This document shows, piece after piece, positions 1-64,000 of a stretch of DNA of 64,000 bases (position 1 is its first letter; the number at the start of each line of letters is the position of its first letter). Origin of the DNA: a methanogenic archaeon mixed culture ISO4-G1. GTDB taxonomy: Archaea; Thermoplasmatota; Thermoplasmata; Methanomassiliicoccales; Methanomethylophilaceae. Location: the NCBI GenBank assembly GCA_001563305.1, contig CP013703.1, forward strand, positions 1,227,773 through 1,291,772, read 5' to 3'. The translations under genes were made by a program, and so were the position numbers. The notes under the pieces were generated by a model. The model had not been told where the DNA came from and searched no databases. It saw only the letters and a list, made by a program, of their open reading frames with translations.

Positions 1-1
1 C

Positions 2-1666
2 ATCGATGCCACCATAAAGCAGGGCAAGGCCGTCATGCAGCCCGGACTGCTGTCGCAGGCCGACGGGAACATCCTGTACGTGGATGACGTCAACCTGATG
101 GACCAGAGGATCCTCATGAGCCTCCTGAACTCCGTACTGGACGGAAGGGTCGTGCTGGAAAGGGAGGGCGTTTCCGCGGAATACGACGTGGACACCGCGC
201 TCATCGCCACCATGAATCCCGTGGATTCGGATGTCAGCTCCCATGTCCTCGACCGTTTCGACCTCTGCGCGTATGCGGACTTCCCGGAAGCCGAGGAGGG
301 CAGGGCGGAGATCCTGAGGCGCAACGCGGACTTCCAGAAGGATCCGGCCTCGTTCATCGAGAGATACAAGGAAGAGGAGGATGCCCTGGTCGCGAAGATC
401 GAGAGGGCCCGCAAGCTCCTCCCGCTGGTATCCATCTCTGACGATCTGATAAGCGTCTGCGTGGAACTTGCTGTCAAGGTCCTGGCCGACGGCCACCGCG
501 GCGACATAGCCATGATCAACACCGCCAAGGCGCTCGCCGCGCTCAATGACCGCGACGAGGTCATGAAGAAGGACGTCGAGGAAGCAGCGATGCTGTGTTT
601 GGCACATAGGCGCAACTATGTGCAGGAACCCCCACCGGAACCCCCTGAGCCTCCCGAGGATCAGGATGATCAGGACGAGGATCCCCCTGAGGACCAGGAC
701 GACGATGACAAGGATGACGATCAGGAGGACGAGGAGGATGAACAGGATCAGGATGATCAAGACGATCAGGAACAGACCCCTCCGCCCGACATCGACCTCC
801 AGCAGCTGATGGACGAGATGGTATTCGAGATCGGGGACCAGTTCAGGGTCATCGATTACCTCAACGACGGCAACAGGAAGGTCTCCAAGACCTCCGCGAA
901 GAAGGGCCGCAGGATGATGGTGGAGAGTTCGGACTCGTCCGGACGCTACGCCCGCTCCAGGATACCCGCTGAGAAGACCCATGACATCGCCTTCGATGCC
1001 ACGGTCAGAGCCGCCGCCCCGTACCAGAGGCAGAGGGAGAAGACCGGGCTCGCGATCAACATCCAGAAGCAGGATGTCAGGGAGAAGGTCCGCGAGATGC
1101 GCGCCGGATGCACCATACTGTTCCTCGTGGATGCCAGCGGATCGCTCGGAGTCAGGAAGAGGATGACCGCCGTCAAGGGCGCGGTCCTCTCCATGCTCAG
1201 GGACAGCTACGTCAAGAGGGACCGCATAGGCATGATGGCCTTCAGGCGCGATTCCGCCGAACTAGTGCTCCCGCCGACCAGATCGGTCGAGTACAGCTAC
1301 AGGAAGCTGGAGGAGATGCCCACCGGAGGGAAGACCCCGCTGGGAGAGGCACTGATGACCGTCAACCAGTACATGACGTCCTACTCCCGCGCTCATGTCG
1401 GGGAGATGTGCTACATCGTCATCATCACGGACGGCCGCGCCAACGTGGCGCTGAACGAGGGCGCGGATGCCAACAAGGAAGTGCTGAAGCTCGCCGAGGA
1501 CATGGCCATCCCGCAGGTCAAATGGATCGTCATAGATGCCAGTGCCGGGTTCATCAGATTCGACAACGCCGAGAAGCTCGCACAGGCGCTCGAGGCCACA
1601 TACTTCAGGCTCGAGGACCTTAACGCCGACCGTCTGGCCGAGAGCGTGAGAGCAGTCATCCGCTGA
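2..1666 (+). CDS. Magnesium/cobalt chelatase ChlD-like subunit (AAA+ plus vWA), 5'-truncated
   Basis: This is the AAA+ and von Willebrand A subunit that energises metal insertion into a tetrapyrrole by the large CobN/BchH-type subunit. The reading frame is already open at base 2, and the Walker A part lies outside the window, so the gene is cut by the window edge and is not itself broken. Seen in order: an AAA+ segment with the Walker B-like stretch YVDDVNLMD, a very acidic Asp/Glu/Gln/Pro linker (bases about 625-790), and a vWA domain with a MIDAS motif DASGS near base 1130 and TDGRANV further on. A homologous complete copy lies at 45093-47042. The CobN-like gene starts about 80 bases downstream, so the two are probably co-transcribed. 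Whether the metal is cobalt, magnesium or nickel cannot be decided from sequence. Confidence 0.9.
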   Translation: MDATIKQGKAVMQPGLLSQADGNILYVDDVNLMDQRILMSLLNSVLDGRVVLEREGVSAEYDVDTALIATMNPVDSDVSSHVLDRFDLCAYADFPEAEEGRAEILRRNADFQKDPASFIERYKEEEDALVAKIERARKLLPLVSISDDLISVCVELAVKVLADGHRGDIAMINTAKALAALNDRDEVMKKDVEEAAMLCLAHRRNYVQEPPPEPPEPPEDQDDQDEDPPEDQDDDDKDDDQEDEEDEQDQDDQDDQEQTPPPDIDLQQLMDEMVFEIGDQFRVIDYLNDGNRKVSKTSAKKGRRMMVESSDSSGRYARSRIPAEKTHDIAFDATVRAAAPYQRQREKTGLAINIQKQDVREKVREMRAGCTILFLVDASGSLGVRKRMTAVKGAVLSMLRDSYVKRDRIGMMAFRRDSAELVLPPTRSVEYSYRKLEEMPTGGKTPLGEALMTVNQYMTSYSRAHVGEMCYIVIITDGRANVALNEGADANKEVLKLAEDMAIPQVKWIVIDASAGFIRFDNAEKLAQALEATYFRLEDLNADRLAESVRAVIR

Positions 1667-1747
1667 CATGGCACAGTACAAATATCCGATACTCGGATAC
1701 CACTACATTCGACCTGGATGCCTCATCCAGTAAAGGCAGGGTTACTG

Positions 1748-4700
1748 ATGAAATATGTGAACATCGCCGTGGGAACCAACGACAGCTTCCTGATGAACAA
1801 GGCTGTCAACACCATCCGTTCCATGGGATACGAGGTCGACTACCACTACTACAACGGCTCCGATCTCGACGAGGACCCGCTGTACCTAGCGGATGCGGTG
1901 AAGGTCATATCCTCAGCGGATTTCATCACCATAAAAGTCCACGGCGACACCACGTACTGCAAGAAGTTCGACAAGATCAAAGAGGCCATCGAGACCCATC
2001 ACGTCTGCACCCACCTCATCTGCACCGACTCATGGGTGGTGGACGAGTACAGGAACCATTTCCTGGGCACGGAGGAGGATTACAATCTCGTGACGACCTA
2101 TGCGGTCCTCGCCGGGGATGACAACTACATCGGCCTCATCAAGTGGGCGCTCAGGAAGTTCGACGGACTGGACATAGAGCTCCCGGAACCCAGCCATCCC
2201 CTGACAGAAGGCATATACATGCCCGGGCTGGAGAACCATTCCATCAAAGACTTCATCGATGGGCTGGACCCTTCCAAACCCAACATCGGGATCTTCTTCT
2301 ACCAGAAGCAGTGGGTCACCCACAACATCGATCACATCGACGGCCTCATACGCGCCGTCCAGGAACTGGGAGGGAATCCCGTCCCCGTATTCTTCAACAC
2401 ACAGGAGTTCAAGGTCGACAACTCCAAAGGGATCAAGAGGCTGCTAAGGGAGGACCTCACCAGGGACGGTAAGCCCGTACTGGACAGCATCATCAACACC
2501 ATGAGCTTCAGCCAGACCCTGATCGCCACACCAGGGGCAGGGGAACAGGTCTTTGAGGAGAACATGTACATGGATTACGGCGTGCCCGTGATACAGTCCA
2601 TGAACCTTGCGGAGGACGAGGAATGGTGGAACGGACATCTGGAGGGGCTCAATCCTGCCGAGATAGCGTACAGCGTCGTCCATCCGGAATTCGACGGACA
2701 GATCATAACCGTCCCTTCCGCCAGCACCGAGATCGCCGCCAACAGCGAGAGGTACTGCAAGAGCCTCACAGACAGGGCGTTCCGCGTGGCGGACATCGCC
2801 ATCATGTGGGGCAGGCTCCGCCGCATAAAGAACAAGGACAGGAAGGTTGCCATCCTGCTCTACCAATATCCCGCAAAGAACGCGGGTGCCGGTGGCGCGA
2901 GCGGACTGGACACATTCGGAAGCGTCGTGAACATTCTCCGTCAGATGAAGGAGGAGGGCTACGATGTCGGGGAGAGGATCCCCGAGACCGCCAAGGAACT
3001 TGTGGACATCCTCCTCTCCGGTCTCACCAACGACACCGAATGGTTGTCCAACGAGGAGGTCAGAAAGCGTTCGGTCGACCTGATACCTCCGGAGCAGTAC
3101 GACATATGGTACAGGGAGCTGTCGGAGACCGCACGCAACAAAATCGAAAAGGACTGGGGGAAGCCCCCCGGGGACATATACACCTCGAAGAACGACATGA
3201 TAGTACCAGGCACCGTCTTCGGCAACATCATCGTCGGATTCCAGCCCGACAGGAGCAGGGACCTGCAGGCCAACTACCACGACCCGGATGTCGTCCATCC
3301 CCATCAGTACTACGCTTACTACAAATGGCTCAGATTCGACTTCGGCGCCGACGCGGTGATCCATGTCGGCACCCACGGGACGCTCGAATGGCTGCCGGGA
3401 AAATCGGTGGCCCTCGGGAACGACTGCTGCCCCGACTACATCATGACCTCCCTCCCGGACATCTACCCTTACATCATCGGAAACCCGGGGGAGGGGACCC
3501 AGGCGAAGAGGCGCGCCGCAGCCGTCATCATCGACCACATGATACCGACCATGACCCGTGCCGGCGGATACGATGACATACTGGAACTGGAGGGGGCCCT
3601 CCAGAACTACATGCAGGCCAAGACGCAGGGGCAGAACGAGAACGTCTCCATGATCAGGGAGAAGCTCAGGGAGATCCTTGGCAAGATGGAGATGTACAAC
3701 GACATCGGACTCGTACCGGACTGCTCGAACGAGGAACTGGACGGCAGGATCGATGACCTCTACGATTACGTCGTGGATATCAAGGAGAATCTCATAAAGG
3801 ATGGCCTTCACATCCTGGGCGACGTACCGAAGGACAAGAGACTGGAAGAGGACATCTACAGCCTCACCAGGGTCGACAACGGCGATATCCCCTCGCTCCG
3901 CCGCGGGATTTCCGAATCCATGGGATACGACATCCTGGACATCCAGAACAACGCCTCCGGGATCGACGAGAGGACCGGAAAGCTGAAGGGTCAGATCCTC
4001 GAGGAGGTCGAGACCACGATGGAAGGACTGATCTCGGAATTCGCCGAGGCAGGGTTCGATGAGGACCGCTGTCTGGCACTTGTGAAGAGGTTCGGTTCCG
4101 ACGACATTAACACCACGGTATCGTTCCTCTGCACCAGCATCTATCCCAACCTCATGAGGATGCGCGACGAGGTCGGCAGCGTCATGAGCGCACTGGAGGG
4201 CAACTACATAGAGCCCGGACCGTCGGGATGCCCGACCAGGGGCAGGGCGCAGATCCTCCCTACGGGCAGGAACTTCTATTCCATAGACCCCGACTCCATC
4301 CCGTGGCATTCCAGCTGGGAGATCGGGAAGAGGATGGCCGACCAGATGCTGGAGAGGTTCGTCGACGAGCACGGCAGCTATCCGAAGAACATCGGCATAG
4401 TGATGTGGGCCACAGACACCATGAAGACCGGCGGTGACGACACCGCATATGTGCTCTGGCTCCTGGGGATACGCCCTGTATGGACAGGGTACGCGGGCAG
4501 GGTCAAGGACCTGGAGGTCATCCCGGTTTCCGAACTTGGGAGACCTAGGATAGACGTCACGCTCAGGATCAGCGGGCTGTTCAGGGACACCTTCCCCAAC
4601 CTGGTCAGGATGATCGATCGCGCGGTGCAGACCGTCGCCGGCCTTGATGAATCCGAAGAGGAGAACTTCATCCTCGCCAACTTGCGTAGGGACATAGTCC

Positions 4701-5476
4701 TCTCCATCGAGGAGGGGATGCCGGAGGACCAGGCCAGGGAGGATGCCATGATCCGCATATTCGGTGATGCTCCTGGCACATACGGTTCCGGAACGAACAT
4801 CCTCGTCCGCACGTCCGATTGGAAGGACCAGGACGAGCTCGGGAAGATATACCGTGACTACGGGGAGTACGCATACGGTATCGGAAGGTTCGGCGAGAGG
4901 AAGCCCGATGCCTTCAGGCACAAGCTGATGAACATGGACGTCACCGTGAAGAACAGCGTCAGCAGGGAGTACGACATGTTCGACAACGACGACGTGTACA
5001 CGGACCTCGGAGGTTTCAACGCCGCGGTCAGATCGGTGAGGGGCACCCTCCCCATGTCCATGATCGGATTCTCCGCGGACACCACCAATCTGAAGACCAA
5101 GACGATCGACGAGGAAGGACGCTACATCTTCCGCAGCAAGATCAACAACCCCAAATGGTTCGAGGGGCTGAAGCCGCACGGGTTCAAGGGCGCCCAGGAG
5201 ATATCGAAGATGACTGAGTACGTCTTCGGCTGGGACGCCACATCGGACATCATCGAAGGATGGGAGTACAAATCCATAGCGGAGAACTTCCTATTCAACA
5301 AGGAGAACGCGGAGTGGTTCCGCGAGGCGAACCCCTACGCCATGATGGAAGTGGTCTCGAGGCTGCTCGAGGCCATATACCGCGACATGTGGGACGCCGG
5401 GGACGAGATGCAGCAGAGACTGCAGGACCTTTACGAGGACCTGGAGGGAGAACTGGAGGGCCTGAATGACAGATGA
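1748..5476 (+). CDS. cobN: Cobaltochelatase CobN / magnesium chelatase subunit H family protein
   Basis: This is the large porphyrin- or corrin-binding subunit of an ATP-dependent metal chelatase, which works with the ChlD-type protein encoded just upstream. It is about 1,240 residues long, the normal size for CobN/BchH. The conserved core is visible, including HVGTHGTLEWLPGK, GNPGEGTQAKRR and a CPTRGR segment in the C-terminal half. I chose the ATG at 1748 because the protein then begins directly with the N-terminal fold; an in-frame ATG at 1718 would add ten residues. The C-terminal end overlaps the next gene by 11 bp. In a methanogen with corrinoid-dependent methyl transfer, cobalt insertion for B12 is the likeliest role, but methanogens can also use the small CbiX/CbiK chelatases, so the metal is an inference. 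Confidence 0.9.
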   Translation: MKYVNIAVGTNDSFLMNKAVNTIRSMGYEVDYHYYNGSDLDEDPLYLADAVKVISSADFITIKVHGDTTYCKKFDKIKEAIETHHVCTHLICTDSWVVDEYRNHFLGTEEDYNLVTTYAVLAGDDNYIGLIKWALRKFDGLDIELPEPSHPLTEGIYMPGLENHSIKDFIDGLDPSKPNIGIFFYQKQWVTHNIDHIDGLIRAVQELGGNPVPVFFNTQEFKVDNSKGIKRLLREDLTRDGKPVLDSIINTMSFSQTLIATPGAGEQVFEENMYMDYGVPVIQSMNLAEDEEWWNGHLEGLNPAEIAYSVVHPEFDGQIITVPSASTEIAANSERYCKSLTDRAFRVADIAIMWGRLRRIKNKDRKVAILLYQYPAKNAGAGGASGLDTFGSVVNILRQMKEEGYDVGERIPETAKELVDILLSGLTNDTEWLSNEEVRKRSVDLIPPEQYDIWYRELSETARNKIEKDWGKPPGDIYTSKNDMIVPGTVFGNIIVGFQPDRSRDLQANYHDPDVVHPHQYYAYYKWLRFDFGADAVIHVGTHGTLEWLPGKSVALGNDCCPDYIMTSLPDIYPYIIGNPGEGTQAKRRAAAVIIDHMIPTMTRAGGYDDILELEGALQNYMQAKTQGQNENVSMIREKLREILGKMEMYNDIGLVPDCSNEELDGRIDDLYDYVVDIKENLIKDGLHILGDVPKDKRLEEDIYSLTRVDNGDIPSLRRGISESMGYDILDIQNNASGIDERTGKLKGQILEEVETTMEGLISEFAEAGFDEDRCLALVKRFGSDDINTTVSFLCTSIYPNLMRMRDEVGSVMSALEGNYIEPGPSGCPTRGRAQILPTGRNFYSIDPDSIPWHSSWEIGKRMADQMLERFVDEHGSYPKNIGIVMWATDTMKTGGDDTAYVLWLLGIRPVWTGYAGRVKDLEVIPVSELGRPRIDVTLRISGLFRDTFPNLVRMIDRAVQTVAGLDESEEENFILANLRRDIVLSIEEGMPEDQAREDAMIRIFGDAPGTYGSGTNILVRTSDWKDQDELGKIYRDYGEYAYGIGRFGERKPDAFRHKLMNMDVTVKNSVSREYDMFDNDDVYTDLGGFNAAVRSVRGTLPMSMIGFSADTTNLKTKTIDEEGRYIFRSKINNPKWFEGLKPHGFKGAQEISKMTEYVFGWDATSDIIEGWEYKSIAENFLFNKENAEWFREANPYAMMEVVSRLLEAIYRDMWDAGDEMQQRLQDLYEDLEGELEGLNDR

Positions 5477-6353
5477 CATCATAATCAGCGGGATAGGGAT
5501 CACCAAGAAATTCGGGAATTTCACAGCCGTGGACAACATAGACGTGGAGGTCAAGCGCGGCGAGATATTCGGGTTCCTGGGGCCCAACGGGGCCGGGAAG
5601 ACCACCACCATCAGGGTGATGACCACCCTCACGCCCCCTACCTCCGGGGAGATAATGATCGAGGGACATGTGATCAAGGGTCTCGACGACCCCATGAAGG
5701 AAAAGATCGGGATCGTCCAGCAGCACATCTCCATGGACAGGGACGTATCCGTCAGGGAGAACATCTGGTACCATGCGATCCTCCACCGCATGCCCAAAAA
5801 GCTGGCCCAGGAGAGGTTCGACGCATTGGTCAAGGCCATGGACCTGGGGGATTATCTGGATTACATGACGATCAACCTCTCCGGAGGCTGGAAGAGGAAA
5901 GCTGCCATCGTTTGCGCTCTGATCCACGACCCGTCGATACTGGTCCTTGACGAACCCACGGCCGGTCTCGACACCCAGTCCAGGCACATGCTGTGGAAGC
6001 TCATAAGGGAGCTGAATTCCAAGGGCACGACGATCTTCCTCACGACCCATTACATGGACGAGGCGGAGGAGCTGTGCGACAGGATAGCCATCCTGGACCA
6101 CGGCCACATCATCGCCCAGGGGACGCCGAAGGAGCTGTGCGAGAATCTGGGCAGATGGGCGATAGAATACATAGAGGACGGCGACAAGAACTGCCGCTAT
6201 TTCCACGATTACACGGATGCCAAGGCATTCAGGGATTCCCTGCCTGAGGACATGCAGGTCACATCTAGGAGCACCAACCTGGAGGACGTGTTCCTCGAAC
6301 TGACGGGGAAGGAGAACGTACAGGCCACCGAGGAGGTGAAGTACAGGATATGA
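5466..6353 (+). CDS. ABC-2 type exporter, ATP-binding subunit (first cassette)
   Basis: This is the ATPase of a DrrA-like exporter that powers the permease encoded immediately downstream. The ABC domain fills residues 5-230, with Walker A GPNGAGKTTT near residue 40, a signature LSGGW (Trp where Gln is usual) near 138, Walker B LVLDEPTAGLD and a switch histidine in TTHYMDEAE. It overlaps the end of cobN by 11 bp and the permease start by 4 bp, so translation is coupled across chelatase and exporter genes. The paralogous pair at 7098-8689 repeats the arrangement. The substrate is unknown; coupling to a chelatase gene hints at a tetrapyrrole, a metal complex or a lipid, but nothing in the protein proves this. 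Confidence 0.9.
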   Translation: MTDDIIISGIGITKKFGNFTAVDNIDVEVKRGEIFGFLGPNGAGKTTTIRVMTTLTPPTSGEIMIEGHVIKGLDDPMKEKIGIVQQHISMDRDVSVRENIWYHAILHRMPKKLAQERFDALVKAMDLGDYLDYMTINLSGGWKRKAAIVCALIHDPSILVLDEPTAGLDTQSRHMLWKLIRELNSKGTTIFLTTHYMDEAEELCDRIAILDHGHIIAQGTPKELCENLGRWAIEYIEDGDKNCRYFHDYTDAKAFRDSLPEDMQVTSRSTNLEDVFLELTGKENVQATEEVKYRI

Positions 6354-7096
6354 CGGTGATCTCCGATTCCTTCCGTGTCGCCTGGATCGACTTCATGTTC
6401 ATCAAGAGGAACATCCTCGTGGTGCTCATCACCAGCCTGGTCACACCGCTGCTGTATATCGTTGCGTTCGGATACGGTTTCGGCTCCGGCGCGACGGTGG
6501 ACGGCATAGATTACATCGCTTTCATGATACCGGGAGTCATGTCGATGTCGACCATGAACTCGTGCTTCAACAATGTGGCCCAGAAGGTCATGGTCCAACG
6601 TACATACTATCAGAGCTTCGACGAACTGTTCCTGTGCTCGATGAAACCCATATCCGTGATACTGGGAAGGACCTGGGCCGGGATGATCAGGAGCCTCATC
6701 AGCTGCGCGGTGCTGTATGCTGTCGGGATGGTACTGACAGAGGACATGCACCTTTCGATACTCAGCATAGGCGTGATCCTGCTGTGCTGTCTGACCTACT
6801 CCCTCCTGGGTGTGGTGGCAGGTATGCTCGCCAACTCGCATCTGACCCTCACGCTGTTCACGACGCTCGTGATCACGCCGATGACGTTCCTGTCCGGGAC
6901 CATCTTCTCCCTGGACGCCCTCCCGGAGGTCGCACAGTGGATACTCAACGCCCTGCCGCTCACGCATTCCACGGATTGCATCAGGTCGTCCATTTTGGAC
7001 ACCGGGTTCCCGCTGGTATCCTTGGCCGTCATCCTCGTCTACATGACCGTATTCATACTGATCAGCAGACACCTTCTGGTGAAGGGGAGGCAGTGA
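6350..7096 (+). CDS. ABC-2 type exporter, permease subunit (first cassette)
   Basis: This is an integral membrane subunit of about 248 residues with the usual ABC-2 layout: a short cytoplasmic N-terminus, then about six hydrophobic segments (for example around VVLITSLVTPLLYIVAF and the C-terminal LAVILVYMTVFILI). The conserved YYQSFDELFLCSM and the late 'ITPMTFLSGTIF' stretch match the ABC-2 permease family. The start overlaps the ATPase stop in an ATGA junction, and the next gene starts 2 bp after this stop. It should form the membrane dimer for the upstream ATPase. Confidence 0.87.
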   Translation: MTVISDSFRVAWIDFMFIKRNILVVLITSLVTPLLYIVAFGYGFGSGATVDGIDYIAFMIPGVMSMSTMNSCFNNVAQKVMVQRTYYQSFDELFLCSMKPISVILGRTWAGMIRSLISCAVLYAVGMVLTEDMHLSILSIGVILLCCLTYSLLGVVAGMLANSHLTLTLFTTLVITPMTFLSGTIFSLDALPEVAQWILNALPLTHSTDCIRSSILDTGFPLVSLAVILVYMTVFILISRHLLVKGRQ

Positions 7097-7097
7097 G

Positions 7098-7943
7098 ATG
7101 GACAACATCGTAGAAGTCAAGGACCTGGTGGTGAAGTTCGGGGATTTCACCGCAGTGAACGGAATCACATTCGAAGTGAAGGAAGGGGAGATCTTCGGAT
7201 TCCTCGGACCGAACGGAGCAGGCAAGACCACCACGATCCGTACCATCACCACCATTCAGAAATTCGTATCTGGCTCTGTCAAAGTCGGAGGGTTCGACAT
7301 CAGGAAGGACTATGTCGAGGCCCGCAAGCTCATCGGCATGTCCCAGCAGAACATCTCCCTGGACAAGGACCTCACCGTACGTCAGAACCTGAAGCACCAC
7401 GCCATCATGCACAAGATCCCTTCCAAGCAGATCGACAGACTGGTCAAGGAGACCGCCGACATCCTGGAGCTGGGGGACTACATGGACAGGAAGGTCATGG
7501 AGCTCTCCGGCGGCTGGAAGAGGAAAGCGTCCATCATATGCGCCATAATCCACCACCCGAAGATCCTGCTGCTGGATGAGCCCACGGCGGGACTGGACAC
7601 ACGCTCGCGCCACATGCTGTGGGACCTCGTGGGGATGCTGAACTCCCGCGGGACGACCATATTCCTGACCACCCACTACATAGAGGAGGCCGAATCCCTG
7701 TGCGACAGGGTGGCCATAATCGACCACGGGGAACTCGTGGCGATAGGCACGGTCAGCGAACTCAAGGCCAAGGTCGGAAAGTTCGCCGTAGAGACCACCA
7801 ACGACGAAGGGAAGAGGAGGATGGAATACTTCGAATCCCTGGACGATGCCAAGGCGTTCTCCCAGACCCTCGGCGACAGACTGTTCAACATCAGAAGGGT
7901 CACCCTGGAAGATGCGTATCTAAAGCTCACGGGAGGTCTCTAA
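7098..7943 (+). CDS. ABC-2 type exporter, ATP-binding subunit (second cassette)
   Basis: This is a second DrrA-like ATPase, clearly paralogous to the one at 5466. It has Walker A GPNGAGKTTT, the same LSGGW signature, LLLDEPTAGLD and TTHYIEEAE. The C-terminal about 60 residues contain the small domain that in this family sits against the permease. It starts 2 bp after the first permease and ends in a TAATG junction with the second permease. The two cassettes could form two homomeric exporters or one heteromeric exporter; sequence alone does not tell. Confidence 0.9.
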   Translation: MDNIVEVKDLVVKFGDFTAVNGITFEVKEGEIFGFLGPNGAGKTTTIRTITTIQKFVSGSVKVGGFDIRKDYVEARKLIGMSQQNISLDKDLTVRQNLKHHAIMHKIPSKQIDRLVKETADILELGDYMDRKVMELSGGWKRKASIICAIIHHPKILLLDEPTAGLDTRSRHMLWDLVGMLNSRGTTIFLTTHYIEEAESLCDRVAIIDHGELVAIGTVSELKAKVGKFAVETTNDEGKRRMEYFESLDDAKAFSQTLGDRLFNIRRVTLEDAYLKLTGGL

Positions 7944-8689
7944 TGGGCGTCCTCGACGAATCGTACAGGGTCGCATGGGGCGACCTGGAGTACATGAAGG
8001 GCAACATGGTGGAGGTGCTCCTGTCATCGCTGGTCGGCCCGCTCCTGTACCTGCTGGCATTCGGTTTCGGTGTGGGAAGCAACATGGACGACCCCCAAGG
8101 CTACGTCACCTACATCGTACCGGGAATCATCGCCCTTACTACGCTGTCGGCCACGTTCAGCACCGTGTCCATGAAGATACTAGTACAGAGGCTGTTCTAC
8201 ATGAGCTTCGACGAACTGCTGCTCTGTCCCCTCCACATATCCTCGATCATACTGGGCAAGACCATACAAGGGATCGTGAGAGCGCTCATCAGCTGCACCA
8301 TCCTGCTGATCGTGGGATGGCTCCTGTCCCCCGCGGTAGCCATCAGCCCGTGGATCTTCATCCTGATCATAGTGTCCAGTCTGCTGTTCTCGCTGCTGGG
8401 ACTCCTGGCCGGGATGCTGACCAACAAGACGCAGAAGCTGACGCTGTTCTCCAGCATCGTCATCGTCCCGATGACGTTCCTCTGCGGTACCCTATTCGAT
8501 TCCAGTGCGCTGCCGGAGATCGCGGCGGACATCATCTACGCGCTGCCGCTGACCCATGTCAGCGCAATCACCAGAGGCATAATGCTCCCGGACTACTCGG
8601 TCGACCCGATCTCCATCGTGATCGTGGCGGCCTACATCATCGCACTCTATGCGATCTGCTATTACATGATCAAGAACAACAAATGCTGA
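7943..8689 (+). CDS. ABC-2 type exporter, permease subunit (second cassette)
   Basis: The ATG at 7943 shares its A with the TAA stop of the upstream ATPase, which fixes the start; a longer upstream frame is only overlap. The product of 248 residues resembles the first permease along its whole length, with matching stretches such as FYMSFDELLLCPL and IVPMTFLCGTLF. About six membrane segments are visible. The next gene begins at or just after this stop. It is the membrane partner of the second ATPase and probably arose by duplication of the whole cassette. Confidence 0.87.
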   Translation: MGVLDESYRVAWGDLEYMKGNMVEVLLSSLVGPLLYLLAFGFGVGSNMDDPQGYVTYIVPGIIALTTLSATFSTVSMKILVQRLFYMSFDELLLCPLHISSIILGKTIQGIVRALISCTILLIVGWLLSPAVAISPWIFILIIVSSLLFSLLGLLAGMLTNKTQKLTLFSSIVIVPMTFLCGTLFDSSALPEIAADIIYALPLTHVSAITRGIMLPDYSVDPISIVIVAAYIIALYAICYYMIKNNKC

Positions 8690-8697
8690 GTGATAAC

Positions 8698-9255
8698 ATG
8701 ACATCAGAACACGCCGCCAAAGCAGTGGACAAGAACGACAGGAAGCTGGCACTTGTGATAGTCGATGTGCAGAAGAAGTTCATAGTGAACGCCAAGGACT
8801 CAACGCTCGAGTCGGCGAGGACGCACACCCCCGTCATGAACAAGGTCATCGATATGTTCAGGGAAGCGGGGAGACCGATCATATGGGTGCTCTACGACAG
8901 CTTCACATGCCTTCCCGGGGTGACCAACGATACGATGGAGCTGCTGGACGGCTTCGAGATCAAGGATACTGACAAGATCGTGAAGAAGTATCACATGAAC
9001 TCGTTCAACAACACCAACCTCTCGGACATCATCCACCACTGCGACTGCGACGCTGCACTCCTGATGGGCATGTTCGCCCAGTACTGCGTCATGGCCACTT
9101 ACTGGGGGGCGTTCGACAAGGATGTGTCGCCTTACATGATGGAGGACTGTCTGATAAGCACCGATGACAAGTTCTGCGACCTGGCGATGCAGCTGTGCAA
9201 ATGCTACACCATGGAAGAGCTGGAGAGCAACCTTAAACTGCACAGGGTGGAATGA
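8698..9255 (+). CDS. Isochorismatase-family cysteine hydrolase
   Basis: This is an amidohydrolase-type alpha/beta protein of 185 residues. The first strand LALVIVDVQKKF carries the catalytic Asp, and the nucleophile Cys sits in GMFAQYCVMATYWGAF. The family includes nicotinamidase, isochorismatase and other small amidases. The substrate cannot be assigned. The ATG at 8698 lies 8 bp past the permease stop; an alternative ATG at 8683 overlaps it and would add five residues. It is the last gene of the chelatase-exporter run and meets the next gene stop to stop with no spacer. Confidence 0.8.
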   Translation: MTSEHAAKAVDKNDRKLALVIVDVQKKFIVNAKDSTLESARTHTPVMNKVIDMFREAGRPIIWVLYDSFTCLPGVTNDTMELLDGFEIKDTDKIVKKYHMNSFNNTNLSDIIHHCDCDAALLMGMFAQYCVMATYWGAFDKDVSPYMMEDCLISTDDKFCDLAMQLCKCYTMEELESNLKLHRVE

Positions 9256-9639
9256 TCAGTCTCTCTTCTTGACGTTGATCTTGATGTTCTCCATCTTGTC
9301 CTTGGCGCCTGTGGCGACCACGTTGTGCATGGTCTTGTCCCTGGTCTCCTCGAACTTGTCGACGGCCTCCCTGACCTCGGGTGACAGTGGAGCCGCATCA
9401 ATGACGGCCTCGAGGAAGTGAAGGAACTCCAGGCATCCCTTGAGGAAGTGCTGCTGGACCTCGTCGTCGGCGACGATCTTCAGGACGGCATCGTTCACGC
9501 CCTTGACCTTCGCCTTCGCCTCGTCGGCCTTCTGCCTTATGGCCTCCTCGGTGTCCTTCCTGCCCTCGTTGAGTATGCTCTCGATGATCTCCCTGTTCTC
9601 CAGGATGAACTTCTTGAATTCCTCGGAGTTAGCTTCCAT
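9256..9639 (-). CDS. Hypothetical small helical protein
   Basis: This gene encodes 127 residues, rich in Glu, Lys and Ala and predicted to be almost entirely helical, with a highly charged Lys-rich end (KKRD). I recognise no domain. There is no signal peptide and no membrane segment, so a cytoplasmic protein is likely. Its stop codon directly abuts the stop of the convergent hydrolase gene. The third-position G/C bias agrees with neighbouring genes, which supports it being real. Confidence 0.6.
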   Translation of the reverse strand: MEANSEEFKKFILENREIIESILNEGRKDTEEAIRQKADEAKAKVKGVNDAVLKIVADDEVQQHFLKGCLEFLHFLEAVIDAAPLSPEVREAVDKFEETRDKTMHNVVATGAKDKMENIKINVKKRD

Positions 9640-9686
9640 GATGAATCAATCGCCCTCGTGATATTTACGGGGTGAGGTCCGGGTCC

Positions 9687-11174
9687 TCAGAAACTCTCGT
9701 GGAACAGACACTTGGTCTGGTGCTCGGGCTCCGAGGACGTGCTCATCCCCAGCTTCTTGTAGACCCCTTCATCGACCGCGGACAGTATGACGGACGAGTG
9801 GACGTCGCATCCCCTGAGCTTGGGGAGCATCGCGAACGCCTTCTCCGCGTTCTTGTCGGTCCTTGCGATTATGGACAGCGCGACGAGCATCTCGTCGAGG
9901 TGCATGCGAGGGTTCTTGTATCCCAGGTTGTCGACCTTGAGCCTCTGGACGGATTCGATGACCTCCTTGGAGATCAATGTGATGGAATCGTCTATACCGG
10001 CAAGCTCCTTGAGCATGTTCAGCAGGAGCGAGGATGATGCGGTGGTCAGTGGAGTGGCCTTTCCGGTCACGATCCTGCCGTCGTCCAATTCGGCGGCGAC
10101 GACCGGCCTCTCGGTCTCGGTCATGACGCGCCTGACCGTCTCAACGGTCTTCCTGTATTCAGGCGTGATTCCGGCGTTCTTCATGTAGATCTCCGACTTC
10201 AGGAGGGTCTCGGCGGACGCCCTGCCCTCCCTGCGGTCCCTCAGTGTGGAGAAGTAACGCCTGATGATCTCGTAGTTGGCGGCCTTCCTGACGATCTCGT
10301 CGTCAACAATACAGTTGCCCGCCATGTTGACCCCCATGTCCGTGGGGGACTTGTACGGGGATGCTCCCAGGACACCCTCGAGGATGGCGTTGACCACCGG
10401 GAAGATCTCGATGTCCCTGTTGTAGTTCACGGTCGTCTCGCCGTACGCCTCCAGGTGGTACGGGTCGATCATGTTAACATCCGCGAGGTCCACCGTGGCA
10501 GCCTCGTACGCGATGTTGACCGGGTGCTTGAGGGGAATGTTCCAGATGGGGAATGTTTCGAACTTGGCGTAACCTGCGGAGACTCCCCTCTTCTTCTCGT
10601 TGTAAAGTTGTGAGAGGCACACCGCCATCTTGCCGCTTCCGGGTCCGGGAGCGGTGACGACGACCAAAGGTTTGGTGGTGGGCACGAACTCGTCCTTTCC
10701 GAAACCGTCGTCCGATGCTATGAGGTCGACATTGGACGGATATCCGTCGATCAGATAGTGCCTGTAGACCTTGAGGCCGTTCGACTCGGCCTTCCTCTGG
10801 AACGCCTCGGCCTCCGCCTGCCCGTTGAAATGCGTGATGACCAGTCCACAGACCCCGATGCCCCTGTCCAGGAACATGTCCACGAGTCTGAAGACCTCCG
10901 AATCGTATCCGACGCTGAAATCCTTCCTGATCTTCTTCTTGACGATGTCCTCCGCGTTGATGACTATGATGGCCTCGGCATCCTGTCCGAACTCCATGAG
11001 CATCCTGATCTTACTGTCGGGCATGAAACCGGGAAGGACACGGGATGCGTGGTAGTCATCGAAAAGCTTGCCCCCGAACTCGAGATACAGTTTGCCGCCG
11101 AAATGCTTGATGCGTTCCCTGATTTTCTCGGACTGGGTCTTTAGGTACATGTCGTTGTCGAATCCGACCTTCAT
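9687..11174 (-). CDS. DUF1846 (UPF0371) family protein
   Basis: The 495-residue protein has the length and start (MKVGFDNDMYLKTQSEKIR) typical of the DUF1846 family found in bacteria and some archaea. A conserved phosphate-binding-like loop APGPGSGKMAVCLSQLY lies near residue 175-190, followed by NIPLKHPVN and an Asp-rich region. The family has known structures but no settled function that I know of; a nucleotide- or nucleoside-related role is a guess. No operon partner is close: the next minus-strand gene ends 85 bp upstream of its start. Confidence 0.85.
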   Translation of the reverse strand: MKVGFDNDMYLKTQSEKIRERIKHFGGKLYLEFGGKLFDDYHASRVLPGFMPDSKIRMLMEFGQDAEAIIVINAEDIVKKKIRKDFSVGYDSEVFRLVDMFLDRGIGVCGLVITHFNGQAEAEAFQRKAESNGLKVYRHYLIDGYPSNVDLIASDDGFGKDEFVPTTKPLVVVTAPGPGSGKMAVCLSQLYNEKKRGVSAGYAKFETFPIWNIPLKHPVNIAYEAATVDLADVNMIDPYHLEAYGETTVNYNRDIEIFPVVNAILEGVLGASPYKSPTDMGVNMAGNCIVDDEIVRKAANYEIIRRYFSTLRDRREGRASAETLLKSEIYMKNAGITPEYRKTVETVRRVMTETERPVVAAELDDGRIVTGKATPLTTASSSLLLNMLKELAGIDDSITLISKEVIESVQRLKVDNLGYKNPRMHLDEMLVALSIIARTDKNAEKAFAMLPKLRGCDVHSSVILSAVDEGVYKKLGMSTSSEPEHQTKCLFHESF

Positions 11175-11259
11175 GCAGGGAAGTAGCGCTGGAATCGTAT
11201 TAATTTGTGCTGACCTGGGGCCATCACGAGCGGTAACCGCCGATTACGGATGCGGGTTC

Positions 11260-12776
11260 TCAAGCCTCTATGAGCCTGTTACCCTCTATCATCGAATCCG
11301 TGACCGTCCCGATCTCCGCCAGATAGTCGATGAAGATTGATTCCACTGTGGCATCTATCTGCTTCGGATATCCGACAAGGTAACTGTTGCCGTCCCCTCC
11401 GGTCGCAATGAAGTCAATGGTCGCAATCTTGTAAGTGGCAATCTTGTCGATCTCCTCACCGTTGATCTTGATGGACTTGACCTTCTGGTTATCGGCTGCA
11501 CTGGGATCATAGGTCACGGTCATTCCCGAGTACTGCAGATATCCGCCCTTAGATGATCCTTTGAGGGCCAACGAGAACTCCATCTCATCCCACAAAGCAG
11601 AACCTGGCACATTCAGAATGCAGGTGAAATTCTGGAACGGCATTACATCGAATACGTCTCCTAAAGTGATGTCCCCGGCCTGTATTGATGAACGGATGCC
11701 ACCGCCGTTGATTATCGCCACAGTAGAATCGGTGGCCAGGCGCATTGCATCTGTGATGAGGTCTCCTAGGTTCGTCTCGTTGTTCCTGACGTTATTGCGC
11801 TCTCCGTCCAGGAGGATCGCTGTGTGGCCGACCACACCTGCCATCTTCCTGTCAACCTCGTCCTCAACCTGTTTCACGACATCTGAGGTGGTCTTGTACT
11901 CCAGAGCCGGTCCGCGGTACAGCTTGGCGCTGATCTTTCCCGCATCAACAGTGATCACTCCCACGTTCTTCAGGTTGCACCCTGTGCTGGCGATCGCGGT
12001 ATTGCTCTTGACGAGCTCTATGCTCCCGTCGCAGACCTTCCCGTCCTCCATCTCCGTGTGACTGTGGCTGTCGATACAGATGTCGATTCCGGAGACCTGT
12101 GCGCAGAGTTCATCGGATGTCGTGTAGCCCTCCTTGACCACTCCCATGTGACAAATGGCAACGATGCAGTCCACCTTCTCCTTCTTCAGTATGTTCGCCA
12201 TGCGCTTCGCCGCATCCACGGGATCGGTGACCTCGGAAGGGCCCAGGTTACCTGCCATGGTACTGACCGGGGTCTCTTCGCTGAGTAGCCCGAAGAATCC
12301 GATCTTGACTCCCTGCTTCTCTATAACCATGTATTCTGTGAACACGTTCTTACCCGTATCCGAATAAACGAGGTTGGAGCAGATGATCGGGTAGTTGAGC
12401 TGATCCACCCTCTCCAGCAGGGTATCGAAACTGAAGTCGAACTCGTGGTTCCCAGGAACGCCGATATCATAGCCGACTGTATTCATGATCTGGACTGAGC
12501 CCTCCCCCTAAGTCATGGTCCCGTAGGAGTTCCCTGAAGGAAATCTCCGGCATCGACCGTGAACACAACGTTATCCTCGGAGTACTGCTCCCTCAGTGCG
12601 GCGACCGTCGAGAAGTTCAACTGGTCGTCCCCCTCGTAGAAGCAATGGGTGTCGTTCGTATGGATTATCACGAACGATGCGTTCAAACCGCCCCCGAAGG
12701 GATTTACTATAACCACTACTGCGCAGAGCGCCAGAGCGACTGCCACGACTGCCACGACGACCTTCCTGGAGATCAT
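11260..12776 (-). pseudogene. Secreted 5'-nucleotidase / 2',3'-cyclic phosphodiesterase, broken by a frameshift and an in-frame TAG
   Basis: The N-terminal piece (12776 down to a TGA at 12513-12515) has a signal peptide or membrane anchor, then the metallophosphatase motif HTNDTH and GDFLQGTP. The rest (from about 12510 down to 11260) continues with GNHEFD, SHSHTE and the C-terminal nucleotidase domain with NGGGIRSSI. Homologues read straight through ...QGTP...KGE...MN.VGYD. Here the frame shifts by one base near 12516-12522, and four codons later a TAG (12508-12510) stands where relatives usually have Lys. Both lesions fall within about 15 bp of an otherwise intact gene. TAG could be read as pyrrolysine here, but the frameshift would still block expression unless it is a sequencing error or recoded. 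Confidence 0.75.
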
Positions 12777-12849
12777 AGTAACGATGTTGGTTCCATATGA
12801 TATTACAGTAACGAACAGACAGCATCTCGTTACTGGAACAAATACCGGA

Positions 12850-13686
12850 TTACCTCACATACTGAAGCACGATGTGCGGTGAACCCTCATCCATCTCAAT
12901 CTTGCATTTCACGTTGTACACGTCAGAGATTGTCCCCTCGGTGAATACTTCCAACGGAGTACCGATGCTGTGGATCTTCCCCGGGGTCTCCATCATGATG
13001 ACCTTATCGGCAAATTTGGCCGCCAGATTCAGGTCATGGCTGATCATTATGATGGTCATACCCGTCTTTGCTGAGAGCTTCTTCAGGAATGCCGTGACAT
13101 ATATCTGGTGCCTTATGTCGAGATTAGACGTGGGTTCATCGAGTATCAGGATCTTCGGTTCCTGAACAAGGCCTCTTGCTATCGACACTTTCTGATGCTG
13201 TCCCGCGGAGAGGTCATTGAACCTCTCCATCGCATAATCCTGCATCTCCAAGGCCTCTAGGGCCTTGTATGCCATGGCGACCTCCTCCGGTTTGGTCTTC
13301 CATGATTGATGGGCATACCTTCCTATCAGTACCGTATCCAGAACCGATAGCACGTTGAAATCGTTGGTCCTCACTGGCACATATCCTGCGATCTTCGCCA
13401 GCTCCTTCAGCGGATACGTCTTGACCTCTTTTCCATAGATCTTGACGATGCCGCTTCTCGGCTTCAACAGACCGTTCATGCACTTTATCAGAGTGGATTT
13501 TCCGACCCCGTTAGGTCCCACTATGCATACGAATTCGGGCTCGTCTATTGTGAATGAGACATCATGGAGAATCGTCTTATCAGTCTTGTAACCGAACGTG
13601 ACATTGGTCATTTCGATTATATGCTTCGAATTGAAATCTGGCGGAGTCTTATCGATATCATCCCTGAGGAATTCCGGCAATTGCAT
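12850..13686 (-). CDS. Iron/cobalamin-type ABC importer, ATP-binding protein (FecE/BtuD-like)
   Basis: This is the ATPase of a type II importer for an iron chelate, corrinoid or haem. The 278-residue protein has Walker A GPNGVGKSTL, the signature LSAGQHQKV, Walker B LILDEPTSNLD and the switch stretch MISHDLNLA, all typical of the FecE/FhuC/BtuD group. It follows the permease gene after one base, so the three importer genes (14879-16255, 13688-14872, 12850-13686) form an operon. The substrate is not shown by sequence; in a corrinoid-dependent methanogen both iron and B12 are plausible. Confidence 0.9.
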   Translation of the reverse strand: MQLPEFLRDDIDKTPPDFNSKHIIEMTNVTFGYKTDKTILHDVSFTIDEPEFVCIVGPNGVGKSTLIKCMNGLLKPRSGIVKIYGKEVKTYPLKELAKIAGYVPVRTNDFNVLSVLDTVLIGRYAHQSWKTKPEEVAMAYKALEALEMQDYAMERFNDLSAGQHQKVSIARGLVQEPKILILDEPTSNLDIRHQIYVTAFLKKLSAKTGMTIIMISHDLNLAAKFADKVIMMETPGKIHSIGTPLEVFTEGTISDVYNVKCKIEMDEGSPHIVLQYVR

Positions 13687-13687
13687 G

Positions 13688-14872
13688 TCACCAGGCCTCC
13701 TTCTTCTGCCTTACGATGAGGTACAGGAACAGAGGACCGCCGATGAATGCGGTGATCACGCCGACCTGAACGGTCGTCGGGTAGAATATGCTCTTTCCGA
13801 TGATGTCTGAGATTATGAGCAGGGCCGCACCGAAAGCGGCTGAGGCAGGTATCAGATATCTGTTGTCCGATCCCACAAAGATCCTTGCGATGTGGGGACA
13901 GACCAGACCGATGAATCCGATGAGACCGGTGAATGAAACCACACCAGCCGCAAGGAATGAGACGATGAGAAGAGAAATTATCCTCATCTGATCCGAATTG
14001 ACTCCCAGCGCCTTGGAACTCTCATCACCTGTCGCCACAACGTTTAACTTACGTGAGAGGAGGATGAGGGCGGTCGTTCCGATGACGACGAAGAAGAACA
14101 TGGCAGTCACCGCATCCCATCCGGCTATCCCCTTTCCTGCGATATCTATGGAACCGACGCTCCAGGCGTAAATCGCCGACAGGGATTCGGGATCCACGAA
14201 CAGTTTGATCAAGGTAGTGGCGGCGTTGAAGATGTACATGACTGCAATACCCGCCATGATCATGGTGGTCGGAGAGGCGGATTTGATCTTGGAAACAAGG
14301 ATGATCACAGCCATCGGGATCAGGGCGAATATGAACGCATTGGCCACGACGGCATAAGCTGTGGATGCCACGGACAACCCGAACCCCATCGCCAATGATG
14401 CTCCGAACGATGCTCCAGATGAGATGCCCGTGGTGTACGGATCCGCCAGGGGGTTCCTCAGTATGCTCTGCATGACGGCTCCGGCAGCCGCAAGACCTGC
14501 TCCCGCCAATAGACCGCAGCAGACTGACGGTCTCCTGATGAACCATACCGCATACTCGTCCTTGTTGGTAGCCATGTCCCCGGGATTTCCGGTCAGATGA
14601 TTCCATACGACCTCCATGGCATCGGTGAACGTGACATAATCCGCACCTATGGACAATGCGTAGATCGAACAGATGATCGCTAACAGGACGCTACCGATCA
14701 CGAATAGCCATTTGAAATGGATGTAGTTGTGGTAATCGGAGATCTTGTCTCTGTACTCTTCGATTTGTGTCTCCGAAGTCCATTTGTCAACGGCTGTCTC
14801 AATGGGATCGTAATCGTCCATGCTATCGGCTCTGTCTTCAAGGTAAGAGGTTTGGAAGAGGTTTATGTTCAT
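13688..14872 (-). CDS. FecCD-family ABC importer permease
   Basis: This is a permease of the BtuC/FecCD type, with about ten membrane helices and the conserved LAGAGLAAAGAVMQSILRNPLADP and GFIGLVCPHIARI segments that contact the ATPase. The protein has 394 residues, about 60 more than usual. The extra is a charged N-terminal extension (EDRADSMDDYDPIETAVDK) before the first helix near residue 55. It begins 6 bp past the binding-protein stop and is followed by the ATPase, the normal gene order for such systems. Confidence 0.92.
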   Translation of the reverse strand: MNINLFQTSYLEDRADSMDDYDPIETAVDKWTSETQIEEYRDKISDYHNYIHFKWLFVIGSVLLAIICSIYALSIGADYVTFTDAMEVVWNHLTGNPGDMATNKDEYAVWFIRRPSVCCGLLAGAGLAAAGAVMQSILRNPLADPYTTGISSGASFGASLAMGFGLSVASTAYAVVANAFIFALIPMAVIILVSKIKSASPTTMIMAGIAVMYIFNAATTLIKLFVDPESLSAIYAWSVGSIDIAGKGIAGWDAVTAMFFFVVIGTTALILLSRKLNVVATGDESSKALGVNSDQMRIISLLIVSFLAAGVVSFTGLIGFIGLVCPHIARIFVGSDNRYLIPASAAFGAALLIISDIIGKSIFYPTTVQVGVITAFIGGPLFLYLIVRQKKEAW

Positions 14873-14878
14873 TGATCT

Positions 14879-16255
14879 TCAGGCGTTTTCCTTCTGATAC
14901 TTCTGGACGAGTGTAGTGTAGTTGTCTCCGGTGTAGTAGATGAACGCATTAGCTGCGGTGTAGGTCTTGTCACCGAAGTACGTGTTCTCCTGACAGCAGA
15001 AGTTGTCGAACCAGTACTGGAGGTTCTTCTGTGCTTCTGCCTCAGTGAACAGGTTGGGGTAGAAGTACCAGGCACAGTAGTATGCCATCGCATAGGCTGC
15101 GTATCCTCCGCAGACGTAAGGCATAGCGCACATTCCGTTGTTCTTGTATGCTTCCGTTCCCTCGAAGAATGCCGCCACCTTGTCGAAGTACTCGTTGAAC
15201 TGCTGCTGACTCTCGCATGTGAACCAGTCGATAGAGGAGTAGTTCATAAAGATGATCTCCCACTTGTCCTGGGCATCCTCAGTGTACCACAGCTGGTCCT
15301 TGACGGTCTGTCCGTATGCGGTCTGAGCATCTCCGGAGTAGACGTTCGCGATCTGACTGATGAGGTTCACGGAACCCTCGTAAGCGGTACCGCAACATAC
15401 TGCGGTCCTGGATCCCTTGGGTGTGGTCATGGTGACCATGACATTCTTCTTCTCCACTCCATTGAGCCTCTCCTGGATGTCCTCGATGGCACCGTAGCAA
15501 TACTCGGCGTAGGCCTCTGCCCTAGCTTCCTTATTGAACAGGATTCCCATAGTGAGCATCGCGGACATGGCGTTGTTTCCGACGTGGGACAGAAGGATGA
15601 TCTCACAGTTGGGGTGAGTGTCCATGTAACCGGCCTTACACTTGTCATAGTTGTTCTGGTTGGGTGTGACCATGATGAGATCGATCTCCTCATCGGCGAA
15701 TGTTGTGAATGTGGTGTCATACCAGTTGTTGGTGGACACGCTCTCGACCTCTACGACGTGCGTAAGGTCGTACTGGTGCGTCTTAACCTGAGTGACATAG
15801 GCGTTCGCAACCTTGACATCATCCCAGATTCCAAGGATGGCCGCTGCCTCTGCCTGCTGCCAGTATGAGACGAATATGTTCCTGTCAACAAGGGGGTAGG
15901 TTATCTCCATAGGCCATCCCAGATATGTCTGGTACCAGACCTTTCCGCTCTTGTTGTCAATGATCATCTTGACCTGATCGATGTCTGCCTGTGTAATGAA
16001 ACCGTCATTGTTCGCATCTGCGAGAGGGTTCTTTGCACTGTCCCAAGTCGTCTTCTCATCGATGATGTCCTGTATGAATTTGACATCATCGTTGTTGATG
16101 TACGGATCGTTGTTAGCATTTCCGTAAACAAGATTTCCAGCATCTATGTTTACCTTGTGCTTAGAGTCCCCGTTGCCAAGAGCAACAAAGGCCACGGCGG
16201 CCCCTGCCACCACAAGTATGGCGACGACAGCGATCGTTAGCACTTTACTGTTCAT
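14879..16255 (-). CDS. Metal-chelate ABC importer binding protein with an N-terminal dockerin-like module
   Basis: I start at the ATG at 16255; an in-frame GTG at 16264 would add three residues. A hydrophobic signal or anchor (residues 5-26) is followed by two EF-hand-like calcium loops, GNANNDPYINNDD (about 45-57) and DANNDGFITQADI (about 80-92), each followed by a short helix, the layout of a type I dockerin. The remaining about 340 residues are a FecB/BtuF-like periplasmic-binding-protein fold with many aromatic residues. It should sit outside the membrane and hand the ligand to the FecCD permease. The dockerin suggests docking to a cohesin or an intramolecular role; no cohesin is seen in the window. 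Close to its start lies a palindrome over the promoter. Confidence 0.88.
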   Translation of the reverse strand: MNSKVLTIAVVAILVVAGAAVAFVALGNGDSKHKVNIDAGNLVYGNANNDPYINNDDVKFIQDIIDEKTTWDSAKNPLADANNDGFITQADIDQVKMIIDNKSGKVWYQTYLGWPMEITYPLVDRNIFVSYWQQAEAAAILGIWDDVKVANAYVTQVKTHQYDLTHVVEVESVSTNNWYDTTFTTFADEEIDLIMVTPNQNNYDKCKAGYMDTHPNCEIILLSHVGNNAMSAMLTMGILFNKEARAEAYAEYCYGAIEDIQERLNGVEKKNVMVTMTTPKGSRTAVCCGTAYEGSVNLISQIANVYSGDAQTAYGQTVKDQLWYTEDAQDKWEIIFMNYSSIDWFTCESQQQFNEYFDKVAAFFEGTEAYKNNGMCAMPYVCGGYAAYAMAYYCAWYFYPNLFTEAEAQKNLQYWFDNFCCQENTYFGDKTYTAANAFIYYTGDNYTTLVQKYQKENA

Positions 16256-16264
16256 TAGTATCAC

Positions 16265-16310
16265 TTGGATTATATATCCAAATGTGAAAACTTGTGTTTA
16301 TATATAATCC
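16265..16310. promoter_or_regulatory. Divergent promoter region with palindromic operator candidate
   Basis: The inverted repeat TTGGAT-TATAT-ATCCAA occupies 16265-16281, nine bases upstream of the binding-protein ATG. The same GGATTATATAT core recurs in the opposite orientation at 16300-16310. Both copies contain TATA-like sequence, so a bound repressor would block basal factor binding for the importer operon and perhaps for the divergent TerB gene at 16388. A metal-responsive regulator is an inference from the importer context. Confidence 0.45.
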
Positions 16311-16387
16311 TTAGTTGACGAATACTGACAAGATTTCTTTCGACAATTACTATAATCCAAGACTCCCTTCCACTTCCCGATACAAAC

Positions 16388-18649
16388 ATGGCGTTCAACC
16401 CCTACGAACAGAGGAACGAATACAACGTTCAGGACCTTCTATCCCAGATCGAGGAGTACAAGGACAGGCACGGGGAGGAATGCGAATACGTCAGATGCGA
16501 GCACAGGAACGCCGACTATTCGGTCATGGACAGGCAGCAGAAGGCCTACTATCTCTACTGGAGGGACGAGCTCTCCCGCGGGACCTGCCTGAAATCAGAC
16601 AGAGGTTACGTGAAGCTCAGGCTCTGCGAGATCATCAACTCTGACATGGATCCCAAGGACGGTATGAGGGAGCTGAGGCTCCTGTTCGACAACAGCCGCA
16701 TGCACGGCATGCCGCAGTCCGATCTGGCCGCGACCATGTTCGATTACGCGGTGGTCCATGACCTGGACCTTCCGACGATGTGGATGGGGAAGGGCTCCGT
16801 CAGGTCATTCATGATCACATCGGAGATCATGTCGTTCCCGACCAGACGCATAGGGAAGGAGCTTGTGTGGTACCTCTCCGGAGGCCCCAAGATGCATGCC
16901 GACGGCGTCGACAGCCTGAGGCACATATCGCTGTTCAACGATTCACTGACGGCCATCGACAGGTTCCTGATGGAGAACACCGGGAAGGGCGTTGCCCAGA
17001 CATACTCGGAAGGTATGGTCACCGAGCTCTACAAGGTGTTCCTGTATCTGCCCTACGGCAAGGACAAGGACTATCAGATCACATACGAGAAGCTCCGCAC
17101 CGACGGTGTCTTCGGAGAGTTCATGCTAGGACTGTTCTCCTACACCAGGAAGGTCCTCTGCAAGGACATAGGGGAGAAGGGCCCCGCGACCCCCAGCTCT
17201 TTCAACAAGGAGTTCAGGGCGATCGTGGACAGGATCCACGAGGAGGGTCCAGGTGACTTCGAAAAGATCCCCAAGGCCTGGAGGGGAACGAACAGGCAGT
17301 CGATGTCCTCGAAGGAGAGGGCGCTGGTCGACATGGGCGCATCCCTGGAGGCCCAGTTCGGGACCGCTGAGAAGCCCAAGGCCATCCTGAACATCGACAA
17401 GGAAGCGCAGAAGCAGCATGTCAGTCCCCATCTGAAGACCGACATCGAGAGGAACTGGAACGTCGAGGTCAAGGAGAGGTGCGAGTACATACCTTCGGGA
17501 TTCACCAACCCGGATTACAGGTCCTTCAGCGAGCCCCAGAGGAAGTTCTACGTGTACTGGAGGGACCAGACCAGGAAGGGCAACTACGGCGAGACCGACA
17601 GGGGATACCTGTGGCTATACCTGTGCGAGCTCGTCAACATCAAGGCGGACCCGCAGGTCAACATGGACCAGCTGGTCGGACTCCGCAGGGCCTACGGGGG
17701 AGCGGACGAGGACAACCTGATCGGCAAGACATGCTTCGAATACTCGCTCGTCCACAAGCTGGCGTTCCCGGACCCCTCGATATACGAATCCAACATAACG
17801 GCGTGCCTGGTGATGGAGCAGTTCCTCAAGGGCATGGACACGCATCCTGACAAGACGCTGCTGCTGTTCCTGTCCGGGATCAACGATAAGACCATGTCCA
17901 GGGAGTTCGACCAGGACTGCGTAGGCATCACCTGCGCCATGCTGAGGGCCGTCGAGAAGGCCATGGAGGACCAGGGGACAACGATCGAGGAGTTCTGCGA
18001 TCCGGAGAAGGTACCGACCGTCGTCACCGTGTTCGAGGACCTGAAGTACTTCAAGGAGATCAGGAAGGCCAGGTTCACCTACAGGAACTACATCTACAAC
18101 GCCGCATTCGATGACTCCCTCAAGGAGATCGTGAAGAACGTGTTCTCCGCGGTCAGGATGAAGAGGACCGGAAAGGCAGTGAAGATCAACAAGTTCACCG
18201 CATTCGGGATGGAATGCAGGGAGATGCTCACAAAGGCCGTCTCCTCATGGTACGAGGGCAAGGAGATCGCGGAGATCAAGGAAAGAGCCAGCAACCTAAA
18301 GTTGGACCGCGAGGCCGTCACAGGTGCGGAGACCGCCCTCAAGGACGTGACCAGGATGATGGCCACGGAGGAGGTCCAGGAGGAAGTGGTGATGAGGCCC
18401 GTGGAACCCGTCAGGAAGATCTCCGATTCATGGCAGGGACTCGCCGAGGCCCTGGATGAGAAGCAGAAGGGCTACCTCAGAGCGGTATTGGAGGGCAACG
18501 GCCAGCAGTATCTGAGGGACATCGGTTCCATCCAATCCAGGATGGAGGATTCCATCAACGCCCTCGCCATGGACGCGGTGGGCGACAACATCCTCGAGGG
18601 CGGCGTGATCTTCGACGAATACACCGACAACGTAAGGGCCCTGCTCTGA
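16388..18649 (+). CDS. TerB_N / TerB_C domain protein with a duplicated TerB_N domain
   Basis: The 753-residue protein shows two copies of a TerB_N-like domain. Copy one starts near residue 35 and copy two near residue 361. Each has a Cys-Glu-Tyr start, a core of the form Q..(F/Y)Y.YWRD...G....DRGY and a following LCE(I/L)(I/V)N. The C-terminal about 80 residues (from about 676) resemble TerB_C, with INALAMDAVGDNILEGG and a terminal EYTDNVRALL. TerB_N/TerB_C proteins are known from tellurite-resistance-related stress systems and from gene clusters with ATPases and helicases proposed to act on DNA. The next two genes are exactly such partners. It is cytoplasmic, has no signal peptide, and starts at an ATG soon after a T-rich promoter-like stretch. 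Confidence 0.85.
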   Translation: MAFNPYEQRNEYNVQDLLSQIEEYKDRHGEECEYVRCEHRNADYSVMDRQQKAYYLYWRDELSRGTCLKSDRGYVKLRLCEIINSDMDPKDGMRELRLLFDNSRMHGMPQSDLAATMFDYAVVHDLDLPTMWMGKGSVRSFMITSEIMSFPTRRIGKELVWYLSGGPKMHADGVDSLRHISLFNDSLTAIDRFLMENTGKGVAQTYSEGMVTELYKVFLYLPYGKDKDYQITYEKLRTDGVFGEFMLGLFSYTRKVLCKDIGEKGPATPSSFNKEFRAIVDRIHEEGPGDFEKIPKAWRGTNRQSMSSKERALVDMGASLEAQFGTAEKPKAILNIDKEAQKQHVSPHLKTDIERNWNVEVKERCEYIPSGFTNPDYRSFSEPQRKFYVYWRDQTRKGNYGETDRGYLWLYLCELVNIKADPQVNMDQLVGLRRAYGGADEDNLIGKTCFEYSLVHKLAFPDPSIYESNITACLVMEQFLKGMDTHPDKTLLLFLSGINDKTMSREFDQDCVGITCAMLRAVEKAMEDQGTTIEEFCDPEKVPTVVTVFEDLKYFKEIRKARFTYRNYIYNAAFDDSLKEIVKNVFSAVRMKRTGKAVKINKFTAFGMECREMLTKAVSSWYEGKEIAEIKERASNLKLDREAVTGAETALKDVTRMMATEEVQEEVVMRPVEPVRKISDSWQGLAEALDEKQKGYLRAVLEGNGQQYLRDIGSIQSRMEDSINALAMDAVGDNILEGGVIFDEYTDNVRALL

Positions 18650-18713
18650 TCCGTCCCTACGATAATGGTATATGTCGAATCGACTATACCCTTTTTATTT
18701 AGGAGTCTGCACG

Positions 18714-19985
18714 ATGACAGAAACCGTTCCGAAAAGGACCCTCATGACCATGATGAACGCCCTCTCGTCGGGAGTCGTCCCCAGAAGGGGATTGGAGTAC
18801 ATCGCGGTCGGCAGGAAGAAAGAGACCGAGACATTCGTCAACGATCTCAACGACACGGCCGAAGGCGGCGGTGCGTTCAGGTTCATCTCCGGAAGGTTCG
18901 GTAACGGTAAGAGTTTCATGACGCAGATGATCCGCAACTATGCCATGGACAAGGGCTTCGTGGTCATGGATGCCGACCTCGCCATCAACAGGAGGCTCAC
19001 AGGCTCCAAGAAGGAAGGCCTGAACACCTACAAGGAGCTGGTAAAGAACATGGCCTACAAGGCCAGGCCGGACGGCGGTGCGATGGAACCCATCCTCCAG
19101 GGATGGATCATGGACACCAAGGACAAGCTCGGCTCTGACTCGAGGGAGGACATCGAGAAGTCCATGCGCCAGGACATGGCGGAACTCTCGAGTTTCCAGA
19201 ACTATCAGGACTTCATGATGGTCGTGATCTCCTACATGAACGACTTCCTCGACGGGAAGGACGACATCGCCGCCGTCAGGTGGTTCAAGGGAGAGCTGGA
19301 CCTCAAGAAGGAGTCCAGGAAGAGCCTCGGCACCAACGTGGTCATCGACGACGGCAACTGGTACGATATGATCAAGATCTGGTCCGGAATCGTCAAGAGG
19401 CTCGGTTTCAAGGGGCTCATCGTCTTCATCGACGAGGGGGTCATCCTCTACAAGCTCCAGAACAAGGTCTCCAGGGCCAACAACTACGAGCGTCTCCTGA
19501 CCATGTTCAACGACATCATGCAGGGAAAGACCCAGTACCTTTCGGTCTACGTCTGCGGTACGCCGGAGTTCATCGAGGACCCCAACAGGGGACTCTACAG
19601 CTACGAGGCGCTCAGGTCCAGACTCGTCGCGGGACGCTACGAGAGCGGCTACGACAACTACCTCGGGCCCATCATCAACCTCAAGCCCCTCACCAACGAG
19701 GAGGTCTTCGTCCTCCTGAAGACGATCAAGAACCTCCACGAGCAGAGGTACGAATACGATTCTGGGATCTCCGACGACATGCTGGAGACCTATCTCAAGA
19801 CTGTCATGGCCAACGTCGTCTCGTCGACCATGATCACACCCAGGGAGATCACCAGGGACCTCATCAGTCTCCTGGACACCCTTCACCAGAACAAGGACCT
19901 CGAGTTCATGGACCTGGTCGAGGGCAGGCTCGTCAACTCTGACGCGAACCCAGACGACGAGATCATCGAGGACCTCGAGGTATGA
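18714..19985 (+). CDS. brxD: BrxD-like P-loop ATPase (DUF2791)
   Basis: This is an AAA/STAND-like ATPase of 423 residues, similar to BrxD of type 2 BREX loci. Walker A is SGRFGNGKSF near residue 58, and the Walker B-type strand LIVFIDEGVILY lies near residue 234; KAR..GG and YVCGTPEF follow the family. I choose ATG 18714, preceded by AGGAG; an upstream in-frame ATG at 18672 lies in the T-rich promoter region. It overlaps the helicase gene by four bases (ATGA), so ATPase and helicase are translationally coupled. In BREX the protein is linked to DNA helicase activity, but its molecular role here is not established. Confidence 0.85.
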   Translation: MTETVPKRTLMTMMNALSSGVVPRRGLEYIAVGRKKETETFVNDLNDTAEGGGAFRFISGRFGNGKSFMTQMIRNYAMDKGFVVMDADLAINRRLTGSKKEGLNTYKELVKNMAYKARPDGGAMEPILQGWIMDTKDKLGSDSREDIEKSMRQDMAELSSFQNYQDFMMVVISYMNDFLDGKDDIAAVRWFKGELDLKKESRKSLGTNVVIDDGNWYDMIKIWSGIVKRLGFKGLIVFIDEGVILYKLQNKVSRANNYERLLTMFNDIMQGKTQYLSVYVCGTPEFIEDPNRGLYSYEALRSRLVAGRYESGYDNYLGPIINLKPLTNEEVFVLLKTIKNLHEQRYEYDSGISDDMLETYLKTVMANVVSSTMITPREITRDLISLLDTLHQNKDLEFMDLVEGRLVNSDANPDDEIIEDLEV

Positions 19986-22123
19986 GCGAGTACTTCGACA
20001 AGCTCCCCTGGTTCGTCAAAGAGTACATACACGCCTGCAGGTGGTCCGGCTTCAGGGAGATCCAGAACCAGACCTTCAAGGCATTCTATTCGACCGACGA
20101 CCACATCCTGATATCCGCCGGTACGTCCAGCGGTAAGACCGAGGCGGCGCTGTTCCCTGTGATCGGTTCCCTCTACAACAACCCCCCGGAGAGCGTCGGT
20201 GCCCTCTACATAGGTCCCCTGAAGGCCCTCATAGACGACCAGTTCCAGAGGATGGGGCCCATCCTGGGCGAATCAGAGCTCAGGATCACGGGATGGCACG
20301 GGGACATCAGCAGAAGCTCCAAGGCGAAGCTCCTGGAGAACCCCTCCGGGATCCTCCAGATAACCCCCGAGTCTCTGCAGAACATCATATCCTATTCCCC
20401 TGAGGAGGTGGAACGCTTGTTCCGCGACCTCAGGTTCGTGGTCATCGACGAGGTCCACGCCTTCATGGACTCGGACAGGGGACTGCAGTTGTTGTGCTGC
20501 CTCCAGAGATTGGAGGTACTGGCACATTGCAGTCCGAGGAGGATCGGCCTATCGGCCACGATATCCGACAGGGAGGATGCCGCGAAGTGGCTCTCCGCGG
20601 ATACCGGCAGGTACGTGAGCATCGTTTACGACGGTTCCACCAACGACCGCCGCATCCGCATCCATTACAACTACCTCCCGAAGAGCGACGAGGAGACGGA
20701 CAGCGTCGAGAGGAAGAAGGCGGTCACCAGGTACTATCTCGAACTGTTCAGGGAGACCCACGGGTACAACTGCATAGTCTTCACCAACAGCAGGCAGGAC
20801 GCGGAGGTCACCGCGAAGTCCCTGAGGATCGTGTCCGAGAAGAAGGGCTACCCCGACGAGGTCTCGATCCATCACGGAAGCATCTCGAAGGAGTACAGGA
20901 AGATCGCCGAGGAGAGGCTGAAGAACCCCTCGGTGAAGAACACCACCGTAGCCACCGTCACGCTGGAACTGGGGATAGACGTCGGAGACCTGGACAGGAT
21001 CGTCCAGATCGGCGCGCCGTTCACATGCTCCGGGCTCGTCCAGAGGATGGGCCGTTCCGGGAGGAGGGGCAACGGTCAGGAGCTCATCCTCATGTGCAAC
21101 GAGGACGAGGAGGAATGGTGGTCGACTCTGGACGGCGTATCCCTCGGACTCGTGAAGGCCATAGCCATGTCCGAACTGGTCCTGAAGGAAGGGTGGACCG
21201 AGCCCCCCGAGAGCAACAGCATGCCCTTCGGGCTGCTGTACCATCAGACGATGGAGTACCTCCGTTCGGGGATCGGCTGCAAGTTCTCGGTACTGGCATC
21301 GGATGTCCTGACCATGTACCCCTTCAGGGACATCCCCAAGGAGCAGTACAGGCTGATGATCAAGCATCTCGTGAACCTCGGCCATCTGCAGGTAATGTCC
21401 GACCAGACCATCCTCATCGGACCCAACGCCGAGAGGCTGGTGTTCGGAAGGGACTTCTGCTCGGTGTTCTCGACGAAAAAAGAGATCGTCGTGAAGTGCG
21501 ACGGGAAGATGATCGGTTCCATCCAGAACCTTCCGCAGGTCGAGGAGCTCATACAGCTCGCCGGAAGGGTCTGGACTGTGGTCAAGATCTCCAACGACAA
21601 GTCCTCGATAGAGGTCGAGGAGTGCGACGGCGAGGCATGCAACCCGTGGAGGTCCGGCACGCCCCCCACCCACACCAGGATCATGCAGAAGATTCTGGAG
21701 GTGCTCTCCTCCGACGAGGACTACCCGTACATAGACGATGCGGCCAGGCAGCGCCTCGCCGAGAGCAGGGAGACCGCCAGGTCCATAGGCATGACATCCA
21801 TGTTCTCCGAGAGGAAAGGGGGATTCAGGATGTACCCCTGGTTGGGGACTAGGCAGTTCGACACCCTCCGCAGGATCCTCCAGAAGGTCATCGGAACGGA
21901 TTCTATCAGATCCTTCCAGCCCTATTACATCGACATACGCACGAAGCTGTCCGAGGAGCAGATCCTGGACAGGGTCAGGGACTACGCAGAAGAGGAGGAC
22001 CCCATCAGGCTGGCGTACGACGAGGATCTCCTGAAGTACGGCAAGTACGACAGGTTCGTCCCCGAATCCCTGCTCATCAGGCAGTTCGCCGTGGACAGGC
22101 TGGATATGGACCTGGACCTCTGA
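19982..22123 (+). CDS. brxHI: BrxHI / Lhr-like superfamily 2 DEAD/DEAH-box helicase
   Basis: This 713-residue ATP-dependent nucleic-acid helicase has Walker A SAGTSSGKTEAAL near residue 45, the DEVH box VIDEVHAF near 155, motif III LSATISDRED, motif V TLELGIDVGDLD and motif VI QRMGRSGRRG near 355. The C-terminal 300 residues form the winged-helix and accessory part seen in Lhr-like helicases. The ATG overlaps the BrxD stop. With the TerB_N protein and BrxD-like ATPase it forms a tight module. No BREX methylase (BrxX/PglX), phosphatase (PglZ) or BrxC/PglY gene is near, so this is not a complete BREX system. Confidence 0.88.
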   Translation: MSEYFDKLPWFVKEYIHACRWSGFREIQNQTFKAFYSTDDHILISAGTSSGKTEAALFPVIGSLYNNPPESVGALYIGPLKALIDDQFQRMGPILGESELRITGWHGDISRSSKAKLLENPSGILQITPESLQNIISYSPEEVERLFRDLRFVVIDEVHAFMDSDRGLQLLCCLQRLEVLAHCSPRRIGLSATISDREDAAKWLSADTGRYVSIVYDGSTNDRRIRIHYNYLPKSDEETDSVERKKAVTRYYLELFRETHGYNCIVFTNSRQDAEVTAKSLRIVSEKKGYPDEVSIHHGSISKEYRKIAEERLKNPSVKNTTVATVTLELGIDVGDLDRIVQIGAPFTCSGLVQRMGRSGRRGNGQELILMCNEDEEEWWSTLDGVSLGLVKAIAMSELVLKEGWTEPPESNSMPFGLLYHQTMEYLRSGIGCKFSVLASDVLTMYPFRDIPKEQYRLMIKHLVNLGHLQVMSDQTILIGPNAERLVFGRDFCSVFSTKKEIVVKCDGKMIGSIQNLPQVEELIQLAGRVWTVVKISNDKSSIEVEECDGEACNPWRSGTPPTHTRIMQKILEVLSSDEDYPYIDDAARQRLAESRETARSIGMTSMFSERKGGFRMYPWLGTRQFDTLRRILQKVIGTDSIRSFQPYYIDIRTKLSEEQILDRVRDYAEEEDPIRLAYDEDLLKYGKYDRFVPESLLIRQFAVDRLDMDLDL

Positions 22124-22198
22124 TCCGTACGTTATCGGGCTTATGTCGCGCGCATGCGCCACCTTATTATTTTTAATGCGGAAGGTATCACGGTCAGC

Positions 22199-23323
22199 AT
22201 GCAGATTTCCAACAGGATAAACGACATACCGATGTCGGGTATCAGAAAGATGTTCGACCTCGCCGGTCCGGACTCCATAAACCTAGGTCTGGGCGAGCCC
22301 GACCTCGCACCTCCGAAGGAGGCGGTCGAGGGCATGAACAGGGCGGCCTCCGCGGGACGCAACAAGTACGGTCCCACCGCAGGTATCCCCGAACTGAGGA
22401 AGGCGGTCGCGGACAGGTTCAGGAAGTACGGCGACATCACGGGCGACAACATCATGATCACGCCCAGCGGATCGTCGGCACTGTTGGAGATCACCATGAG
22501 CGTTGTGAACCCGGGGGACGACGTCCTCGTACCGAGCCCCGGATTCGTCATCTACGGCCCCCACGCACAGCTGGCAGGCGGCACATATACGGAATACAAG
22601 CTCACCGACGGGGACTTCCAGCCGGACATCGACGACATCCAGTCCAAGATCACACCCAGGACGAAGATGCTGGTGGTGACCACCCCCTCGAACCCCACCG
22701 GCGGTGTCCTGAACGAGGAGAGCTACAAGGCGCTGTGCGACATAGCGGCGGACAAGGACATCACGATATTGTCCGATGAGGTCTACGAGTCCTTCATCTA
22801 CGAGGGCAGGCACATCTCCTTCATGAACCAGCTGGACAAGGCCATAGTGGCAAGCGGTTTCTCCAAGATGATGGCCGTCACCGGCTGGAGGATGGGATTC
22901 CTCTGCGCCAGCAAAGAGATGATGGAATATCTCATCAAGATGCAGTACCACGTATGTGCCAGCCCCAACATGCCGGCCATGTACGGCATCCTGGATGCCC
23001 TTCCGAACATCGATCCCTATCTGGAGAACGCCAGGGGGATCTACAGGAAGAGGAGGGACCTCATCTGCAAGAGGATCAACGAGATCCCCGGCATGAGCAT
23101 CGAGCCCCCCAAGGGAGCGTTCTACGCTTTCCCATCCTACGACCTGGACATGAAATCCCAGGAGCTGGCGGGGGAGCTTGTCAAGGCAGGGCTGATATGC
23201 ACGCCCGGATCCGCCTTCGGGAAATACGGGGAGGGCCACCTGAGGTTCTCCTATGCGGCGGACGAGAAGAAGATCAACGCGGGTATGGACATACTCGAAT
23301 CCACAATGAAGAAACTAAGGTGA
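22199..23323 (+). CDS. Class I/II PLP-dependent aminotransferase (aspartate aminotransferase family)
   Basis: The fold type I aminotransferase of 374 residues has INLGLGEPDLAPP near the N-terminus, the PLP-phosphate-binding PSGSSAL, NPTGG, SDEVYE and the Schiff-base Lys in SGFSKMMAVTGWRMG. The final Arg is in LRFSYA. Amino-donor specificity (Asp, aromatic or Ala) is not visible. I start at ATG 22199 because the domain begins at once; an upstream in-frame ATG at 22154 falls in the promoter-like ATTATTTTTAATG region. The next gene starts five bases after the stop. Confidence 0.88.
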   Translation: MQISNRINDIPMSGIRKMFDLAGPDSINLGLGEPDLAPPKEAVEGMNRAASAGRNKYGPTAGIPELRKAVADRFRKYGDITGDNIMITPSGSSALLEITMSVVNPGDDVLVPSPGFVIYGPHAQLAGGTYTEYKLTDGDFQPDIDDIQSKITPRTKMLVVTTPSNPTGGVLNEESYKALCDIAADKDITILSDEVYESFIYEGRHISFMNQLDKAIVASGFSKMMAVTGWRMGFLCASKEMMEYLIKMQYHVCASPNMPAMYGILDALPNIDPYLENARGIYRKRRDLICKRINEIPGMSIEPPKGAFYAFPSYDLDMKSQELAGELVKAGLICTPGSAFGKYGEGHLRFSYAADEKKINAGMDILESTMKKLR

Positions 23324-23328
23324 ACACG

Positions 23329-23850
23329 ATGAGCGACGATTACGATCCGAACGCAGGCCTCTTCGGAGACCCGGAACCAGAGAAGAGCCCCGAGGAGATG
23401 CTGGACGAATACGCCTTCGGCAAGAACCCCAACAGGGCGGTGGCCATGGAGACCCTCTTCGGAAAGAGGCTCATCGAGGACACCATGAACGACGACAAGC
23501 TGCCTGTCGAGGGCAAGATGTCCTTCGTCTTCAAGGCCACCGCGCACGGTGTCCTGGACATGATCATGCAGTGCCTTCCCCCCGAGTACAGGGAGGAGGT
23601 CGCTACCAGTCTCGACTCTTTCCTCGGGATGAACCTGGTCAACCAGAGGTTCAAGGTCGACCTTATCGAGGCCGTCATGAGCGAGCTTGAGAAGATCGAG
23701 CAGAAGCCTGGCGAATCCGACGACGAGTTCGAGGAGAGGCTCAGCACGCTCGAGGAGGCCTGGTGGAGCATTCCCCAGCCCATCCTCAACGGACGCAACC
23801 CCAACGATGCCATCAAGGAAGAGATGGGAAAATACGGACTGAACCAGTGA
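23329..23850 (+). CDS. Hypothetical acidic protein in the mevalonate kinase operon
   Basis: The gene encodes 173 residues, acidic and helical, with no recognisable domain, signal peptide or membrane segment. The central part (KMSFVFKATAHGVLDMIMQCLPPEYREEV) looks like a compact helical domain and the C-terminus is SIPQPILNGRNPNDAI. It starts five bases after the aminotransferase stop and overlaps the mevalonate kinase start by one base, so it is transcribed with both. Codon bias equals that of its neighbours. I do not know its function. Confidence 0.75.
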   Translation: MSDDYDPNAGLFGDPEPEKSPEEMLDEYAFGKNPNRAVAMETLFGKRLIEDTMNDDKLPVEGKMSFVFKATAHGVLDMIMQCLPPEYREEVATSLDSFLGMNLVNQRFKVDLIEAVMSELEKIEQKPGESDDEFEERLSTLEEAWWSIPQPILNGRNPNDAIKEEMGKYGLNQ

Positions 23851-24830
23851 TGACACCAGAATGGTATACCGCCTCCGCCCCGGGAAAATTCGTGGTCCTG
23901 GGCGAACACTCCGTCGTGTACGGGAAACCAGCGGTCGTCCTCGCGACGAACCGCAGGATCACGTGCAGCGTCAGGCGCAGCCATAGGAATTCCATCAACG
24001 GTTTCTATCTCGATTTCAGCAAGCAGCCGCACATCAACTACCTCACCAGGGACACGTCCTACTGCCTGGATTTCCTCACGACGAGCGAGGTCCCGTCCGG
24101 AGCGGGCATGGGATCCTCCGCGGCGCTCTCCGCGGCGGTCGCGATGGCATTGGACGCGGAGCGCGGAGGAGGCCTGGACGAGAGGGGGTTCGTGGAGGAG
24201 GCGTACAACGCCGAGCTCAGCGCACAGGGGACTGGATCCCCGATGGACGCCTCGGCCTGCGTCCACGGAGGAGGAGTAGCGATCAACATCCCCAACGAAC
24301 CAAACGAACTATGGACGATCAGCCGCGGGAACAGGACCTGGAGGGTCACCGACATCGATGTGCCAGAACTGTCATTCGTCATCGGCAACACAGGCGTGAA
24401 GGCCCCTACGGGACCGCAGGTCGACAAAGTCAGGAGATACTTCAGCAAGAACGGCTTCGCGGGCGAGATCATCGAGGAGATGGGGTCCGTGACGCTCGAG
24501 GGGTTCAAGGCCCTGAAGAGAGGCGACAGCGAACTGCTCGGACGCCTCATGACGAACGACCACAAGCTACTGTCCATCCTCGGCGTCTCATGCAAGGAGC
24601 TGAACAAACTGGTCAACGCCGCACTGCCCTATTCCTACGGTGCGAAGCTCACCGGTTCCGGCGGCGGAGGCTGCATGGTCGCCCTGACCGACAGTCCCGA
24701 GAAGGTCGCCGAGGTCATCAAATCAAGGGGCGGAACGCCCTACATCATGAAGAGCGGCGTGCCCGGACTCCGCATGGAGCTCAACCCCGCATCCGGAACG
24801 CCGATGGAAATCCCCACCGATGAGGCCTGA
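23850..24830 (+). CDS. mvk: Mevalonate kinase
   Basis: This GHMP-family kinase phosphorylates mevalonate in archaeal isoprenoid lipid synthesis. It starts at an ATG sharing its A with the upstream TGA. The start of the protein shows APGKFVVLGEHSVVYGKPA, the ATP loop is PSGAGMGSSAALSAAVAMAL, the catalytic Asp is in TGSPMDASACVHGGG, and the C-terminal GHMP motif is KLTGSGGGGCMVAL. These distinguish mevalonate kinase from other GHMP kinases. The 326-residue length is normal. The HdrD-like gene begins two bases after the stop. Confidence 0.93.
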   Translation: MTPEWYTASAPGKFVVLGEHSVVYGKPAVVLATNRRITCSVRRSHRNSINGFYLDFSKQPHINYLTRDTSYCLDFLTTSEVPSGAGMGSSAALSAAVAMALDAERGGGLDERGFVEEAYNAELSAQGTGSPMDASACVHGGGVAINIPNEPNELWTISRGNRTWRVTDIDVPELSFVIGNTGVKAPTGPQVDKVRRYFSKNGFAGEIIEEMGSVTLEGFKALKRGDSELLGRLMTNDHKLLSILGVSCKELNKLVNAALPYSYGAKLTGSGGGGCMVALTDSPEKVAEVIKSRGGTPYIMKSGVPGLRMELNPASGTPMEIPTDEA

Positions 24831-24832
24831 AC

Positions 24833-25879
24833 ATGGGTCTGATCGAAGAGGAGATAGCAAGACTGATGCAGAAGTGCATCAGCTGCGGGAAATGCACCCC
24901 CAGATGCCCTTCTTACGAATACGGCGGCGTGGATCCCCACGAAGTCATGATCGGCGGGGAGGTAGACGTCTCCAAATGCATCCTCTGCGGCACATGCTCG
25001 CAGGTCTGCAGGAGGACGGATCCTTTCACTGTCATGAGGGACCTCAAGGCCCTCGCCAACAATCTCCACGTATCCGACGTCTACAAGGAGACGGGATTGG
25101 CCATGAAGAGGGCGGAGCACCCCTCCAGGACGGAACTGGTCCCGCAATGGGACGGAAATGACGTGTACGTCATGCCGGGGTGCGTCGTGGAGTGCAAGGC
25201 ACCCTTCCTGGAATACGCCGCATGCAAAGCGGTACAATCCGTCGGGAAGACATGCTCCGAGCTGAAGGATTCGGGCTGCTGCCTCCGTCCTCCCCAGTTC
25301 AGGGACATCCGCGAGACGGAACAGCGCGAGATACTCTCGAAGATGGTCTCTAATGCGGAGGGCAGGGAGGTCATCACACTCTGCGGCGGATGCACCGAGG
25401 CCTTGGTTGGCTTCGGTCTCGACACCACGAACATGATCATGTTCCTCCATAACAACATCGACAGGCTCCCAAGGTTCGGAATGACATTCAAGGTCGCAAT
25501 TGAGCCGGGATGCTCGTGCATGTCCCTCAAGAAGGAGATGATCGAGGTCGTTGAGGCCCTCGGATGCGAATACGTGGGGAACGACACGGGATGCTGCGGG
25601 AAGGACACGGAACTGGCACCGCAGATGATGGCCGACAGGGAGAAGGAGTGCGGGAACGGCTGCCTCATAGTCGTGGCATGCCCCAAGTGCTTCACCGAAT
25701 ACGACGCCATACCCGACGGCATGCCCGTGGTGTACCTCCCGGAGCTCGTCGCATGGGCGGCTGGGGACACTGGCACATTCGGATATCATACCATCCCGAT
25801 AAGGCCGGACGACGAGGATTTCTACAGGCCCAGATTCGAGGGTCACATACCCAAGAAGGGCAAGGGAATGAGATGGTGA
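24833..25879 (+). CDS. HdrD-like (HdrC-HdrB fused) iron-sulfur protein
   Basis: An HdrC-like N-terminus with two [4Fe-4S] motifs (CISCGKCTPRCP near residue 16 and CILCGTCSQVC near 49) is fused to an HdrB-like part with cysteine-rich CCG segments (GCC...; CGGCTEAL; EPGCSC; DTGCCGKD; CPKCFTEYD). This is the plan of HdrD, which reduces the CoM-S-S-CoB heterodisulfide. At 348 residues it is somewhat shorter than characterised HdrD proteins. Methanomassiliicoccales are thought to couple HdrD to a headless Fpo complex for energy conservation. No hdrE or fpo gene is nearby. It could instead be a paralogue with another partner, such as a glycolate-oxidase-like complex. Confidence 0.75.
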   Translation: MGLIEEEIARLMQKCISCGKCTPRCPSYEYGGVDPHEVMIGGEVDVSKCILCGTCSQVCRRTDPFTVMRDLKALANNLHVSDVYKETGLAMKRAEHPSRTELVPQWDGNDVYVMPGCVVECKAPFLEYAACKAVQSVGKTCSELKDSGCCLRPPQFRDIRETEQREILSKMVSNAEGREVITLCGGCTEALVGFGLDTTNMIMFLHNNIDRLPRFGMTFKVAIEPGCSCMSLKKEMIEVVEALGCEYVGNDTGCCGKDTELAPQMMADREKECGNGCLIVVACPKCFTEYDAIPDGMPVVYLPELVAWAAGDTGTFGYHTIPIRPDDEDFYRPRFEGHIPKKGKGMRW

Positions 25880-25890
25880 GAATGGGATGA

Positions 25891-25904
25891 GGGGCCGGAG
25901 CCCC
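25891..25904. terminator. GC hairpin between convergent genes
   Basis: GGGGC-CGGA-GCCCC forms a five-pair stem between the stops at 25879 and 25912. It has no clear T-tract on either side. It could serve both genes as a 3' end element. Confidence 0.5.
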
Positions 25905-25911
25905 TATCCGT

Positions 25912-26778
25912 TCAGAAGAGTTTTGTCTTGGTGTTCGAGACGTTCACGATCTCGGCGGTTCCGCCCTCGAGGGTGAAGAATCCGAGTTTCCAGCCCATCT
26001 CGTCGTACATCTTGACGAGGTCGGGCATCATGTTGGCGACGATCGGCATGAACCTGGGATCGTCGACGAACACCGCCTTTCCGTCCCAGCGGAGGAAGTC
26101 CATTCCCACGGATGCGAGGATCTCGCACTTGGGGTTGGCCTGGAGCTGCTTGTAGACGTCCTTGAACGTACCGACGGCGAAGAAGATCTTGTCGTCGAGG
26201 TTGATCTTCAGTCCGAGGACCCTCATCCTGGGCTGGTCCCTGCAGGTCGTTGCAAGGGTGAACGTTCCGGCCTTGGTCAGGAATGCGTCAATCGCCTCCA
26301 TGGGCGTGAGCTCGATCGTGAGGGGCTCCACGAGCTGCCTGATCCAGTCCTTCTCCTTCTGGGAGACCTCTCCGTCGATGGCGCAGACCAGGAGACAGAG
26401 CATGACGATCTTGTCCTTGAGATCCTCAGAGACGAGGCCGATGATGTCGACCATCGTGTCCACTACGTCCTTGTACGAATCGGGGTTGTCGAGGCCCATC
26501 TCCTTGAAGAGAGCCACACCCTCGTCGTATGTCAGGTCCTTCTCCGCCATTCCGTCGAAGAGGGGCTTGAGGAGCTCGAACTCCTCCTTGGCCAGGACAC
26601 CGTCCGCAGCGACCGATGCCAGCAGGAACTGGAGGTATGCGGTGACACCGTTCTTACCGTCCGCCGTGAGCACCGACAGCTGGTCGATGATATCCGCCGA
26701 CAGTTCGTTCATCATCTGTGCTGATTTCGCAGGGTCCATGGACTCGAGCTTCTTGCAAAGTGCGTCGAAATCACTCAT
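25912..26778 (-). CDS. TerB-like domain fused to a pyridoxamine-phosphate-oxidase-like flavin barrel
   Basis: The 288-residue protein has two parts. The N-terminal half (about 50-165) is TerB-like, helical, with the paired motifs VAADGVLAKEEFELL and VCAIDGEVSQKEKDWI, where Asp-Gly and acidic residues resemble the TerB metal-binding signature. The C-terminal half (about 170-285) matches the FMN-binding split barrel family (FTLATTCRDQPRMRVLG, IFFAVGTFKDVYKQLQANP, WDGKAVFVDD). Such barrels bind flavin, haem or deazaflavin. The fusion suggests a redox or stress-sensing role, but I know of no characterised example. It has no signal peptide, and no adjacent gene is in the same orientation within an operon distance. 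Confidence 0.75.
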   Translation of the reverse strand: MSDFDALCKKLESMDPAKSAQMMNELSADIIDQLSVLTADGKNGVTAYLQFLLASVAADGVLAKEEFELLKPLFDGMAEKDLTYDEGVALFKEMGLDNPDSYKDVVDTMVDIIGLVSEDLKDKIVMLCLLVCAIDGEVSQKEKDWIRQLVEPLTIELTPMEAIDAFLTKAGTFTLATTCRDQPRMRVLGLKINLDDKIFFAVGTFKDVYKQLQANPKCEILASVGMDFLRWDGKAVFVDDPRFMPIVANMMPDLVKMYDEMGWKLGFFTLEGGTAEIVNVSNTKTKLF

Positions 26779-26853
26779 GAGACCGCGAAGATGCTCTTCA
26801 GATAAAACGTTGATTAACGTTGTTTCGGAGATTCCGCAATATAGAAGAATGAA

Positions 26854-26877
26854 CGGGGCCGGGGCCCCGAATGAGTT
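26854..26877 (-). terminator. Gene-end element: AAACTCATT plus GC hairpin
   Basis: Read on the minus strand, the stop of the geranylgeranyl reductase gene runs into AAACTCATTC and then the hairpin CGGGGCCCCGGCCCCG. The same arrangement follows several other genes in the window. There is no T-tract after the stem. Confidence 0.5.
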
Positions 26878-28068
26878 TCAGATCAGGTCCTCGAATCCCT
26901 CGACGACCTTAGGGTACTTCTCCTTGATCGCCTTGAGGAGGTTGTAGACCGTGACGTTTGTGATCTTGGAGGTGCTGATCATCTTGATGATGTCGTCGAT
27001 CGTGTCATCATCCATGGTGGCCAGCTTCTCCTTGGCCATCCAGTTCCTGAACAGCTTGTCCTCCATCCTGTCGCGCCATCTCTTCTCGTAGGGCATCAGG
27101 GCCTTCTTCGAGAAGTCCCCTGTCTTGTTACACTCCGAGAGCACCTGACCGGCGTACATTCCGGTCCTGCATGCGTGGCAGATTCCTCCGCCGGTGATGG
27201 GGTCGATGATCCTCGCGGCATCTCCGACGAGGATGATGTTATCGTCCACGGCGCAGTCGAGTCCGGGGCATGTGGATACGAATCCACCCATGATCTCGAG
27301 GATCTGTCCGTTCTTGAACCTGGGGTCCTCAGCGATCCACTTGTCCAGATAGTATTTGGCGTCCGCTCCCCTGGTGCACTTCTGTCCTGCCACGCCGATT
27401 CCGACGTTGGCGATCTTGTCGCCCTTGGGGAAGACCCAGATGTATCCTCCGGGTGCGCAGGACCCGATTACGAACTCGCAGTAGTCGGGGGTGATGTCGA
27501 TGTTGCACATCCTGTACTGGATGCACGAGTCGATGTCGCTCAGCTTCAGTGTGGTGTCGATCCCGGCCCACCTTGCGACCTGGGACTCGTATCCGTCGGC
27601 GGCCACGACGGCCTTGCAGCGGATCTCGATCTCCTCTCCCATGCTCTTGGCCTTGATACCGACGATCTTGCCGTCCTCGCGGATGATTCCGGTGCAGGCG
27701 GTCCTCATCATGATCTTGGCACCCGCGTTCGCCGCGTCCCTTGCCAGCGCCTTGTCGAACAGGTGCCTCTCCAGCACGTATCCGACCTCGTTGCCGGCCT
27801 TGGACTCGTCCAGCTGATATGTCGTGCCCTTTGTGGACTTGATGATCGCTCCCTTCATGTCCGCCCTGATCCAGGACGCTTCGGGCTTGATCCCCACCTC
27901 GTCCAGCCAGGACTTGGAGACTCCCTCTGCGCACCTGAGGGGCGCACCGATCTCGGCCTTCTTCTCGATCAGGAGCGTATCCATTCCGCCCTGGGCGCAG
28001 TACTTTGCGGCCATGCTTCCGCCGGGGCCGGCCCCGACGATGACGACGTCACATTTGATTGTCCTCAT
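26878..28068 (-). CDS. Geranylgeranyl reductase (digeranylgeranylglycerophospholipid reductase)
   Basis: This FAD-dependent enzyme saturates the isoprenoid chains of archaeal membrane lipids. The dinucleotide-binding motif is VIVGAGPGGSMAA at residues 9-21, followed by EKK.EIG.P.RCAEGVSK, a conserved stretch of the GGR family, and the second FAD motif VGDAARIIDPITGGGI. The 396-residue length fits. It follows a ferredoxin gene four bases downstream, and the tetraether synthase gene is further upstream in the same orientation. The ferredoxin is the likely electron donor, as ferredoxin supports GGR in other archaea. Confidence 0.93.
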   Translation of the reverse strand: MRTIKCDVVIVGAGPGGSMAAKYCAQGGMDTLLIEKKAEIGAPLRCAEGVSKSWLDEVGIKPEASWIRADMKGAIIKSTKGTTYQLDESKAGNEVGYVLERHLFDKALARDAANAGAKIMMRTACTGIIREDGKIVGIKAKSMGEEIEIRCKAVVAADGYESQVARWAGIDTTLKLSDIDSCIQYRMCNIDITPDYCEFVIGSCAPGGYIWVFPKGDKIANVGIGVAGQKCTRGADAKYYLDKWIAEDPRFKNGQILEIMGGFVSTCPGLDCAVDDNIILVGDAARIIDPITGGGICHACRTGMYAGQVLSECNKTGDFSKKALMPYEKRWRDRMEDKLFRNWMAKEKLATMDDDTIDDIIKMISTSKITNVTVYNLLKAIKEKYPKVVEGFEDLI

Positions 28069-28072
28069 GATA

Positions 28073-28240
28073 TCACTCCTTTGTCAAGGCTCCAACGGGG
28101 CAGAGCTTCACACATATGCCGCAGTTGATGCAGTCGCTGTTGAATTCCAGAACGAAATCGTTCAGGTAGATCGCATTCTTGGGGCAGGAGCCCACGCAGC
28201 CTCCGCAATGGAGACATTTGTCCACGTTGACGCTGATCAT
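28073..28240 (-). CDS. Small 2[4Fe-4S] ferredoxin
   Basis: The 55-residue protein holds two CxxCxxCxxxCP motifs (CLHCGGCVGSCP and CINCGICVKLCP), a classical clostridial-type ferredoxin. I start at ATG 28240, 5 bases after the radical SAM stop; a longer frame upstream has an unnatural Arg-rich sequence from overlap with that gene. Sitting between a radical SAM lipid synthase and geranylgeranyl reductase, it probably supplies electrons to one or both. Confidence 0.88.
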   Translation of the reverse strand: MISVNVDKCLHCGGCVGSCPKNAIYLNDFVLEFNSDCINCGICVKLCPVGALTKE

Positions 28241-28245
28241 CAGAA

Positions 28246-29877
28246 TCACTCCGGCCCTCTCTCGTCTTCGGGCACGATAAGTGCCGCGTCGATCTTGTCG
28301 GCCTCTTCCTTGTGAAGTTTCTTCCACTCTGCGACAGGTATCGAGAACTTGGCCTCGATCTCCCTGCGGAACTCGGGTCCGCTGTTGTATGCGCAGAACG
28401 GGTAGAGACGGCAGTCGGGAGTGATGTAGTGGACACCGCAGCGCCTGACCCTCTCGATATCGTAGTTGTAGCTGTCCTGGAAGTGCATTCCGGCGAGGAG
28501 CATCATCTTCCAGGAGAAGTTGGCAAGCGCCTTCTTGGAATCGCTTCCCATGACACCGGAGATCATGTCTATGAACTTCTTCTTCGTGAGTCCCTCGGGC
28601 ATCTTGCTCTCGTCGATGCAGCTGTTGAGCAGCTTGATGAGCTTCAGTGCGTAGAGCTTCTTGAATCTCGCTGTCTCCATCTTGTCGGAGATCTTATTGA
28701 GCTCCACGGAGAACCTCTCGACGTCCACGAACCTGGGGAACGGGACCACATTGCCCTTATCGTCCTGGAATAGGTATGTGGCTATTCCGCAGTGGGGGTG
28801 CGTCGTGAAAGTGACCTTCGTCTTACCGAGGAGGATCGAGGCGAACTTGGAGATGGGTGCGACCGCAGGGACGGGGTACCAGTCGTCCTTGCATGCGTAA
28901 CCTGTCTGCTTCTCGACCCTGTCGACGAGGTCTGTGAGTGTGAACCTTCCGGTCTCCAGCTCCTCCTTGGTCACCCTTCCGGTGAAGGCCACGGGCTGGA
29001 AATTGACCGCCCTGATCACATCGGAGTTGTCGAAGGCGAACCTGACTATGTCCCCGACGATGTTGTCGTTGACCCCGTTGATGATGACGGGGACCAGCAC
29101 GATCGAGGGACTGTGGAGGCCGTCCTGAGCGAGGCGCCTGCAGTTCTCCAGGACCTTCTGCTTGTTGGCCCACATCTTCCTTCCCCTGACCCTGAGGTAG
29201 ACCTCGTCATCCATTCCGTCGAACTGGAGGTAGATGGTGTTGAGACCCGCTTCCTTGGCGGCCTTGAGGAATTCGTAGTGGTATGCGAACTCGAGACCGT
29301 TGGTGGCGACCTGGATCTGAGCGAATCCAAGCTTCTTGGCGTCAGCGATGATGTCGACGAACCTGGGGTGAACGGTGGGTTCCCCTCCGGCGAACTGGAC
29401 CGCGGTGTTCGCGATGGGCTTCTCGGACCTGAGGGCGACGAGCATCTTGTGGACCTCCTCGAAGGTCGGCTCGTAGACGTATCCCTGGTCGTTGGCGTTC
29501 GCGAAGCAGATGGGGCAGTGCATGTTGCACCTGTTGGTCAGATCGACGTTCGCGATCATCGTACAGGAGAGCATGTCGATCCTCTCGTTGTCGATGACGA
29601 TGTGAGCGGTGTCGTCGTTGTCCTTGATCGTCTCGTTCATCGCGTTGTGGATTCCGATTCCGTTGGCAGCGAACTTCTCTGCCTTCAGGTAGAGATCCAC
29701 GTCCGTCCAGACCTTGTCACTGAAATGACCGTGCTCCGGGCAGTCCTTCTCCATCATGACCATTCCGTCCTTCTCGAGGATGGTGGCTTCGATGATCTTA
29801 CCGCATTCCGGACAAATCGACCTTGTCTTCTTCGGAAGACCTTTAGCGGCCGTATATTCTACTGACGTCTTTGTCAT
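28246..29877 (-). CDS. tes: Tetraether lipid synthase (Tes)-like radical SAM protein
   Basis: The 543-residue radical SAM protein has the cluster motif CNMHCPIC (CxxxCxxC) near residue 116, an N-terminal zinc-ribbon-like CPECGK...CPEHG at about 22-50, the SAM motif AGGEPTVHP, and extra C-terminal cysteines (PHCGIATYLF, RRCGVHY..DCRLYPFC) that can hold auxiliary clusters. This layout matches the MJ0619/Tes group, shown to join two archaeol chains by C-C coupling into tetraethers (GDGT). Relatives were earlier proposed to methylate pterins, so the exact reaction is an inference. Its operon (ferredoxin, geranylgeranyl reductase) supports the lipid role. The ATG at 29877 is preceded by a TATA-like TTTTATATTATAAAG at 29901-29915. 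Confidence 0.85.
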   Translation of the reverse strand: MTKTSVEYTAAKGLPKKTRSICPECGKIIEATILEKDGMVMMEKDCPEHGHFSDKVWTDVDLYLKAEKFAANGIGIHNAMNETIKDNDDTAHIVIDNERIDMLSCTMIANVDLTNRCNMHCPICFANANDQGYVYEPTFEEVHKMLVALRSEKPIANTAVQFAGGEPTVHPRFVDIIADAKKLGFAQIQVATNGLEFAYHYEFLKAAKEAGLNTIYLQFDGMDDEVYLRVRGRKMWANKQKVLENCRRLAQDGLHSPSIVLVPVIINGVNDNIVGDIVRFAFDNSDVIRAVNFQPVAFTGRVTKEELETGRFTLTDLVDRVEKQTGYACKDDWYPVPAVAPISKFASILLGKTKVTFTTHPHCGIATYLFQDDKGNVVPFPRFVDVERFSVELNKISDKMETARFKKLYALKLIKLLNSCIDESKMPEGLTKKKFIDMISGVMGSDSKKALANFSWKMMLLAGMHFQDSYNYDIERVRRCGVHYITPDCRLYPFCAYNSGPEFRREIEAKFSIPVAEWKKLHKEEADKIDAALIVPEDERGPE

Positions 29878-29894
29878 AGTACCCTACTGGTTGG

Positions 29895-29995
29895 ATTGCT
29901 TTATAATATAAAACGTACACCCCCGTACGCACGCGTGCGACGAAGATTCCAGATGCATATTGACTGCAGCGGATTCGATTTTATAGTGAACGTGA
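29895..29995. promoter_or_regulatory. Divergent promoters of tes and the lamin-tail gene
   Basis: On the minus strand a TATA box TTTATATTATAAAG lies about 25-40 bases before the tes ATG, so the mRNA leader would be very short. On the plus strand GATTTTATAGTG (about 29976-29987) lies about 25 bases before the ATG at 30009. A 12-bp palindrome CGCACGCGTGCG lies between them. Confidence 0.5.
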
Positions 29996-30008
29996 CGAAA
30001 AGCGGTGT

Positions 30009-33000
30009 ATGATCAAGGACAGTAATGGCGGGATGCCCTTCAGTCTGATAGCGGTCACCATACTGCTCATGGCATCTATCGCCGGAGCGGTGATGGCCGA
30101 GCACTCCAGAGCGATAGACGACATCGAGGAGTCGGAAGATGCTACACGCAAGGTGGAAATCTCCGCAGATGGGATCGAATCCTACATAGAGCGCGAGCTT
30201 GGCATAATCATATTGGACATCTCTAAGGACGGAACGCTGGGTTCCCTTGACAACAGATCGGCAGAATTCCGGAAAAGAGCAGAGGCGTGGATAGATGAGC
30301 GCTTTCCGATGAGGAACGGCGATCTCAGGGCTGAATTGGTGGGCAGGACATTCGACCTCTCCGTGGAGAGCATGGGCGTACAGGATGGTTCCGTCATTTC
30401 AGGATGCCTCCCCACTTATCTAAGAGGGACAGGAGTCGTAACGGTAAACGTCTCCTCCCCCTTCGGTTCATCCCTGAGGTCCTTCGACATATCGACAGAT
30501 GGAAGTTGCGCACTCCCGTTGGCGGTGGAAAAGGGATCACTGTTCGAAAGGATGGCGGGCACCGGCGGAATCTCGATCCCCGAGATGATGAAATACGAGC
30601 TGGAATCCTTGGCACAGTATAGGGTTCTGAACGGATACGGTTCCCGTTCCGCCCATGGTTCGATGGGCACCCATTCGATCATCACATCGGATGATGTCAT
30701 CGCCTCCTACAACGATGCTCTGGATCTCATTTCAGCAGTGTGCTTCCGCGATATCAATCCAGACTGCGGACCGACATCCGTGTGGAATCTAATGGACGAC
30801 AAGGCCGTCTTGGACACATCAGCTTTCTGTGGCCAGGTCCTGGTGTCAATCATAGATGACCTCGTCCTGAAATGGTATGATTATCTCAGATACAATCCGC
30901 TAGGACGCGACCCCAGCGGAATGTTCAACGGGTTGACCGTCATCGGGCAGTGCCTGATCGGATTCTTCACGGAGACGGATCCGTTCGATGCAAGCGGTTA
31001 TGTAATAGAGTTCGTAGATAACGACAGTCTCCTCTATCCTGGATCTGGCACATCATCGATTGATGTCGGAAGATACACCATTGTGGTGGAGAATCCAACT
31101 CTGTATCTTCCCAATCAGGAATGGATCAGACAGTTCGGTTTACACTACACCTGCGGGAGCGACCACCTCATGGATTGCATGTCATCGATCCTCAACGGTG
31201 CTGCAGAGAAAGCACTGTCAGATCATCTGATGGATGTCACCATACACCGCGAACAAGGTTCATTCGTGGACTGCATGATCGACGGTTATCGCAATTCATT
31301 GGATTATCTAGAACCTATATTCGAGTTCTCCATCAGGAACGAGACTTCCGATGTCACTATATCAGATCCTTTCCTGGCAGCCTTGGCGGACTGCATATAT
31401 TCCCATGCGGAAGACATGGTTCTCGAGGATGAGTTACGGGCACGGTTCATCGATTCCCTATCCACGGTGTTACCTGACTTCGAAACAGATTCTGAAGAAA
31501 TCTCCAGATCCATCGATTCAGCCGTCCATGCCTACCGTGCGAAGGTCTACATGGATCTGAAATCGTTCAGTACCCTGGGCGATAAAGGCGGGGGCGGTCC
31601 CGATCCCATGACTCATTATCTCATGTGTGCACTGGCGTCCGGACTGGACGGATTCAACACGAGGAAGATAGTGATGGACCGCGGCAATGTGATGCTGGAT
31701 GAGGTCCTGTCGAATTTAGAGAATGCTGCAGGCCTGAATCTGCCCTTTCCGGAGGAGGGTTTTTTCCTCTTGGATGATGGACATGGGAACACGATTAGCG
31801 AGTCCCTTGATGTCACTTATGAAAATGATCCGATAGCTGGATCTCCCGTCGTGTTAACTGACAAATGTGTGCACATGACCGGTTTCCTCGAGAACTCTAC
31901 TGCAGGATACAGTACCACGTTCCAGATCAGACTGGTTGATCTGATAGATTACACCGTCAGGAGCATCAATCCCGTCTACGAGGCGTTCGGAAGCCCTTTC
32001 ACATCGACATACACCGGATCGATATCCAACGAGATTGTACTGGAGATCAGTGTATCAAGCGCATGGGCGCTCATAGGTGTAGAGTACAGTGCCAGCAATA
32101 AGTTGCTGGAGGATACCTTCGAGGTTCTGTATCCGTTTCTCGAGCCAATTCTGGAACCTCTGAAGGATCTCTTGGATGCCATCAAATCAGCTGCGGAACT
32201 ACTCAACGGTTACCTGATGGAGATTGTCGGATATGCGGCAGACGCTGTATCCCGTCTATACGATATCCTGATGGGCCCCGCTACCATCATCTCCCAATGG
32301 ATGCAGTATCACATGGAGGAGTTGTTCGGTTCGGAGATATTGGATCTCTATTATTCACTCGACCTCGCCAAACAGCAGATCGGCTTCCAGTACATGGGAT
32401 ACGATTTCAACATCAGATTCGATCTGGCTTCATTGAGCGGATCGACAAAGACCCTTTTCGTGGCATCCTTATCCGGACCACTGTCTGACCTCTGGTTCGA
32501 AGTGAGTCTCACAGCGAAGGTCAGGGGCGAGATGAACCCACATAACGTCATATTGACCGGAAAAGGAACAGTTGAATCGGATGACTGGAAGGTCGGTATT
32601 TCGATGGATCCGATGATGCGCAGCAGCAAGCATCTGCTCTCATTGACCGCAAAGATCGATGATGTGGAGATATCGGCCGTATTGCCCGATTTGGATGACT
32701 ATCACGAGTTGGGCCTGACCCTCAGCAACATTCCAGGGATCGGGGATGCACTGGACAACATCCCGATTCCGTTCCTTGGTGTGAACATTGGGTTGGATGC
32801 GGGCATCAGCATGAAGTATTCGGCACCGGTAGCCACAGGCCTCCTGATAAACGAATATGAATCCAATCCGCCTGGTAACGATTCCGGGAAGGAATGGGTG
32901 GAATTGCTGAACAACACCCCTTCCTCCATCGATTTGGATGGCTACTGCCTTTATGCCTCCTCGGACCGTTCCAAGAAGAAGATCGCCTTGTCTGGCACTA

Positions 33001-33884
33001 TCTCCCCCGGTGAATTCCTTGTCATCGATCTGCCATTTACCTTGGCGAACACCTCGAGCAAGATGACAAAGAACGGTGACGGTCTGATCCTCCGTGATCC
33101 CGACGGCGTGATGGTCGACAGGACTGGAACACACAAGGACAACGGTGATGATAGCGGCACATGGCAGCGGTCCTATGATGGTTCCACCGAATGGGAGTTC
33201 AGGGAATCCTCGCAAGGACAATCGAACGGTTCGTTCTTAGCGGGCACCCTGATTGCCATCGATGAGGCCAAGGAACTAGTCATGAAATCTGTGACCTCCG
33301 CATTCTCGGAGGTCGGCCCGATTACCGATCTAGAATCCCTTCAGGATGTTGTGAAAACGGCAGTCAAGAACGCCGTAGACAGAATCATAAAGAAAGTGGC
33401 AGGATGCTTCGTCGAGGCCTCCGTATTCGTAAAAGTGGACGTACGCGACCCGACCTCTACGATGTCCACCGGGATCAGGGTCGCCCTCAGATGCGACAAT
33501 GGACTGGTCGAGGACGTGATGAAATACATAGCCGGCAAAATAGAGGCGGTGGCCATGTCCATGAACAACCCCTACAAGATCGACGGTGTTGCGATGTTCA
33601 CAGACAACATCGACTTGGAAGTCACAGTCAGTACCGGCATCCAGTACCCGCACATACTAGCAAGGGAAGTGGAAGAACTGCCGAACGTCATACTCGGTGC
33701 AACATTTAGAGCGAACATTTCCGCCTTGAGCAGGATCATAAGCTTCGATGTTGGAAGACCAGAGGTAGAGTGCGGCATACGGATTATCGACTGTCCCCTG
33801 GAGGTAATCCCCTCAAAACTGTCCCCGAAGAAGGGCATGGACCATGACCTGTGGCTGCTGAGAGCCGTCATAGAGTGGACGTGA
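30009..33884 (+). CDS. Giant surface protein with N-terminal anchor and lamin-tail domain
   Basis: The 1,291-residue protein has a hydrophobic N-terminal segment (residues about 11-30, FSLIAVTILLMASIAGAVMA) without a clear cleavage site, so it is probably anchored with the bulk outside. Most of the sequence is unrecognised, mixing helical segments with Ser/Thr/Asp-rich parts. Residues about 942-1076 are a lamin-tail (LTD) domain: LLINEYESNPPG, EWVELLNNT, LDGYCLYA, ISPGEFLVIDLP and a final GSTEWEFRESSQG. LTDs in archaeal secreted proteins are thought to mediate binding at the cell surface. Codons are more A/T-rich than those of neighbouring genes, which may reflect transfer or relaxed selection. 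Confidence 0.8.
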   Translation: MIKDSNGGMPFSLIAVTILLMASIAGAVMAEHSRAIDDIEESEDATRKVEISADGIESYIERELGIIILDISKDGTLGSLDNRSAEFRKRAEAWIDERFPMRNGDLRAELVGRTFDLSVESMGVQDGSVISGCLPTYLRGTGVVTVNVSSPFGSSLRSFDISTDGSCALPLAVEKGSLFERMAGTGGISIPEMMKYELESLAQYRVLNGYGSRSAHGSMGTHSIITSDDVIASYNDALDLISAVCFRDINPDCGPTSVWNLMDDKAVLDTSAFCGQVLVSIIDDLVLKWYDYLRYNPLGRDPSGMFNGLTVIGQCLIGFFTETDPFDASGYVIEFVDNDSLLYPGSGTSSIDVGRYTIVVENPTLYLPNQEWIRQFGLHYTCGSDHLMDCMSSILNGAAEKALSDHLMDVTIHREQGSFVDCMIDGYRNSLDYLEPIFEFSIRNETSDVTISDPFLAALADCIYSHAEDMVLEDELRARFIDSLSTVLPDFETDSEEISRSIDSAVHAYRAKVYMDLKSFSTLGDKGGGGPDPMTHYLMCALASGLDGFNTRKIVMDRGNVMLDEVLSNLENAAGLNLPFPEEGFFLLDDGHGNTISESLDVTYENDPIAGSPVVLTDKCVHMTGFLENSTAGYSTTFQIRLVDLIDYTVRSINPVYEAFGSPFTSTYTGSISNEIVLEISVSSAWALIGVEYSASNKLLEDTFEVLYPFLEPILEPLKDLLDAIKSAAELLNGYLMEIVGYAADAVSRLYDILMGPATIISQWMQYHMEELFGSEILDLYYSLDLAKQQIGFQYMGYDFNIRFDLASLSGSTKTLFVASLSGPLSDLWFEVSLTAKVRGEMNPHNVILTGKGTVESDDWKVGISMDPMMRSSKHLLSLTAKIDDVEISAVLPDLDDYHELGLTLSNIPGIGDALDNIPIPFLGVNIGLDAGISMKYSAPVATGLLINEYESNPPGNDSGKEWVELLNNTPSSIDLDGYCLYASSDRSKKKIALSGTISPGEFLVIDLPFTLANTSSKMTKNGDGLILRDPDGVMVDRTGTHKDNGDDSGTWQRSYDGSTEWEFRESSQGQSNGSFLAGTLIAIDEAKELVMKSVTSAFSEVGPITDLESLQDVVKTAVKNAVDRIIKKVAGCFVEASVFVKVDVRDPTSTMSTGIRVALRCDNGLVEDVMKYIAGKIEAVAMSMNNPYKIDGVAMFTDNIDLEVTVSTGIQYPHILAREVEELPNVILGATFRANISALSRIISFDVGRPEVECGIRIIDCPLEVIPSKLSPKKGMDHDLWLLRAVIEWT

Positions 33885-33933
33885 GCGGGCGTGCGCGCGC
33901 ATGTTTATCTAAGCGGATGTATTCAGTGAGAGC

Positions 33934-34932
33934 ATGGCCGGAATAGACTTCAAGATACCCACGGTCCTGACAGCGGACGAGCTGATGGAAAAGGCGTTCC
34001 ATAGGGCATCCAAGATCTATAAGAACGGCACGAACACCCTCGACACCCGCAAGAAGACAGCGTTGGCAAAGGTAACTGCCGCAGGGGACATTGTGGTCAC
34101 CGCGATGACCGGCTATGTCGACAGGTTCCCCAGGATCGAGAAGGTGGATGATTTCTTCCCGCAGCTCGTGGACATAGTCATCGGCGTCGACCGCTACAAG
34201 AAGGCGCTCGGAGCCGTCAACTGGTGTGCCAGCAAGGCTGAGAAGCTGAAGAACGATACCCTCAAGGATATCAGGCGCACCAAGGACCCGGAGATCATCG
34301 AATCCCTCAGGAGGGGATTCTACGGGAGGCTCAACTCCTACGTGAACAGGATCGCCGACGACCTGGAGTTCCTCCAGGATGCTAAGAATAAATTCAGGAA
34401 GCTCCCCGCCATCGACCCCGCACTGCCGACCATCGTCGTCGCCGGGTTCCCCAACGTGGGAAAGAGCAACCTGGTCACCGTGATGAGCACCGCGGAGCCC
34501 GAGATCGCCCCCTATCCCTTCACGACCAAGGGTATCATCATCGGTCACATACAGGACGACTGGAGGAAGTACCAGATCGTCGACACACCCGGTCTCCTGG
34601 ACAGGGAGTTCGAGAAGAGGAACGACATCGAGAAGCAGGCGGTCCTGGCGCTCAGGTACCTCACCGATGTCATGCTGATTGTCATCGACCCGTCGGAAAC
34701 GTGCGGGTTCAAGCTGGATGTCCAGGAGAAGCTCCTCAATAACATCAGGGAGGGCTTCCCCGGAGTCACTATAATCGTCGCCGAGAGCAAGAGCGACATC
34801 CTGAAGACGGACGACGGAAGGCTGTACTTCTCCGCCCAGACGGGCGAGAACATGGAGGCCCTCACCGAGACGGTGATGAAGGAAATGAGGGAGATTGCCC
34901 GCAAGAAGGCCGTGGAAGCGGAAGTGGAATGA
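33934..34932 (+). CDS. NOG1-family GTPase
   Basis: This GTP-binding protein of the OBG/NOG1 group acts in large ribosomal subunit assembly. An N-terminal helical domain (residues 1-160) precedes the G domain, with G1 GFPNVGKSN near residue 171, a switch Thr in PFTTKG, and G3 DTPGLLDRE. G4 is degenerate (ESKSD where NKxD is typical). The 332-residue length matches archaeal NOG1. It overlaps the DP2 gene by four bases. Confidence 0.9.
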   Translation: MAGIDFKIPTVLTADELMEKAFHRASKIYKNGTNTLDTRKKTALAKVTAAGDIVVTAMTGYVDRFPRIEKVDDFFPQLVDIVIGVDRYKKALGAVNWCASKAEKLKNDTLKDIRRTKDPEIIESLRRGFYGRLNSYVNRIADDLEFLQDAKNKFRKLPAIDPALPTIVVAGFPNVGKSNLVTVMSTAEPEIAPYPFTTKGIIIGHIQDDWRKYQIVDTPGLLDREFEKRNDIEKQAVLALRYLTDVMLIVIDPSETCGFKLDVQEKLLNNIREGFPGVTIIVAESKSDILKTDDGRLYFSAQTGENMEALTETVMKEMREIARKKAVEAEVE

Positions 34933-37900
34933 TGGGCGGTCCCGTCTACAGCCAGGATATGGCGAAGTACTTCGCGGAGCTCAACGCGAAGAAGGACGAG
35001 ATCTACGACCTCGCCGGGAAGGCCCGCAAGATGGGTCTGGACCCGGAGGATTATGTCGACGTCCCCCAGGCGGAGGACCTGGCGTCCCGCTGCGAGGAAC
35101 TTCTGAAGGATTATAACGTAAAAGGCGTCGCCGAGGTCATCAGGCAGAAGACGCTCGAGGCAGGGAACCGTGAGGTCGCCTGTCTTCTCACCGCCAAGGA
35201 GGTGGCCAAATGGCCCGCGGACAGCCCCGAGCAGGCCCTGGATAGAGCAACAAGGGTCGGTCTGGCCGTTCTCACCGAAGGTATCCTGGTCGCACCGCTG
35301 GAAGGTATCGCGGAGACCAGGATCAAGAAGAACGAGGACGGGTCCTCGTATGTGGACCTCCTATTCGCGGGACCCATCCGTGCGGCGGGAGGAACCGCCC
35401 AGGCCATGAGCGTCCTGATCGCCGACGTCGTCAGGACCGAACTGGGCATCGGCAAGTACATCGCCACCGATGCGGAGATCGCCAGATTCGACGAGGAGAT
35501 CCCCCTCTACAAACAGTGCCAGCATCTGCAGTATTCACCTACGTCGCAGGAGATTGACCTGATCGTCAGGAACTGTCCCATATGCGTCGACGGAGAAGGT
35601 ACAGAGAAGATCGAGATCTCCGGATTCAGGGACCTCCCCAGGATCGATACCAACCAGGTCAGGGGAGGGGCTGTGCTGGTCATCGCCGAGGGTATGTGTC
35701 AGAAGGCCGCCAAGCTTAAGAAGCACGTCGACAAGCTCAACATCCCCGGCTGGGAGTTCATCGGCCAGTATCTGGACGCCCACAAGATGAAGGAGCCCGC
35801 CAAGAAGGACGACGCTGCCCCGGTGGAGAAGAAGGTCCAGCCCCTGGACAAATACCTGCGCGACATCGTCGCGGGACGTCCCATATTCGGACATCCCTGC
35901 AGGGTCGGGGGATTCAGACTGAGGTACGGGAGGGCCAGGACATCCGGTCTGGCATCCCTCGCCTACAGTACCGCCAGCATGTACGTCATGGACGACTTTA
36001 TGGCAATAGGCACGCAGCTGAAGATCGAGAGGCCGGGAAAGGCCTGCGTCGTGACGCCCTGCGACATACTGGAAGGGCCCACAGTCCTCCTGAAGAACGG
36101 GGACGTGGTCTACTGCCAGACGAAGGAAGAGGTTTTAGCCATCAGGGACAGGATCGCGGAGATCCTGGACAACGGGGAGATCCTCGTGCCGTTCGGCGAG
36201 TTCTGCGAGAACAACCACACTCTAGTCCCGTGCGGCTATCCCATCGAATGGCACAAGCAGGAGCTCAAGGCCAAGGGGGAGCTCCCGGCTGACTGGATCG
36301 ACCCCACTTACGAGCGCGCCAAGGAGATGTGCGCTCAGCTCGGAGTCCCGCTCCATCCCAAGTTCAACATATTCTGGTCTGACGTCCCGCTAGACAGCAT
36401 CAGGCTCCTGAGGGAGCACGTCCTGAGGACGGGCGTCTTCGACGGGAAGAACCTGACCGTCGATCTGGAGCCCGAATCCAAGAAGGTCCTCCAGGACCTG
36501 TGCGTGCCGCACCGCGTGGCCAACAAGAAGGTGACGATCGACGAGAGGTACTCCGAACCCATGCTGGACTGCATGGGGATCGTACATGACGGCAACGTCC
36601 TCTCAGCAGGACCGGAGCTCGAAGGGAACAACACCCTCCAGGCCATAAGCAAAGCAGCGGGCTACGAGGTCCGCGCCAGAGCCATGACCCGCATAGGGAC
36701 CAGGATGGGACGCCCGGAGAAGGCCAAGGAACGTGAGCTCACACCGAAACTGCACTGCGTGTTCCCCGTCGGGGACAACGCCGAGGCCGGGAAGGAGCTC
36801 AACGCGGCGATCAACCTCCTCAGGAGCACGATAACCAAATACAGCAGCGAGACGCCCCCGCTGCGCGCCACGGTCGCGAACAGGGTGTGCCCCAACTGCC
36901 ACACGACCACGTTCCGCAACTGGTGCAGGACCTGCGGTGCCCACACCATCTACACCCCCAAGCCGAACCAGTTCGGCGGTGCGGGACCGGCGGAGATGGA
37001 CATAGACCTGGAGAAGGAGCTCAGCGACGCCTGCGACTATCTCGGGATCAAATTCACCGGTGACGTCAAATGCGTCGACACGCTAATCTCCAGGACGAAG
37101 ACCGTAGAACCCATCGAGAAGGGTATCCTTAGGTCGAAGAACGGAGTCTCCGTGTTCAAGGACGGTACCGTCCGCTTCGACATGACAGACATCCCGCTGA
37201 CACATTTCAAACCTAGGGAGATCGGGCTCTCGATCAACAAGGCCCACGAGCTCGGTTACACCAAGGACTGGAACGGCGACCCGCTGGTGGATCCGGAGCA
37301 GATCTGCGAGCTGAAGGTCCAGGACGTCATCCCCGCGAAGGACTGCGGAGACTACCTCGTCAAGGTCGCTAAGTATCTCGACGAGGAGCTGGAGCTCCTA
37401 TACCACCTCCCGCGCTACTACAACGTGGAGGACAGGACGGACCTCATCGGGAACATCGTTTTCGGTCTCGCCCCCCACACATCCGGTTGCATCCTGTGCC
37501 GTATCATCGGTTACTCCGATGTCCGCGGATGCTACGGACACCCGTTCTTCCATGCGGCCAAGAGGAGGAACTGCGACGGTGACGAGGACTGCCTGATGCT
37601 GGGTCTGGATGCCCTGCTGAACTTCTCAAGGAGCTTCCTGCCCGACAGGAGGGGAGGACTCATGGATGCACCCCTGGTCCTAACGACGAGGCTGGATCCC
37701 AACGAGATCGACAAGGAGGCCCACAACGTCGACTGTCTCAGGGAGTATCCGCTGGAGCTCTACGAGGCCGCCATGGCCATGAAGGAGCCCAAGGAGATCG
37801 AGAAGAAGATGGACCTCATCGCCGGACGTATCGGCACCGAGAAGCAGTACGAGGGCCTGGGATTCACCCACGACACCAACGACATCTCCAACGGTCCGAA

Positions 37901-38324
37901 GTACTCCGCGTACACCACATTGGAGTCCATGATGGACAAGATGAACGCCCAGCTCATGCTGGGGAAGAAGATCCGTGCCGTGGACGAGAAGGACGTAGCG
38001 GTCCGTGTCCTGAACAAGCACTTCATGCCTGATATGATAGGAAACCTCAGGAGCTTCTCCACTCAGACCGTCAGGTGCACCAAGTGCGGCGAGAAGTACC
38101 GCAGGATGACCCTGAGCGGGAACTGCTACAGATGCGGCAATCCCCTGAACCTCACCGTACACGAAGCATCGGTCAAGAAGTATCTCGAGATCTCGAAGAC
38201 CATCGGGAACAAGTACGGTCTAGACGCCTACACCAGGGAGAGGATCGACATCCTCGAGATGAACATGAACTCGGTGTTCAACAACGACAAGGTCAAGAAG
38301 TGCAAACTGTCGGACTTCTTCTGA
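34929..38324 (+). CDS. polC: DNA polymerase II (PolD) large subunit DP2
   Basis: This is the catalytic large subunit of the archaeal replicative polymerase D. The 1,131-residue length fits a DP2 without an intein. The catalytic aspartates lie in NCDGDEDCLML, close to residue 880. Zinc-binding clusters CPNCHTTTFRNWCRTCG (about 657-673) and CTKCGEKYRRM..NCYRCG (about 1047-1068) are visible. The start overlaps the NOG1 stop (ATGATG at 34929). The DP1 small subunit gene is not in the window. Confidence 0.96.
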   Translation: MMGGPVYSQDMAKYFAELNAKKDEIYDLAGKARKMGLDPEDYVDVPQAEDLASRCEELLKDYNVKGVAEVIRQKTLEAGNREVACLLTAKEVAKWPADSPEQALDRATRVGLAVLTEGILVAPLEGIAETRIKKNEDGSSYVDLLFAGPIRAAGGTAQAMSVLIADVVRTELGIGKYIATDAEIARFDEEIPLYKQCQHLQYSPTSQEIDLIVRNCPICVDGEGTEKIEISGFRDLPRIDTNQVRGGAVLVIAEGMCQKAAKLKKHVDKLNIPGWEFIGQYLDAHKMKEPAKKDDAAPVEKKVQPLDKYLRDIVAGRPIFGHPCRVGGFRLRYGRARTSGLASLAYSTASMYVMDDFMAIGTQLKIERPGKACVVTPCDILEGPTVLLKNGDVVYCQTKEEVLAIRDRIAEILDNGEILVPFGEFCENNHTLVPCGYPIEWHKQELKAKGELPADWIDPTYERAKEMCAQLGVPLHPKFNIFWSDVPLDSIRLLREHVLRTGVFDGKNLTVDLEPESKKVLQDLCVPHRVANKKVTIDERYSEPMLDCMGIVHDGNVLSAGPELEGNNTLQAISKAAGYEVRARAMTRIGTRMGRPEKAKERELTPKLHCVFPVGDNAEAGKELNAAINLLRSTITKYSSETPPLRATVANRVCPNCHTTTFRNWCRTCGAHTIYTPKPNQFGGAGPAEMDIDLEKELSDACDYLGIKFTGDVKCVDTLISRTKTVEPIEKGILRSKNGVSVFKDGTVRFDMTDIPLTHFKPREIGLSINKAHELGYTKDWNGDPLVDPEQICELKVQDVIPAKDCGDYLVKVAKYLDEELELLYHLPRYYNVEDRTDLIGNIVFGLAPHTSGCILCRIIGYSDVRGCYGHPFFHAAKRRNCDGDEDCLMLGLDALLNFSRSFLPDRRGGLMDAPLVLTTRLDPNEIDKEAHNVDCLREYPLELYEAAMAMKEPKEIEKKMDLIAGRIGTEKQYEGLGFTHDTNDISNGPKYSAYTTLESMMDKMNAQLMLGKKIRAVDEKDVAVRVLNKHFMPDMIGNLRSFSTQTVRCTKCGEKYRRMTLSGNCYRCGNPLNLTVHEASVKKYLEISKTIGNKYGLDAYTRERIDILEMNMNSVFNNDKVKKCKLSDFF

Positions 38325-38353
38325 TCTGGCACTGTAGATAAAAGAGAAGTGAT

Positions 38354-38379
38354 CCCTCCTTTCGGAGGGTGAAATGTTT
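38354..38379 (-). terminator. Gene-end element after rpoD: AAAACATTTCA plus hairpin
   Basis: On the minus strand the rpoD stop is followed by AAAACATTTCA and the six-pair stem CCCTCC-GAAA-GGAGGG with a GAAA tetraloop. It lies between convergent genes. Confidence 0.55.
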
Positions 38380-39225
38380 TCAGAGCGCCTCAATCTGCTC
38401 GGCGAAGTCCTTTGCCTCTTTCGAGAGGACGTCAAGAGCGATATCCAAGGCCTGCTGTGCGGTGAGCGAACCGTCGGTCTCGAACTTGAACAGGAAGTTC
38501 GTGTCGTCCCAGTCGACGGTGATGCCCTCGGTCTCATCGAGCTGCTCGAGGCATCCCCTTGCGAATCCGCATTTGACGGGGTCCTTGACGACGAGCTTCT
38601 TTCCCTTGACCTCGAGTCCCTCGGGGCAGAGCTTGGCGCATGCCACGACCTGCTCGTCGGACGCGTGCTTGGGATCGATGTTGATCACGGGCATGTACTT
38701 GTATCCGACACCGTTGCAGACCTGCCATTTGACGTGCTTCTTGGCAGTACCCATGACCGCCTTGGCGAAGACGTTGATCCCCTGGTCGGGCATGAGCTCG
38801 ACGATGGGGATGAACTCGTCGACGATCCTCAGCTTGTCGCTGTTGGGTCCGCCGAGGGGCTGGAGGTCGGATGAGTACACCGTTGCGGGACCCACCTTGG
38901 TCAGCTTGTAGATTATGGTACAGCTGGGGCAGCCCTCTCCTCCGCAGGAGCACTCGCTCTGCGGCACGAAGAGGTCCAGGTCTGTGGGCACAGGAAGCAT
39001 TCCCAGCCTGTGGGCGATGACTTCCTCGAACAAGGGCGTGATGCTCTCGTACTCCTTGCCGTCGTCACCCTCGAGCTTACCGGTGTAGAACTCGACGGTG
39101 TCGATGGCCATCTTGGGGATGTCGGAGAGGAGTGTCCTCCTGAGCGCATTCGCCATGGCAGGAGAGGAGTTCCTGAGTACGAACTTCGCCTTCTTGTCTG
39201 CCATTTCGATAATCTCAATGTCCAT
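38380..39225 (-). CDS. rpoD: DNA-directed RNA polymerase subunit D (Rpo3)
   Basis: This is the archaeal homologue of bacterial alpha and eukaryotic RPB3, a platform for polymerase assembly. The N-terminal NALRRTLLSDIPKMAIDTVEF and the insertion with cysteine pairs (CSCGGEGCPSC, and a ferredoxin-like part with CAKLCPEG and KCGFARGC) are clear. The second cysteine group indicates an Fe-S cluster as in several archaeal subunits. The 281-residue length is typical of the Fe-S form. It is last in the S13-S4-S11-RpoD operon. Confidence 0.95.
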   Translation of the reverse strand: MDIEIIEMADKKAKFVLRNSSPAMANALRRTLLSDIPKMAIDTVEFYTGKLEGDDGKEYESITPLFEEVIAHRLGMLPVPTDLDLFVPQSECSCGGEGCPSCTIIYKLTKVGPATVYSSDLQPLGGPNSDKLRIVDEFIPIVELMPDQGINVFAKAVMGTAKKHVKWQVCNGVGYKYMPVINIDPKHASDEQVVACAKLCPEGLEVKGKKLVVKDPVKCGFARGCLEQLDETEGITVDWDDTNFLFKFETDGSLTAQQALDIALDVLSKEAKDFAEQIEAL

Positions 39226-39237
39226 GGGATATCCCCC

Positions 39238-39627
39238 TCAGACCCTGCGTCCTCTGCGTCCGCCCTTCTTCTTGGTTCCATCGTGGGGTATGGGTGTGAC
39301 ATCCTCGATGCGGCCGATCTTGAGTCCGGCCCTTGTAAGGGCACGGATCGCTGCCTGCGCACCGGGTCCGGGCGAGACGGACTTGTTTCCACCGGGTGCA
39401 CGTACACGTACGTGGATTCCGACGTACTCCTTCTCCTTAGCGACCTCGGCAATCTTCTCGGCTGCCTTCTGTGCCGCGTAAGGCGAAGACTGGTCCTTCG
39501 CCTGCTTGACGACCATTCCGCCGGTGACCTTTGCGACGGTCTCCGCTCCGGTGATGTCGGTCAATGTGATCATGACGTTGTTGTAGCTAGCAAAGATGTT
39601 AGCGATTCCCCATTTTGCGGTCATCAC
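39238..39627 (-). CDS. rps11: 30S ribosomal protein S11
   Basis: The 129-residue protein contains [25 protein letters not shown] and the basic C-terminus [18 protein letters not shown], which identify archaeal uS11. It binds 16S rRNA at the platform of the small subunit. The start overlaps the S4 stop by four bases and rpoD follows 12 bases downstream, the standard archaeal order. Confidence 0.97.
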
Positions 39628-40271
39628 TGCTCACCGTCCTCGATTGTGATTCCTGCCTCTTCCGCGTCTGCCCTGGCTGCTGCGGCTGCGGCTGCTGCTG
39701 CCTCCGCCTCTGCCTTTGCCTTGACCGCGGCGTTGGCCGCTGCCTGCTCTGCCGAGATCCTCATCGGGTGCATCTCGTCGGTGAAGGGTGAAGCGGGGTC
39801 GTACTCGATGGAGGACTCCTCTTTCCTCGTGACGATGTATCCGGGAACGGTGACCTTGTGTCCGTTCACGTGGATGTGTCCGTGGGTGATCATCTGCCTT
39901 GCCTGCTTGATTGTGCTGGACAGTCCCTTCTCGTATACAAGTGTCTGGAGACGGCGCGAGAGGACGTCCTCGTCCTTCAGCGTCAGGATGTCGTTAAGGG
40001 TCGCGTCGGATGTGAGGAATCCGAGCCTTCCGCACTTTGCTAGGAGGGCGTCTGCCTCGATCTTCGCCTGTGCGTCGCCGGTCCTGAGACGGGCCTGGAG
40101 GTCCCTGGACTGCTTCCTCAGGTTCCTGAGGGTGGTCTCTGCCTTCCATACCTCTGTCTTGTTCTTCAGGCCGAACTGGTTGACGATCTCGACCTCTGCC
40201 TTGATCCTCTCTCCCTGCCAGGGGTGTGAGGGGGTGTCATATGCCTTTCTTGAAAACTTTGGATCTCCCAT
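39624..40271 (-). CDS. rps4: 30S ribosomal protein S4
   Basis: The 215-residue archaeal uS4 has the S4 RNA-binding motif [30 protein letters not shown]. The C-terminal 40 residues are an Ala/Glu-rich tail ([24 protein letters not shown]), longer than I would expect and probably a flexible helix. The gene sits between S13 and S11 in the standard order. Confidence 0.97.
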
Positions 40272-40282
40272 TCAAACCACCT

Positions 40283-40756
40283 TCATTTCTTAGTGACTCC
40301 CATGGTGAGTCCGTGCCTTCCGTTCGAACGGGTCCTCTGACCCCTTACCTTGTGGTGAGTCTCATGCCTGATACCGCGGTAGCAGCGGATCATCTTCATC
40401 CTGTTGATGTCCTCCTTCTGGACGACCTCCAGGTCCTGACCGAACAGGTGCATGTCGGCTCCCGTCTCGTAGTCCATCTGCCTGTTGATTGCCCAGGTAG
40501 GTGCGTACTCGACGTATGTCTTGACGAGTGTCTCGATCTCTTTGATCTTCTCTTCGGAAAGGGATCCGATCTTGACGGACGGGTCGACGTCTGCCTTCTT
40601 GGCGACGATCTGTGCGACCCTCTTTCCGACTCCCTTGATGCTCTGGAGACCGATGACTGTCCTCTTCTGACCGTCGATATCGGAGTTGACGATACGGACG
40701 ATGTAGTTGAAGTTCTCATCCTCGGTCTGCTGCGAGTCTTTCTTCGCTTTGGCCAT
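40283..40756 (-). CDS. rps13: 30S ribosomal protein S13
   Basis: The 157-residue archaeal uS13 has the helix-hairpin-helix stretch ALQSIKGVG-type (QSIKGVGKRVAQ) and the basic C-terminal HHKVRGQRTRSNGRHG. The protein contacts the head of the small subunit and 23S rRNA. It leads the operon; the 275-bp region upstream carries its promoter and the end of the APC permease gene. Confidence 0.96.
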   Translation of the reverse strand: MAKAKKDSQQTEDENFNYIVRIVNSDIDGQKRTVIGLQSIKGVGKRVAQIVAKKADVDPSVKIGSLSEEKIKEIETLVKTYVEYAPTWAINRQMDYETGADMHLFGQDLEVVQKEDINRMKMIRCYRGIRHETHHKVRGQRTRSNGRHGLTMGVTKK

Positions 40757-41001
40757 TTTTCATTCCTCCGTAAATGATCCCTTGCGGGATTTCATCAAGC
40801 TCTGTTCCGTTCGGGAAAGAGCTCTCAGTTTTCGCTCCCATATAGAGAGTGGGTCCTGAGTTTACGTAAACGGCGGGATGTTCTTCTCCTTTATAATAAT
40901 AAGCATCAGAAAAAGAGATATGCGACCGACGCACCTATGAGGAAAGGATCGCCGAAATGAAAGGTTGTCGGTCGCTCCCCCCACAGGAGGTAGGGGGATG
41001 G

Positions 41002-41031
41002 GGCACGGTGTGGGGCCGTGCCTAAGTGGTT
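41002..41031 (-). terminator. Gene-end element: AAACCACTTA plus hairpin
   Basis: On the minus strand the permease stop is followed by AAACCACTTA and the seven-pair stem GGCACGG...CCGTGCC. The order (AAAC, a TT, then a GC hairpin) is the same as at other gene ends in this window. Confidence 0.55.
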
Positions 41032-42810
41032 TCAGTCTATCTCCTTCTTGAAGAGGTATTTCGTGTCCAGACTCATGTCCTTCTTCCTTCCCAGCAGCTT
41101 CTCCTCCGGATCGCTGGAGAATCCAAAGGTCAGCTCGTAACAGATGGGACAGAGGCTGACGTAGGTGTTTCCGATCAGGATGATCGGGAGGGAATCCATC
41201 TCCTCCATGATGTCGTCCTTCTCGGCGAAGTCCAGGTTCTTCTGCCTGGTGACGTAGTTGTTGTATTCGTCTATCGTCCTCTTGCAGAGGAAGCAGCTCT
41301 CCTCCTCCTGACCGTGCTTGAACTGCAGCACGAACCATACTGGCACATACAGCAGCAGGATGACCGCACCGATGATGACGGAGAACAATCCGTTCTCGAT
41401 TCCGCCGTTGATACACCAGAAGGCGAGACAGGGGATGAGGATGAAGAACTGGTAGATCATCAGGAAGATCGCGACGTAGTACCATCCGCGGGGCGCCTTG
41501 AAGGGCCTCGGGAGATCCTTGAACCTCGGGTTCCTCTTGGAGACGATGTAGGCCAGCATTCCCATTCCCAGTGCGAACGAGAATCCGAACGACGATGCCG
41601 CGAGGATCATTCCCACCGATCCGAAGTGGATGATTATGATGAAGACGATACCCATCGCGAACTGGAAGAACATGGCGACAAGAGGCGCACCGTTCTTGTT
41701 GGTGTAGGTGAACACCTTGGGCATGTTGCCCTCGTGTCCCATGAAGTACAGGGTCCTGGAGGATCCCAGGAACGCGGTCTGGATCAGCATGACCATTCCG
41801 GCCACGAGCAGGATGAGTGCGATGATCAGACCGATGCTTCCGAAGTCGAACTGTGCGATCGGGTAGAGTGTGGATACACCCCAGTTGTCGATCTGATCGG
41901 GAGTCATCATTCCGTACACGACGAAGGGCACGATGAAGTACAGTGCCAGACAGACAAGTCCTGCGGATATGAGCGCCTTCGGGACGTCCTTTCCGGGCTC
42001 CTTGTACTCGGCACCGTAGGTGGCCGCGGACTCCCATGCGCATGCGCACCACTGGGCGTACGCGAACATTCCGAACACCATCATGAAGTCGGTGGCGGAC
42101 CAGTTCCATCCGGGCGGGGTCAGGTTCTCGAGGACCCTGTCCAACGAGAATCCGGTGAGCTCCCCTCCTCCGACGGTGAGGCCGCACAGAGGCATGGAGA
42201 CTACGACCAGCAGAGGCAGGATCGCGATAAGTGCCAGGATGAGTCCGAGCTTGGCTCCTCCGGAAAGTCCCTTGGATCCTACGTAGACGATGGTGCTGAA
42301 CACGATCACTCCGAACAGCAGCTGAAGGACCAGGGTCATGTCGGAGTCGAGTGCCGGCATTCCGAGTCCGTATTCGAGGAATTTGGAAATGTAATCGACG
42401 GAAGTACAGGTGAAAATGGGAATAACAGGAGTCCAGGTGAACCAATATGACCAAGCTGTGAACGCACCTATGAACTTACCTAAACCATACCTTCCTCCGT
42501 TCGGTTTGGTGAAAACCTTCTGGGCACACCCTCCGATACCGGGCATCTCCAGAGCGGCGGCCATCTCTCCGATAGCGAGGTTCTGTGCGAATCCCTGCAG
42601 AACCGAGATGGTCCAAATGAAAATACTCAACCCCCATGCAGTTCCGGCAATATCGTAGATACCCGGAAGAATCAGAATAGGGACTCCCATGGCGATGATC
42701 ATTCCCTGTTTCCAATCGATGGACTTTACGAGCCCTGTATCCGTTGAAAGAAAGCCACCGAATGCGTGACTATTTCCCTCGGCAAGGATCCTAACTCCAT
42801 GCCTTACCAT
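41032..42810 (-). CDS. APC-family amino acid/polyamine/amine permease
   Basis: The 592-residue membrane protein has about 12 hydrophobic helices (for example IIAMGVPILILPGIYDIAG, the APC helix-1 type glycine-rich segment) and a cytoplasmic C-terminal tail of about 130 residues. The tail has two CxxC-like pairs (SCFLCKR and YVSLCPICYEL), which could bind a metal. The start is fixed by AGGAGG ten bases ahead of the ATG. APC permeases can carry amino acids or amines, and one is proposed to move monomethylamine in Methanosarcina, but the substrate here is unknown. The upstream region is very AT-rich with a TATA box near 42866-42880. Confidence 0.85.
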   Translation of the reverse strand: MVRHGVRILAEGNSHAFGGFLSTDTGLVKSIDWKQGMIIAMGVPILILPGIYDIAGTAWGLSIFIWTISVLQGFAQNLAIGEMAAALEMPGIGGCAQKVFTKPNGGRYGLGKFIGAFTAWSYWFTWTPVIPIFTCTSVDYISKFLEYGLGMPALDSDMTLVLQLLFGVIVFSTIVYVGSKGLSGGAKLGLILALIAILPLLVVVSMPLCGLTVGGGELTGFSLDRVLENLTPPGWNWSATDFMMVFGMFAYAQWCACAWESAATYGAEYKEPGKDVPKALISAGLVCLALYFIVPFVVYGMMTPDQIDNWGVSTLYPIAQFDFGSIGLIIALILLVAGMVMLIQTAFLGSSRTLYFMGHEGNMPKVFTYTNKNGAPLVAMFFQFAMGIVFIIIIHFGSVGMILAASSFGFSFALGMGMLAYIVSKRNPRFKDLPRPFKAPRGWYYVAIFLMIYQFFILIPCLAFWCINGGIENGLFSVIIGAVILLLYVPVWFVLQFKHGQEEESCFLCKRTIDEYNNYVTRQKNLDFAEKDDIMEEMDSLPIILIGNTYVSLCPICYELTFGFSSDPEEKLLGRKKDMSLDTKYLFKKEID

Positions 42811-42884
42811 ATGTTATCCTCCTTTACTGTTCGTTCCCTAGCAGTATGAATATGTTTCTGATTATCAATTTATAAAGTTAACTG

Positions 42885-43023
42885 TTTTATTGGAATATAC
42901 TTAAATATTTAATTCTAAAAACTCTAGTATTTATGGTATAGGTCAGATACATCGATATTTAAATTTAACTACTTAAATTAGTCCGTTTTAATGGAATATT
43001 ATTTAATACTTTCTGTAAAAACG
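42885..43023. repeat. Imperfect direct repeats upstream of the APC permease
   Basis: A copy beginning GTTTTATTGGAATATACTT near 42887 and another beginning GTTTTAATGGAATATTATTT near 42985 align over about 35 bases, about 98 bp apart, and end in AAAAAC. They sit in the AT-rich region before the permease gene and may be regulator sites. Confidence 0.4.
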
Positions 43024-43040
43024 GACGTTTTGAGGTCCGT
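43016..43040 (-). terminator. Hairpin with T-tract after the YcxB-like gene
   Basis: On the minus strand ACGGAC-CTCAAAAC-GTCCGT is followed directly by TTTTT. This is the layout of an intrinsic terminator, about 45 bases past the YcxB-like stop. Confidence 0.6.
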
Positions 43041-43083
43041 ATTTAATTATTTCTCTAATCCAAGAAGAGGCGAAAACCGGCGA

Positions 43084-43563
43084 TCATCCGCCGATAATGC
43101 GCCTGAGCTTCGACATGAGAACCTTCGATTTCTCATCGAGGAGGGACTTCGGAACGACGACTACTTCCCTCTCCTTTCCGACCATGGTGAACTGGTACTG
43201 GTCCTCCCTGATTCCGGAGAACTGGGAGTACATGATCGTATTGGAGTTGCCGCCCATGTACTCGATGAGCGCATCCTCGTAGAATTCGTACTCGATGGGC
43301 AGTTTGCCCTTGATCTTGGCCGCGATGTTCCTGGAGCTGTATTCGCTGAAAACGACGACCTCCAGGGCGATGATGATGAACAGGAGCAGGAAGAATGCCG
43401 ATATGGACAGCGAAAGTATCAGTGTGAGGAACACCGCGCCCATCACTACCACCGTGTTCTTCTTCATGTTGCGGTACTGGATGGCCTTCCCCATACGGCG
43501 GAAATCCTGATCGTCCATACTGTCGTTGATCTCGAAGGAGAACAGCTTCTTCCCAATGTCCAA
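43084..43563 (-). CDS. YcxB-like membrane protein
   Basis: The protein of 159 residues has two adjacent hydrophobic helices (VVVMGAVFLTLILSLSI, AFFLLLFIIIALEVVVF) and a C-terminal part of YcxB-like form: MYSQFSGIREDQYQFTMV...VVVPKSLL. I use a TTG start at 43563, preceded by GGTGAG, because the only longer frame begins in an Arg-rich overlap with the gene upstream. The start lies five bases past that gene's stop, so the two are an operon. Function of the family is unknown. Confidence 0.7.
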   Translation of the reverse strand: MDIGKKLFSFEINDSMDDQDFRRMGKAIQYRNMKKNTVVVMGAVFLTLILSLSISAFFLLLFIIIALEVVVFSEYSSRNIAAKIKGKLPIEYEFYEDALIEYMGGNSNTIMYSQFSGIREDQYQFTMVGKEREVVVVPKSLLDEKSKVLMSKLRRIIGG

Positions 43564-43567
43564 ATCC

Positions 43568-43996
43568 TCACCTCTTGTTGTTGAGCTCCATGATCCTCTT
43601 GTTCGTATCGTTGACGAGTCTTCTGATTTCGCGGACCTCGGCCTCCATCTTCGCCTTCTCCTCGAAATCACCGGCCTTGGCGGCGGATACCGCTGCATGC
43701 TCGAGGGCACCCGCACGGTTCCACATCGCCTCTACGGCCTTCTGAAGAAGGTCCGGATCGTCACTATCGAGACAGAAGTACCTGATCAGTCCCTCGGTGT
43801 CCACGAACGTGTCGAGTTCCTTGACCCTGTCGGAATAGGGCTCCAGGATGCGATCGATCTCTGCGATGCACGCCCTGTTCTTTTTCATCTCCTCCAAGGA
43901 TTTGGGGTTGGTCCCGTCGACCTTGAGCTTCTAGAGCATGAGTGCCCTGATCTCCTCATCCGTCATGGATTTGGATGCGTCGTCCTGATTGGCCAT
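43568..43996 (-). CDS. Small coiled-coil-like protein with an in-frame TAG (possible pyrrolysine)
   Basis: An open frame from ATG 43996 reads MANQDDASKSMTDEEIRALML, meets TAG at 43931-43933 as codon 22, and continues in the same frame KLKVDGTNPKSLEEMKKNR into a helical, charged protein ending at 43568. The whole is 142 residues if TAG is decoded. Without read-through the only start downstream is the ATG at 43897, which lacks a ribosome binding site. The leader sequence has the codon bias and amphipathic helix expected of real coding sequence. Because the organism decodes TAG as pyrrolysine, I read it as a possible pyrrolysine protein; a simple CAG or AAG to TAG mutation is the alternative. 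The next gene starts five bases past the stop. Confidence 0.55.
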
Positions 43997-43999
43997 ATT

Positions 44000-44079
44000 G
44001 GGTAGAGAAACAACCGATTATTAAAGATGCTGGCTCTCGAATTCATTATAAATAAGTAATACCTCACACCGCCGATTAA
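44000..44079. promoter_or_regulatory. Divergent promoter region before chlI
   Basis: ATTATAAATAAG at about 44045-44056 is a TATA box about 25-35 bases before the chlI ATG at 44080. On the minus strand CTTTAATAATCGG near 44014-44026 could serve the TAG-containing small gene. Confidence 0.5.
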
Positions 44080-45108
44080 ATGTCTTCAGACTCGATTATG
44101 TTCCCATTTGTCCGTGTTGTTGGACAGGAAAAGATGAAAAAGGCCTTGCTTCTGAACATAGTGGACCCGGGAATCGGAGGGGTCCTCATCAAGGGAGAGA
44201 AAGGTACCGCCAAGTCAACCACCATCAGGTCCCTGGCGCAGATCCTCCCCTCGAGGCCCACCGTCGTGGGATGTCCCTACCACTGCAACCCCAACTTCCC
44301 CAAGAGGATGTGCGTCCAGTGCCGCGAGAAGCTCGCAAGAGGGGAGACGCTGAAGACCGAGGAGGCGCCCATGACCGTCGTGGAGCTCCCACTGAGCGCC
44401 ACCGAAGACCGTGTCTCCGGTACGCTCGATCTCGAGCATGTCCTGAAGACCGGTGAGAAGAAGTTCGAGCCCGGTGTCCTGGCACAGGCCAACGGTAACG
44501 TCCTGTACGTGGACGAGGTCAACCTTCTGGACGACCACATCATCGACCTTCTCCTGGATTCAGCCGCGATGGGAGTCAACTACATCGAGAGGGAGGGAGT
44601 CTCGTTCTCCCACCCCGCCAAATTCGTCCTCGTCGGGAGCATGAACCCCGAAGAGGGAAGCCTCAGGCCCCAGCTCCTGGACAGGTTCGGACTCTGCGTC
44701 GACATCGAGGGAGAGAAGGACGTGGATGTCAGGATGGAGGTCATCGAGCGCAGGATGGAGTTCGACAGGGACCCCGAGAAATACCTCGAGGACTGCCAGG
44801 CGGACATCGATGCCATCCGTGAGAAGATCAAGGCCGCAAGGGATCTGCTTCCCAAGGTCAACATCAGCAAGAGTATCATCCACGACATCGTGGCGACATC
44901 CATCCACTTCAACATGGAAGGACACAGGGCGGACATCACAATGATGAGGGCCGCCAAGGCCAACGCGGCGCTCGAGGGCAGGACAGAGGTCACCAAGGAG
45001 GACCTCCGCACCATCGCACCGCTGGTCATCTCGCACCGTCTCAAGAAGCGTGCGTTCGACAACGTAACCTTCGACGAGAAGGAGCTGGACATATGTCTAG
45101 GGATGTGA
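44080..45108 (+). CDS. chlI: Magnesium chelatase ChlI-like AAA+ ATPase
   Basis: This is the AAA+ subunit of a metal chelatase, 342 residues. Walker A is IKGEKGTAKSTT near residue 29, a Cys-rich segment CPYHCNPNFPKRMCVQC lies near 65, Walker B is VLYVDEVNLLDDH and the sensor part is VGSMNPEEG. The zinc-like cysteine cluster is common in the archaeal ChlI group. It overlaps the ChlD-like gene by 16 bp. No large CobN/BchH subunit is nearby; the CobN at 1748 could be the partner. Confidence 0.9.
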   Translation: MSSDSIMFPFVRVVGQEKMKKALLLNIVDPGIGGVLIKGEKGTAKSTTIRSLAQILPSRPTVVGCPYHCNPNFPKRMCVQCREKLARGETLKTEEAPMTVVELPLSATEDRVSGTLDLEHVLKTGEKKFEPGVLAQANGNVLYVDEVNLLDDHIIDLLLDSAAMGVNYIEREGVSFSHPAKFVLVGSMNPEEGSLRPQLLDRFGLCVDIEGEKDVDVRMEVIERRMEFDRDPEKYLEDCQADIDAIREKIKAARDLLPKVNISKSIIHDIVATSIHFNMEGHRADITMMRAAKANAALEGRTEVTKEDLRTIAPLVISHRLKKRAFDNVTFDEKELDICLGM

Positions 45109-47042
45109 ACCCGGCCTACTATCCTTTCTCGGCCATCTACGGGATGGAGCAGACGAAGAAGGCGCTCATGTGCGCCATGGCCAATCCCCGTATCAAGGCA
45201 GTGCTGATCAGGGGTCCCCCGGGAACAGGGAAGACCCTGGTGGCGCGTACGCTCGGATACATCTCCGGCAAGAGCATAGTCAACATCCCCCTGAACGTCA
45301 CCGACGAACAGCTGTTCGGATGCCTGGACATCGAATCGGCCGTCAAGGAAGGGAAGATCGTCATGCAGGACGGGCTCCTCAACAGAGGGGACCACAACAT
45401 CCTGTACATGGACGACATCAACCTTTTCGAGCACAGGATCATCACCGGTGTCATAGATGCGGTGATCAACGGATCCGTCAGGGTCGAGAGGGAGAACATC
45501 TCCACAACCTACGACGTGGACACCGTACTGATCGCTACCATGGGCAACACGGATTCCTATCTCAGCCCTTCCATTCTGGACCACTTCGACATCTGCGTGA
45601 ACGTGGATCCCATCGACGACCAGGAGGGCAGGGAGGAAATCCTCGCACGCAGCTTCGAGTTCGATGCCGATCCGGATGAGTTCATCGACAGGTACAGGGC
45701 ACAGGACGAGAAGGTCCGCGACAGGATAGTCGGGGCTCAGGAGAAACTGAAGGACTGGGAACCCTCGAAGGAACTGTACAGGATGGTCGCCGAAGTCTGC
45801 TCCAAGATGGGAGTGGACGGACACCGCGGGGACATCACTGCGGCGAATGTGGCCATGACCCTGGCCGCCATCGACGGGAGGGATTCCGTAGAGGAATCGG
45901 ACATCGTCGAGGCCTCTGTGCTCTGCCTGAACCACAGACTCAAGGTCCTGAGGGGGAGAAGGGTGGACAAACAGGAGAAGGTCGTCCATTCAACGGTAGG
46001 ATTCAACACCGAATCCCACGCCATAACGAAGATGTCCCACAAGACCGTGAACCAGGAAGAGCTGGAACCGGTCAAGCAGGAGGGGGACGAGGTCCCCGCA
46101 GACGGTGCGGCCATTCCGAGAACGGACGATTCCCAATCATATTCCAGCAAGACCGAGGATGTCATCACCAAGATCGGTGAGACGTTCAAGACCATCGACC
46201 TCTTCGAGCAGACCGAGGCCGGCAAGCGCGGTCAGGGCTCCTCGAAGGGTAAGAGGTTCCAGCAGAAGTCCAAGGACAGGTCCGGCAGGTATGTCGGTTC
46301 CAGGATGACGGAGGAGAGGAATCCCGATCTCGCATTCGATGCCACGATACGTGCCAGCGCACCCTATCAGATCAAGCGCCACGAGGAGAAGGACAGCGAC
46401 ATGGCCTTCATCATCGAGAAGCAGGACATGAGGGAGAAGATCAGGGAATCCAGGAGCTCCTCCACATTCCTGTTCGCCGTGGACACCAGCGGTTCGCTGA
46501 TCATCCGCAACAGGATGGTCGCGGTGAAGGGTGCCATCCTCTCGCTTCTCAAGGAGCACTATGTGAAGAAGGACCGTGTCGGTTTCATGACCTTCAACGA
46601 GAAGGCCATCACCATGCTGCTCCAGCCGTCCAGGGAGGTGGAGGTCATATACAAGCTCCTGGACGATCTGGCGATTGGAAGGAGAACCCCCCTTTCGGGT
46701 GCGATAAAGTACCTGTGCGACTACATGTCGATGTACATAAAGAAGAGGCCCAACGACGACTGCTACGTCGTCCTGGTCACCGACGGTGACGCCAACGTAC
46801 CGCTGGATCCGGCCGACGAGGTCACCGATCCCCTCAAGGAAGCGCTCGACATGGCCAGGAATGTAAACCTCCCGACGGTCAAGTGGATAGTCATCGACAC
46901 CGAGAAGAGGTTCAACACTGACCATCACGCGAAGGAGCTCGCCGATGCGCTCCACGCAAGATACTACACGCTGGACGACCTCCGCATAGAGAGCTATGAG
47001 GAGATCAACCTCGTACGTACCGCAAACCAGAAGATTCTATGA
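45093..47042 (+). CDS. chlD: ChlD-like chelatase subunit (AAA+ plus vWA)
   Basis: The 649-residue protein has a complete AAA+ part with Walker A IRGPPGTGKTLVA near residue 33 and Walker B LYMDDINLF, a linker with acidic and Gln-rich stretches, and a vWA domain with MIDAS DTSGSL near residue 465 and VTDGDANV. It parallels the truncated copy at the left edge (2-1666) over the shared length. Both resemble the I-D arrangement of chelatase motors. The pair may instead be a MoxR/vWA-type metal-insertion machine for another protein; the metal is unknown. Confidence 0.9.
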   Translation: MSRDVNPAYYPFSAIYGMEQTKKALMCAMANPRIKAVLIRGPPGTGKTLVARTLGYISGKSIVNIPLNVTDEQLFGCLDIESAVKEGKIVMQDGLLNRGDHNILYMDDINLFEHRIITGVIDAVINGSVRVERENISTTYDVDTVLIATMGNTDSYLSPSILDHFDICVNVDPIDDQEGREEILARSFEFDADPDEFIDRYRAQDEKVRDRIVGAQEKLKDWEPSKELYRMVAEVCSKMGVDGHRGDITAANVAMTLAAIDGRDSVEESDIVEASVLCLNHRLKVLRGRRVDKQEKVVHSTVGFNTESHAITKMSHKTVNQEELEPVKQEGDEVPADGAAIPRTDDSQSYSSKTEDVITKIGETFKTIDLFEQTEAGKRGQGSSKGKRFQQKSKDRSGRYVGSRMTEERNPDLAFDATIRASAPYQIKRHEEKDSDMAFIIEKQDMREKIRESRSSSTFLFAVDTSGSLIIRNRMVAVKGAILSLLKEHYVKKDRVGFMTFNEKAITMLLQPSREVEVIYKLLDDLAIGRRTPLSGAIKYLCDYMSMYIKKRPNDDCYVVLVTDGDANVPLDPADEVTDPLKEALDMARNVNLPTVKWIVIDTEKRFNTDHHAKELADALHARYYTLDDLRIESYEEINLVRTANQKIL

Positions 47043-47058
47043 GGGGCTTTCGCCCCTC
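47041..47058. terminator. Hairpin overlapping the chlD stop
   Basis: GAGGGGC-TTTC-GCCCCTC begins inside the chlD stop codon and lies between convergent genes; on the other strand it follows the SMR stop with TGATTTAGAGG. Confidence 0.55.
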
Positions 47059-47062
47059 TAAA

Positions 47063-47440
47063 TCATTTCTCCTCATCGATGTACTCGACAGGCGTCATCT
47101 TGAGACCGACGACTCCCGCGATGATGAGTGCCAGACATAGACCCATTCCCCATGAGAATCCGGTGCTCTCCAGGTTCAGCATGTAGGACAGGACGACGGT
47201 GAGGAATACGCCTATACCGATCCATACCGCGTAAGCGGTGGTGAACGGTACGCCCATCCTCATCGGATATTCCAAGCAGATCATGCTCAGGACCAGGAAC
47301 ACGATGGTGACGATGTCCCACATCATGTCGGTGAAGCTGTTGGTGTAAGCGAGTCCGATGGACCACCCCACCTGCAAGAATCCGCCGAGGATGATGATCA
47401 GCCAAGCGATCTTAGTGTTAGATTTCCAGTCTTCGCCCAT
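47063..47440 (-). CDS. SMR-family small multidrug/guanidinium-type transporter, subunit with Gln in place of the key Glu
   Basis: This four-helix membrane protein of 125 residues has the SMR landmark TTAYAVWIGIG in helix 3. The helix 1 stretch is GGFLQVGWSIGLAYT. In homologues such as SugE/Gdx this reads GLLEVVWAVGLKYT, where the Glu is essential for substrate-proton coupling; here it is Gln. The next gene upstream encodes a second SMR protein that keeps the Glu. The pair therefore looks like an asymmetric heterodimer. It closes the methylamine operon, so an amine cation or guanidinium is a reasonable substrate, not shown. Confidence 0.8.
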   Translation of the reverse strand: MGEDWKSNTKIAWLIIILGGFLQVGWSIGLAYTNSFTDMMWDIVTIVFLVLSMICLEYPMRMGVPFTTAYAVWIGIGVFLTVVLSYMLNLESTGFSWGMGLCLALIIAGVVGLKMTPVEYIDEEK

Positions 47441-47444
47441 ACGA

Positions 47445-47780
47445 TCACCCCGAGATCAGCCTGACGCCGATGATTCCGACGACGATCATGCCGATGAACA
47501 GCAGTTTCCTCGCCGTTATCTTCTCCTTGTACAGCACCCTGCCGATCAGGACGATTCCAGCCGCACCGATTCCGGCCAGGATCGAGTATGAGACCCCGGG
47601 ACCGATGTTCTCCGGATTGGAGGGGATCGAGAGCAGATACAGACAGAGAAGGACAAGGACGACTGCAGCTATCCCCCAGCCCTTGTACTTGAAATTCTCA
47701 GATTTATCGAGACAGGTGACCCATATGGGTTCGATTATGCTGGCTACTAAAAGGATAATCCATGCCCAAATGATATCCAT
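47445..47780 (-). CDS. SMR-family small transporter, Glu-bearing subunit
   Basis: The 111-residue protein has four helices. Helix 1 carries the conserved acidic residue in ASIIEPIWVTCLDKS, and helix 3 has YSILAGIGAAG where typical family members show TAYAVWTGIG. It starts right before its partner, four bases apart. Paired SMR genes encode heterodimers in several bacteria. It follows a 47-residue peptide gene and two GC hairpins. Confidence 0.8.
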   Translation of the reverse strand: MDIIWAWIILLVASIIEPIWVTCLDKSENFKYKGWGIAAVVLVLLCLYLLSIPSNPENIGPGVSYSILAGIGAAGIVLIGRVLYKEKITARKLLFIGMIVVGIIGVRLISG

Positions 47781-47816
47781 CTGATCACAACCCGTTCGAT
47801 TGGTAAAAGGGTTAAC

Positions 47817-47858
47817 GGAGGGGTCACCCCCTCCTGGGGCTCATGCCCCTAATGAGTT
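47817..47858 (-). terminator. Two GC hairpins after the 47-residue peptide gene
   Basis: On the minus strand the stop is followed by AAACTCATTA, then GGGGC-ATGA-GCCCC (47836-47849), then GGAGGGG-TGA-CCCCTCC (47817-47834). The AAAC..CATT lead-in matches the element after the geranylgeranyl reductase gene. Transcription may pass through to the SMR genes. Confidence 0.55.
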
Positions 47859-48002
47859 TCAGACCTCTTTGAAGATCTTCCTTGACTTCCACAGACCGTA
47901 TGCACACAGTCCGAGGATGAAGACGATCATGACGACCGCACTTCCGGTTCCTCCGAAGACTCCGTCGGCCATGTATTCTACCAAATCATCCCATACTGCC
48001 AT
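47859..48002 (-). CDS. 47-residue single-span membrane peptide
   Basis: The frame reads MAVWDDLVEYMADGVF, a hydrophobic span GTGSAVVMIVFILGLCAYGLW, and a basic tail KSRKIFKEV. It therefore has one membrane helix with a short acidic head and a positive tail, likely cytoplasmic. It starts two bases past the stop of the winged-helix-like gene. It is too short for most gene callers. It may be an accessory subunit of the neighbouring transporters; I know no characterised relative. Confidence 0.65.
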   Translation of the reverse strand: MAVWDDLVEYMADGVFGGTGSAVVMIVFILGLCAYGLWKSRKIFKEV

Positions 48003-48004
48003 TT

Positions 48005-48319
48005 TCACACCTTCTGCGGTTTGACGGTTCCCTTGAGGTACTCAAGGTAGTCCTTTCCCAGTGGGCTCAGCGAGTAAGTCACCAGGAGCTTGTCCTTCTG
48101 GAAGATTCCCTCTGTATCGATGACGAAGTCGTCCTCGGAAAGGATTCCGGCGGATGCCAGCTCGATACAGTCGTACTTGATCTTCGCCTTTCCGTAGTCA
48201 TTGTCGTGACCCGCGTATTCCTTCGCGAGGGCCTCGCAGATGACCTCGGTCCTCTTGGGTCCGTCCTCGAGGAACTCAAGGATGCGGAACTTGATAGGGG
48301 TGTTCTCCATCATTTTCAT
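48005..48319 (-). CDS. Winged-helix-like small protein of the methylamine operon
   Basis: The 104-residue protein looks like a winged-helix DNA-binding fold: IKFRILEFLEDGPKRTEVICEALA (helix-turn-helix style), IKYDCIELASAGIL, then a hairpin LLVTYSLSPLGKDYLEYLK. The start ATG at 48319 overlaps the permease stop in ATGA. It could regulate the operon, but no DNA site is shown. A related regulator is not known to me. Confidence 0.7.
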   Translation of the reverse strand: MKMMENTPIKFRILEFLEDGPKRTEVICEALAKEYAGHDNDYGKAKIKYDCIELASAGILSEDDFVIDTEGIFQKDKLLVTYSLSPLGKDYLEYLKGTVKPQKV

Positions 48320-49395
48320 ACCTCCCTGAGGGTTGCGGTATCTTCGGCATCCTCGGTTGCGAGCAGGAACGATCCGATGAGACAGATGATAAGTCCTGCA
48401 ATGGTGAATCCGATGATGGTCCACATGCTGTCCTCGGTGTATCCAAGAGCGTTGGCAGGTCCGAGGAAGATGCACAGGAAGATGACTCCGCAAGCTGCGT
48501 AGAGCGATCCGATTGCCTGTCCCCTTGCGACTCCGATCATGGGGAACGACTTGTACCAAGTGACGTAGCACCATGCGAATGAGAATCCGATCATGAGCAC
48601 CAGCAGGAAAGTGGTGGGCTCGAAGAGGGTTCCGATGGTCGCGAATATCGGGATTCCGGTGAGTGCGATGACGATCAGCACGATGATCCAGAACAGTGCC
48701 TCGAAGATGAACCTGAGGTGCAGTCCGATATCGGGCTCGGTGAGATCCAGTGCCTTTCCGGCGACTGCTCCCTCGAATCCCCATCCGACCGCTGCCATGA
48801 TTCCACCGATACATCCGATGACCGGGTTGGCGGAGTCGACTCCTCCGGTAACCAGACTTCCGGAGTACAGGGTGATTCCTCCTGCCAGCAGGACGATGAT
48901 GGAGAGGTATGCTCTCTTGGAGACCTTCTGCTTAAGATACAGGACAGACATGATCGTACCGATGATGGGGTACAGAAGTCCTGCGATTGCTGCGAATCCG
49001 GGGCTCAGGAACAGTGCTGCGATGTAGGTACCGGAAACCGCACATGCTCCACAGATACCTGCGATGATGTAGTACTTGGTGACCGATCTGACCTGAACGA
49101 TTGTTCTCTTGAGCTCGCCCATCTTTCCGAGTCCTCCGTTCCAGATGAACAGGAGCACTGCGCAGGCGATGGCGTTGATTCCGGTAAGGAACACTGCCTG
49201 AAGAACCGCTGCCAAATCATCGCTCAGCCCGTAATCGAGCAGATTGAAGTATACGTCGTTTACGAGGGGTGTCACGTAGATGGCGTAGCCAGGTGCGTAC
49301 CAGACTCCCCAATACAGGGCGCATAGGACACCCATGAGAATACCGATTCTTTTCTTCTTCTCGTGGTCCATGGCCCTAATCTCATTTACATCCAT
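48316..49395 (-). CDS. DMT/EamA-type permease of the methylamine operon
   Basis: The 359-residue membrane protein has about ten helices arranged as two EamA-like halves: ILMGVLCALYWGVWYAPGYAIY, GTYIAALFLSPGFAAIAGLLYPIIGTIMSVLYL, LLAGGITLYSGSL in the first half and SFAWCYVTWYKSFPMIGVARGQAIGS in the second. It starts 131 bp past mttC with its own AGGAGG, and the stem 49427-49442 lies in between. Position suggests methylamine uptake, by analogy with the permeases linked to mtt/mtb clusters in Methanosarcina. This is inference. Confidence 0.8.
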   Translation of the reverse strand: MDVNEIRAMDHEKKKRIGILMGVLCALYWGVWYAPGYAIYVTPLVNDVYFNLLDYGLSDDLAAVLQAVFLTGINAIACAVLLFIWNGGLGKMGELKRTIVQVRSVTKYYIIAGICGACAVSGTYIAALFLSPGFAAIAGLLYPIIGTIMSVLYLKQKVSKRAYLSIIVLLAGGITLYSGSLVTGGVDSANPVIGCIGGIMAAVGWGFEGAVAGKALDLTEPDIGLHLRFIFEALFWIIVLIVIALTGIPIFATIGTLFEPTTFLLVLMIGFSFAWCYVTWYKSFPMIGVARGQAIGSLYAACGVIFLCIFLGPANALGYTEDSMWTIIGFTIAGLIICLIGSFLLATEDAEDTATLREV

Positions 49396-49426
49396 TATTG
49401 ATCCTCCTTTTGTAAATGGTGTGGGC

Positions 49427-49452
49427 GGGGGCTTACGCCCCCAGACTCGTTT
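49427..49452 (-). terminator. GC hairpin upstream of the DMT permease gene
   Basis: On the minus strand AAACGAGTCT is followed by GGGGGC-GTAA-GCCCCC. It is the second such element between mttC and the permease gene. Confidence 0.5.
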
Positions 49453-49492
49453 GAGCGGGAATGAAGCACATCCCCTTGAAATCAGTTTGGTT

Positions 49493-49520
49493 GGGGGCCG
49501 TCGGCCCCCTTAACTGGTTT
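49493..49520 (-). terminator. GC hairpin after mttC
   Basis: On the minus strand the mttC stop is followed by TTTATC, AAACCAGTTAA and GGGGGCC-GAC-GGCCCCC. This is the AAAC..TT plus hairpin element again. Confidence 0.55.
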
Positions 49521-49526
49521 GATAAA

Positions 49527-50174
49527 TCACTTTTTCTCGAAGGCTGCAGAGAACTTTGCAGCAGCATCGGAAGCGTTCTCGGTGTAGAGGTCCGCTCCGA
49601 TCTCGTCTGCCCACTGCTGGGTGACGGGTGCTCCTCCGACGTTGGTCAGGATGGAGTCCCTGATTCCTGCTGCCTTGAGCTTCTCTTCGAAGGTCTTCTG
49701 ACCGACCATGGTGGATGTCATCAGAGCAGATGTTCCGACAGCGTCCGCCTTGTTGTCGATACAGGACTGTACGATCGTGTCGAGGGGTACGTCACGTCCA
49801 ATGTTCTTGACATTGAATCCGGCAACCTTCAGCATGATTGCGACGATGTCCTTACCGATGGAGTGGATATCTCCCTCGATTGAACAGATGATGACTGTTC
49901 CGAGTCCAGTTCCCATTCCCTGGCCTTTCTTCGCGATCTCAGGCTCGAGGACTTCCATTGCCGCGTTCATGGTGGCTGCTGCTGCCATGACGTGGGGCAG
50001 GAAGAGCTTCTTCTGCTCGAAGAGAGCTCCGACCTCGGTCATTCCTGCGGAGTAACCGTTCTCGATGAGTGCGACGATGTCTGCACCCTCTGCAACGGCC
50101 TTCTGGGCGACTGCGACGGCCTCTTTGTTGTTGTAGGTCATAATTGCCTTCTTTGCATCCTCTGCTAGTGTCAT
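49527..50174 (-). CDS. mttC: Trimethylamine corrinoid protein MttC
   Basis: This corrinoid protein of 215 residues carries the methyl group from trimethylamine, placed on its cobalt by MttB, to MtbA, which makes methyl-coenzyme M. A helical cap (residues 1-90) precedes a Rossmann domain with the cobalamin lower-ligand motif EGDIHSIGKD, where His is the ligand, plus SALMTSTMVGQ and GGAPVTQQWADEIGAD. It lies 33 bases downstream of mttB, with AGGAGG before the ATG. The pairing with mttB decides the name; the sequence alone does not separate MttC, MtbC and MtmC. Confidence 0.9.
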   Translation of the reverse strand: MTLAEDAKKAIMTYNNKEAVAVAQKAVAEGADIVALIENGYSAGMTEVGALFEQKKLFLPHVMAAAATMNAAMEVLEPEIAKKGQGMGTGLGTVIICSIEGDIHSIGKDIVAIMLKVAGFNVKNIGRDVPLDTIVQSCIDNKADAVGTSALMTSTMVGQKTFEEKLKAAGIRDSILTNVGGAPVTQQWADEIGADLYTENASDAAAKFSAAFEKK

Positions 50175-50207
50175 TTTTACTATTCCTCCTGTGTTTTAAT
50201 ACGTTTA

Positions 50208-51701
50208 TCAGTTCTTCTTGTTGAGGAACTCTTTGTCGGCCTCGTCTACGATGGCCTTCATCTTCTTGTCGACTTCGGGGTCGAGAGGTGCAACGACGTG
50301 GTTCTTGAGAACGTCTACGACGATCTCGTGGGCGACATCGACACATGCCTTGGATCCCTGTGCTCTCCAGTCTCCGATCATGTCCCTGTTGAACACGGTG
50401 GGGTTGGAAGCGATGTCCATGTTTGCCATGGTGGTGGGGTGTCCGATGAAGTCCTGTCCGACACCAATCTCCTTGATGACGTCGACGGCAAGGGTCTCAT
50501 CGTTGACTGGGATACCCTCCATTGCCCTCCTCTCCATCGCAATGATGTCATTGTCGATGACGAGCTGCTCCATGGAGAAAGTCTGTCCGAGCTCAAGCAT
50601 TCCGGATCCGTAGATGGAGTTGACTCCAGCCATTGCGGGGAGAAGAGATGTGATGGTCTTCTCGTGTGCTGCCTGGGAGTCAGGGACCTTGGCGTCGGTC
50701 TACATACCAGCTGTGAACACGGGCAGTCCGTAGTACTGTCCGAGCTTGGCGACGGCTGCAGAGATGAGTCCGAGCTCAGGTGCTCCGACGGGTGCGGTTC
50801 CGTGCATCAGGTCGAAGATTGTGGTGGATGATCCGTAGAAGACGGGTGCTCCGGGCTTCACAATCTCTGCGAGGACGATACCGGAAAGGATCTCGGCGTT
50901 GTGTGTTACGAGTGTTCCTGCAAGGTGGACGGATGATGATCCTCCGGCCATTGCCATTGACAGGACGTTGACGGGGATACCGTACTCGGCTCCCTGCTTG
51001 ATGACCTGGGCAGCGTTGTGGGACAGCTCGAGAGGCGATGTGGGGCAGACCAGCATCGACATGATGGGTCTGTCACGTGCCTTCTTCTCGTCTCCACCGT
51101 AGAATGCCTTGACCATCTCCCAGTAGTACTTGACGTGCTCTGCGACGGGGTCAATGTGGTGGAAGTGCTTGACGGTGTTGGCGATGGAGATGTATGCCTC
51201 GTGGACATCCTCTGCTCCCTTTCCTGCCCAGTCTCTTGCGGAAACGGGGAGGGAGAAGTAGCTGATTCCGTCTGCCCAGTCGCACAGCTTTGCGATCTGT
51301 GCGAGGTCTGCACTGTTGGAGTCACGGGTCTCGTACTTTCCGTCTCCGAGGTATGTACATACCTGGATTCCGGTTCCGAAACAGGTGTAGTGGACACGGC
51401 CCTTCCATGTCTGCTCGACTGTGTGCTCGTCGTCCCTTCCGTAGAGGTAGAATGTCTTGGGGGCGGATGCAAGTGCCTTGTTCAGCAGGAAGTCAGGGAT
51501 CCTGACCATCTTTGTGTTGTAGTCGACGATACATCCTGCGTCCTCGAAGATGTGCATACACTCCTCATCAGACACCTGAACTCCGTAGTTCCAAAGGACA
51601 TCCCTTGTCGCATTGTCGATTGCGATGCAGTCATCCTCTGAGAAGAGCTCGATCTGCAGCCCGTTAAGTGCTGTCTTTCCAGGGTACTGGATTTTTGCCA
51701 T
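50208..51701 (-). CDS. mttB: Trimethylamine methyltransferase MttB with in-frame TAG (pyrrolysine)
   Basis: Trimethylamine:corrinoid methyltransferase of 497 residues if TAG is read as pyrrolysine. The TAG is at 50700-50702, codon 334, the site known for MttB of Methanosarcina. The preceding residues end in FTAGM and the frame resumes [15 protein letters not shown]. The sequence on both sides continues the same family, so this is read-through and not truncation. The stop is TGA. It starts from AGGAGG before ATG 51701, just downstream of the IS element. MttC follows after 33 bp. It acts in the cytoplasm in methane formation from trimethylamine. Confidence 0.95.
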
Positions 51702-51729
51702 TTGATTTCCTCCTAATTTGAAGTCGTTT

Positions 51730-51738
51730 ATTACTTTT
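51730..51738 (+). repeat. Target-site duplication, left copy (ATTACTTTT)
   Basis: The nine bases ATTACTTTT stand immediately outside the left inverted repeat and again right after the right one (52911-52919). Confidence 0.9.
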
Positions 51739-51754
51739 GGTAATGTGATACTTT

Positions 51755-52423
51755 TTAGTTGATGTTTTGTCTATAAAGAAAAGACATCAACTCCGTCATC
51801 CCCCAAACATGGTCGGTCAGACCCAATTTCATCGCAGGCGTGACATCCACGCGTTTGCCACCGTTCTCCTTCTTCCGGATCGAAATCGAAGAGTGCGGAA
51901 GACAGAGGTTGTAGTAGCCTTTGAACAGATCCAGACCTGCCTGCACGGCCTCCCTGGATTTACCGAAGGTCACCGTTCTGCGCCTGATCCTCGCATTGAA
52001 CAGCCTGATCGTCAGGTTCTGCCTCTCGATTGCCGACGTGTTGAGAAGGTGTTCCGGTACGTCGCCGAAGGCGACATACCGTCTCACCTTCTCCAATTTC
52101 TTGCCCAGGCGGGTCTTCTCCACTACACCGTAGTTGAAGTCAGAATTGGGCTCCAAATGGCTTCCCGGGCGTCCGCGTCCGTTGTTGTACACGCGATAGC
52201 TGTACCTCTTGAAAAGAGTGGTCAGATATGGTCTGTAGCCGTCGGTTACGAAATACGGCATGTGGTTGCGCCTAAGCTTGTCTAATTCGGTGTTGACGAT
52301 GCGTTCGCAGACGGCCTTTCCTCTGCCGTCGGCGACAATACCCAGCAGATACTTTTCGGTGGCACAGAAGGAGGTCCAGATCCAGTCCCCGTCCTCTTTG
52401 AAATGGTCCCCCACGAAAATCAT
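51755..52423 (-). CDS. IS1-family transposase, DDE catalytic frame (InsB-like)
   Basis: This frame holds the catalytic part: [29 protein letters not shown] and [23 protein letters not shown], which supply the acidic residues of the DDE site. It ends in the left inverted repeat with a TAA. It has an ATG of its own at 52423 but is normally made as a fusion by -1 slippage from the upstream frame at the A8C run (minus strand, 52424-52432). Confidence 0.88.
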
Positions 52424-52857
52424 GTTTTTTTTAGAGTATATAAAAGCTCATCGAATTGGAGGCTCTCGGGGGCCACACCCTTCGATTCCAGACTGGCCGA
52501 GACCTTAGCAACATGCTCTCCGCCGCGTTTCGTACGCTTCTGCACGGTCCTGACCGTGCAGCCGACGATGTCGGCCGTCCTCCGGACGCCAACCCCGTTG
52601 GCCTGACAGGCCATGATCAGATTGTGCTCCTCCTTGGTCAGGTGGGTATGCTCATAAGCTGTGCCAGTACGGTCGTTGAACACGCGTCCGCAGGTCTTAC
52701 ATTTGTATTTGCGCACGGTCCCTGACTTCGTCTGATAGGTCCCGTTCGCTATGATGTTCTGCTCCCCGAGTCTGCCGAAATTCCTGCATTCCTCGTTCGG
52801 GCACGAGATCTCCAAGAACTTCTGTTTAGGCCCTCTTTCTCCCATCTTGATCATCAT
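52420..52857 (-). CDS. IS1-family transposase, zinc-finger/HTH frame (InsA-like)
   Basis: The 145-residue product has a zinc-ribbon (CPNEECRNFG..YKCKTCGRVF) and a helix-turn-helix (VRRTADIVGCTVRTVQKR) that bind the ends of the element. I start at the ATG at 52857, after the TATA-like TTTATATTTATAC. The frame ends four bases into the catalytic frame, at a TGA right after CTAAAAAAAACA. An A AAA AAA motif there allows -1 slippage to make the full transposase. Confidence 0.85.
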   Translation of the reverse strand: MMIKMGERGPKQKFLEISCPNEECRNFGRLGEQNIIANGTYQTKSGTVRKYKCKTCGRVFNDRTGTAYEHTHLTKEEHNLIMACQANGVGVRRTADIVGCTVRTVQKRTKRGGEHVAKVSASLESKGVAPESLQFDELLYTLKKT

Positions 52858-52910
52858 AAACGATATGGGAGTATAAATATAAAATATCAACTAAAAAGTA
52901 TCACATTACC

Positions 52911-52919
52911 ATTACTTTT
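52911..52919 (+). repeat. Target-site duplication, right copy (ATTACTTTT)
   Basis: This is identical to 51730-51738. Joining the sequence across it rebuilds the uninterrupted mtbB-mttB intergenic region of about 105 bp. Confidence 0.9.
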
Positions 52920-52978
52920 TTAATCGCGTTTATAGATTAAATGGATACCGACGGTTTCCCGCCGGTATCTTTTGATTT

Positions 52979-54385
52979 TCAGCGCCTCTGTGTCTTCTCG
53001 CGGAACTTCTCACAGCTGTTGATCTTGATGTCGAGCAGGTTCTCGATGTTCATCTTGGCTGCGATTCCGCGGGGTGCTCCGGGTACTCCGGTGACGACTC
53101 CGATTCCGAGCTCCTCACGGAGGTCCCTCATCACGAACTCGTCTGCGAGCTCGACAGTTGTGATGCCGAGCTTCTTGGCGACGTACGCCTTTGCATCCTT
53201 GATGCGCATGTTCTTTCCGAACTGCATCCTGGCGATCAGGTCACCAGTGGTCCTGATTCCACCCATTCCGGAGGTCAAGAAGTGGGGGAGATCCATTCCT
53301 GCGGGGTCTCCTACTCCGACCTATATTCCGTCGACGCCAGCGATCTCGACCATGGCCTTGCTTGCCCTGGAGACTGCGTCGATTGGGGGTGTCTCGCACA
53401 TCGGGATTCCGCCGACTCCCATTCCCATGTCTGCGTGGATGGGGATGTTGGATGTCTTGACGGCCTCCTTGATGAAGGTGACTGCCCTTGCGATGTTGAA
53501 AGCCAGTGACTTGCTGGTGTTGGTGTTGCAGACGGTACCGCAGACGTTCGCTCCGGCCTTCTCGGCGAGCTTGACGTACTGGTGGGGGTACATTCCTGCG
53601 ACGACCTGTCCCTCGAACTCGATCATTCCGTGGATTCCCATGATTGACTCACCAGCGAATCCGACCTGGATGTACGCTTCGGGGCACTGCTCCCTGAGGA
53701 TCTTGACTCCGTTGAGGGTACCTACACAGTCTGCGTCTCCTGCGGAACCAGTCGTGTCGAAGTTGAATCCATCGGATCCAGCCTGCTGGAGCCTTGTTGT
53801 CACGTACTCGATATCCCTGGTAACGTGCTGGGATGCGAGCTCTGACTGCTGCATGGACTCCTCAATCTTGAACTCCCTCATGAGGTCTGCCGGGTTTCCG
53901 TAGGGTCCGTCAGGTGCGTAGTAGAGTCCCTGGTTGGGCATTGCTCCGTAGAAGAAGGGAGCAACGATCTCTGCCTGGATCTCCTCCATTGTCTGCATCT
54001 CCATCGCGATGACGGGTTTCACAGGCTTGATGGAGTAGTCAGAGTGTGCCAACTCGAATGTGTCTGCTCCGAGTGCCCTCTCGTGGAGGAGAGCTGCCTC
54101 GAGCCTTCCCATGTCGACTCCGTTTCCGGAGTTTCCGTTGTCACCTGTAAAGTCCAGCTGTCCGATATCGTAGGAAAGTACGACCTCGTGACCGGGCTCG
54201 ACTCCGACGACCCTGTCCTGGGAGATGATGATGTCGGCGATGTGCTCGAGTTCGTCTGCTGTGAGCATAGGAACGCCGGCCATGTCCGCGGCATCTGCTG
54301 TACCGTTGTGCAGGTCATCAAGGATTGCTTCCTTGGTCATGAGGACTCTCTTTCCGTCCCCCATTCTTGTGTAGTATTCTGTCAA
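52979..54385 (-). CDS. mtbB: Dimethylamine methyltransferase MtbB with in-frame TAG (pyrrolysine)
   Basis: Dimethylamine:corrinoid methyltransferase of 468 residues if TAG is read through, the expected size. The TAG at 53321-53323 is codon 355, matching the pyrrolysine site near residue 356 of Methanosarcina MtbB. It is preceded by EIAGVDGI and followed by [21 protein letters not shown]. The start is a TTG at 54385 with AGGAGG six bases ahead; the N-terminus [13 protein letters not shown] matches the family, while the next ATG (54364) would cut it. The stop is TGA. It follows mtbC by 35 bp. Confidence 0.95.
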
Positions 54386-54420
54386 CTATATCCTCCTCTT
54401 TGTAAAGTTTTGTTTAGACT

Positions 54421-55065
54421 TCAGTCAGAAGCTACTGCCTGGGCCTTCTTGGTTGTCTCGGAAGCGGACTCTCCGTAGATGTCTGCTCCGATCTTGTCGG
54501 CGTATGCCTGGGTGACGGGTGCTCCTCCGACCATGATCTTGACCTGGTCGCGGATCCCCTGTGCCTTGAGGTCCTCGATGACTGTCTTCATTCCGACCAT
54601 TGTGGTGGTCATGAGTGCAGACATTCCGCAGAAGTTACAGCCATTCTTGACTTCCTCGATGAAGTTCTTGAGAGGTACGTCCCTTCCGAGGTCGCGGACC
54701 TCGAATCCTGCGCACTGGAGCATGGTGGAGCAGATCGACTTTCCGATGTCGTGGACATCTCCCTCGACCGTTCCCATGACTGCGACTCCCTTTGCCTGGT
54801 CGGATCCTGCTCCGGCCTTCAGCTCCTCGTCGAGTGTGGACATGGCGTTCTTCATTCCGGCTGCTGCGCTCAGGACGTGGGGCAGGAACAGTTTTCCCCT
54901 CTCGAAGAGAACTCCGACATCGGACATTGCTGCACCGAGTGTTGTGATGATCTCATCTGCGGGCATTCCTGCTGCGTGAGCCTCCTCGACAGCCTTACCG
55001 ATGTCGGGGACCTTACAGGAAACCAACGCGTCCTTGAGCTTCTTTGCCTCATCTTCAAAAGCCAA
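54421..55065 (-). CDS. mtbC: Dimethylamine corrinoid protein MtbC
   Basis: This corrinoid protein of 214 residues has the His-ligand motif EGDVHDIGKSI and the Rossmann segments GMSALMTTTMVGMKT and GGAPVTQAYADKIGADIYGES. It accepts the methyl from dimethylamine through MtbB and passes it to MtbA. The start is probably a TTG at 55065, with AAGGAGG eight bases before it. It leads the leftward operon; a TATA-like TTATCATATATATAAC lies at 55138-55154 on the minus strand. Confidence 0.9.
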   Translation of the reverse strand: MAFEDEAKKLKDALVSCKVPDIGKAVEEAHAAGMPADEIITTLGAAMSDVGVLFERGKLFLPHVLSAAAGMKNAMSTLDEELKAGAGSDQAKGVAVMGTVEGDVHDIGKSICSTMLQCAGFEVRDLGRDVPLKNFIEEVKNGCNFCGMSALMTTTMVGMKTVIEDLKAQGIRDQVKIMVGGAPVTQAYADKIGADIYGESASETTKKAQAVASD

Positions 55066-55784
55066 TATTATTCCTCCTTAAGCACATCGTGCTATAATCC
55101 GAGGATAGCGAGACAGATAATAATACCTTTGTAGTATGTTATATATATGATAAGTTAAAAAGGCAGTTGGATGTATAGTGGCAAAAAACGCTTTATGACT
55201 CTTTTTGGCACAATTTGAAATGGTAGTTTAAATATTGCAGACAGTTTTCTTTCATTTTTCAATCAAATTTCTCATTTTTCATCCAAAACTAAAGATATGA
55301 TGGATGGATGGATGTGTTATCCATGCATAAGTGTACATCTCGCGCCACACGAAACGGTCAAAGTATAGCATTTTTAGAATGCGGATCGACCGTCATGACA
55401 AGACGCGTCGATACATGACATTCAATTTCATAAGTATTATTTTCTAAGTGTGTTATTCTATATTACAATATATAGTAATTGGAAGAAACATCGTTGTTCA
55501 ATTGACAGTCAATAGTGAGCAACTATTACCAAAAGATGGATCGTTTCTACAAAAATATAATTAACGATTAGTGGGTTTTATTTAAACTTTATTGAGTTGG
55601 ATATATGTTCTATCATATCAATTTATATAGTATGGCAATTCTATTTTTCTTAAATCGAAATATTTATATATATATCTCTTTAAAAGCCGTTAATTCATAG
55701 AAATTGTTAAATAATGTATACTAAGATTATTATTTCATACAGCAGAGTATCTGTTAGTAATGCAAACCAAAGGAGGAAACACAA
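55066..55784. promoter_or_regulatory. AT-rich divergent regulatory region between mtbC and mtmC
   Basis: These 719 bases hold no gene I can support. On the minus strand CATATATATAAC (about 55140-55150) can drive mtbC. On the plus strand CGAAATATTTATATATATA (55657-55675) is a strong BRE-TATA about 110 bases before mtmC, whose AAAGGAGG is at 55769-55776. Two direct repeats TCATTTTTC(A)ATC(C)AAA at 55252-55267 and 55272-55287, 20 bp apart, could bind a regulator. The long leaders on both sides may be regulated. Confidence 0.55.
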
Positions 55785-56423
55785 ATGGCAAACGAGGAGA
55801 TTCTGGCCGAACTTAAGACGTCGGTCGAGACATGGAACATCAAGCTTGCAGAGGAAGCCACCAAGAAGGCAATCGATGCAAAGATGGAGATCGGAGACAT
55901 TATCGGAAAGGGACTTGGAAAGGGAATGGAGACCATCGGAGAAAGGTTCGACAAGGCCGAGATCTACCTTCCCCAGGTCGTCGCAGCATCCAAGACAATG
56001 GAGGCAGCACTCAACATCCTGAAACCCCTCATGGAGGCCGGACAGGGAGAGCTGAAGGGAACCGTCGTCATGGGAACCGTCGAGGGAGACATCCACGAGA
56101 TCGGAAAGAATGTCTGCTGCGCAATGCTCAGGGGAGCAGGATACAACGTCATCGACCTTGGACCCGACGCATCCGCAATGGACTTCATGGACGCTGCAGA
56201 GGAGAACGACGCACAGGTCGTCGGAGGATCCGCACTCATGACCACCACTCTTGAGTCCCAGAGAGAGATCGTTGAGACCATTAAGGAGATGGAGGCCCCC
56301 TACAAGGCAATCTTCGGCGGAGCACCCTGCTCGAAGGAGTGGTGCGACCAGATCGGAGCAGACGGATATTCCGAGACTGCCAACGAGATTATCGGACTCG
56401 TGGACAAGCTCGTCGGAAACTGA
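55785..56423 (+). CDS. mtmC: Monomethylamine corrinoid protein MtmC
   Basis: This corrinoid protein of 212 residues has the cap domain, the His motif EGDIHEIGKNV and GGSALMTTTLESQ plus GGAPCSKEWCDQIGADGYSE. It transfers the methyl group of monomethylamine from MtmB to MtbA. A strong AAAGGAGG lies eight bases before the ATG. mtmB starts 26 bases downstream. Confidence 0.92.
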   Translation: MANEEILAELKTSVETWNIKLAEEATKKAIDAKMEIGDIIGKGLGKGMETIGERFDKAEIYLPQVVAASKTMEAALNILKPLMEAGQGELKGTVVMGTVEGDIHEIGKNVCCAMLRGAGYNVIDLGPDASAMDFMDAAEENDAQVVGGSALMTTTLESQREIVETIKEMEAPYKAIFGGAPCSKEWCDQIGADGYSETANEIIGLVDKLVGN

Positions 56424-56449
56424 TTCCACTAAAAAGAAGGTGAAAAGAA

Positions 56450-57892
56450 ATGGCAGCGACAAGGTTCCTGACTATTACGGACGTCTACGACAGGTTCCTC
56501 AAGGGAAAGAAGGTCCCTGAGGCAGACTGGGATTACAAGATCATCCCCGAGACGGCCACAGCAATGAAGGAGAAGTACAAGCTCAACTTCGGAGACAAGT
56601 TCATCCCCGAGGACAACGAGACCAAGAACAACCTGTTCCAGGCTGGACTCGAGATGCTCGTGACCTGCGGATTCTACTGCCAGGATCTCGGCCGTGTAAT
56701 GAAGTTCACGGAAGAGGAGATCTGGGAGGGAATCAAGAGGGCACCCAAAAAGCTGATCCTCGGAGAGGGAAGGGACATCGCAAGATTCTATCCCAGGCAC
56801 GGAAACGCACCCATCAAGCCGGTCATTCAGGGAGGACCCACTGGATCCCCTATCTCTGAGGACGTCTTCATCCAGGTCATGCAGTCCTATGCCCAGGAGG
56901 GAATTGTCGATGACCTCGTCAACGGAGTCATGACGACCGTCGAGGGAAAGCCCGCCAAGTCCAAGACACCCTACGAGATCCGCGCTACAATGCAGGAGCT
57001 CAGGATGACCAAGGAAGCAAGGACCAGGGCCCAGAGACCCGGACTCGGTGTCTAGGGACCCGAGACTCCTCTGTCCGAGGCTGCAAGGCTGGTCGCAGAC
57101 TGCCCCAACGCCGGACACAGGATCACCGACGCCCACGAGTGCTCTCAGCTCAACGAGCTGAAGATCGATATGACCGGACTGAACATGCTGGCCGGCTGGA
57201 CCGTATCCGGTGACACCATCATGATCGAGCAGATGCCCATCTTCGGAGGATACTGCGGTGGACTCGAGGAGACCGCCATCTGTGATGTCGCAACGACACT
57301 CGCATCCTTCGGACTGTTCTCCGGTAACTTCCACCTTGACGGACCTATCCACATCAGGTGGGGAACCACCATGGCAAAGGAGACCCTGCAGGTCGCAGGA
57401 CACGCATGTGCCGCTGTCGACAACAACACCGACCTCCTGCTCGCCAACCAGTACTACCCGATCGCAGGACCCTGCACCGTCATGGGACTGGTCGAGACCG
57501 CGGCACAGGCAATCTGTGACACCGCTTCCGGAAGAGAGCTCCTCTCCGGATCCGCAGTCGCAAAGGGAGTCGTGCAGGACAAGACCACCGGAATGGAAGC
57601 CCGCATGATGGGAGAGGCCGCAGCACAGACTGCTGGAATGAAGATCTACGAGGTCAACGAGATCCTGTCCAAGATGGTCCCATGGTACGAGGCCCAGTAC
57701 ACCAGTGCAGACCTCGGAAAGACCTTCCAGGAGTGCTACGACGTCAAGACCGTCAGGCCCACCAAGGAGTACCTCGAGGTCTACGACAAGGCAATCCAGC
57801 AGATCGCCGACTTCGGTCTCGAGATCACCCCTTACAACACCGGAATCATGTACGGTGGCTACAACGACAGCAAGATCTACAGGTCTGCTTGA
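56450..57892 (+). CDS. mtmB: Monomethylamine methyltransferase MtmB with in-frame TAG (pyrrolysine)
   Basis: Monomethylamine:corrinoid methyltransferase, 480 residues with read-through. TAG at 57053-57055 is codon 202, the pyrrolysine site of Methanosarcina MtmB, with flanking RPGLGV and GPETPLSEAARL. The sequence on both sides belongs to the MtmB family (FLTITDVYDRFLKGK; INGVMTT-like; KETLQVAGHACAAVDNNTDLL). The stop is TGA. It follows mtmC and ends before a strong hairpin with a T-tract. Confidence 0.96.
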
Positions 57893-57904
57893 TCGTCTGG
57901 CAAT

Positions 57905-57953
57905 AAACATTTAAGGTGCCCGGGCCCCCCGGGCACCGACCTTACTTTTTTCT
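57905..57953 (+). terminator. Terminator after mtmB
   Basis: AAACATTTAA is followed by the ten-pair stem GGTGCCCGGG-CCC-CCCGGGCACC (57915-57937) and a T-tract CTTACTTTTTTCTG. This is the AAAC..TT plus hairpin element with a classical T-run. Confidence 0.75.
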
Positions 57954-58013
57954 GTTCTTACGAAACCTGGACTACGGCATCCGCCATCCGAAAAATCGTC
58001 AAGAGGAAGGGAA

Positions 58014-58101
58014 TGGTGCTGGAGACCGGATTCGAACCGGCGAACTCCTACGAGAAGGGATCTTGAGTCCCTCGCCTTTGACCAGGCTTGGCAACTCCAG
58101 C
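58014..58101 (-). tRNA. tRNA-Leu (anticodon CAA)
   Basis: On the minus strand the acceptor 5' half GCTGGAG pairs with CTCCAGC, the anticodon stem AGGGA/TCCCT holds the loop CTCAAGA with anticodon CAA, and the T-arm is GCCGG-TTCGAAT-CCGGT. The long variable arm (about 14 nt) marks a class II tRNA. A is the discriminator, and CCA is encoded at 58014-58016. No intron is seen. Confidence 0.93.
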
Positions 58102-58135
58102 ATAATTGGGTGTAAGAATAGTTTCATTAAAACGT

Positions 58136-59026
58136 TTATGGCAACGTGGTGACCTCGCCGCGCTTGCCGTTGATGTAGAAGGTGTACTCGTGCTGGGATA
58201 CCAGTCCGCCAGACACCTCCACCAGCTCGGCGTAGCATGAGAGCACCCCGTGGCGCATCAGGCTCTTTACGCGCTTCTCCGCATCGGGGAAGTCGCAGCT
58301 CCTTGCACAGAAGGGCTGCTGGAAGAACTCGTCCTTGATGTACTCGTAGAACTCCTGATCCTTCGGATCGGCGAGAGGCCTCTCCCTTATGATGCGGACG
58401 ATATTCCCGGGTTTGCCGTTCTTGATCTGACCCTTCCCGTTGGTGGCGAAGGGTTCGATGGCAACGGTCATCCCGGCCTGTATCTTCGTGTCGTCGCCGT
58501 TGTCGTAGTTCGGGACTGAGAATCCCGCATGGAGCATGTTCTGTGCGATCTGGTGTCCGCAGAGGTTGACGATGGGTGCGAATCCCGCACCCCTGATCGT
58601 ACGCTCCACGGCGCTTCCGATCTCGCAGAGCGGCACACCGTCGCCGATGAACTCGGCCACAGTGTTCCTGGCTGTCTTGCTGATCTCCACGAGCTCGGGA
58701 TAGCTGCGCGATCCGACCTCGACGGTCCCGGCCGTGTCGCCGATGAATCCGTCCAGGATCGCTCCGCAGTCCACCTTGACGATGTCCCCGACTTCCAGCA
58801 CCGTCTTGTCGTTACAGCTGGGTGTGGCATGCGCCGCGATCTCGTTCCTACTAATGTTGCACGGGAAGGCCAGCTTGCATCCGTGCTCGCGGATGTATCC
58901 CTCGACCTCCTGCGCTATGTCATAGAGCTTGGCACCAGGCTTGCACATCTGCATGCCCAGTTCCCTTGCCTCTCCTGAGATCCTTCCTGCCCTGCGGAGC
59001 TTGTCCAGCTCCTCATCGGTCAGCAT
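58136..59026 (-). CDS. map: Methionine aminopeptidase, type II
   Basis: This metallopeptidase removes the N-terminal Met from new proteins. It has 296 residues with the type II insert. The metal ligands are visible as VDCGAILDGFIGDTAGTV (two Asp), NLCGHQIAQNMLHAG (His) and IEPFAT (Glu), and the catalytic His is in EIAAHATP. The start overlaps the Sua5 gene end by seven bases. Confidence 0.95.
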   Translation of the reverse strand: MLTDEELDKLRRAGRISGEARELGMQMCKPGAKLYDIAQEVEGYIREHGCKLAFPCNISRNEIAAHATPSCNDKTVLEVGDIVKVDCGAILDGFIGDTAGTVEVGSRSYPELVEISKTARNTVAEFIGDGVPLCEIGSAVERTIRGAGFAPIVNLCGHQIAQNMLHAGFSVPNYDNGDDTKIQAGMTVAIEPFATNGKGQIKNGKPGNIVRIIRERPLADPKDQEFYEYIKDEFFQQPFCARSCDFPDAEKRVKSLMRHGVLSCYAELVEVSGGLVSQHEYTFYINGKRGEVTTLP

Positions 59027-59658
59027 TCGAGGACCTCCATGATCTGCTTCTCGGATATGGCGCCCTGGCGGATGATCTCCACCTGGTCCTCCATGAGCCA
59101 GATGATGGTGGAAGGCTTACCGAGGTTGCAAGCGCCGGCATCGATGTACGTGTCAACGGCGGGCCCGAAGTCTTTGATGGCCGCATCGACGTTGATGGCG
59201 TCCGGGTGAGAGTGAAGATTGGCGGACGTGGTGATGATGGGGCCTGTGCGCTTGATCAGCTCGAGGGCGAACCTATTGTCAGGGATACGGATACCGACCT
59301 TCTGCGAGGACGATGTCACTATGTCCGGAACACTGGGCTGCTTCTTCACGATGATCGTGAGAGGTCCGGGGAGGAATGCCTTGATAAGCTTCTCCGCATT
59401 CTCGTTGAGCACTGCGACCTTCTCAATCATGGCCTTGTCGGAGACCGCGACGGAAAGTGGCATGTCGAATGGCCTCTTCTTGGCAAGATAGAGGTTCTTG
59501 ACCGCGGCCTCGTTATAGATGTCCGCTCCGATACCGTATACCGTCTCAGTGGGGTACACGATGAGCTTTCCAGCGGCTATGTCCTCTGCGGCAGCCTTGA
59601 CCGCTTCCTCGCACTGCACTCCGAATCCGTTCGAATAGTCGCACTTGATTATCTTCAC
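59020..59658 (-). CDS. sua5: Threonylcarbamoyl-AMP synthase (Sua5/YrdC)
   Basis: This enzyme makes threonylcarbamoyl-AMP for the t6A37 modification of ANN-decoding tRNAs. The 212-residue protein has IVYPTETVYGIGAD, YLAKKRPFDMPLSV, and TTSANLHS, typical YrdC landmarks. It lacks the extra C-terminal Sua5 domain, so it is YrdC-length. The start is GTG at 59658, right after the TGA of the MBL gene. Confidence 0.93.
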   Translation of the reverse strand: MKIIKCDYSNGFGVQCEEAVKAAAEDIAAGKLIVYPTETVYGIGADIYNEAAVKNLYLAKKRPFDMPLSVAVSDKAMIEKVAVLNENAEKLIKAFLPGPLTIIVKKQPSVPDIVTSSSQKVGIRIPDNRFALELIKRTGPIITTSANLHSHPDAINVDAAIKDFGPAVDTYIDAGACNLGKPSTIIWLMEDQVEIIRQGAISEKQIMEVLEC

Positions 59659-60297
59659 TCAATCACCTATCATCTTCAATCCGCGAAGGATCGCTCCCAT
59701 ACCATCCTGGGTCGGATGGCCGTGACCGGGGTATAGTCCCTGGACTTGCATGTCGCTCAAGTATTTTATAGAATTTCTCAGAAGTTCCGAGGAACCGCCG
59801 TTGAAGTCTGTCCTCCCGACACCGCGGCTGAACAGGGTGTCTCCGGAGAACAGAGAGGATGAGATCTCGTCGTAATAGCACACGCCGCCCCTCGTGTGCC
59901 CGGGGGTGTCAATGACACGTAATCTGTGCTCCCCGATATCGATGACATCCCCCTGGGAAAGGTCAAAGGTTTGGTATGCTGGCACATGTAATCCGAACTG
60001 CTCCGAAAGGGTGTATCTTACGTCCCCCTCGCGCACGGATTCGGCATCTGTCCTGCCGGCATACGCCTTGCATCCGAAAGCATCGATCATGGCGGGACCG
60101 CCCCCGATGTGATCGAAATGGCAGTGGGTCAGCAGGATCATGTCGAGCTTCCCTTCGGGTCCGATGATCTCCCGGATCCTGTCGATGTAATAACTGGATG
60201 CGGGTCCCGCACCTGTATCGATCAGAACGTTCCTGTCCCCTGTGAGAAGGTAGACGTTGGAATCGAAATCGAGCGCAGGTTCGATGAAATGGATCAT
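59659..60297 (-). CDS. Metallo-beta-lactamase-fold hydrolase (glyoxalase II-like)
   Basis: The 212-residue protein has the zinc motif THCHFDHIGG, a second site DTPGHTRGG, SGDTLF with the bridging Asp, and GHGHPT. It belongs to the glyoxalase II-like MBL hydrolases; the substrate is unknown. I start at ATG 60297; a longer frame upstream to 60369 overlaps the 23S 3' flank. The Sua5 gene starts directly at its stop. Confidence 0.85.
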   Translation of the reverse strand: MIHFIEPALDFDSNVYLLTGDRNVLIDTGAGPASSYYIDRIREIIGPEGKLDMILLTHCHFDHIGGGPAMIDAFGCKAYAGRTDAESVREGDVRYTLSEQFGLHVPAYQTFDLSQGDVIDIGEHRLRVIDTPGHTRGGVCYYDEISSSLFSGDTLFSRGVGRTDFNGGSSELLRNSIKYLSDMQVQGLYPGHGHPTQDGMGAILRGLKMIGD

Positions 60298-60364
60298 GAT
60301 GACACCGCAGACTATCCAAGATAGAATGAAAAATAAAGGAGTTTCCTCGAGGATGAGATTTGTT

Positions 60365-60405
60365 ATCATACGAAACCTGTTTAACTGCTAGATCACACTC
60401 CAGCG
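60365..60405 (+). repeat. Pre-23S processing stem, 3' arm
   Basis: ATCATACGAAACCTG (60365-60379), TGCTAGATCA (60386-60395) and CCAGCG (60400-60405) are each the exact reverse complement of a segment on the other side of the 23S gene (63335-63349, 63319-63328, 63309-63314). The RNA arms would pair to form a long helix with bulges, as expected for the archaeal splicing-endonuclease (bulge-helix-bulge) processing site. Confidence 0.8.
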
Positions 60406-63308
<2,903 letters not shown>

Positions 63309-63349
63309 CGCTGGCGTATGATCTAGCACACGTCCAGGTTTCGTATGAT
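63309..63349 (+). repeat. Pre-23S processing stem, 5' arm
   Basis: CGCTGG, TGATCTAGCA and CAGGTTTCGTATGAT pair with the corresponding 3'-arm segments at 60365-60405. This brings the two ends of the precursor together. Confidence 0.8.
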
Positions 63350-63471
63350 CGGTGATCACTGGGCTTATCCGCTCTCATCCTCCGTTTACGGGGCCCTACA
63401 CCACTTCCCCGAGACAGGACCTCTGTTCGGGTGCATGTTGCATTCGATTTGAATCGTTGTCATTGCTGACA

Positions 63472-63510
63472 GACGCGAAATCCCCGTACAAGCAAGAAGT
63501 ATTTAACCCT
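63472..63510 (-). promoter_or_regulatory. 23S rRNA promoter candidate, proximal
   Basis: On the minus strand GTTAAATACTTC (63498-63507) is TATA-like, followed about 10 bases on by TACGGGGATTTCGCGTC, which resembles the initiation region of the two upstream copies. It is the most diverged of the three. Confidence 0.4.
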
Positions 63511-63539
63511 TACCTGGCAGGTATTCCGCCCGAATGATT

Positions 63540-63620
63540 CGAACTTGACCAACGTGCTAAGCACTGGCCACGCGATGGTTGAGTCGCGCAACCCCCTGTA
63601 ACCGAACCAAGTACTTAAAG
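63540..63620 (-). promoter_or_regulatory. 23S rRNA promoter candidate, middle copy
   Basis: On the minus strand CTTTAAGTAC (63611-63620) is followed after about 10 bases by GTTACAGGGGGTTGCGCGAC and by CCATCGCGTGG..GTCAAGTTCG. This block repeats the distal copy at 63660-63747, with the same spacing. Confidence 0.55.
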
Positions 63621-63659
63621 ATTGGCAACCCGGTTTTCTGGCTGGTCTTGAAGTTCAAT

Positions 63660-63747
63660 CGAACTTGACTAACCGACGTCTTTTCACCGTCGGTCACACG
63701 ATGGTACGCATCGCGCAACTCCGTGTAACTCAGAGTCATATAAAAGC
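63660..63747 (-). promoter_or_regulatory. 23S rRNA promoter candidate, distal copy
   Basis: On the minus strand CTTTTATATGAC (TATA, 63735-63746) is followed after 10 bases by GTTACACGGAGTTGCGCGA, the likely start region, and CCATCGTGTGACC..GTCAAGTTCG. It abuts the stop of the edge gene at 63755. The region 63306-63754 holds no protein gene. Confidence 0.55.
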
Positions 63748-63754
63748 CTTAGGA

Positions 63755-64000
63755 TTACGGCGTGAACACCATCATTATGGCGTCGGGGATTACGGCCTTT
63801 AGATCCTTCAAATCGGGGTGATACAGGCGCAGATAGCCGTCCCTCATCATCTTCTTGTCCAGGATCCTCGCCACTACGGCAGCCTCCGGATTCCCCTCCA
63901 CCTTCCAAGCGCCGGTCTCGGCGGAGATGTCCGTGGAGACGAAGATGGGCAACCTCAGCCTGATCTTCTCGGATTCGTCGCAGATATCCCAAAGGTAATC
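63755..64000 (-). CDS. Hypothetical protein, cut by the window edge
   Basis: The frame is open to base 64000 and ends with TAA at 63755. The visible C-terminal 81 residues begin DYLWDICDESEKIR and contain FVSTDISAETGAWKVEGN, KKMMRDGYLRLYHPDLKDL and end IPDAIMMVFTP. Codon bias is that of a real gene. I do not recognise the family; the start lies outside the window. Confidence 0.65.
   Translation of the reverse strand, partial: DYLWDICDESEKIRLRLPIFVSTDISAETGAWKVEGNPEAAVVARILDKKMMRDGYLRLYHPDLKDLKAVIPDAIMMVFTP

Follow-up and report, generated by a model that had tools for sequence, protein, structure and literature searches.

A probable Shango anti-phage locus in a methanogenic archaeon whose genus carries the system's ATPase in every genome examined

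We describe three adjacent genes in the genome of a methanogenic archaeon (mixed culture ISO4-G1; 1.59 Mb, single contig) that very probably form a Shango anti-phage locus (sngABC), both by identity and by antiviral role. They lie in a window of 64,000 nucleotides, by which we mean the whole stretch of DNA that was analyzed. A sequence-only reading of this DNA had taken them for an ATPase/helicase module that stands on its own outside BREX, perhaps antiviral, and this holds up. It had overlooked that the module has already been described as Shango (Johnson et al. 2023, PMC10250203). Because the proteins match Shango models and the genome contains no match to PglZ (PF08665) and no Cas1, the trio is an archaeal representative of an already described system; it is not what is left of a BREX locus, nor is it a new system. 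This settles how an operon of hypothetical appearance is to be annotated and shows that a whole genus of gut methanogens retains an antiviral system, although defense systems are usually patchy.

The trio occupies three intact, tightly spaced open reading frames on the plus strand (16388-18649, 18672-19985, and 19982-22123), as the earlier reading had stated. The first gene, sngA (16388-18649), encodes a mostly helical protein of 753 aa. For the second, sngB, the frame opens at 18672, but the gene most likely extends from 18714 to 19985 (423 aa), since the second methionine is the start in most nearby archaeal SngB proteins when aligned with relatives and an AGGAG motif lies 8 bases upstream of 18714. 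The start of sngC (19982-22123; 713 aa) overlaps the sngB stop as ATGA, the coupling that had been noted before. Between sngA and a divergent importer gene, an AT-rich TATATATA (16297-16310, plus strand), read by eye, is a possible archaeal promoter. Pfam agrees with the protein families first named from the letters: SngA has TerB_N (3e-16, in two stretches) and a sub-threshold TerB_C, SngB is a P-loop ATPase of the BrxC/BrxD family (BrxC_BrxD, 2e-128), and SngC is an Lhr-like SF2 helicase with DEAD and Helicase_C domains. SngB carries the Walker A motif GRFGNGKS and the Walker B motif LIVFIDE, whose GxGKS and DE are invariant across six aligned sequences, and the SF2 motifs of SngC are intact (GTSSGKT, DEVH, QRMGRSGRRG). 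The Pfam domain search finds no nuclease or methylase domain in SngA, SngB, or SngC.

Among PADLOC models, the first protein matches SngA, a TerB-type protein (2.2e-36), with the match confined to aa 359 onward and TerB_N above its cut-off. The second matches SngB at 1.3e-143 (477 bits) versus 2e-46 (157 bits) for BrxD, and the third matches SngC at 4.2e-201 (668 bits) versus 2e-119 (398 bits) for BrxHI. The BrxD and BrxHI membership proposed earlier thus captures a real relationship but not the identity of the proteins, since the SngB and SngC models match far better; with the NCBIfam BrxD equivalog NF033438, the window SngB scores 154 bits, below the cut-off of 350. SngC, BrxHI, DruE, and DpdJ have been grouped as one possible SF2 helicase clade in a study of Hachiman (PMC12278908), which accounts for the first impression of BREX. 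SngC also shares its SF2 core and motif layout with the ligase-associated DEXH helicase/Lhr family, but its 216 bits against the ligase-associated model fall far under the curated cut-off of 850, and no ligase gene was noticed in the locus. With Shango, the window trio has in common the three families, the gene order, the close spacing, and the lack of a PglZ or methylase partner. The genes are adjacent in the order A-B-C, as in published and plasmid Shango loci, and this order is also found in Bacillota, Actinomycetota, Spirochaetota, Chloroflexota, Pseudomonadota, and haloarchaea, so that the arrangement is not due to chance. Homologous trios are not always part of complete BREX loci: those that we examined sit outside them.

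Shango was reportedly described by Millman et al. in 2022. In Pseudomonas aeruginosa PA14, it consists of a TerB-like protein, an ATPase, and a helicase, and in PAO1 the PA14 system reduces the plating of many phages 10- to 100-fold; the same authors cite an independent report of anti-phage activity in E. coli (PMC10250203). A 2026 review lists the mechanism of Shango as unknown (PMC12926258). Our literature search found no experimental test of an archaeal Shango and no match for papers on TerB-N/TerB-C helicases. A published locus on plasmid 4 of Sulfitobacter faviae (SngA 1-2544, SngB 2522-3829, SngC 3835-6012; PMC10221251) was retrieved independently by a tblastn search of plasmids with the window SngB. 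At the published coordinates, the plasmid record names a TerB N-terminal protein, an ATP-binding protein, and a DEAD/DEAH helicase, in the same order as in the window, and the PADLOC Shango models matched by the window proteins also recognize the plasmid's SngA and SngB. On the Sulfitobacter plasmid (locus L219), a gene of the PD-(D/E)XK nuclease family (6015-8257) begins 3 bases past sngC, and a nuclease may be coupled to Shango at some loci.

The window locus differs from Shango elsewhere in the architecture of SngA, which is TerB_N-TerB_N-TerB_C without the TerB core. Two tandem TerB_N-like halves, with repeat cores at about aa 12-115 and 347-444, are followed by a TerB_C-like part at aa 628-739; the N-terminal 345 residues align with the remainder over 232 columns at 26% identity (E=1e-21), and an HMM of the repeat core scores 7e-59 and 1e-46 on the protein. 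No TerB core domain is found in it by Pfam. This lack, compared with the TerB core present in proteobacterial SngA, and the partial extent of the PADLOC SngA match count against the Shango assignment. Within the main archaeal clade, SngA could be detected at 32 loci, and at 25 of these the repeat-core HMM finds two copies in one protein. A single copy is present in a four-genome group (L080-L083) and in a pair from another genus, g12, where a separate gene of 311-312 aa lies upstream of the single-copy sngA; one further locus is fragmentary. Each bacterial SngA has at most one repeat copy or TerB_N by the same HMM. Six genomes have two consecutive sngA genes (L073, L075, L077, L086, L099, and L101). 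By Pfam, SngA of alphaproteobacterial and haloarchaeal plasmid Shango loci is TerB_N-TerB-TerB_C, and that of Paenibacillus, Lachnospiraceae, and Olegusella (Bacillota/Actinomycetota) is TerB_N-TerB_C, with the TerB core undetected. The doubled TerB_N and the TerB-less SngA proteins suggest that the TerB core, from which SngA takes its name, is dispensable for persistence of the system and that the TerB_N and TerB_C parts are the working core worth study. That these features, namely an internally duplicated SngA (with sngA again duplicated as a gene in some genomes), a missing TerB core, and a system never lost in the genus, mark a lineage-specific Shango variant, perhaps with a second cellular duty, seems to us unlikely. 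In a close relative (G080, locus L068), sngA and sngB are separated by an open reading frame of 487 aa (10968-12431) for which PADLOC gives no match.

How the three proteins might act together can be sketched only tentatively, and we hold the following scheme with rather less than even confidence. Shango would be a nuclease-free block on viral DNA, driven by its ATPase and helicase. SngA, the fastest-changing component and the one without a recognized enzyme fold, would provide recognition or a scaffold; SngB, as an ATPase of the BrxC/BrxD type, would join it and spend ATP on loading SngC onto invading DNA or licensing it there; and SngC, as an SF2 helicase, would move along or remodel that DNA, so that viral replication or packaging is blocked. 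Since the trio contains neither a nuclease nor a methylase, any destruction of DNA would be left to host nucleases, and self would be told from non-self by DNA structure, replication state, or a viral protein rather than by a dedicated mark. A hidden nuclease in SngA was considered and rejected, as no Pfam nuclease domain, no sequence relative in the PDB (E up to 1), and no fold match at E<=0.001 among PDB and viral models was found; the fold search used the whole chain and is weak because the AlphaFold model, although locally confident (pLDDT 86.7), has a pTM of 0.51.

The alternative that survives best is Shango acting through abortive infection, in which SngA would be an effector that SngB and SngC release or activate once they sense viral replication, and the host cell would be halted. 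The lack of a nuclease in the trio speaks for such a role, as does the position of SngA as the sole part without an assigned activity, and Hachiman offers a precedent for a helicase acting as sensor (PMC12278908). However, neither a domain nor a fold match of a toxin, nuclease, or pore-forming protein was found in SngA, and we regard this route as doubtful, if worth keeping in mind. The identity of the locus as Shango is the same under the direct block and under abortive infection.

A different possibility is that the trio is a fixed genome-maintenance module, domesticated from an old Shango, in which the ATPase and helicase serve stalled forks or damaged DNA. Constancy speaks for it. SngB is present in all 31 genomes of the window's own genus (g1), which is unexpected for a defense system, and SngC is present in 30, missing only from an assembly that is 76% complete; among good assemblies, SngC is found in 17 of 17. 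The nine genomes of the closest clade (the window genome and eight relatives) hold the trio at one location, beside housekeeping genes. In the remaining clades of the genus, members again share locations particular to their clade, and many of these still lie close to the same HSP90-like and reductase-like genes. The trio in the window has ordinary metabolic genes as neighbors, and SngC distantly matches ligase-associated and Lhr-type repair helicases. The genus-wide presence of SngB and the single location of the trio in the closest clade are as compatible with a fixed cellular role as with defense.

Other observations weigh against a maintenance role, which we consider improbable. Within the order, SngB occurs in 42 of 147 genomes and in just 3 of 30 genera (31 genomes of g1, 8 of g7, and 3 of g12; none in the other 27), and an even sample of the phylum gives strong matches in 17 of 390 genomes, all within this family. 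Close named relatives of the window genome are rumen and gut assemblies of Methanomassiliicoccales/Methanomethylophilaceae such as UBA71, UBA113, and SIG3, in line with a gut- or rumen-type archaeon of the family Methanomethylophilaceae. The trio also diverges faster than a core reductase gene, and SngA outpaces SngB, SngC, and the core gene: within the closest clade, identity to the window is 63-78% for SngA, 70-82% for SngC, 81-87% for SngB, and 89-93% for the core gene, and between clades it is about 18-37%, 47-58%, 65-72%, and 79-87%, respectively.

The SngB gene tree, built by a quick method with SH-aLRT support only, shows exchange between archaeal genera. Its main archaeal clade mixes g1, g7, and g12, with six g7 rows inside g1 and one g12 row paired with a g1 row; the core gene, by contrast, keeps the genera apart, at 79-93% identity to g1 members and 63-76% to g7. 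In three archaea (G034, G040, and G084, at loci L087, L091, and L061), a Shango of bacterial type, which the tree nests among gut bacteria, takes the place of the family's own type; we read this as a sign of transfer from gut bacteria. In a tblastn search with the window SngB, relatives were found on 679 plasmids, 539 of them predicted to be conjugative. Carriage by phages was rejected, as 50,697 phage records held no SngB relative. Defense genes adjoin the trio in sister genomes, an association by example rather than by statistic: Cas3e and Cas7e of a type I-E CRISPR-Cas system lie directly downstream at L084, with the same gene families at L099; a type IV methyl-directed restriction enzyme adjoins it at L080, with the same gene family at L083; and PDC-S01 does so at L071. 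Proximity to known defense genes, one of the points raised by the earlier reading, is therefore seen in relatives. The trio is not merely vertical housekeeping, though the system is remarkably constant within the genus: SngB is genus-wide and its location is fixed within clades, but movement between genera and the defense neighbors in sister species separate it from a housekeeping cluster without a link to defense.

In five of the genus's genomes (G079, G083, G090, G091, and G092), a full Shango is accompanied by a second SngB-like gene that is about 41% identical (L092 8480-11831; L093-L096). It is preceded by a gene of 365-450 aa with an SngA-like C-terminus, and no SngC-like helicase was detected near it in these five; the pair is a possible two-gene Shango-like unit.

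Also as suggested before, the BREX core is absent, and this extends beyond the locus, which has neither PglX nor BrxC: PglZ is missing genome-wide, and the single strong match to an N6-adenine methylase (N6_Mtase) in the whole genome lies about 330 kb from the trio. That the trio is a degenerate or minimal type 2 BREX (BrxD plus BrxHI) after loss of PglZ, PglX, and BrxC, a reading encouraged by the BrxC_BrxD domain of SngB and the real similarity to BrxD and BrxHI, is scarcely credible and was rejected on the model scores, with SngB and SngC 320 and 270 bits above BrxD and BrxHI, and on the absence of PglZ, and it also has against it the SngA-first trio present in many phyla.

Shango in the window is flanked on the left by a DUF1846 gene (9687-11174, minus strand) and on the right by an aminotransferase-like gene (22154-23323, plus strand), the latter named by reading and conserved across the nine members of the closest clade; both are given as context only. 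Between the DUF1846 gene and sngA, the window genome alone, compared with its eight closest relatives, has genes for an ABC-type metal importer and a 5'-nucleotidase-like gene (11260-16264). Because the DUF1846 gene abuts sngA in most of those relatives, the block appears to have been inserted recently at the Shango locus. About 4 kb downstream of the trio, a minus-strand gene (25912-26778) encodes a protein of 288 aa with a PNPOx_N domain and a sub-threshold TerB-like stretch, whose relation to Shango is unlikely. Farther on, a protein of 1291 aa (30009-33884) with a lamin-tail domain (PF00932, 2.5e-12) is probably a large surface or secreted protein.
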